DNA of 64,000 nucleotides from Candidula unifasciata. Its lineage: Eukaryota > Mollusca > Gastropoda > Stylommatophora > Geomitridae. The stretch lies in the NCBI GenBank assembly GCA_905116865.2, contig CAJHNH020008113.1, positions 270,814-334,813 of the forward strand, given 5' to 3'. The number at the start of each line of letters is the position of its first letter. Position 1 is the stretch's first letter. Shown piece after piece: positions 1-64,000 of the stretch. A model generated the notes under the pieces. The model was not told where the DNA came from. It made no database searches and worked only from the letters and a program-made list of their open reading frames with translations. The translations under genes were made by a program, and so were the position numbers.

Positions 1-88
1 ATGTTCTTGAAGGAAGTTACTTGTGTTTTATAACAACTGTCCCAAGCTGTACTTTGTATGATGATGTTTTTTCTACAATGTCCTCTAG

Positions 89-23042
<22,954 letters not shown>

Positions 23043-24110
23043 GGGATCAGTCGTTAACAGGAAAATCACTGATAGTCGTTCGAGGACAGTTTTGGTTTAT
23101 TTATTTCACTGTATATCATAAACATTCAAAGTCTTACATTACGTTGTGTTTGCATTAAAAACGTGTTATGCTATATTATTTAATGTTTGATAGATTGTTT
23201 AACTATGGATGAACCTAATTATTTCCGTCCCAGTATTAAGCCTGTTATTCCCACTGTCTGACAAACTTAAGTCTCAACTCAAGTCTCATTATTTAGTGAA
23301 GGAAGGGGCATTTCCACACCTTTGGAGCTTCTGGCATATAGCGCTAGACATGATTTTATAGATCTTAGCCATAATGGGTACTGTGAAGGTCCTGGGAAGT
23401 AAAGGCAGCAGGTGTGATGTTGACCACTTTCCCATTGAGTGTTGTTTGGTCTATAAACACCACTTTCCCATTGAGTGTTGTTTGGTCTATAAACACCTTT
23501 TTCCCATTGAGTGTTGTTTGGTCTATAAACAATGTGAGTCTAATAATACTATATACTTTTGATGGTGTTTTTTTTAGCGTTTACTCATTGCCGACAATAA
23601 CTACAAAGAATAAAAGCACGTGTAAAAAGTTTTCAAACAGGCATATTAAAATATGCAGCCAGATTTCTGTAGCATGCTCAAACCAAATGTACAGGCCTTG
23701 GTAGCGCTATATGTGCTGCGTCAGTCTCACAGCAAATGTACAAGAAATAATAACATACCAGGCGTGTTTTAAAACACCCAGACAAGAACTGATTACATAC
23801 ATGCCATGTTGTCTGGGCTAGAAAGAGTTAATATACTTTATCTTCTTCTTCTGCACGTTGGGTTGCGATATCTTCGCTTTTCTGCCTAAACTATCTGATT
23901 TCAGCAAATCACTTAGTAATCACCGTGTACAGCACGCTTGTTGGTAAAGGGAGGGGGGGGGGGGCATTAGACCTAACCCCTCCCCTCTCATACGTGACCC
24001 CTGGACCAAAAACAGAGATTTTAATAAACACGTTTCCACATATTCAAAAATTATTATGTCATGAAGTTCAGCTTTCGGTATCTTCTATCTTTACATATTT
24101 AAAGTTATAC
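23043..24110. other. 3' flank of the MFS gene
   Basis: Presumed 3' UTR and flank. Holds a SINE-like tract at 23300-23460, a ~38-bp direct triplication around 23430-23530 (cccattgagtgttgtttggt core), an AATAAA at 23610, and a poly-G run near 23950. No gene recognised. Confidence 0.4.
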
Positions 24111-24134
24111 AAGTGTTTGATTTTTATAACATTT

Positions 24135-24600
24135 GCAACACCAAGATCAAAATATATAAAAAGTTGATAAGACCAGTCGTGTTATTTGGCTCTGAAACTT
24201 GGAGCACAACTAAAAGAGATAAAGCCTTATTACAGGTTTTCAAAAACAGAGTCTTACGACCAATCTTTGGACCTATCAAAGATGTAAACAGCGGTAAGTG
24301 GAGATTGAGAAGCAAAAACAAAATTCATAATCTGTTTAAATCACCTTTGATCACTGGCATCATGAAAGCTAACAGGTTGAAATGGCTGGGGTATATTGAG
24401 AGAATGTCAGATGACAGAGATGAAAAACTGTATACACAAAGGAGATTAATGGTCGTAGACCACGAACCAGACGATGGAAAGATTATATCCAGAGAGATCT
24501 GCAAACACTTGGTGTCCCCAACTGGAAAGAGAAGGCCAACCAGAGAGATTAATAGAGGCGGGTGATATCTGCAGCAACGAACCTCATGGAGCTCGGAATG
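24135..24600 (+). mobile_element. RTE-like LINE 3' fragment
   Basis: Reading frame from 24113 to 24565: [80 protein letters not shown]. It is the thumb and C-terminal tail of a LINE polymerase; a copy of the same family lies on the minus strand at 41741-43076. It sits 1.1 kb past the MFS gene and is followed by (TA)n. Confidence 0.78.
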
Positions 24601-24613
24601 CTTGAGAAGTGTT

Positions 24614-24727
<114 letters not shown>

Positions 24728-24844
24728 CAGCAACTGATTTTGTAAAACTGGCATAATTATATGTAGTGGTTCGGGTAATTTAAATTCTGGGCGACTGTAA
24801 TTTCATTTTTAAGATGTGAATGTTATTATTTATTATGTTTATGT

Positions 24845-25065
24845 ACGGGCCAAGCGGCTAGACGCTCGCCGCAGATTTTTCAAAATTGACCTTGGCTCCC
24901 AGGTCGACCCAGCCTTGAGTGGGTACCGGGTGCAGTCCCGGGAAGTAGAGGCGGCCGGCATGATGCTGACCACATCACTGATCTTGTGCCGATTGGTCTA
25001 TAAAAATATAGGTCTAGCCCTATATGCCTAAAGGCGTGGAAAAGGGTCCTTTACTCTACTGTTTA
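24845..25065 (+). mobile_element. tRNA-like SINE (family C), forward copy
   Basis: caagcggctagacgctcgcc head, then gaccttggctcccaggtcga, gggaagtagaggcggccggc, taggtctagccctatatgcc and aaaagggtcctttact. The head is truncated: box B is missing. Confidence 0.75.
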
Positions 25066-26590
25066 TGTACTTCACTTTATTGGGTTTATGTAATCTCATT
25101 TGTAAAATTTTTGCAATCTCACTAACCACATATTATGTCTATACTACGGTTTTCTAACCACTGATCCACGGACTGGAGGATTCCGACACTATATTGTTGC
25201 ATGGCCAGTGAGTCTTTGTGCGAGACACATATCCGATTGATTGTCTTACCTCTTAGTCGAGGTTTTAGCATCACTACAATCGGGGTTTCCCCATACATGC
25301 TCCGTTCCTGTGCCGGTGACAATCAAATGAAATGTCTCTCATTGGCCCATCAAAAAGAAAAAAAAAACTGGTGACCTAACAACTGCCTAGGCACAACCCA
25401 GAAATATGCGCAGGCAGTAAATACATGTGGCAGTTGCAAGATGCGCCAAAAAAGCCAACAATCGCCACCAATAATACAGTTTGTCGCTAACAGAAGTAGT
25501 TGGTCACAAGTTAGCTATACACACGTAGAATTATTATATCAGGTATTTCACCAGCTCACATGTAGACTGGCTACGGACAATATTGACACGACACAACTGC
25601 TGCACAAATGAGAGTGTGCCATATGAAAATTCAGCTAACCTGTAAGCAGTATTCGGTGTCGCTTTGGCAGCAAAAAAATATTTTTGTATGACATCGGATT
25701 TAAAAAAAAAAAAAAAAACTGCTGTCTGTGTTTTTGTTCACGTTTTTGATAAGCCGTCAGGCGACCCGCGACTATATTTTCCCCGCTCTGCCGGCCCGCG
25801 GATGTCAGAAGCTTGAGCACACTGGTCTAGATAACTCAGTAATCAGGTAAGTGAATAATCTCATTTACTGGTTATCTCAGATATAATCTCATTATCTGAC
25901 ATGTGAAACTAGTAAGTAAGGGAGGAACCCCGTTTAAGCTCTTTCGATACCGGCCCGAGATTACATAATCTTTTACTATTCCGAGATGATCTGTAAAATG
26001 GGTGCGTTAGAGCTGAAAGAAGTTAAAATATTAATAGTGTGTTGAGTTGCAGTCCGAGCATAATCCGTTAATTCAATAACTGTCTCTGACAGAAAGAGAT
26101 CAGACATGTCTACTGTCTGTGCACTACCTAAGTGAAACGTGTAACGGTTTGCATGATACAGAAAGACTTAAATCATAATTAAATCAAGCATACGACGCTA
26201 GATTCACATTTTAATAAACTAATTGGCACTCGCTGGGTGAACTGGTTAATATCATGCCGGCCGCCTTTACTTTCCAGTACATTAACAGTTACAAATTTGA
26301 TGAGGATTTAATCTCTAGACCTTCGGACTAGCCACTGTGCTAGTATTGCTATATAATACTGTAATCATTAATTCTGCCACCGCTTATTTTTGCATATTCA
26401 TAACACTGGTGTCTCTGCTGTTGTTTCACACATTGAACACATCATTATTAAATTACAAGTGTGTGAGTGTTTTAAGATGAGGATGAAAACATATTGTTCA
26501 TCACTGGCAAGCATAATCAAAGTAAGAAGACAGAGATGACTTGGACAAGTGTGTTGTATGTATAATGCCTCGTGACTTTCCCAAAGACAG
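25066..26590. other. Intergenic, no gene recognised
   Basis: Mostly unique-looking sequence with a family C SINE fragment at 26215-26345 and a faint LINE-like block near 26480-26580 (RQR.LGQVC-like). The gccgtcaggcgacccgcgac stretch near 25755 is locally GC-rich without a clear feature. Confidence 0.4.
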
Positions 26591-26592
26591 TT

Positions 26593-26870
26593 TTCAAGTT
26601 AGGGGGGAGGGGAGGGCTGAGTGGTCTCGAGGCATGGTGTCCGCCTCGAGTGCTGGGGGTCCTGGGTCCAGGCTGGGATGTTTTCACGTGGACTTCTCAT
26701 AATCTGACCTGGTCTCTGGGTAGTAAGATAGGACGCCCGTGTGTATTGTGCTACAGAGTTCGTGCACCGTGCAGAGATTCTTCGGACTCAGCCTTGGGTT
26801 AGAAGTAGAACGGGGCACTTTTGGGTTACTACCCTTGCCCCATGATGTTGATCCGTTGTATAAACCTTAA
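26593..26870 (+). mobile_element. Possible tRNA-like SINE, separate family
   Basis: gggctgagtggtctcgaggc (box A-like) and ggtcctgggtccaggc (box B-like) about 40 bases apart, followed by ~200 bases of unique-looking body. Only one copy seen here. A true tRNA is unlikely: the 3' half does not pair with the 5' end. Confidence 0.4.
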
Positions 26871-28119
26871 ACTTAAGTTTTCAAGTGGACGGCTGATGGA
26901 AATAGGAGAAGTGGGCGACTTAACGGAACTTACAATGGAAATGAAGTAATGTACATGCATATAGGACTAGATTAATTGCCCGGCTTCGCCCGGAATAATA
27001 CAAGAAAGTTTGTTTCTCGCGTCATCTACTCCAGCTTCGTCTCCACCGCTGCCGTATCAGCTGAAACTCCTCGGAAAAGCCAGCACAAAATGAGCTTTCC
27101 GTTTTTAAGTTTCTCTTGGATTCCCTTGTTTCCTCAGCCCGTCGGTGTCCCATTTCAAAGCACGTTTGGTGATTCTCTATTCCTCTCTTCCCCGAACTTT
27201 CTGTAGCAAATTATTATTTTACGGGGTGTAGGAGCTGGCCCCGAGTTCGAGTGGTAGGAGCCTCCTATGCCAGTTCTTTCCGTAGTTAACGCCACTGCCA
27301 ACTTAGTGCAGTGACTGAGGGTTGCCATTCGGCATGTTGGCAGTCCTCCTAAACCTAATCGATAAAGTAGCCACCTTCTCTAGCGCCTCTATCTTAATGT
27401 ATAGGTTTAATTAATGAAATGGATGTAACAGAAAATAAATATTCAAAAGGATATAACTCCAGCTAAAGGTTACTTTTACTGATTCTTGCAATAAATAAAA
27501 GAAATGCACATAAACCTGGCTTTCGATATGAAAGTAAAGTTTAACACTGTAGTTATGACAAACAAAAATTTAACCTGTGTAGTGGTCAAGGTTTAATAGC
27601 AGCCAACAGTTTACTTAAAATAAACACACACAATACAGGAAGGCGTTTGCGTTTTACAGTATAGATACCACAAGTAGAAACAGCTGGAATTTTTATTCAG
27701 AAAGAACCTTGGCTCCCATGTTGACCCAGCCCTTAATGTGTACCAAGTAAAGTCATGGGAAGTCAAGGAGACTGGACTCGCAAATATAGATCTAACCCTA
27801 TATGATCAATACACCTGAAGGCGTGGTAAAGGGTCATTTAATGGCAGAAAAGCAGCAGACTTGCAGCAATGGAGGTTGCCTGTGAATGCCTTATGGGTCA
27901 ACAATGACATGAAGAGGGAATAGATATGTAGTTTACAGTGTGGATTTTCTGTACTGTTTACTTGATATTAATTATATCAAGTGATTTCAGTGTACTAAAC
28001 TATAAGGTAATACCTCCTTTAATGGTACAACAGCTGTCAAAATTTATTAAAGAGATTGGCAATTACAATAGTAGTACATTGTTTCACAAACGGGGCAGGT
28101 TGAATGTCCAGTTCAGGCC
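26871..28119. other. Intergenic, no gene recognised
   Basis: Contains a family C SINE piece at 27705-27840. The 76-codon frame at 26976-27206 has no recognisable domain and no supporting splice context. Confidence 0.4.
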
Positions 28120-28429
28120 TTAAGTCTTCCTCCAGAACTTGAGTTTTACATCCGCATCTGTTTTACAGATTTGGCTTATTTGTAAGCAGACTGTTGGATT
28201 TTCGCCTCTCATGCGGATTCGAAGGAAACACTCTTAATTAGTAAACTTGTACGATATGCTTGTTGATATATATGCCATGTGAGCCCCTGACCCCAGAGTG
28301 GGAAAGCCTAAAATCAGTACCAGAAAATTCCTGGGAAGTAAAGGCAGTTGAGATCACTCGATGAGTGCCCGTTTGGTCTATAAAATATATATTTAACACT
28401 ACCACTCGCCCCCCCCCCCCCCCCCAAAA

Positions 28430-28836
28430 TACTATGATGCCTGGTTGCTTTGGATGTCTGCTGCACTGGAAGAACAATGCTAAGTTATCACAATCAACGT
28501 CCCTGCACATTGGGCATTCCCATGAATGCTCAGTCCTCTGATGCAGCAGTTAATCAAAAGTACCTCTACTGATTGTGTTACAGGTTCGATAAAGTATCCT
28601 ATCTCGGCCCTGAAGGCGGCATAGATGTGCTTCACTCCCATGTCACGCAATCGTGTTAGTGGCTCAGCATTACCATTATCCTCTAACCTAGTCAGTACTG
28701 GGTTGATGATATCTGCTCTGTCTAAGCTTCTTTCCATATGCCTTGATGCATTACTTGCCAGTCGGTCCGCTCGTTTAGTACCTTTGAGGCCGGCAATGCC
28801 ATCTGTATAGATCCAGATGAGGAAGGTTAAGTGCAA
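28430..28836 (-). mobile_element. LINE RNase H fragment
   Basis: Reads YTDGIAGLKGTKRADRLASN, then TRLRDMGVKHIYAAF and CIRGLSIHGNAQCAGTLIVI, followed in another frame by DCDNLALFFQCSRHPKQP. Order and motifs fit RNase H plus the zinc-knuckle-like tail of LINEs; the copy is broken. Confidence 0.55.
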
Positions 28837-29814
28837 CTTCCATAGCTTTCTACCAATACCCGCAATGTACAGCAGTGTTGATTAAAAAAAAAAAAAAGAG
28901 AACTGTCACTACTGTCTGTTTTTAAACCACCTTTTTAGGTGTATGTGTGTGTGCGCGCCAGTGTTTTTTTTTTTCTTCACATTCATAATATGCATATTAT
29001 ATGAATAAAACATGCTTTACTGACAAAATTCAAGCGTTCTGTGCAAGAAGAGGTTTTGGAAGGGCCGAATGTAAGTTTGTAATGTTAAGTTTGTTTAGGG
29101 CAGTATGCAAGCCACCGCCTTCCTGTGGCACTTCTCTTCAATTACAGAATGATAAAGTCAGCAGCTATGATGGCTAATGGTGCCACCCTGTACGGCTGGC
29201 ATTCATCAGTGTTTGATAGCCATAATTTTCCCAACTCAATAGCAACAGTATATATTCAATGAGAACTGCACAATCAGAAAATGGCAGTCAGCCTGTTGCC
29301 ACAGAACTGGTGATGTCTTATGCATCACTGCATGTGCAGCTGCCGATTTGTTGCAACTGCTGCTTCCATCGACGATGAGCTGAAAGTGGAGTGGTGGACT
29401 GTGCATCTTGGTACTTTTAGCAGCAGCCTGATACGTTTAATGTGTGTGTATGCTGTTGGCTTTGCTGGGACTGCTGTCTTCAATTTTTCTCCTCAAGGAA
29501 CAGTGACAGCCATTCTGTGTGGTTTTCTCTAGCAATAAGAGGTGACCCCATTTAGCAAGAAGTTGGAACTGTGAGCAACCAATAAACTAACAAAAAATGT
29601 ACAATCACACGGTAATATTGTTAGATACAGGTATGTGTACAATTGTCATAAAACTAAACAGGTATTTGCTGCAGTAAATTTGTATTTCTGCAAAGCACTA
29701 AGATAATTTCATGTACTAATATACTGTTACTATCTGCAGAATTTGAACAAATACTGTAAATCACAGTTAGAATGTGTGCGGTAGTGATTTTGTGAGAGCA
29801 CAAGACCACAATGT

Positions 29815-30845
29815 GATTTTGGGAAAGGAAGAGACAACAATGTGATGGTGGGAGAGGAAGAGACAACAATGTGATGGTGGGAGAGGAAGAGACAACAATG
29901 TGATGTTGGGAGAGGAAAAGACAACAATGTGATGATGGAAGAGGAAGAAACAACAATGTGATGGTGGGAGAGGAAGAGACAACAATGTGACGATGGAAGA
30001 GAAAGAGACAACAATGTGATGATGGAATAGGAAGAGACAACAATGTAATGGTGAAAGAGGAAGAGACAACAATGTGATGATGGAAAAGGAAGAGACAACA
30101 ATGTGATGATGGAAGAGGAAGAGACAACAATGTGATGATGGAAGAGGAAGAGACAACAATGTGATGGTAGGAGAGGAAGAGACAACAATGTGATGATGGA
30201 AGAGGAAGAGACAACAATGTGATGATGGAAGAGGAAGAGACAACAATGTGATGGTGGGAGAGGAAGAGACAACAATGTGATGATGGAAGAGGAAGAGACA
30301 ACAATGTGATGATGGAAGAGGAAGAGACAACAATGTGATGGTGGGAGAGGAAGAGACAACAATGTGATGTTGAGAGAGGAAGAGACAACAATGTGATGTT
30401 GAGAGAGGAAGAGACAACAATGTGATGATGGAATAGGAAGAGACAACAATGTGATGGTGGAAGAGGAAGAGACAACAATGTGATGGTGGAAGAGGAAGAG
30501 ACAACAATGTGATGTTGAGAGAGGAAGAGACAACAATGTGATGGTGGGAGAGGAAGAGACAATAATGTGACGGTGGGAGAGGAAGAGACAACAATGTGAT
30601 GGTGGAAGAGGAAGAGACAACAATGTGATGTTGAGAGAAGAAGAGACAATAATGTGATGTTGAGAGAGGAAGAGACAAGAATAGGATGCAGAGAGAGGAA
30701 GAGACAACAATATGATGTTGAGAGAGAAAGAGACAACAATGTGATGCTAGGAGAGGAAGAGACAACAATGTGATGTCTGGAGAGAAAGAGACAACAATGT
30801 GATGTTGGGAGAGGAAGAGACAAGAATGTGATTCGAGGACAATCT
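29815..30845. repeat. 29-bp minisatellite, about 35 copies
   Basis: Unit built on gacaacaatgtgatgatgga plus agaggaaga, with variants (ggtggg, gttgag). None of the three antisense frames meets a stop, so it yields three overlapping spurious open frames of 326-389 codons reading HCCLFL/HHHIVVSSS. Confidence 0.95.
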
Positions 30846-31124
30846 AGAAACAGACTACAATGTGATGGCGGACGAGAAATATAACAATCTACAAACAGAC
30901 TACAATGAGATGGTGGACGAGAAATAGTACAATCGAGAAACAGACTACAATGTAATGGTGGACAAAAATGGCGGAAAATCTGGAAAGATATAAAACTTTA
31001 GAAGTAACACAATAAAGACCTGGTGAAAAAGACAAATGAGCAAAATGAACAATACAAATGAGCAACATGAACAAGACAAATGAGCAACACTGATCAAGTT
31101 AAATTAGGAATACTGAAGAAAAGA

Positions 31125-31275
31125 AACAAGCAATGTTGAACAAGACAAACAAGCAATGCTGAACAAGACAAACAAGCAATGTTGAACAAGACAAACAAGC
31201 AATGTTGAACAAGACAAACAAGCAATGCTGAACCAAACAAATGAGCTAATGCTGAACAAGACAAACAAGGAACAT
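31125..31275. repeat. 23-bp minisatellite
   Basis: Six or so copies of gaacaagacaaacaagcaat plus gtt. Confidence 0.88.
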
Positions 31276-31339
31276 ATACACCAGTGATTCAGCAGATCTG
31301 GTTTCTAATGACTGCCTCAAGGAAAGGTAATATCAAGTT

Positions 31340-32278
31340 GTGTGTGGCAAGTCTCAGAGTCGCCAGACTATAGATACATAAGTGTGGCATGTCTCACAGT
31401 GGCCAGACTATAGATACATAAGTGTGGCGTGTCTCACAGTGGGCCAGACTATAGATACATAAGTGTGGCGTGTCTCACAGTGGCCAAACTATATATACAT
31501 AAGTGTGGTGTGTCTCACAGTGGCCAGACTATAGATACATAAGTGTGGCATGTCTCACAGTGGGCCAGACTATAGATACATAAGTGTGGCATGTCTCACA
31601 GTGGCCAGACTATAGATACATAAGTGTGGCATGTCTCACAGTGGCCAGACTATACATACATAAGTGTGGCAGGTCTCACAGTGGCCAGACTATAGAAACA
31701 TAAGTGTGGCATGTCTCACAGTGGCCAGACTATAGATACATAAGTGTGGTGTGTCTCACAGTGGGCCAGACTATAGATACATAAGTGTGGCATGTCTAAC
31801 AGTGGGCCAGACTATAGATACATAAGTGTGGTCTATCTCACAGTGGCCAGACTATAGATACATAAGTGTGGTGTATCTCACAGTGGCCAGACTATAGATA
31901 CATAAGTGTGGTGTGTCTCACAGTGGCCAGACTATAGATACATAAGTGTGGCAAGTCTCACAGTGGCCAGACTATAGATATATAAGTGTGGCGTGTCTTA
32001 CAGTGGCCAGACTATAGATACATAAGTGTGGTGTGTCTCACAGTGGCCAGACTATAGATACATAAGTGTGGTGTATCTCACAGTGACCAGACTATAGATA
32101 CATAAGTGTGGTGTATCTCACAGTGGCCAGACTATAGATATATAAGTGTGGTGTATCTCACAGTGGCCTGACTATAGATACATAAGTGTGGCATGTCTCA
32201 CAGTGGCCAGACTATAGATACATAAGTGTGGTGTATCTTACAGTGGCCAGACTATAGATACATAAGTGTGGTGTGGAG
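31340..32278. repeat. 41-bp minisatellite, about 23 copies
   Basis: Unit agtgtggcatgtctcacagt, ggccagactatagatacata, a. Variants at the gcatg/gtgta positions alternate along the array. Confidence 0.94.
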
Positions 32279-32439
32279 TGACATGAAGTCTTAGCCTAGT
32301 ATCTGGTAATAAAATTAACTCCCTCCTTATAGGATTGTATACAAATTGTTATACTGTCCATCTGTCCCTCTCTCTTACTGTGCAAATACTCTACCCATGT
32401 GCTCGAATGACTATCGCCCTCTCACTCTCACAGGTGTGA

Positions 32440-33420
32440 CTGCTCTTCCTATCTGGGGTCAAGTGACTTGTAACCTCTCTCTCTCTACTGTGCAACTGCC
32501 TCCCCCATGAGGACCAAGTGACTTGCAACATCTCTCTCTCTCTCTTACACACACACATTCTGTCTCCCTAACTGTAAAACTGAAATACCCCCCATGTTGC
32601 GGCCAAGTGACTTGAAGGCTCTCTCTCATAGATAACACTCACTCGCTAACTATTCAACTGATCTTCCCATGTGGACCAAGTAACTTGCAACCCCTCTCTT
32701 TCTCTCTCTAACTGTACAATGATCTGCTCATGTTGGCCAAATGACTTGCAACCTCTCTCTCTCTCTCTAGCTATACAATTGATCTACTCATGTTTATGGG
32801 CAAAATGACTTGCAACCTCTATATCTTATATGTCTCTCTCTAACTGCAACTTCTCTCTATAAAACACTCTCTAACTGTACAACTGATCTATCCATGTGTG
32901 GTGGGCTGAGTAACATGCAACCCCTCTTTCTCTCTCTCTCACACACACACACTCTGTACAACTGATCTACCCATGTGTGGTGGGCTGAGTAACATGCAAC
33001 ACCTCTTTCTCTCTCTCACACAAACACACACTCTGACTGTACAACTGATCTACCCATGTGTGGTGGGCTGAGAAACATGCAACCCCTCTTTCTCACACAC
33101 ACTCTGACTGTACAACTGATCTATCCATGTGTGATGGGCTGAGTAACATGCAACACCTCTTTCTCTCTCACACAAACACACACTCTGACTGTACAACTGA
33201 TCTACCCATGTGTGGTGGGCTGAGAAACATGCAACCCCTCTTTCTCACACACACACTCTGTACAACTGATCTACCCATGTGTGGTGAGCTGAGTAACATG
33301 CAACCCCTCTTTCTCACTCTCTCTCTCTCTGTCACACACACACACTCTCTGACTATACAGCTGATTTACCTTTGTGTGGTGGGCCAAATTACTTGCAATC
33401 TCTCTCTCACATTGTTTAAC
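32440..33420. repeat. ~80-bp tandem repeat, diverged to near-identical
   Basis: Units carry tgtacaactgatctacccat, gtgtggtgggctgagtaaca, tgcaacccctctttctctct and a CA run. Copies are loose at 32440-32870 and tight at 32870-33340. Confidence 0.88.
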
Positions 33421-33998
33421 TATTCTACATATGTAAACGAAAGACACCTATAAGTGTCATAAACAATACTGAAACAGTTTCAATACATTTGATATAAACC
33501 AAGTTGCTACTGAAAGTGTCTTGCTTTAGTAATTACTAATTACATAAAAGCTATGGATAGACATATCATCCAAGGACGTAAATAGAAGCACCTACACAAC
33601 ACATACCAAGGCTTGCATAAGACATCTCTTCAAAACCTAATACTAAAAAGGCAGAGCAGGGTCTAGAGAGAACAAGAGAAAGAAGACTAAGACAACTGTG
33701 ATAGATATTAAAACAATTCAACAGCAATTTTTAACTATGTCCACATCTTTCACCAGCCACCTAGGTCAGGTCCACAATTCCTTATATCTCTGTAGTCAAC
33801 CAGAAGCAACAACTATATGGAGAAGGGAGCTACAGAGGAGAAGGGAGCTACAGAGGCGAAGTTGACATCTGAAGGTGAAGAAAAAAAGGAGAAGCGAGCT
33901 ACAAGGGAGACGCTGACATCTGCAAGTGAAGAAAAAAAAAAAAACTAAAATAAGTCAAACAGTGCAGCAAAAAACTAGGAACAAATATCAATGGTATC

Positions 33999-34284
33999 TT
34001 CTTCTTCTTCTTTGCGTTCACCAGCTGTAAACTCTGGCGGAAAGTTCTGGCTGTTCGTCCACTTCTGAACTGCAGTCCTACTCCAGAACTTGAGTGTTGC
34101 GTGTGCATCAGTTTTACAGATCTGATTCACTTGAATACAGACTGTTGGTTCCTTGCCCCTCAGGCAGATGTACTCCGACTTCAAAGGAAGCTCCCCAATT
34201 AGTCGACTCTTACGACATGCTTTTGGGTAGGCAGTGGGTCTATTCTTGTTTTTCCCACAATGGGGCCCCGGAACCCACACGGGG
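33999..34284 (-). mobile_element. (GAA)n-tailed SINE, dated copy
   Basis: 286 bp between exact duplications atcaatggtatc (33987-33998 and 34285-34296). On the minus strand it starts ccccgtgtgggttccggggc, contains gtcgtaagagtcgactaatt and tctggagtaggactgcag, and ends gtgaacgcaaagaagaagaa. It defines both ends of the family. Confidence 0.9.
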
Positions 34285-34539
34285 ATCAATGGTATCAAAT
34301 ATAACTAATCTTTAGTTCAGTAAGATAACAAACAAGGGTAAGACGTGTTATCAGCTAATATATACCTTTCAAATAAAACATTCTGTCTAAACTGTGGCAT
34401 CTGATACAGTAACTAAACACAAAAGAAGCATATCTCCTGGTAACAAACAATATAAGTGAGGGGCTATAGTGAAGCACAGGCATTTGTAAAACTTGATCAT
34501 TACATAATGGGTCCAATATGAACATACTAATAAAATAAC

Positions 34540-34930
34540 ACTGAAATTATGAAAGGATTAACCTTTCAATATTCTAAGATAATTACACTGACATTATTTT
34601 AAAAATTAACCTACAGACTGTTTAGCATAATAACACTGGCATTAAAAAAGGGTCAACCTATTTTGACATAACACAGATATTATAAAAGGCTAATAGATGA
34701 AACTTTGACATCATGACTCTGACATTATAAATGGGTTAACATATTTTGACATACTGACACAGACATCAGACATTATAAAAGAGTTAACCTAGGAATTTTT
34801 AGCACAACAACACTGGCATTATAAAAGGGTTCACTTATTTTGACATAATAATAACACAGATATTATAAAAGTGTCAACCTATGAGGATTTTGACATCATG
34901 ACACTGACATTATAAAAAGGATTTACATAT
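34540..34930. repeat. Diverged tandem repeat
   Basis: Units of about 60-70 bases with cattataaaagggttaacct and ttttgacataa. Low identity. Confidence 0.7.
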
Positions 34931-35863
34931 AAACATTCAATTACGAGAACTCCCGACATTGCCAAAAAATGCAACCATAAATATGTTAACATAATGGCAC
35001 TGGCAAGGTACATCAATCAATGCCCTTTGTAATGAGGAAAAAACATTTGAAAGCTGTGGCAGCTAGAGATAAACAGACAGAAGAACCAAACTCAGGGTTC
35101 ATAGCCAAATTTACCAATTAATATCAAGGCTTTTCAAGGTCTCCTTAGTTTTTTTTCAAGGTTGTCTCAGTTTAAAACTGAAACAAGCAGCTGCTCCTTC
35201 CCGCCCTTCCCTAGATTTAATAAGCCATTTCAGCTGAAAATAGCGGATAATCAACTGCACTCATACTTCAAATGATCGTAAACGAAAGTAGCAAAACTAG
35301 CCAAATGGCCACACAAAAAGCCAAACTGCAGAAAATCGCAGCACTTTCGGCGATCTCATTGCGGCGGTCAAAATTCAAGGCTTCTCAAGGTCAGAATGTC
35401 TTTTTTAAGGTCAAAATCAGGCCTCCTGGTCGGGGCCTCCATTTCACGGCTAATGTAAGGTTTCCCAGTCGGCTACAAACCCTACAAACTGCCATCTAAG
35501 TTTAAAAAGAACCATCTGTTCTGAATGTTCAGGAGTGGGTGGGCTCTCTCTCTCATTCGAGAGACGCAGGTTCAAATCCTCAGTGAGATTATAGATATTT
35601 TTTTCTGCCAGAGGCGAGATTAAAATGCTAACCTGCAGTCTGTGTCGACTGCACAAGCCATAGCAACCCCCCACCCCTTTTTCCAAGTGGTATATACAGA
35701 TAGGAAAGACAGTATTTATTTTGAAGTTAAGTATTTAAATCTTACTAATTATGCAAGTTCCCCGAGTGTAACTCTTTCAGGAAGAAACAAATCACATAAA
35801 GACTTCTTAGTCACTGCAAAGATAACATGGGCGTTCTTGATGTTATTTATCGCAGACAGATGT

Positions 35864-36158
35864 CTTTTTCTTCTTCTTCTTCTTCCCATTTACCAGCTGT
35901 AAACTCTGGCGGAAAGTTATGGTTGTTCATCCACTTATCGACTGCAGTCCTCTTCCAGAACCTGAATGTTGCGTGCGCATCCATTTTACAGATTTGACTC
36001 ATTTGTATGCAGACTGTGAGTTCCTTGTCTTTCAAGCAGATGCACTCCGACTTCGAAGGAAGCTCCAAATTGGTCAACTCTTACGACATGCTGTTGGTTA
36101 GGCAATGGGTCTATTTTATTTTTTTCCTACAATACAGCCACGGAACCTAAACGGGAAA
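35864..36158 (-). mobile_element. (GAA)n-tailed SINE
   Basis: 295 bp between cagacagatgt duplications (35853-35863 and 36159-36169). Same family as 33999-34284, slightly more diverged at the head. Confidence 0.88.
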
Positions 36159-36169
36159 CAGACAGATGT

Positions 36170-37905
36170 TTTATGTATATATTATATCCAGTGTCTCCGA
36201 ATTATTAGTTTAGCCATTTCAGTCACATGCTGCCTTTGCTCAACTCTTTTGGATGAAATTTTTTTTGGATAAAGGGGGTTAAAGTGACAATTGGCTAAGA
36301 ATGAAAGAGTTAACTGAAAGATGGGGAAAATGGTGTATGTTTTTAAAACAGTGACAGAGAGAATCAGTCTGTAGTGAAGCTTGTCGTACGATGAAACAAC
36401 AAGATCGGATGTGTTATTTGACACAGCACATGATGATGATGAAGAACACTGCATGAATTCTATATGATAACTGCAGTGTATAATTATTACATGAAAGAAT
36501 TATCCTATATAATTATCTCCATTACGGTCCAGTTCACAGGTCCAGTAAAGTGACGCATGCCTGGATGTCTAGCAGTGATGTATGAGTGTATGAGTGGAGT
36601 AGGAAGTTTCAAATAGTGTGACTTTGTGACAGACTAACAACTGGGTCAGGCACACCAGGTAGTGACCCAGAGTTAACGGCAGCCATCAAAGGCCTTGGAC
36701 AGAAAGACTGCTGACTGCTGGACTGAAAGGCAAGGCATCGCCATATTGGACCCTCATTCGCCGATTAATTTCTACAGGTTTCAACCCTTCACTAATTTAC
36801 ACACACACACGCACATACAAAACACCGGCTAATAGAATGCTGCTCCTCTTTGAGGCAAGTCAAAAGTGGGGCGGCTGTCATCTTTAAACTGTCATTTTAA
36901 GGACACTGTGTTCATTTTCACTCTTGACATCCTTAACAACAATATAATCAGGTAACAAGACAATGATGTGGTTATTGTAATTTATATAACTTTTAAGGTT
37001 TTCATCTGAAGCCAACCTATAATTATGTGAAATGATTCTCAGATAGAGTAATTATGTGGAATAGATTCTGTTTTACAATAACTATGAAAAAGAATTCTAC
37101 CACCCCCCCCCCCCCCCCCCCCCCCCCGACAATTTGCGTCTAAGAATTCATATAAAACACTCTTGGGCATAACCACATCACTAGCAATCAGACATCAAGA
37201 ATGAAAGAGGCGGAAGCAATACAGACATCTTACTGAGATATTATACAAAGATGGTGTCACAAGATGGCTAAACCCGTATATGATTAAAAAACATGCACAC
37301 GACTTGAGTTTGTATGTACAATATTCACACAAAATACAGCCATGACCTTTTCCTGTGTTCTCCCTTACAAAAGGTGGTTGGCATACCGAGTTGTGGTTTA
37401 CAGCTAGGCTGCAATATCTGCCCCCTTTTAGCAAAACACATCTGATTTCAGCACACCCCCGAGTAGTTGCCTTTAACAATATGCTTATGGGGGTGGACGA
37501 CAGAGGGCTATATTTGTGTTGCCCCAAAATGTAGCCCATGTCTCTCCCCCCCCCCCCATACCTATGAAGAACAGCCAGGACCAGGTGTTCCATATGTAAA
37601 TGAAACAGCGGTAAAGCTGAAAAATTGTAAACATTAGATACCCTGTCAGTATTACCTAATTTTGCAACTCTCTCTCTCTCTCTTTCTTTCTCCATCTCTC
37701 TTCATCATCTCATCGAGGTGATAACAGTATGACCATTCTGTCAGTACGGCATTGTCACAGACATATGACACTGTAGTTAAACCAAACATCACTCACCGAG
37801 GGAATAAACAGACATAGTCTCACAACATGAATCTACTTCACTTGGGTTTAACATCAGCTCTGTGTGCGTGTGTCTGTGTGCGTGGAGGGGAGGGGATCAT
37901 AAAAT
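36170..37905. other. Intergenic, no gene recognised
   Basis: Downstream of the pseudokinase gene. Holds a poly-C run at 37104-37127 and a SINE-like tract at 37370-37560. No coding frame with family features. Confidence 0.4.
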
Positions 37906-37909
37906 GGAG

Positions 37910-38190
37910 TGGACTTCTTCTAAAGGACCAGTCCCCAAAACAGCTTGTCTTGTAATTTAGTTGCCTTGGTCCAGATCCGCAACCTCTGCCAGTAGATGGG
38001 GCAAACCTGCAGCATATGTTCAGGAGTCAGTCTGTCTTTACCACAGTCGCAGGTAGCAGATTCCTGTTATGCCTATTCTGTGTAGGCAGGCTCTACGACT
38101 ATGACCACAGTATCCTGTCTGAAGCCTACAAATTGTATCTATGATGATTAAATAATTGATCATAGGACAATGGCTTCTACCATCGGTGAA
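37910..38190 (-). mobile_element. LINE RNase H tail fragment
   Basis: On the minus strand ATCDCGKDRLTPEHMLQVCP, then IYWQRLRIWTKATKLQDKLF: the Cys-rich 'C.CG...T.EH.LQ.CP' tail found after LINE RNase H domains, here without the rest. Confidence 0.6.
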
Positions 38191-39099
38191 ATGTCACCAG
38201 AGAGATGTACTGCACCAGCAAATGTTACTTCAGTGAGGCTTGCTATCACACTGCCACTTCAGTTAGTCTCACTATTAACCGACTTTGCTTGAGAATGGTT
38301 CAATTTAACCTTGAATGCTACTTCATAATCATTCACTACAATGCAATGTCACTAGCCCTTTTATTAGAGCTTAACTTCACATGGGTTCGTCTGTTATAGT
38401 GAAAACTTCTTAAAACGCTGACTCTGTGAATCTCATGTTGTCATGAATCAGTATTTTGGTAAGCCTTACAGATTAGGGCGATTTAACTGGCAGCCCGCGG
38501 GTCAAATGCGGCTCACGGAGGTCTAGCAATTAGCCCGCTGGTCATTTTACTAATGCTCTTTCTGTGTAGTGGCTCGAACGTCTTGTGCATGACAAAGATA
38601 TCTAAATTAGAGAATGTCACATGGAGGGTGTCATACTAGGGTACATATCACTTAATCAGGGTGTTTCTCTTATGCTGAATGTCAGCTTGAGAGTAATTTG
38701 CTTTCAGTGAGAATCCACTTAACAACATAGCTCCCTCATTAGACGACTCTCCCCTCAGAACAATCAACTTGACTGTAGTCAGGGCACAGAGAACCGGACA
38801 GGCTTTGCCATACTCCAGAAAAAACAGATTTACAGTACGTCTCCACATTTTTCCCCCTCTGAGGATTCTGAATCACAGGAAGTGTTTTGAGGAAACAACG
38901 ACAACGAAGGATCCAATATGCAGACAACCCTTCTTCTGGGAATCTATCATTCATGACCTGCAGTTGAACAAAGTCTGAACCTTTTGGGAAAGCATTCAAA
39001 TCTTCTTAGGTGAACTTCAGATACAGAAAGTGTGTCCCAGGAAGATCAACATTCGCATCCCTAATTGTTGAATGAATGACATGAAACACTAACAGGCTG

Positions 39100-39272
39100 T
39101 CAGCTTTCAAAGTCATGCAGAAACGTGTTGAGAAAGTCAAATGAAGGTCGTGAATGTGGGCAGTTCTGCCAGCACATGAGCATGACATCGTACACTTCCT
39201 GCGGACAACCCAGGGGCTTGGACATACGGTATCCATCACGCAAATTTTCAAATGCTTCTTTGCTGGCCTTGT
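39100..39272 (-). CDS. Pseudokinase gene exon 9: end of C-lobe, stop
   Basis: Acceptor tttttccttacag; stop TGA at 39102-39100. [57 protein letters not shown]. The protein ends at the last kinase helix, so there is no Src-like tail with a regulatory tyrosine. Confidence 0.92.
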
Positions 39273-42200
39273 CTGTAAGGAAAAAAAGCAAATGTTTACA
39301 TTTTTATGACAATTGTGTGGTTTCCTTTGCCTAAATATCAAAACATGCAGAAACATGTCGGTTGGTTTGGTCATTGCAACAATTATCACAAGACATTAGC
39401 CCACAGAAAACACAATTAAAAAAACATATGAAAAGTCAATTTTATGAATAGTGAGAATCCAGGACTGAAATATGATCATTACCAGAAAAAGGTTAAAACA
39501 TACTGTACTTACAGCAAGAGATTCAGAAGGTCCAAAGGATGGAAGCAGCAGCAGAAAACATGAAGAAAGGGAATAGAAGAAGATGCAGAAGCAGGAGGAA
39601 GAGAAGAAGAAGAAGAAAAAGAAGAAGGAAGAGAAGAAGGAGAAGCAGAAGAAGAAGAAAAGGAAGAAGAAAAGGAAAAAGATAAAAGAAGAATACATAA
39701 GCTATTATCACTCGAGAATGATATACCTCTGTATGAATAAGTCTCTTGCACTACCTTTCATTTTCAGAACTGGCACTGTCATTGCCTGCGACCAGTCCAC
39801 TGAGCCTTTCCATCCGTCCTATGCTATATTTACTTTTGTAAAATCCTTTTAGCCACATGATGCTGCTCTGTCCACATGCTGAGATGGCTTCTGTAGTTTT
39901 TTCATTTAAACCAGGTTCTTTTTTAAGGCTTTTCTATATAACAGCTTTTGCTTCTAATGTTTGGAAGTTTGGTTATGTTGTCTACTGCATCCTGGCAGAA
40001 AATTTAAACTAAATATGTGACAGAAAATAATATAAATTGATGAATTAGATTTCCAAACATGGTGGGTTTTTCTAGCCTCAACTGGATGGTGGCCACATTA
40101 TAATCATATAGAGACGGAGATACCAAGAATACAGAGCTCAGCAGAGTTGAATAAAACTACTCACATGTCAAAAAATGCTCTATTACTATATTATTTAAAG
40201 AATACAAAGTACCTATACTGTTCCCACACTGCATCTGTTTAGATTTATTTTGTTCCCCGCTGCATTCCCAGAACAGCTTTAACTTTATCTGTTAAGAACC
40301 ATTTTCCGTGCCTTCAGGCGATTGGGCATACTAGGCTACACCTAAATTGTATAGACCAATCAGCACTCAGTGGGGTGTGTGGTCAACATCACGCCAGCCG
40401 CTTTTACATGGTACCCATCTAAGGCTGGGTCAGAACCAGAACCCATGACCTTCGGATCGGCAGGCAAATCACGACACCAGGACAGCTCCCAACTCGTTCA
40501 ATACCAGGCAAATATTTCACTGTTATCACAGAAAGCTGTAAGTTAACAAATAAACATTTAGGTCAGACATGAGTTTTAATGAAAACAGTATGAAGGATAA
40601 GGAGTTCAAGTAACAATCAGAGCAGAGTAAGTCTGTGTGGAAGAAAATGGATGTAGAATGAGCGGAGGCGGGGGCTTGAAGACAACATCACACCAATCAT
40701 TATTGTTTGGGGAGCTCATATTATGAGAAGGAACCTGGAACTATTGTGACAACTGCAAAGATCTGTGAAAAAAAGAGACATAGGGAAACAATGCAACAAG
40801 ATTCTTGACAACCTTTTGACATGACATGAAGGGAGTGTCAGCATAAAAACGGATACACGCTGTAGAAGATCGCAGAGTGTGGAGAGAAATTGTTCTTCAC
40901 AGAAGACATTTGCCACATCCGAGATTGCCTTAAGCGGCCTGCACTGTTTACTGAAACTGCTGGAAGCCATAATCATTAAACAGAATCCTGCCTTGTGTAA
41001 ACAAAATGAGCATGTGATAAATTTGAAATCTGTGTGGTGTTGCTTTTGGGTAATCTTGAATTTCAGGTGTTAATGAATGAGTTGAGCATTCATGCCTGGC
41101 ATTAAGTACACCTGCTATAAGTTAAGTCAGACCCCCACCTTCGTAAGGCTCCTTCCCGTGTGTGAATATCTCCATAAGAACAATCCCGAAAGACCACACG
41201 TCTGCCTTGGTGCTGTACTTGTTATACAGCAATACTTCTGGTGCCATCCATTTGATTGCCATCTTCATACCTGGTCAGAGAAACGTTCATATGAAGACTA
41301 CTAAGGAAACTTTGAAAAAGACTGCTTTATTCATAGAAATTATGATGTTATAATTTTCCCACTGGTCAGTGGGTACAGTGTCTTAAATTGATCACTGTAA
41401 ATATAGATTTTTAGGACTCACAGAGATGTGACCGAGTTAATTCTCTGATGAATTCATGGCACTGCATACAGACAGAATATGCACAGACACAACACACACA
41501 GGCACACAGAACACACACAGATACAACACAGACATCGCACGCACACACACCAAACAAAAAACAGAGGTACAATATAAACACACAGACATAACACATACAC
41601 AACATATACACACAGACACAACACACACGTACATTCACAGACACAACATACAGACATGACATAAAGTGATATAAACACAGCCTCAAATAATGTCAATACA
41701 GCTTCAAATGTTTAGGTATAGCCTCAAATAATGTCAATACCTTTTCTTCTTCTTCAGTATTCCAAGCCCTTGAGGTTCATTGCTGCAGATATCACCTGCC
41801 TCCATACATCTCTTTGGTTGGCCTTTTTTTTTCCCCAGTTGGTGACACCAAGTGTTTGCAGGTCTGTCTGAACATTATATCTCCATTGTCTTCTTGGACA
41901 GCCTCGTGGTCTAGACCATTCAGCTCCATTCTGTATAGTTTTTACTTCTCTGTCATTTTTTCAATATGTCCCAACCATTTAGGTCTATTAGCTCTCATGA
42001 AGCCAGTGATTGTAAGAACAGCAGACCAAAAGTCAGAAGAATTTAAGACCACCAGCGGTGTTAGACAAGATGATATTCTCTCGCATTACCTCTTCATTCT
42101 AATGTTGGATAATGTCATCAAGACCTGTAAGGAGAAGACAAAGAAGTACTCTGTAGAGTACTGGAAGATGAGACCAATCTGTATATCAGAGCTGGCATTT

Positions 42201-45200
42201 GCAGACGATGTGGCCCTGATAGCTAAATCAGAGGCACACCTTCAGTCCAACTTACTTGTCTGGAAGTAAGAGCTTGAAAAGAGAGGGATGACCATCAGTA
42301 TCTCCAAAACTAAAACCATGGTGATCTCAAGAGAGGAGAAGAATCACCAGATCATGATGGGACAGTATGCATTGGAGCAGGTTAACCAGTTCAAATACCT
42401 TGGAGTTGTATTAGACCTGAAACGGAGGCATTAAGACTGAGCTGGCTACACGAAAAGCAGCTGCTGGGAGACTCTTCCAGGCCATAAACCGAGGGTTTCT
42501 TAGCAAAAGAGAAATTGGCAAAAGGACGAAAATGGCTGTTTACCGCTCTACCTATGTACCAGTCCTGATCTATGGGTGTGAGTCATGGGCAATGACAACA
42601 GCTCACAGAAGCCAGTTGCGGGCCTCGGAAATGAGATCTCTGAGAAAGGTGGTAAAAGTGACAAGAAGGGACAAAGTCCGCAATCAGACAATATGTCAAG
42701 ATCTTGATACCCAGTCCTTACAAATCCGAGTGGATCAGTCAGTTACAATGGTTTGGACATGGATGCAGAATGGGAGAAAATTGGCCACCATGGCAGGCAT
42801 GGGAGGCTAAGAACCAGGGAACCAGACCTCCAGGACGACCCAGGGTGCGCTGGGAAGACAACATCCTACAGTCCCTAACTGACAGAGGACTGGAATGGAA
42901 CAAAGCCAGAAAGAAAACTGCTGATAGAGACGTCTGGCGATCTCTCTGGCAAACCTCTACACCCCAAGGTAGAAGAGGAGCGACTAAGTAAGTAAGTAAG
43001 ATGCCAGTGATCAATGGTGATCTAAACAGATTATGAATTCCATTGTTGCTTCTCACTCTCCATTCCCCACTGTTCGCAAATAATGTCAATACAGCCCCCC
43101 CCCCCCCCCCCCCCCCCCCCAAACCAGCACCACCCCAAAAAAAAATAATCAACAACAGATTACTAAATTACTAAACTTAAACTACCTTTTCTAAAGTTGA
43201 AATCTGGATCTTCCACAGCCTTGGTCATGCCAAACCCAGCCACCTTGATACGATTCTGCTCCCCAACAAGAATGTTTCTGGCTCCGAGGTTCCTGTGCAC
43301 AAACTTCTCCTTCTCCATGTAGGCCATTGCATCTGCTATCTGTTGATGTGCAGCAATGAAAGGCTTAGGTGGATACTGGCACTAACAACAGGAACCAAAC
43401 AGAACAAAGAGGAACAGCATACACTGCAGAAAACAAGGACCACTTCATATTTTGAGCTGTATCAAGTAAATGCATTAGGGGATTTGGGGGGGGGGGGGGG
43501 GGGGGGGGGTGGCGCAGACTGGCACTTTTCCAGATGATAGTGTTCCATTACAATCAGATCCTATGGTGATAGATACCAACTAAAACCTGGGATAAAGCTC
43601 TTCCTCTCCACAGCAACAACAACAACCTGGGAGGTACTGCAGAAGTCATGGATGCTCATGAAGCATGATCCCTCTCTTTGTTAACTCCAAAGGAAAGGAA
43701 ACGAGCAAATAAATAGCCCATATTTTTAATAAACCAATAAGTGTTCAGTGGTTGGTGGTTGGTCAGCGTGGGACTGGTAACCTTTACTTGATGAAACATT
43801 TTCTGGGAACCCTGTTGTAGACTGGACTGACCTGGTTGTCAGGGTAATATTTTTTCTTGATAAGGATTTTTCTTCTTCTTCTTGATGTTCGGTTTTGTAT
43901 GCTCAGTTCAGACTGTCAGGTGGGCTGCCTCTATGAACTTACATGTCAGCAGAAGATCCTGCTTGGTTCCCAACAGCTTGCTCTGCACACTTTGCTCTTG
44001 GGGACAGCTCTCTTTTCACAGGTTAAATATAGTGGGCAGGAAGACAGAATGTGCTCAGATGTTGAATGTGATAGTTGAGCCTGCAGTGTCCTGTTTTTAG
44101 AAGGCTAATCATTGTGTGTTATCTTCTGATGAGGTTTGGTGAATGTTTACTGTTGGTTTGTTCTATCCACAATTCCTTGTATTGTATGTTATCCTAGCCC
44201 CCCCCCCCCCCTTAATGGGGCCTCTTAACCCACATGGAGATGTAATCTGAACAATCTGGTGCTATTTTATCCACAAACATACACACAAAGGTGCCTGCAA
44301 TGGAACTCAACAACATTCCCAGTCTCTCTTCTTGGTTGTTATGTACATTTTAAGAATCTTATTTGTTCATCTCAAATCGCCACCTCCAGTGAGTACACAT
44401 TTTCAACATATACACCTGTATAGAACAAGAGTGGTTAGTATGTGAGTCTTGGGGCCCAATATGGAAGACAGGCATGGCAGAATCTTTAGCTTCGAAGTTA
44501 ATTTTGCTTCTGACAGCACTTTACTAATGCAGTTTCTACATGTGGACAGAAGTCTGTAGTTTTACTGCCTAAGCTCCTGAGTAAAATGCTTGGTGCAGCA
44601 CTGTGAGCTATGTTTTTCATGTGGAATACCTCTTATTTGTGCAGCAGTTGTGTCGTGATACTGTATGGCAGGTAGTCAGTTTTTCTATGGGTTGGCAAAA
44701 TATCTTATGTAAAAAATTTTCCCTGTGTATGGCTAACTTGTCATGACCAGCTACTTTCATCAACCACAAACTGCATTTCTGGTTGGCGACAGTTGGCTTT
44801 GATGCCTCTAGCAACTGCCTCCGGCATTTATTGTGTGCACATATTTCTGGATTGTGCTAAGACTAATTGTTGGTTCAACAGCTTTTCAGGACAATGACAG
44901 ACATTCTTTCTGATTTTCACTGGCAAAGAAACGAAAACAAGCATGCGGTTGTCTGGCTAAAGTGAAATTTAACAACCTCAACTACAATTTATGGCCTAGA
45001 TCCACCCAGCCCAAAATGGAAACTAAGTAATGTCCTGCGAAGTAAAGGTGGCCATGTCATGCTGACCACATCCTCCATCAAATGGTGGGTGGTCTATACC
45101 TCTTCTGAAAGTCTATGCCATGTGGCATTGGTAATCATGTCTATCCACATCATCAAAGTGTGGTTTTCAGTGGCACAGAAATGGTGCAATTATGGGGTGA

Positions 45201-47850
45201 CCCGTATGATATGAGGTTTTGAACTCTAATTACCCAATTACTTAAAGGCAATGTCATGGAAGGCTGTGGCCACAGACCCGACAACTCATGCCATTGCAGA
45301 ATTAACCATAACGAAGAAAACAGCACACCACGCTTACCTGGGCCCCGATGTGTATCAACTTTGACAGCCCTAGAGTGTCGCCCTTCTCCTGAAGAAACTT
45401 GGACAGCTGTCCCTGTGGCATGTACTCTATTAGCAGATAACAGGGCTGCATCTCACAACACACACCCTTCAGCTCCAAAAGGTTGGGGTGCTGCAGTGTC
45501 TTCATCACCTGAGCCTCATCCAGAAAGGCTGCCGTGGTCACACTGTCCACATTCTGCACCTTGACCGCCACATCGACTGACCCATGCCACTTTGCTGTAG
45601 ACAGTTTAAAAGTCATTTGAGTCCGTATGGGCATTTGTTATTATGTCATTTTTCTCTCATTCAACATGTTACATAACAGATACAATCTTTCTTCTTTCTA
45701 CTTTAGAAGGTCAGTTAGTACAATGTGTCATGATTTACAGCTAGGCTGTGATATTTTGCCTTTTAGCTCAACATATCTGATTTTTAGCTTCACCTGAACC
45801 AGTCACATTTCACAATATGCTTGTTGGGTTGGGCTGGAGGAGTGTGGGTCTATTCCTGTTTCCTCCAAGCTGGGCTTTCGGAACCACCACAGGGAAGAAA
45901 AGGTTTAAAGTTGAGAATACTGACTGCACTGTACGGGGGCTTCGTCCCATACGGGTGTCTCTCTCTCTCTCTCTTCAGATCGCCTATTTAGTGTGTCAAG
46001 AACACAGCACAAATTCCACAGCTCCAGCAATGATCCCAGAGAATCTATGTAAATAATGCACTGTGAGTCAAACAATACAGTCTGTGAAACAAACACATCA
46101 CCTCAGAACCCAAGACAAAAAACTTGACTAATCAGCTATGGAGACACTCTTTTCAATTGAAGTTACCTTTAAAGGGTCATAAATTGGGCACGCAGGCCTG
46201 TCTTATGATCTTTCATTCCAAACACTCATCTTTCACACAGTAACTGTATTTCATCTATACGGCATGTTGTGTTCATAGGCTCTTCTTCTTCATATTTATC
46301 TGTTATAAACGTCTGCAGAAAGTTCTGGTTGCTCATCCTTTTCTGGATTTTGGCCTCATTCCAGAACTTTAGTTTTGGGTGCACATTTATTTTACAGATC
46401 TGGCTTATTGGTACGTATACTGCAGATTCGTCACCCATGAAACAGTTGCACTCCAGCTTCGAAAAAAATTCAGTTTCGCTTTTACGTCATGTGTGATTGT
46501 GTGTGATCTGTGGGGGGGGGGGGGGGGGGGGGGGGGGGGGAATGGGGGGGGGGGGGGGGGGGGGGGGAGAGAACATTGGGGACTATTCTTTTGCTCCAAA
46601 ATGAGGCCACTGAACCCACATAATATGATATCAGGTAAAACCAAAAATGCATGTAAACATGCACAGACACACATGTGGGTACGCACGCACGCACACAGAT
46701 ATATTGCATATGTACTTATAGATATACACACATGCAACATCAATTCAAAATCTACAATCCTTTGTATGATATCTCAGCAACAGCATTATCCTTACGTCAA
46801 ACTCTACAATTCGTTTTGAAGCTGCCTTGCCAGGTCTGAGGATTAATTTCAACAACAACATATGAGATGAGATGCATAAGAAATGTGGCAGGAGAAACTA
46901 GACAACAAAGTCACAAGTGAAGAACTTAATACAATGGCTGGCACAGTACCAGTAAACAATTTCAAAGAACATCAAAGAATCAAATGGTTAGGTCATCTGG
47001 TCAGAATGAAACAAACTCAGCCAGCAGCTAGAGCATACTAAATGAGAATGCAAGGCTACAAGGCAACAGCATGACCAAGAAAGAGTTAGGTGGAGGGAGT
47101 AAATGACACATGACAGAAGACAATAGGCATTAACACAAGCTATGCAACAGGTAAATGACAGGAAACTACATCTCTCTGTGACATTCGTGGCATAAACAGT
47201 AGGGCAAAAAGAAGAAGCAGAAGAATAGTAAAGATAATTTTAAAATAAAAACAAAACAGCCTCTTGACTAACCATGCCATACTTCTGCGAACTGCCCGCT
47301 GCCCAGTCGCCTGATGAGATGTAATGTGCTTCTCTCTGTCATGTACTCATCATCTTTGCCTCTTTCCATGGCCCAGACCAGAGACCTTGGTTTGGCAACG
47401 GTTGTCAACAGCTTACAGCACAGTCCATCAGCAGATTCTGCCAGAGATGAAACATTTCAAGCATAGAGAAAGGCATCTCACTTTACAACCAGGAAGAGTC
47501 TTCTTCTTCTTCTTAACCTTCACCAGTTAACAATTCTGGTGGAAAGTTCTGGCTGTTTATCCACTTCTCGACTTCAGTCTTGTTGCAGAACTTTAGTTCC
47601 ACATGCACATCTCTGTTACAGATGTGGATTATTTGTATGCAGACTGCTGGGTCCTTGCCTCTCAGGCAGATTCACTTCCATTTGGAAAAATAAACCCTTA
47701 TTTAGTTTACTTTTACAACATGCTGGTTAAGGGGGCAGTGGGTCAGTGGCTCTATTCTTGTCTCTCCCAAAATGGGGCTCCAGAACCCACACTAAAACAT
47801 CAAGTGAGGAAGACATCTCATTATGGTCTATTCACATTAACTCTTGTGAG

Positions 47851-47881
<31 letters not shown>

Positions 47882-50800
47882 ACCCCCCACCACCCCCCCC
47901 CCCAGTGCACCACATTTATGAACATATAAAGGAGTTTCAGTGTTTTGCGGAAACTAGACGTGTTGGGTCTTCTTCTTCAGCGATCTCTGGCCATGCGCAT
48001 AATCCACTGTGGGCCATAAACTGGGATGACTTCTCAAGGTCTCTTAGGTTTCCCCAAAGCTTAGTTGTCAGTTCTTCTGGGTCTCGCCATATGTTGCTCT
48101 GCAGCTCCGCAGCTCTGCCAAGAGAAGACAGTCTTGCAGGACATGTTCTGGAGTCTGTTCAGCACGAAGACACTGGCAGAGAGCTGTTTGGCTCATACCT
48201 AATTTATAAGAGTGTTTATTGAGTCTGTAGTGTCCAGTACGTAAGTGAAAAACTGTGACTTGGTCTGGTCTGTTCAGGTGTTTCAGAAAATCTTTTTCGT
48301 AGTTATATCCAAGTTGATTTTCCAATGTTTCTGATTTTCTCTTAATGAGAGTTTTGACTTCTGGAAAAGATATTGGCTGGTAGGTCTGTGGTTTGTTACC
48401 GGCTTTCTTGGCTAAAGCATCAGCGCTTTCATTGCCTTTGATGCCACAGTGAGATGGAATACACTGCAGGTAAGTTTCTGCCTTTTTTGACAACATAGCA
48501 AGTTCCTTTGTTAGACTTTGTAGTGTGCTGTCGGTAGGTTTGGACTCAAGGGCCTGTATAGCTGACAGTGAGTCAGTGAGAAAAACCATCCTACCTGCGG
48601 TGACTTGCAGATTGTTCAAATACTGCACTGCCATCAATAAGGCCGAGAGCTCTGCCTTGTAGTTAGAGCAAGTTCGTCTGGTGGGGGCTGCTAGGGACAC
48701 AGTAGTGGCATCTGGGTGTTCTATGTAAACACCTGCCCCACCATTCGTAGTTGCCTCTTGCTGATCCATCTTTGTAGATTCTCGTCTAGCTATCCTCTGG
48801 GAACATGTCTAGGTGTTCCATTATGAGTGCTTTCTTTACTAAAGTGGGCTTAGCATCTATGTTTCCCAGGTTCGGGATGGATTCTGACACACTGAGTGTC
48901 AATAATTCTGAGTCCCAGAGATTGAAAGATAGCTCTTCAGGTGTACATTGTTGGTAACGCAGTGAAGAGAATGACTTTCCAAATTCCTTAGTTAGATGGT
49001 TTAGGCTTGTGCGCTTTACTCGTTTTTTTTTTTGGTCCTGGCTGCCAATTTTTCGTGTAGTGGGTGGTTTAGCATTCTCTTAATTTTTTCCGCATTGTAG
49101 AATTGCTTTTGTCCTTTTTTTCTAAGGGGAGGATGCTGGCTGCCTTTTCTATTTCTACAATAGGTGTAGATTTTATGGCTCCCAGAACTGTACACAGACT
49201 TCGGTTTTGCGTTTTGTCTGGTACCTGTTTATACGAATGAGCAGCTGTTATTCATGACGATGATGCGTATTCGAGAGTTGGTCTGACTGTGCCGGTGTAT
49301 ACCTGCTTCAAGATGCGACTGTCTGCTCCCCAAGTGCTGCATGACAATTTCTTCATTACATCTTGCTTTCTCATAGCTTTTTAGTTAGTTTCCATGTCAG
49401 ACGATTGTCAAGCTGAAGGTTGGAGTAATGGAGCATGGAACAGCATCATTGTTGAATTTTAATGTAAACTTTTCCTCCTTGGTAGACAATGAGAAGAGTG
49501 TTGCTACAGTTTTGTTCTTGTTATGTGTTGGGTCAAAACGTACAAATGTCAAAGCCTAGCTGTGTACCACAAAAACAATGTGCCAACCACACTTTGTTAA
49601 CTATACTTAACCTGGTAATGTTTAACAACTACCCTGTCTGGTTACCAAATTCTCCCCAATAATTTCAACTTCTGTAGCTACCAACCAAACTTACCTTGGT
49701 AATGTTAAACTAACTTCCTGATGACTAAACTAACCTTGATATTGTTCAACCAACCACACTTACACTGGTAATGTTTAACTAACTTGTCTAGCTAGGAACC
49801 ACACATATGCTGATCATGTTTAACTGACCTGCCTGGTTTGCAACCATACTTGCCCTGATAATGTTTAACTAACTTGTCTAGTTACCAACCACACTTACCC
49901 TGATAATGTTTAACTAACCAGTCTGGTGACTAAACTTACCCTGATAATGTTTAACTAAATCAGCCAATGACTGGAACACTCTCTGCCTGGTGATGAAGTA
50001 GCACTCCTTGCCTGACTCTGGCACCCGTTTAGTCATAATTTTGTAATGTTTCACCAGACAGCCACGAAGCTCATCACAGTCTCTCACACTCAATGTATAA
50101 GTATCTGTGAAGCAACGGCAAGATACAATCAAGGCATTAGGATCGAGGAATCTTTGCCAGCATCTTTTGTTCAATTTAAGTAACACATTTTCTGAAATTC
50201 AACTGTAACTAGCTTACATTTCCATATCATCTTTGTCTTTCTTTGCCTCTACTGTCCAGTATTTTCCCACATACGTTTTATTCTTCTGCATTCATCACTA
50301 AAAATAGCTGCTACGTTTTGTTGTGGTTGACCCCTATGCTGTGATAACTTTCCCTTTAGTGCCCTCACATACAATTTTAGCAAATTCTTAATTAGTTGCC
50401 TCTTATGACACATTTGTTAAGAAGCTGTGCATCGATGACCACCCCAGCACCCTTTTTCCCAAACTGCGATGCCAGAACTGAAAGGGAGAATTTTCCCCAA
50501 ACAAAAATAGCATAAAATCTATTGTATTCAGTGTTACTGAAATAGTTAGAAACTATACTAAGCAACATTTGTTGAATGAGACTGAGCATTTATAGGTTTT
50601 ACCATAGTACTATGATGTCAATTCCTCATTAACCAAATAAGACATAACTAATGGTGAATAAAAGTGGGAGAGTCAACTACACTGCATCTGGTTTATAATC
50701 CATCCACATCTCTCTCTCTCTAGAACATCTTAATTCCTGCCCTGAGCATACAGCAAGAACTCTGTACCTCCAGTGATGTTCTCCAGGGATATTCACAAAA

Positions 50801-53800
50801 CACTGCTCTCGTAAACCAAATGGTGTAATCCAAAAATTACAGCACGATTCAAATGATTGAAACCCTTTAACACAGTTCCCCCCCCCCCCCCCCCCTTTCG
50901 GCAAGGCTATTAACAACACACACAAAAAACTGCTCTCGTAAACCAAATGGTGTAATTTAAAAATTACACCACAATTCAAATGATTGAATCCCTTTAACAC
51001 AGTGCCCCCCCCCCCCCCCCTTCCTCTTCGGCAAGGCCATTAACATACAACAACACACAAAAAACTGTGTATCCTTTAGGAGACATTGCAAAACCAATCT
51101 CAGCATTTTTTAGCTATGGCAGTTTTAAAGGCAAATTTTCGGTGCAGTTTTATAGGCATTTTTTCTTTCAGTAGTTTGCCAGTGCTTTCTGCACGGTCAG
51201 GTCTCAAAACCATTGCCAAAACCAACGTAGGACTAGTCTGCTGCCATACTGTCTGCAGCTGCGATTTACCTCAGCATTATGAAGTGTGTTCACAACACCT
51301 AAGCCACAGACGGCGACAACAAGCACAGAAAGATGCAAATACAGATATGTAAGCAGCAGTGAAAGCGTACCTGGGGTCATTTCTCCTAAGCGAATCAAAA
51401 ATGTTCCAGTTAGGTGACCAGGTGATAGTAGCCATTCTTCTGAGGCATTGCGGCTGACTTTGCCAAAGTACCAACTGAAATTATAATTGGCAATGTGTTA
51501 AACATGTGTTCAAAAGTTTGCTAATAGTTTAGGTTTAGGAGGGGGGGGGGGACCATTTCCACACCTTAGAACTCTCAGCCCTACTGTTGACAGCACAGTA
51601 CATAAACAAGCTGCAACCACTGCAGGCAGAATAATTTTTCTGGCAGATTCTACAGGCTCAGACAGCCATACACTAAAGTGAACTAGCAATGAAAATAATT
51701 GTATGACTGGGGGTCGCCACATTACGAGCAATTGTAGGAACCCTATTAAAGAGTCGCCGCATTAGGAAGGTTGAGAACCACCGCTAGACAGCCTAACAAA
51801 GTTGCCCAATATAAAGTCTAACACAGCATTCCAAAAAGAGAAAGAAAAAACCCCAAAAGGCAGAAATTCACCTGCAGTGGATTCTATCGCACTGCCCCAT
51901 CAATAGCAGCAATGAAAGTGCTGAGGCATTAGCCAAGGAGGACAGCGGGAAATAACAAAACTAACTTATCCATCTTCTGTAACAAAATCTACAGAATGAA
52001 ATCTTTAAAAGGACTTCTTCTTCATCTCTCTAGATGCGTGTGTGTATGTATTATGCATGTCTGTATATGAGTCTGCATGTATGAGAAAGTAGGAGTATGT
52101 ATACGTGTGTGTGAGTGTGTACGATTGTGTACACATGATGTGTGTATGCATTATTCTATAATTTTTATTTCTTTATTATATCCATAATCTGCATTACTGA
52201 TAACAGGCAATGGTACTCTGAAAATGAGTGCTTAGAAGGGCCGAATGTCAGACGGGCCTGCGTGCCCAATTTGGAAAATAAAGTGTGTTTGTTTGTTCGT
52301 TCTTTTACCATTAAAAGGGTAGTTGGTACACTGTGGCTTACAGATAAGATGCAACATCTGCATCTTTCACCTCCAACACGTCCAACTTCAGCAAAACTCA
52401 ATTTGGTCGCCTTTTACAACATGCCTGTTACGGGACAGTGGGTCCACCCCCGCCCCCCTCCCCCTTCCAAATGGGGCTCCAGGACCTACACAGAAAGAAT
52501 ACATCAATAACTTACTCATAATTTCTGTGTCTCTGTTCCCTAGGGGAAGGAGGACACAAGTCACGTGGTGGGGTTGTCTGATGCTGTTGATGTCCAAGGG
52601 ATGGATCCAAAGTGTCCTCATGTATGGTATCAGCTAGGCTGGTGAGCAGGAAATTGTCAGGAAAACCTGCCACTCCCTCCGCCGGCACCTCTGTGCTCTT
52701 ACGACACATGGGGCAAGGGAAGTAGCCTGGGCGGTTTCCAGGGTTTCGTCGAACGTAGTCCTGGAACATTCACATAGAAAAGTCAGATAACAGCTGGTAG
52801 CTTTAAGGCATCGGTAAAGAATCTTTGCGTAAATCTGGACAGAAGCGACCAATCCCAAAATGCTATTCTCCACTGAAGTGCCCATAACAAACAGCTTCTG
52901 TCCAGATTTGTGCAGACAAAAAGGCATGGTCATGAACAAGCATTTTCCCTAGTAAAATAGGTAGTTACTGTTGAGTGTTGCTTTTTTAATTCAGAGTTAA
53001 TGAATACTGCATCTGTATGGGACATAAATAGTTACAGTAACAATTCAGAGTGGACAGACACAACAACTGTCTAGGGCAGAAACATTTTTTTTTAGTATTG
53101 TAATGTAAAGTCAGCGTCTGTAGCTTACGCCTTGTGAGCGTGCTTCATAATGCCGGGGTGCTGTGTTCAATCCCAGGTCCAGGTGATCTGAAGCAGAACA
53201 TCTTGCGCTGATTTTGACAGTGGTACCCAGAGCTGACCGTTCAGAAAGAAGTGGCAAACTACTGAACATAAAATGTGCCTAGAAAAATCACAACACAACA
53301 ACCACACACCACCCCACCCCACACCACACCACAAACAAATGCTGGGGTTTGTTCTGCAATGTCCTATAAAAGGATCAACTTCATTACTTTGGGTTTTTTC
53401 CATATGTCTCCATCACTAATCGGTTCTGTGGCTAAGTCGATGCCAACGCTTCGTAATGACGGGATGCCGGGTCCGATCTCAGCTGCAGGCCATGCGCCTT
53501 GCGTTGGTTTCGACAGTGGTATCAAGAAAGCCGACCGTCCAGAAAGCAATGGCAAACTACTGGAGGTAAATTTGCCTTAAAAAACCCACACAACAGCCAG
53601 GGGCTGTTGGGGTTGGTTCTGCAACGTCCTGTAAAGGATACACAACTAACCTTCATCACTCTCTAAAGAATGGTTAGCATCCGTTAAGAGCGCCGCACAA
53701 AGAATGAACTCTGTAGCTGCAGAAACGACCCCCAGGAATCTTTGTAAAAACTGCAGACTCGTGAACTGAGCGGCCCATGACCTTCAGTGAGCCAGGCAAT

Positions 53801-55279
53801 TTCTTGACTCACCAAATGTTGTTAATAACAATTCAAACAAAACAAAGTGAATATTATTACAACTCTCTGGAGCATGAACATACACTGCAGTAACAATTTA
53901 AACAGTAAATAACATAACTGTCTGGAGCAGAAAAGACACCTACAGGTTTTGACAAAAATAATTAATTCACACATATTAATCCAATCCATCATTCAGGTGC
54001 CATCTCCATAATGAAGACTGGCTGCAACACTCTCTCTTTTGCAGTGGCTGTAAACACTCTGAAGAGAACTGATTACCCACATCAGAAAGAGACAACCTAC
54101 ATTCTTTGGTCATGTGATGAGAGAAGGAGAAACCTCAAGTACACTGTACGAAAGTTGGAGGGAGGAGAGGCAGAGTGAGAGAGAACAGATGCTGAACAGT
54201 TTGACACCATAGCATGGAAGATCACCTGTGACAGAGTTCACTGCAAGTACATGATACTAAAGGTTGTGGATAGACATGACTACCAACGTCACACGAGATG
54301 GACTTTAAGAAGAAAATGAAGAAGAAGAAGAAGAAGTAAACACTTTGAGACTGCTGCTTGTTCATTTTTTGATGTTATCCTCCAATGTGTACAGCTGTCT
54401 GCCTCTTGTCTTTAACTTTTCACTTCAGTAAGGTTTTATAAAAATGTTGTGTCTTTTAATGTCAGTAATATTTCACTTGGCTCTTGTCTTTTTCCTTAAG
54501 CAACTCTCACCATTCCCAAAGAGACAATAAACATAGCTGTTAAAGACAGCAAGAGTTTCAGTAACAATTCCCAGAGAGAATAAACATGATTGTTAGAGAC
54601 AGCAAGAGTTACTGTAACAATTCCCACATAGACAATGAACATAATTGTTAGAGACAGCAAGAAATACTCTAACAATTCCCACATAGACAAGGAAAACTAC
54701 TGTTAAAGCCAGCAAGAGTTTCAGTAACAATTCCCACATAGATAAGGAAAACTACTGTTAAAGACAGCAAGAGTTTCAGTAACAATTCCCACAGAGACAA
54801 TGAACATAACCAGAGTTACCGTTACAATTCCCATAGCGAATGAATAACAAGAGTTACAGTAATAATTCCCACGCAAAGATGAAGATTACAAAAATTAGAG
54901 TAAGAATTCCCACAGATAAATTAGCACAACAAGAGTTACAGTAACAACGCCCACAGAAAAGATAAACAGAACAAAAGTTACAGTTACAATTCCCACAGAT
55001 AAAAAAGCATAACAACAATTACAGTAACAATTCCCACATACAGATGAACATAAGAGTTACAGTAATAATTCCCCAGAGAGAATAAATATATCTGTCAGAC
55101 CGCAAAACTGCACAAAATGAATGAACTGACAGCTGACTTACCCTGAGGCATACTTGGCAGAATGAGTGCAGACAAGGCAAAGCCTTGGGGCGTTTGAGAG
55201 GGTCAAAGCATATTTTACAGGACAGAAATTCTTCTTGGAGTTTTTCCTTCAAGCTATCTCTGCAGTGGGGCTTTGCCAT
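39100..55279 (-). CDS. RING-SH2-tyrosine pseudokinase gene (9 exons)
   Basis: Nine exons on the minus strand: 55279-55142, 52760-52516, 51474-51371, 50104-49940, 47437-47273, 45594-45338, 43339-43186, 41270-41139, 39272-39100. Each junction has AG/GT borders and matching phase; the total is 1533 nt, 510 residues. Domains: C3HC4 RING (Cys21, 24, 36, His38, Cys41, 44, 62, 65), linker to about 127, SH2 (128-220; Arg156 in FLIR, HYKI present), kinase fold (about 250-508). The kinase keeps the VAVK Lys284, alpha-C Glu299, catalytic-loop Asn380, APE and DVWSFG, but has GSGQFA in the P-loop, HRN (373-375), GFG (393-395) and Phe405 where Src has its activating Tyr. It ends FLHDFES with no tail Tyr. 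The kinase half is Src/FRK-like; the RING is TRIM-like without B-boxes. Inferred role: a phosphotyrosine-directed ubiquitin ligase or scaffold in the cytosol. A 5' UTR exon may lie upstream: an acceptor-like ccccag sits at 55291-55296. Confidence 0.88.
41139..41270 (-). CDS. Pseudokinase gene exon 8: APE motif and helix F
   Basis: Acceptor ctctgaccag, donor gtgggg. [20 protein letters not shown] then [20 protein letters not shown] and PYE. Structural C-lobe residues are well kept. Confidence 0.93.
41741..43076 (-). mobile_element. RTE-like LINE 3' fragment split by another LINE
   Basis: Outer element, in the intron between pseudokinase exons 7 and 8. Minus-strand pieces 43076-43003 ([20 protein letters not shown]) and 42010-41741 ([27 protein letters not shown]) join as LITGFMRAN. 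Same family as 24135-24600. Flanked by an exact 16-bp duplication, caaataatgtcaatac, at 41725-41740 and 43077-43092; the tail is gaagaagaaaag. Confidence 0.82.
42011..43002 (+). mobile_element. LINE polymerase fragment nested in another LINE
   Basis: Inner element: [40 protein letters not shown] (the RT catalytic box), [20 protein letters not shown], then [20 protein letters not shown]; several shifts and stops. The tail is (TAAG)n. Flanked by gccagtgat at 42002-42010 and 43003-43011, so it inserted into the minus-strand LINE after that had settled. Confidence 0.85.
43186..43339 (-). CDS. Pseudokinase gene exon 7: altered catalytic and activation loops
   Basis: Acceptor cacatcaacag, donor gtagtt. 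[51 protein letters not shown]. Aligned to Src, the catalytic Asp of HRD is Asn, the Asp of DFG is Gly and the Tyr of EDNEY is Phe; the frame and both splice sites are intact. Confidence 0.93.
45338..45594 (-). CDS. Pseudokinase gene exon 6: kinase N-lobe
   Basis: Acceptor aactgtctacag, donor gtaagc; 85 codons. Contains [13 protein letters not shown] with the beta-3 Lys, [20 protein letters not shown] with the alpha-C Glu, and [20 protein letters not shown] with Ile at the gatekeeper position. Confidence 0.93.
46281..46620 (-). mobile_element. (GAA)n-tailed SINE with expanded poly-G
   Basis: tcttcttcttcatatttatc tail, gcagaaagttctggttgctc, acagatctggcttattggta, then a ~57-base G-rich run (46511-46567), then aaaatgaggccactgaaccc. 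Elsewhere this position holds only a short run. Confidence 0.65.
46900..47235 (+). mobile_element. LINE 3' remnant
   Basis: Frames give [20 protein letters not shown] then PAARAY and a PRK.W.EGVND-like block, related to the fragment at 13485-13753. It ends gcaaaaagaagaagcagaag. Multiple stops. Confidence 0.55.
47273..47437 (-). CDS. Pseudokinase gene exon 5: SH2-kinase linker and P-loop
   Basis: Acceptor catctctggcag, donor gttagt. [20 protein letters not shown], then the linker Trp (LVWAMERG), then [15 protein letters not shown]. The P-loop has Ala in place of the third glycine. Confidence 0.9.
47501..47791 (-). mobile_element. (GAA)n-tailed SINE
   Basis: ttcttcttcttcttaacctt, ggtggaaagttctggctgtt, ctctcaggcagattcacttc, aaaatggggctccagaaccc. 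Flanks share only aggaaga. Lies in the intron just upstream of pseudokinase exon 5. Confidence 0.72.
47970..49524 (-). mobile_element. 5'-truncated I-like LINE (RT end plus RNase H)
   Basis: RNase H reads on the minus strand from about 48769 to 48068: [55 protein letters not shown], then [20 protein letters not shown]. Upstream, to 49524, lies the decayed end of the polymerase. (GAA)n tail at 47970-47977. Flanks carry the exact duplication gtgttgggtc (47960-47969 and 49525-49534). It sits between pseudokinase exons 4 and 5. Confidence 0.87.
49595..49945. repeat. ~45-60-bp tandem repeat touching the donor of SH2 exon 4
   Basis: Units of gataatgtttaactaac, ttgtctagttaccaaccaca, cttaccctg. The last unit overlaps the end of exon 4 (49940): the donor gtaagt of the exon resembles the repeated cttaccctgataatg on the plus strand. 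Confidence 0.8.
49940..50104 (-). CDS. Pseudokinase gene exon 4: second half of SH2
   Basis: Acceptor ttgcttcacag, donor gtaagt. [20 protein letters not shown] then [20 protein letters not shown] and [12 protein letters not shown]. The intron before TYTLSV matches the place where Src-family SH2 exons are split. Confidence 0.92.
50790..51030. repeat. Direct duplication, ~125 bp
   Basis: aaaactgctctcgtaaacca, aatggtgtaat, aattcaaatgattgaaaccc and a poly-C run occur twice in tandem, with the ttcggcaaggc segment after each. Confidence 0.88.
51371..51474 (-). CDS. Pseudokinase gene exon 3: first half of SH2
   Basis: Acceptor ataatttcag, donor gtacgc. The GA from exon 2 plus T gives Asp, then [20 protein letters not shown] and [19 protein letters not shown] opens the SH2 in Src-type kinases; Arg of the alpha-A helix (VSR) and the phosphotyrosine-binding Arg of FLIR are present. 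Confidence 0.9.
52318..52500 (-). mobile_element. SINE sharing only the head of the (GAA)n family
   Basis: Minus-strand head (gtgtaggtcctggagcccca, cccactgtcccgtaacaggc) resembles the (GAA)n SINE head, but the rest (ttttgctgaagttggacgtg, gatgcaacatctg region) differs. Likely relatives at 45690-45900, 37370-37560 and 50310-50420. Confidence 0.5.
52516..52760 (-). CDS. Pseudokinase gene exon 2: second half of RING and linker
   Basis: Acceptor atgttccag, donor gtaagt. Reads [20 protein letters not shown], completing the RING, then the TRIM-like [15 protein letters not shown] and a His/Pro/Arg-rich linker ending QRHRNY plus GA. It replaces the place where Src-type proteins have an SH3. Confidence 0.86.
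53108..53378 (+). mobile_element. tRNA-like SINE (family D), diverged copy
   Basis: Same order as 21421-21664: gtctgtagcttacgc head, tcaatcccaggtcc box B-like, ttttgacagtggtacc, then tgcaatgtcctataaaagga. Next to a second, closer-to-consensus copy. Confidence 0.65.
53424..53654 (+). mobile_element. tRNA-like SINE (family D)
   Basis: gtggctaagtcgatgccaac head, gggtccgatctcagc, cgttggtttcgacagtggta, ccgaccgtccagaaagcaat, gcaacgtcctgtaaaggata. Tandem-like neighbour of the copy at 53108; antisense to the pseudokinase gene. Confidence 0.75.
54050..54340 (+). mobile_element. LINE 3' remnant with (GAA)n tail
   Basis: [24 protein letters not shown] frame, the polymerase tail 'H..R...T.FGHVMR.....L' with stops, then [11 protein letters not shown] and a gaagaagaagaagaagaag tail. 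No function. Confidence 0.45.
54490..55080. repeat. ~40-60-bp tandem repeat next to RING exon 1
   Basis: Units of gttaaagacagcaagagttt, cagtaacaattcccacatag. The array ends about 60 bases from the donor of exon 1. Confidence 0.85.
55142..55279 (-). CDS. Pseudokinase gene exon 1: first half of RING
   Basis: 46 codons from ATG ([17 protein letters not shown]) through [20 protein letters not shown] to CQVCLR, then donor gtaagt. Supplies six of the eight zinc ligands. The start is chosen as the first in-frame ATG after a good acceptor-like site (ccccag, exon from 55290); an earlier ATG in that putative exon (55288) is out of frame and stops after 11 codons. Confidence 0.82.
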
Positions 55280-55574
55280 TGCTAGCCATTCTGGGGATGG
55301 GAAAATCAAACAAGGTGACCAAATTTACCTCAGAGGCCTCTATTCTGAAAATATTTAATTGTGTCTTCTTCTCCTGCTGTTGCACCACATACTTCATAAA
55401 AGTTCGTAAGAACTAAAGTGGGGAAGGGGGGAAGGGGGGGGGGAGCTGGTGTAAGATTTGATCCAGACTGCACAGGTCAGCACTAATGTGTGAATGAAGT
55501 CAACAATAAACTTGGATAAACGGGCTAGGTCGCCCAAACAAGCGATGCTGGGGTATAAAGTTAAACGCTTCAAA

Positions 55575-55853
55575 CTCTTCTTAGTATTAAGCAGCTGTAA
55601 GCTCTACCAGAGTTCTGGCTGTTTGTCCAATTCTCGACCTTGTTATTGTTCCAGAACAGGAGAATTGCGAGTAGATGTACTGTGGGTTGATCGTCTCTCA
55701 GGCAGATACACTCTGACTTCAAAGGAAACAACCCCAATAAGTCGCCATATCACATCGCATGGTTCTTGGGGGGGGGGGGGGGGGGGGGGGGGGGTAAGGG
55801 GACCTAGATTTTTTTGTCATCCTCCTCCCCCAAATAGGCCCCAGAACCCACAT
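55575..55853 (-). mobile_element. (GAA)n-tailed SINE, old copy
   Basis: Diverged: aagcagctgtaagctctacc, agttctggctgtttgtccaa, tctcaggcagatacactctg, poly-G expansion at 55769-55794, then ccccagaacccacattggga. Just upstream of the RING exon. Confidence 0.6.
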
Positions 55854-56377
55854 TGGGAAATTTGTTTGACAATTTCACACTTCTGTGGTTCGCTGAGTAC
55901 AGTAAGGTTTGATTTCCATGACGGACCATAACCCAAAAAAGAAAAGAAGTTCTGTTCATTTTCTCACATTGGTACGAGAGTCGCACCGTGGAATAAATTG
56001 TGACCTCGCCGCATAAGATTTACAAAGACTGCAATGAGAGCACCTCTGCCAACCCTGACTTGCAGACGCCACATACATGTAGACAGAACCCAGATGTAAG
56101 TAAAACCACACAGTTACCTAAGTAACGCTTTTAAATATTTGTACAAAAACCACTGATTCAACAAGTAAAGAGTCTTTTTTTTTTGTCTACGCCTTCGGGC
56201 GTATTGAGTGTATCAAGCCACCCAGGTAACAGTAAAAGCCACCTAAATATAAGGAAGAAAGACAACTAGATGCAAGGTGGAAAGACACCTAGATATAAGG
56301 TGGAAAGGCCACTAGCTATAAGAGAAAGCCATCAAGATATAAGTAAAAGGGGCCAAGATCTCAGTAAAACCAAGATA

Positions 56378-57474
56378 CAAAGTCCGACAATTAAGTAATG
56401 AGACTGATTCCATAAAAATTTAAAAAATCAAACAGTTGATGATATAACCTGTATTTTATTCAAAGTAAGCCCCTTGTGCATTGATACAGCAAGTGGCACG
56501 ATCTAACAAACACAGAAACGACCTCTGTAGTTCTTCTGTTGTTATGACCCTTTAAGTCAATGTTACGGCCCTTTGGATGTCATCAATATCATTAAAGAAG
56601 CGTCCTTTCAATCGTAACTTTAATTTTGGGAATAGAATATAATCACAAGGAGACAAATCTGGGGAATGTGGTGGAAGGCTGAGAACACACAATTATTTTT
56701 GGGCCAAAAATTATTGTTTTGATGATGTCCCTTGGGTATTCAACCCGCTGATGTTTTTGGTCATCAGACAACTAATGTGGTACAAACCGACAGGCAACTT
56801 TTTTCTTGCCAAAATCTTGCACTAGAATGTTATGAATGGTCTTTCTTAACACCAGATCCATCTGCCATGATCCTCACAGTAAAACAATGATCTTCTTGTA
56901 TCCGTTCTCAGACTTTAGCAATGAGTTCATCATAACGAACAGAAATTTGGCGTCCAGGTCTAGGTGCATTAGTAATCATTTCCACACCACTTTTGAATCC
57001 TGAATACCACCTGAAAATGTGTGCACGAGATAAACAATTATCCGCAGACATTTTTTGCATCAATTCAACTGTTTCAGTTGGGCTTTTTTCTGATTTTTAA
57101 ACAGAATTTAATGTTAGCTTTTTGCTCCGTGCTGATTACGTAACAATGCCCTTCTGATTGGGAGACTGGTTGCGTATCCTTTACAGGAAGTTGCAGAACC
57201 AACCCCAACAGCCCCTGACTGTTGTGTGGTTTTTCTTGGCAAATTTACGTCCAGAAGTTTGCCATTGCTTTCTAGACGGCTAGACGGTCGGCTGCACTTC
57301 TGATTAGGTCAACAAAATGATGGTTTGTTTTGTTCTCTGCTTATCGAGCGGCGATGAAAAGTTGCCAGATCATAGATGAATGTTGCCTCTTTAGATTCCA
57401 TGCTTTGCTTCATAGATGGCATTTTTGTCTTGGGCATAATAAAATAAGTCTCATTACTAAATTGTCGGACCTTG
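56378..57474 (-). mobile_element. Degenerate mariner transposon with both inverted ends
   Basis: The left end caaagtccgacaattaagta and the right end (minus strand) caaggtccgacaatttagta form near-perfect inverted repeats, each next to TA (56376-56377, 57475-57476), the mariner target. Minus-strand fragments of transposase: MESKEATFIYDLATFHRRSI, PTETVELMQKMSADNCLSRA, HIFRWYSGFKSGVEMI, PRPGRQISVRYDEL, then FPKLKLRLKGRFFNDIDDIQ and TTEELQRSFLCLLDRATCC. Many shifts and an internal shortening; a SINE interrupts it at 57160-57296. Confidence 0.86.
57160..57296 (-). mobile_element. tRNA-like SINE (family D) inside mariner
   Basis: 3' part of the SINE found at 21421-21662 and 53424-53652 (cgtcctgtaaaggatacaca and gccgaccgtc segments recognisable on the minus strand). 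Flanked by cttctgatt at 57151-57159 and 57297-57305. Confidence 0.82.
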
Positions 57475-58194
57475 TAAAAGCCACCAAGAAAGCAGTCAAA
57501 CTCCATCTAAATCAGACATAAGTAAAAACCCACCTACATATAAGTAAAACACAACCAGGTATCCGAAAACCCCTCCACATTTTCCGTCTCGTCAGCCAGC
57601 AAGAGAATGGACCCTCGGCTGTGCACTTATATATCCACATTACATCACTTGTCAAACCCGCAAATGCGAGAGGAAAACAGCACTGGGCTAACAGACGATT
57701 TCCTGTTCCTAATGTGACAGTCGGACCGGCGACATTCACCTTGGCAACCGGCCTCTCTCAAACTGAAACTGCAGTGACCTTGCGTGACTAGAACGCCGCT
57801 AAAATCCGCCGTCAAGTTTGTGGGGGAAGAGGGGTGAGATCGGTGTTTGTGAAATGTGGCGATAGAGTGTTAGAGATGTTAAGCCTGTAATGAACTGAAG
57901 TTAAAGGACCCTTTTTTCCACGTCTTCGGACGTGCTGTGCATATATGGTCGCCTTTACTTCCCATGACTTTACCACGTATTTTAGGCTAGGTCAATCTGG
58001 TAGCCAAGGTATTTTTTTTTTTTAGTCCAGCACTGATAGGATTTGAACCCACTACTTTCGGATCCACAGGCGACCACTGTAGCTGTAGCTAGAATTCAAT
58101 GCATGCATTAAATTACTTTGCTATGTCTGTAGGTGTGTGTGCGATCGAGAGAACGAACGAACCATGGAACTTTATTTTCAAAGGGTTACAAATT

Positions 58195-58196
<2 letters not shown>

Positions 58197-58277
<81 letters not shown>

Positions 58278-58285
58278 CAGAGAGA
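58197..58285. repeat. (GA)n microsatellite
   Basis: Pure GA passing to GACAGA and a G run. Confidence 0.96.
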
Positions 58286-58439
58286 GATGGGGGGGGGGGC
58301 CTAGGAGAACCAAAACAAGAAACGCATTATTTTCAACTGTGTGTGTGTGCGTGTGCGTGCGCGCGATGGAGGGTGTGAAATCTAGCGGTGCGATGTTTGT
58401 GATTTGTTGTGCTAAGTACATGTTTCAAATTACCTCGTT

Positions 58440-58735
58440 ACGTCTGCAATGAGGTTCGACAAAATGATTACCAATCCACTGGCAGCTATGAACCTCTTCT
58501 AACTACAGCGAAAAGACGGAAAATGCAATGATGTGGACAAGTGATCAGATCCAACCACCTCTTAAACACAAAGGTGGAGGGGAGGAGGCCGACCAAGAAA
58601 GAACTGGACTGACTGGACAGGTTTAAGGCATGCGGTCACCAAGTCCATCACATCTGACCGCCAAAGGTGGAGGGAGTTGATCAGGCAGTCAACAACTGGT
58701 GACCCAACGACACTCAGTGTTATGGGATAATGACG
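58440..58735 (+). mobile_element. LINE 3' remnant
   Basis: Decayed polymerase tail: LTTAKRRKMQ*CGQVIRSNH, VEGRRPTKKELD*LDRFKAC. Followed by (GAT/GAC)n at 58727-58788, a typical LINE end. The I-like LINE inserted just beyond it. Confidence 0.5.
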
Positions 58736-58835
58736 ACGATGACGATGATGATGATGACTACGACGATGATGACGACGACGACGATGATGGTTACGTCTAT
58801 AGTTCTTCTTCTTCTTCTTGTGTTCGCTTTCTGAT

Positions 58836-59915
58836 TTACACCGACAGACAGGTTCTTGTGATAAACTTGACTGTTTTAATGAGTTCATTTTTAGTCCCAT
58901 ACAACTTTGTGTACAGTGGTGACTCACTGGGCCAGTATTCCTTTCTTAATGGGCTGAACAAGGGACAGTCTTGCAGGACATGTTCTGTAGTCTGCACACA
59001 TAGCCCACAAGGGCAAAAAGGTGAACTACTTAGACGAAGCCTGTGCATATGCTGGTTAAGTTTGTTATGTCCTGTCCTGAGACGTAGGACAATGACCTGC
59101 CCATGCCGGTCAAGTAAGTGGTAGTCATCTCTGGCCAGACTCTGTTCACTTCTGATAGCCTGGATGGCCCTTTTCTTCTCATAGTATGTTACTGCATTCT
59201 CTTCTTGGTCACATTCTGCCCCTTTTTTAGCAAGTTTATCTGCGGTTTCGTTTCCTGGTATACCACAGTGGGATGGCACCCACTGGAGTACAGTACACTT
59301 TTGGGCAGCCACCTTGCCAAGTTTAGATCTCAAGTGAGGGAGTTTGCCACTCTTGAGGGCTTGAAGCACTGAAAGCGCATCTGTGAATATAACCACTTGG
59401 TGGCAGTCAGAACTGGTGTTGTGTAACATTTCGGCAGCCTGCTCTAGTGCTACAATCTCTGCTGTGTAGTTGGAACAGAATTTACCAGTGGGTATCCACT
59501 TTGTGTGGCGGTGGTTGCCTGGGTATGTAATAAAGACTCCAGCACCCCCATTTTTAACCGCGCTGGTTGCTGATCCATCTGTGTAAATATGTATCCATGA
59601 CTGTTCGGGATAGTTTTCATGAATCATGCTAAGAGCAGCTGTTCGTTTTTGAAGATCATTGGACTCATCTCCAGTTGTGAATCCATTGACTGAAGTCATT
59701 ATCTGTATTGTATCACTGACTTGCTCCCAAGGTACAGGGTATAGGGTAGGTTTCAGCGGTGTTGTTCTAATAGGTAGATCAGCTTGGTACTGTCTTCTAA
59801 GTCTTTTTCCCCGATGGACAAAGCTGCTACGTTTGAGACGCCCTAATGCCAGATCATCTAACCTTTTATTCATTGGGTGTGACTGCATACTATTAAACTT
59901 CTCCATCTGGATCAT
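58836..59915 (-). CDS. LINE RNase H and C-terminal Cys motif
   Basis: 359 codons. WIHIYTDGSATSAVKNGGAG (first Asp), EIVALEQAAEML (Glu), VVIFTDALSVLQALKSG (Asp), QWVPSHCGIPGNETADKLAK (His, Asp), then LRTGHNKLNQHMHRL and CPCGLCVQTTEHVLQDCPLF. All four RNase H carboxylates are visible. Normally fused to the RT; here offset by one frame. Confidence 0.9.
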   Translation of the reverse strand: MIQMEKFNSMQSHPMNKRLDDLALGRLKRSSFVHRGKRLRRQYQADLPIRTTPLKPTLYPVPWEQVSDTIQIMTSVNGFTTGDESNDLQKRTAALSMIHENYPEQSWIHIYTDGSATSAVKNGGAGVFITYPGNHRHTKWIPTGKFCSNYTAEIVALEQAAEMLHNTSSDCHQVVIFTDALSVLQALKSGKLPHLRSKLGKVAAQKCTVLQWVPSHCGIPGNETADKLAKKGAECDQEENAVTYYEKKRAIQAIRSEQSLARDDYHLLDRHGQVIVLRLRTGHNKLNQHMHRLRLSSSPFCPCGLCVQTTEHVLQDCPLFSPLRKEYWPSESPLYTKLYGTKNELIKTVKFITRTCLSV

Positions 59916-60922
59916 AGTTTTTTAGTGTCTCTTCTATAGGACAATGTCTGCATTGCAGTTATTTTCTGCATCTTCAGGATTGGTGCAGTTTTCATGGATC
60001 CTGTGATGAGTCTAAGAGCTTGATTTTGCACTCTGTCTAACGATTGTAGGTGGGAATTAGCAGCTGTTGACCATGCTGTTGCACCAAACTCCAAGTGGGG
60101 TCTTATCGCTCCATTATAAACTTTCTTTAGGGTTTTTCCATTTGCTCCCCATCCTGTACCTGCCAATTTTCTAAGTAGGCCTAGTCGTCTCCTGGCCTTC
60201 CCTTCTACATTTTCTATATGTTTGCTCCATGTGAGCCTTTTATCAAATGTTACTCCAAGATAAGTGGGGAAGCTTTCTTCCTTTAGCAAGGATGTTCCTA
60301 GGTGAATACTAGCAGCTTTGTCCCTGGTGGAAAGAGAGAAAAGCGTTGTGGATGTTTTGTCTGTGTTGATGGCAACATGCCATTTTTCTGCCCATGTCAT
60401 CAAGAGATCTGCTGCTCGCTGCATTCTTATATTTGCCACTGTGGTGTGTTCATCGGTACACCAGAGTGCCAGATCATCTGCATACAGGGCAGCTTTTACT
60501 CCTGTAGGGAGGTCTTTCACCAGATCATTTATATACACAAGAAAGAGAGTTGGAGAGATAACTCCTCCCTGTGGTACTCCTTGCCGAAGTAACACTTTTC
60601 TACTCTGCTGGCCATCAAGACTGACTCTAGTTCTTCTGCTGTGTAAGAAGGATTGGATCCATTTTAGCATGTTTCCTTGGATTCCATTTCTCTTCAGTTT
60701 TGCAATGAGACCATCTTTCCAGACTTTGTCAAAAGCTTGTTTGAAGTCAACCCATACCGCCAGGACCTTTTTCTTCTCTTGGAAGGCATCCTCTACAGCT
60801 TGTGACAGGTAGGTGACTTGATCTTCTATGCTGTGACATTCCCTAAACCCAGCCTGCTCTGGCACCAAGATCTGCTCAGATTCTAAGTGCCATTTCAGTC
60901 TTGAATTTACAATTCTTTCCAA
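59912..60922 (-). CDS. LINE reverse transcriptase, catalytic piece
   Basis: ERIVNSRLKWHLESEQILVP, EQAGFRECHSIEDQVTYLSQ, VWVDFKQAFDKVWKDGL (first Asp), RQGVPQGGVISPTLFLVYIN, AALYADDLALWCTDE (YADD), TYLGVTFDKRLTW, then the thumb. The open frame begins about 60 bases before the ATG. The TGA overlaps the ATG of the RNase H frame by the four bases ATGA. Confidence 0.9.
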   Translation of the reverse strand: MERIVNSRLKWHLESEQILVPEQAGFRECHSIEDQVTYLSQAVEDAFQEKKKVLAVWVDFKQAFDKVWKDGLIAKLKRNGIQGNMLKWIQSFLHSRRTRVSLDGQQSRKVLLRQGVPQGGVISPTLFLVYINDLVKDLPTGVKAALYADDLALWCTDEHTTVANIRMQRAADLLMTWAEKWHVAINTDKTSTTLFSLSTRDKAASIHLGTSLLKEESFPTYLGVTFDKRLTWSKHIENVEGKARRRLGLLRKLAGTGWGANGKTLKKVYNGAIRPHLEFGATAWSTAANSHLQSLDRVQNQALRLITGSMKTAPILKMQKITAMQTLSYRRDTKKL

Positions 60923-60977
60923 TGTCTTTCCTACACAGCTTGTGAGACTAATTGGGCGATAGCTCGAAGCCTGTGTC

Positions 60978-61598
60978 TTAATTTTTCCTTTTTTTTAAAA
61001 TGGGTATTGTGATGGCTTCTCTCCATACTTGAGGCACTAAACCTTTCTCCCAGCTGATGTTGAAAATTTCCAGCAGCTTTACTTTAGCAGATGAGGTCAG
61101 GTTGATTAGCATTTCGTTGCTGATTTCATCCGGACCTGCAGACTTTTTTAACTTAAGCCTAAAGATGGCATTTTGTAGTTCACCCATGGTAAATGGCTCC
61201 CTCATAGAGGCAGGAGTATCTGTCTGTCTCTTATTTGTTTGTTTGCTTGTTTGTATTTCTTTCCTTATTTCTCCCTGATGGTCCTCATTAAGGGTCAGGT
61301 TGCTTTCAACACTGAATGTTTTGGCAAACAAATCTGCAGCTTGTTTTCCTCTGAAGATTTTGTCACCATCACTTAGCGTGATTGTTTGTCTAGGCGAGAA
61401 ACTCTCTTCATTGAGTGATTTGGCTAATCTCCAGAGTTTCTTGCCATCTTTATCAAGGTTTAGAGCTGCTGTTTTATTTCTCCAGCTTTTCCGTTTTTCT
61501 TCAAGTTTAGTTCTCTGGAACACTGCTACAGCCCTTTTCCATTTGATGTGGTTGTCAGGTGAAGGTTGGGATTCTGCATCCTTTCTAGTCTGATTCAT
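60978..61598 (-). CDS. LINE reverse transcriptase, N-terminal piece
   Basis: Frame open from about 61660. Linker (KWKRAVAVFQRTKLEEKRKS) and early RT: MGELQNAIFRLKLKKSAGPD, EISNEMLINLTS, VWREAITIPILKK. It stops because of an eight-A run near 60992-60999, where one base fewer would lead on into the next piece. Confidence 0.85.
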   Translation of the reverse strand: MNQTRKDAESQPSPDNHIKWKRAVAVFQRTKLEEKRKSWRNKTAALNLDKDGKKLWRLAKSLNEESFSPRQTITLSDGDKIFRGKQAADLFAKTFSVESNLTLNEDHQGEIRKEIQTSKQTNKRQTDTPASMREPFTMGELQNAIFRLKLKKSAGPDEISNEMLINLTSSAKVKLLEIFNISWEKGLVPQVWREAITIPILKKRKN

Positions 61599-61638
61599 TG
61601 TTTCCTGGCATTCCTGGAGTGTGCTGGACCAGTACGGT

Positions 61639-62703
61639 CTATAGTTTGTGTCGACAGCCTCTGGGGATTGCTTCTTTTGCAGCTTGTAGAATACTTCTAT
61701 TGAAATCGTGCACTAAAGCATTGATATCCCTATTTTGTACCTTGAGAGCAGACAACAATGTGCTTGTCCTGTGTCTGTACAGGCCCCAGTTGGCTTTCTT
61801 GTAGTTCCATCTTGTGATGACTGGGCCTGTATTAACTGGTACATTCTGGACAGTGAGAAAAATCGGGCGATGGTCACTGCCCCCAAGCTGGTCTCCCACC
61901 TCTCTACTTATCATTCCAGATATATCTGGGGTAGAGAAGGCAAGATCTGGGGTCGACGTTGTCTGCCACCTTCTGGAGTAGAAGGTAGGCGTATCTGAGG
62001 GGGCATTTATCAGGATCAGAGAGTGGTCATCTTGCCATGTTTCCACCTCTTCACCCCTATTGTCGAGATGGTTATAGCCCCAGCTCTGTGAATGACTGTT
62101 GAAGTCTCCAACTGCAATAAAGTTGGTGTTTGGTACTGGCACAGAGCTGAGGTTTAGCGATTTGTCATTGGGACAGTAGTAATTAAGGAGTTCTAATTCC
62201 ACTTTGTCTGTCTTAAGCTGCAGGAGTTGGTACTCAGCTCCATCCATATAAGACATTTTCTCGCATGGATGGATACTGTTTTTCACAAGGGTGAGTACTC
62301 CTCCTTTTCGCCTGCCTTGTCTGTCAGATCTGAAGCACTGGTAGCCTCTCACTTTAAATATCTGATCTGCCTGCAAATGGGTCTCTTGGATGCAGCATAC
62401 ACTGACATGCTTTTCATAGAGGATGTTTTCCAGCTCCAACTTTTTGCTGTAGCCAGCCTGCTTACTGCTGACCCCCTCTGCATTCCAGTGCATAATGACA
62501 AAAGGCAATTTGGGATCTTTTCTGTCTAACTGGTTTTGGTCAGTAGCTATCCTCCGCCGTCTCCTGACTCCACAAGACGGTCTAGGAGGTCCTCCAGTAG
62601 CTGGGGGTGGATTCTGTCGAGGCTCAGAACCCGGCACTGCACCTGCCTGGTGGAGTTCCACAGGGCGAGCACCAACATTAAATTTGTCTGACGGTGTAAA
62701 CAT
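61639..62703 (-). CDS. LINE endonuclease (APE-type)
   Basis: 354 codons. A basic, Pro-rich N-terminus, then the exonuclease/endonuclease fold: IMHWNAEGVSSKQ (first metal-site Asn), CCIQETHLQADQ (Glu), RKGGVLTLVKNS, AVGDFNSHSQSWGYN (Asp-x-Asn) and LGGSDHRPIFLTV (Ser-Asp-His). It nicks target DNA to prime reverse transcription. The frame is lost just after IPRGCR; the downstream protein continues in another frame. Confidence 0.88.
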   Translation of the reverse strand: MFTPSDKFNVGARPVELHQAGAVPGSEPRQNPPPATGGPPRPSCGVRRRRRIATDQNQLDRKDPKLPFVIMHWNAEGVSSKQAGYSKKLELENILYEKHVSVCCIQETHLQADQIFKVRGYQCFRSDRQGRRKGGVLTLVKNSIHPCEKMSYMDGAEYQLLQLKTDKVELELLNYYCPNDKSLNLSSVPVPNTNFIAVGDFNSHSQSWGYNHLDNRGEEVETWQDDHSLILINAPSDTPTFYSRRWQTTSTPDLAFSTPDISGMISREVGDQLGGSDHRPIFLTVQNVPVNTGPVITRWNYKKANWGLYRHRTSTLLSALKVQNRDINALVHDFNRSILQAAKEAIPRGCRHKL

Positions 62704-62996
62704 ATATATAGCGTGGGGTTGCGTAGTACTGTGGTTTTTGATCCGCCTTCTGGCCCAGTATTTCCGACTTCAGGATCTCTTGGGAGGGAGAGTAGGCTCA
62801 TCCCTTCACCTTTACCTCGTTTGTTGTCCCATCCAGTTTCCCGCTGGGGGTTAAAGACCCCAACCTTCAACTGGATTGCTGGGAAGAACAGGGTCCACCA
62901 CGTGAAGGTGAGGTAGGCTTGAGCAAGAGAGGCTAATAGACATTAAGAGTCTTGTATTGCGCATCATTGCTCCATTTGGACCCCACGTCTATAGTT

Positions 62997-63911
62997 AGAG
63001 GTTGGTCTGTGTGTGTCTGCGTGCGTGCAGTAAAATAACGGAGGGGAAAGACGGTGAGAACAGAAAACACGTGAATGTGGTGGGGTAAGCTGTACGCGTA
63101 AGAAAAGAACATTTGACGTTCTGGTGCGAGTAGATCAACAGACTTATCACAACGGAAAGGTGGGCGTGGAAATGGGGTGGGGTGGGGTGAGGCGCATCTC
63201 AGGGGCAAAGAAAGGAGGGTCCTATTCACGTTTGCCGGCCCATCTACGCTCAGGCTGTGGATGGGGAGCAGTGGGTCAGGACCAGTTCTAGATATTCTAG
63301 GGTCATTATAAGCTGTGTCGTCGTGTAGGACAGAACACGCGACAGCGGCGCTAATGTAATAGGAGGCAAGGAACAAGTAACGAACTCGGGCTCAGCTCTG
63401 ACCAGCTACGCACACTTGTGGGTGACGAAATCGGGCCACAACACTTTGATTGGACATTCATTCATGCGTCTTAACTTTTGAGACGCGTAAGTTCAAGTGG
63501 CAGGGGTTTCAGCTTGGTGCGACGTTGTATTGTCTTGACGGTCTTGCAGAATGTGAGCGGTTATAACGACCCCATAACATGCACAACTGGTCCTAACAGC
63601 CACTACCCCCCCCCCCCCCCCCCCCCCCACTCACACTCTAAACCTAGGTCACACGAGAGAGTACATTCATAGTACCATCAATGAAAGGTCACCTAGTGTG
63701 TAGCTGAGCGGATCTGGGTCCGAGTTCGTTACTTATTCCGGGGGCAAAACAAAGTGACACCCTCTGACGTAGAACAGTCTGAGAAAGTATAAATAAAAGG
63801 TAAACCGATGTGTAGAAGGGCCGAGAAACGAGACTAGGACCGAAAGAAGGATCATTTTTACTGTACACGGTTATTCCTAGTGCTTCACTCTTCACCAGAG
63901 ATCAATTACAC

Positions 63912-63959
<48 letters not shown>

Positions 63960-64000
63960 GAGAGAGGAGGGGGTGGGTAGGTAGGCAGAAGAGGGAATGA
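62997..64000. other. Right edge, no gene recognised
   Basis: Beyond the LINE. Short GA/GT-rich pieces, a poly-C run at 63607-63628, and no frame with recognisable domains. Confidence 0.4.
63917..63970. repeat. (GA)n microsatellite at window end
   Basis: GA dinucleotides, continuing with GTGAGAGA. Confidence 0.95.

Follow-up and report, generated by a model that had tools for sequence, protein, structure and literature searches.

The window (the whole 64,000-nucleotide stretch of Candidula unifasciata DNA that was analysed) carries on its minus strand, from 55279 to 39100, a gene whose product joins a RING finger, an SH2 domain and a tyrosine pseudokinase in a single chain. The original prediction held that nine exons form one consistent frame of 510 residues, and this was borne out when we assembled and translated them: spliced in phase (entry phases 0, 0, 2, 1, 1, 1, 0, 1 and 1 for exons 1 to 9), they give 1533 nt and 510 amino acids, and all eight introns start with GT and end with CAG. 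In a Pfam scan with families kept at E <= 0.01, the joined protein matched the three anticipated domains in order, RING at residues 21-65 (E = 3.7e-10), SH2 at 129-216 (6.4e-17) and PK_Tyr_Ser-Thr at 256-503 (2.6e-85). At this threshold no SH3, B-box, NHL or Cbl_N match was obtained, and the protein has neither the TRIM layout (RING, B-box, coiled coil) nor that of Cbl (a TKB of four-helix, EF-hand and SH2 parts, then RING).

Exons and ends of the gene

Exon 1 (55142..55290) has its acceptor at 55290 and the ATG at 55279-55277; its codons 1-46 encode the pre-RING region and RING ligands 1 to 6. Exon 2 (52516..52760) supplies ligands 7 and 8, the linchpin Arg66, the post-RING region and a Pro-rich linker, and closes with a phase-2 donor. 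The C3HC4 RING is thus cut by an intron between its sixth and seventh ligands, as had been described. Exon 2 ends in GA at 52516 and exon 3 (51371..51474) begins with T at 51474, a junction that creates the predicted Asp codon just ahead of WYFGK. Exon 3 encodes the N-terminal half of the SH2 domain (WYFGK to FLIR) and exon 4 (49940..50104) its C-terminal half. The SH2-kinase linker and the glycine-rich loop follow in exon 5 (47273..47437), and the kinase N-lobe with Lys284 and Glu299 in exon 6 (45338..45594). Exon 7 (43186..43339) holds the catalytic loop HRN, GFG and the activation-loop Phe405, exon 8 (41139..41270) the remaining activation segment, IKWMAPE and helix F, and exon 9 (39100..39272) the C-lobe and the stop codon, without a Src-type regulatory tail.

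The acceptor of exon 1 lies 11 nt 5' of the ATG, which implies at least one further exon upstream. Preceded by a G from that exon, the 11 nt would encode EWLA in the frame of the ATG; a paralogue in the same genome has EWLT in frame at this place, and since both resemble the EWLxMA of longer relatives, a longer isoform is likely. A search of the window with the N-terminal extensions of orthologues recovered, next to the acceptor of exon 1, the conserved (E)WLxMA piece and no additional upstream exon. The paralogue is a second, partial copy (L010) in which RING exon 2 closes with the identical phase-2 donor. Its RING exons lie on contig C6816 and its exons 7-9 on C4739; exons 3-6 were not found in the Candidula genome, and C6816 stops about 0.7 kb past RING exon 2. 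An assembly gap is the likely cause, loss a possible one.

A mollusc family with Src gene structure

Full-length relatives with this domain order, 59-83% identical, occur in four mollusc classes (gastropods, bivalves, one chiton and one octopus), filed in databases as "SRK2-like" or "Fyn-like" kinases. Two of them have the whole open reading frame on a short contig with almost no intron space, which suggests spliced transcripts. In the tree, all 15 sampled RING-SH2-pseudokinase proteins form a single clade (100/99). No SH3 domain is listed for relatives P0001-P0027, and the Solemya gene model P0031 has the SH2-kinase part and no RING. Among the organism-labelled matches listed (the best 120 of 1193, the best 120 of 1801 and 31 to the RING region), no protein from outside the molluscs combined RING and SH2; this statement leaves out P0004, P0009, P0015, P0017, P0023 and P0027. 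Going beyond the original prediction, the fusion appears to be an old mollusc family. The full-length relatives in four classes, together with a partial own-genome copy having the same phase-2 donor, place this set of exons far from a chance assembly.

The SH2-kinase part resembles the Src family (Src64B, Src and Fyn), with mostly 36-45% identity across 65-93% of the query among the matches listed. The exon structure carries the resemblance further. In a canonical Src gene of the same genome, on contig C6361, the SH3-SH2 intron matches the RING-SH2 junction in position and phase, and from this junction onward all seven junctions are common to both genes, the Src gene having one extra. The RING therefore adjoins the very intron that follows SH3 in Src genes, a second result that the original prediction did not contain. 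Because of this matching intron and the seven common junctions, TRIM/NHL-type RING exons probably took over the place of the SH3 exons in a Src gene. A Src gene on C2599 has only two of the seven junctions in common, and the introns in common with the C6361 gene may represent the ancestral Src pattern. Given a long stem (0.79) and long outgroups, the tree gives no placement of the family inside Src. Unlike Src-family kinases, the snail protein has a RING instead of SH3, a dead kinase and no tail with a regulatory Tyr, and it does not start with MG, the myristoylation start.

Conservation of the RING, SH2 and kinase domains

The snail RING possesses the C3HC4 ligands and a linchpin residue. Ligands 2 to 8 are kept in every relative covering these sites and Arg66 in 30/30, while the first Cys is absent from two Mya gene models. 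The closest RINGs, flanking regions included, are those of TRIM56 and TRIM2 (also TRIM3 and RING-NHL), proteins in which B-box or NHL parts stand where the snail protein has its SH2-pseudokinase. TRIM2 activity needs R64, L86 and the hydrophobic V12 (PMC9732051), which correspond, as we read the alignment, to R66, L88 and L10; these are kept in 30/30, 30/30 and 27/28 relatives, respectively. The mutation V89A lowers TRIM2 activity (PMC9732051), and the equivalent position here is Thr91 (Thr in 30 and Ser in one of 33 aligned sequences, a count that takes in a letter aligned by chance in the Solemya model without RING). A comparison of the two copies in the Candidula genome gives a dN/dS of about 0.066 for RING plus linker and 0.025 for kinase exons 7-9, with dS saturated. 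In the predicted structure of the Arion orthologue the putative dimer helices have low confidence (residues 1-16 below 50, residues 81-90 with a mean of 40), and the mutual placement of domains is uncertain (pTM 0.54). The 50 Foldseek matches listed were all tyrosine kinases and are therefore uninformative on the RING.

The SH2 domain has the FLVR Arg, the alphaA Arg and the betaD His of the phosphotyrosine pocket, and among 33 relatives the pocket residues are retained almost throughout (Arg156 in 31/31 covering the site, Arg136 in 30/31 and His182 in 32/32).

In its residues the kinase fold is that of a pseudokinase, a detail added to the original prediction. The HRD Asp is replaced by Asn375 (codon 43289-43291), the DFG Asp by Gly393 (codon 43235-43237) and the activation-loop Tyr by Phe405. 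HRN occurs in 31/31 relatives covering the catalytic loop (32 examined), and the Asp-to-Gly and Tyr-to-Phe changes each in 30/30 covering the site; all 12 control Src proteins have HRD, the DFG Asp and the activation-loop Tyr. The C-terminus (..FLHDFES) is without the regulatory tail Tyr, so that the aspartates, the activation-loop Tyr and the C-terminal Tyr of active Src-family kinases are all missing, and a conserved kinase fold without catalytic aspartates is what characterises tyrosine pseudokinases. The domain would accordingly be a fixed pseudokinase throughout the family. The Gly-rich loop, Lys284, Glu299 and Asn380 are mostly kept among relatives, which makes nucleotide binding possible.

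A putative phosphotyrosine-directed ubiquitin ligase

We favour, at a probability of roughly 60%, the reading that the protein is a phosphotyrosine-directed ubiquitin ligase that arose by replacement of SH3 with RING exons in a duplicated Src gene, followed by death of the kinase. A Src-family gene would have duplicated before the split of the sampled mollusc classes, TRIM/NHL-type RING exons would have replaced the SH3 exons at the phase-2 intron preceding SH2, and the two catalytic aspartates of the kinase, together with its activation-loop Tyr, would have disappeared afterwards. Its most likely function is that of a RING E3 whose SH2 domain binds phosphotyrosine proteins for ubiquitination, with the dead kinase as scaffold or switch. 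The RING would probably dimerise via its flanking helices and bind E2~ubiquitin, the SH2 domain would recruit tyrosine-phosphorylated partners, and the pseudokinase would hold or position the substrate, or switch the RING.

The most serious competitor, which we consider rather improbable, is a non-enzymatic adaptor or decoy, with a RING that is inactive or only dimerises and an SH2-pseudokinase that occupies phosphotyrosine sites in competition with active Src-family kinases. Some TRIM-family RINGs are described as pseudoligases without activity (PMC11992055), so that a RING is not by itself proof of a ligase. Thr at the TRIM2 V89 position and the low-confidence flanking helices point the same way, and the strong constraint on a catalytically dead kinase is expected of a scaffold. 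Against it, nearly all covering relatives retain the zinc ligands, the linchpin Arg and the residue equivalent to TRIM2 L86, and the RING is itself constrained. Persistence of residual or conditional phosphate transfer is very unlikely. Some pseudokinases with HRN retain weak phosphotransfer, and the residues mostly kept here make nucleotide binding possible; however, no covering relative has either aspartate or the activation-loop Tyr, and HRN alone left Drosophila Src64 with 12% activity and indistinguishable from a knockout (PMC3223231). Finally, that adjacent RING and SH2-kinase genes were falsely joined, as the RING-less Solemya model might suggest, with transcripts ending after exon 2 or an SH3 exon spliced to 51474, finds no support and is highly improbable, since relatives of four classes have the identical domain order, some with complete open reading frames on short contigs, the junction phases match, the paralogue has the same donor, and two Src queries found no window match to SH3 better than E ~0.5; a single gene encoding RING, SH2 and pseudokinase is strongly supported.

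The candidate ligase has partial parallels. Cbl likewise unites an SH2-type phosphotyrosine reader and a RING in one protein, but the snail RING lies N-terminal of a classical Src-type SH2 and is accompanied by a pseudokinase. Tribbles pseudokinases tether substrates to COP1 (PMC8141879); there the ligase is a separate protein, whereas the snail RING is in the same chain, with an SH2 added. An engineered SH2-U-box (PMC4916441) places SH2 and E3 domains in one chain and directs BCR-ABL to ubiquitination, but it was made from Grb2 and CHIP, whereas the snail fusion is natural. The original prediction knew of no RING joined to an SH2-kinase module, and no description of such a protein was found among the open-access papers that our searches listed. 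The words SH2 and kinase do not occur in the main text of a paper on Biomphalaria ubiquitin genes (PMC6548493), and a Lymnaea paper (PMC8414863) names an SRK2-like gene, which may or may not be the present one.

Recurrence of the fusion in widely separated molluscs makes it look like a natural device that marks tyrosine-phosphorylated proteins with ubiquitin. It is conceivable, though we hold this more tentatively, that molluscs at large possess natural phosphotyrosine-directed degraders in which a former Src writer became a phosphotyrosine-gated ligase able to oppose Src and receptor kinases, its pseudokinase controlling RING dimerisation or substrate position. The usual picture of phosphotyrosine signalling has writers, readers and erasers that animals have in common. 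Here a single exon swap seemingly turned a writer into a reader-ligase, which persists in gastropods, bivalves, a chiton and an octopus and which databases call a tyrosine kinase. If true, the family would be a natural counterpart to engineered SH2-ligase degraders and an independent parallel to Cbl, with the join of the swap, the phase-2 SH3-SH2 intron, still readable beside unswapped Src genes in the same genome.

Structure and relatives of the RING-SH2-pseudokinase gene

Nine minus-strand exons of the window join in phase into a reading frame of 1533 nt that encodes 510 amino acids and extends over 16 kb. The coding part of exon 1 (55279-55142) and the RING exon 2 (52760-52516), which ends in phase 2, are followed by exons 3 (51474-51371), 4 (50104-49940), 5 (47437-47273), 6 (45594-45338), 7 (43339-43186), 8 (41270-41139) and 9 (39272-39100), and all eight introns start with GT and end with CAG. 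Pfam places a RING domain at residues 21-65, an SH2 domain at 129-216 and a tyrosine kinase domain at 256-503 of this protein, with no SH3, B-box or Cbl_N match at E <= 0.01.

The acceptor at 55290 that precedes the coding part of exon 1 implies an upstream exon. The minus strand before the ATG (55274-55294) reads (E)WLAMA in frame, 11 nt plus a G from the upstream exon giving EWLA. The paralogue, a second and partial copy in the same genome, has EWLT at the matching position, and EWLxMA occurs in the longer bivalve, Haliotis and Octopus forms. Given this resemblance, a longer isoform of the window gene is likely. Several bivalve relatives share a further stretch near IPGNMNNF, and the relative P0009 (538 aa) starts with MGYTFC, which resembles a lipid-anchor start and is absent from the other starts examined.

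Retroelement pieces occur outside and inside the gene. Endonuclease, reverse transcriptase and RNase H frames lie close together at 58836-62769 (minus), a separate reverse-transcriptase reading frame at 8615-10003 (plus), and an RNase H-type fragment within intron 4 (48068-48808, minus); frames in intron 7 (41691-42991, plus) have a reverse-transcriptase-like appearance. Long C or G runs occur in introns and flanks (55768-55796, 46512-46569, 47850-47911 and others). The segment 29654-30997 (minus), with CCLFLSHHHIVVSSS-like units and three overlapping open frames, is probably a tandem repeat.

A search with the window protein gave 1193 matches. The best 120 include full-length RING-SH2-kinase relatives (59-83% identity, 669 bits and more) from gastropods (Arion, Aplysia, Biomphalaria, Elysia, Plakobranchus, Haliotis, Nucella, Patella), bivalves (Sinanodonta, Mercenaria, Saccostrea, Mya, Mytilus, Argopecten, Pinctada, Dreissena), the chiton Liolophura and Octopus, deposited as SRK2-like, SRK3-like, Fyn-like, Yrk-like, tyrosine-protein kinase or hypothetical. 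Next in score among these 120 were incomplete models from molluscs, together with three long kinases that are unnamed and have no RING (P0028, P0029 and P0034; 39-40% identity over about half of the query), and canonical SH3-bearing Src proteins ranked beneath the family, from 385 bits downward. A profile of 18 sequences (the window protein and 17 relatives from the first search) returned the same set; among the best 120 of its 1801 matches, headed by two long unnamed kinases without a RING (P0121 and P0122), all named proteins with both RING and SH2 were from molluscs. The RING region as sole query retrieved 31 proteins, of which 27 belong to the family (26 found earlier, the other being a partial Mya model) and the remaining four are RING-NHL or TRIM-like. 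For six members, frames of 507-566 codons occur on contigs that measure 1833-4040 bases; two of these contigs leave almost no room for introns (538 codons on 1833 bases, 507 on 1840), from which, set against the 16 kb of the window gene, we infer that they represent spliced transcripts.

In the tree of SH2-kinase parts, all 15 members sampled fell into a single clade (100/99), in which the window protein adjoins Arion (100/96). The chiton splits off at the base and octopus next; two bivalve groups and the gastropods follow without resolved mutual order. From this branching, the fusion is probably older than the divergence of chitons and the remaining molluscs.

Probable origin from a Src gene

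The same genome holds two canonical Src genes, on contigs C2599 and C6361, whose SH3 exons stop in phase 2 directly in front of the SH2 Trp (E/AWYFGK and Q/DWFFGK, respectively, the slash marking the junction). The phase-2 end of RING exon 2 falls on the equivalent site (/DWYFGK). Counted from the RING-SH2 junction onward, all seven junctions agree with those of the C6361 gene both in position and in phase; the C6361 gene has one further intron, and the C2599 gene matches at two of seven. Besides the paralogue, the nearest RING found in the genome belongs to a 770-codon RING-NHL frame on contig C5795 (54% identity over residues 8-97). In the simplest history, a Src gene would have been duplicated, a TRIM/NHL-type RING would have taken the place of the SH3 exons via the shared intron, and the duplicated kinase would have lost catalysis.

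Exons 1-2 and 7-9 of the paralogue lie on separate contigs (loci L010 on C6816 and L009 on C4739), and its exons 3-6 were not found in the same genome. Two similar copies are also present of Src (C2599/C2078) and of genes that we take to be ROR-like (L003/L006) and MUSK-like (L005/L007), pairs that look as they might after a genome duplication.

Conservation of the three domains

Counts at RING sites refer to those of 33 relatives that cover each site. Left out were the fragments P0030 and P0033, which lack the RING region, and chance-aligned letters of P0031, a Solemya velum gene model of an SH2-pseudokinase without a RING; P0011 begins inside the RING. Zinc ligands 2-8 are present in all relatives covering them, and the first Cys is missing in two Mya models (P0123 and P0139). 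The RING and its flanks (7-92) are closest to TRIM56, then to TRIM2 and TRIM3. According to the part of PMC9732051 consulted, TRIM2 needs R64, L86 and V12, the latter two serving the dimer helix bundle; they align with R66, L88 and L10 here, retained in 30/30, 30/30 and 27/28 relatives covering the site. Against a functional RING count Thr91, at the position of TRIM2 V89, and the inactive RINGs of other TRIMs noted in passages of PMC11992055. In the SH2 domain, Arg136, Arg156 and His182 occur in 30/31, 31/31 and 32/32 relatives covering them. By their retained residues, both RING and SH2 look functional.

The kinase is predicted to be dead through fixed residue changes. Among 32 relatives in the motif check, those covering each site have HRN in place of HRD (Asn375; 31/31), Gly in place of the DFG Asp (Gly393; 30/30) and Phe in place of the activation-loop Tyr (Phe405; 30/30). 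An alignment of 33 relatives and 12 canonical Src controls found all three canonical residues in every control and the replaced ones in the relatives, among which only P0139 differs, an incomplete model that has no kinase match; the glycine loop, Lys284, Glu299 and Asn380 are mostly retained. The paralogue also has HRN and GFG. The same Asp-to-Asn change in Drosophila Src64 left 12% activity in extracts and was indistinguishable from a knockout, as described in the portion of PMC3223231 consulted. Between window copy and paralogue, dN/dS is about 0.066 for RING and linker and about 0.025 for exons 7-9, with dS saturated; such constraint suggests that the dead kinase probably has some role.

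The model of the Arion orthologue (mean pLDDT 78, pTM 0.54) gives pLDDT of 81-97 in kinase blocks outside the activation segment (46-71), 80-87 in SH2, 64-81 in RING and below 50 in the would-be dimer helices. Its kinase part superimposes on the kinase domains of the Src family at about 2-4 A. Superposition of the whole chain on Src, Hck or Abl is poor (about 15-18 A), and the model therefore does not give the domain arrangement.

A candidate phosphotyrosine-directed ligase

Proteins with RING, SH2 and kinase domains are already deposited and annotated by Pfam. RING and kinase are fused elsewhere in plant KEG and in MEKK1, with its RING-like PHD; we know of no such fusion that carries an SH2. 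Titles, abstracts and selected passages of the open-access papers retrieved yielded no description of the combination, and exact phrases joining RING and SH2 in the open-access texts examined led only to Cbl or an engineered ligase. We rate a phosphotyrosine-directed RING ligase as a known kind and the architecture, as read from sequence, as apparently new.

Counterparts of the proposed function appear in the parts of three papers that we consulted: Cbl and Hakai are RING ligases that read phosphotyrosine, as proposed for the window protein (PMC3507883); Tribbles pseudokinases act as a tether between substrates and the COP1 ligase (PMC8141879); and an engineered SH2-U-box, a man-made union of SH2 and E3, targets BCR-ABL for ubiquitination (PMC4916441). 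We infer that in the window protein the RING would recruit E2~ubiquitin, the SH2 would recruit tyrosine-phosphorylated proteins, and the pseudokinase would scaffold or switch.
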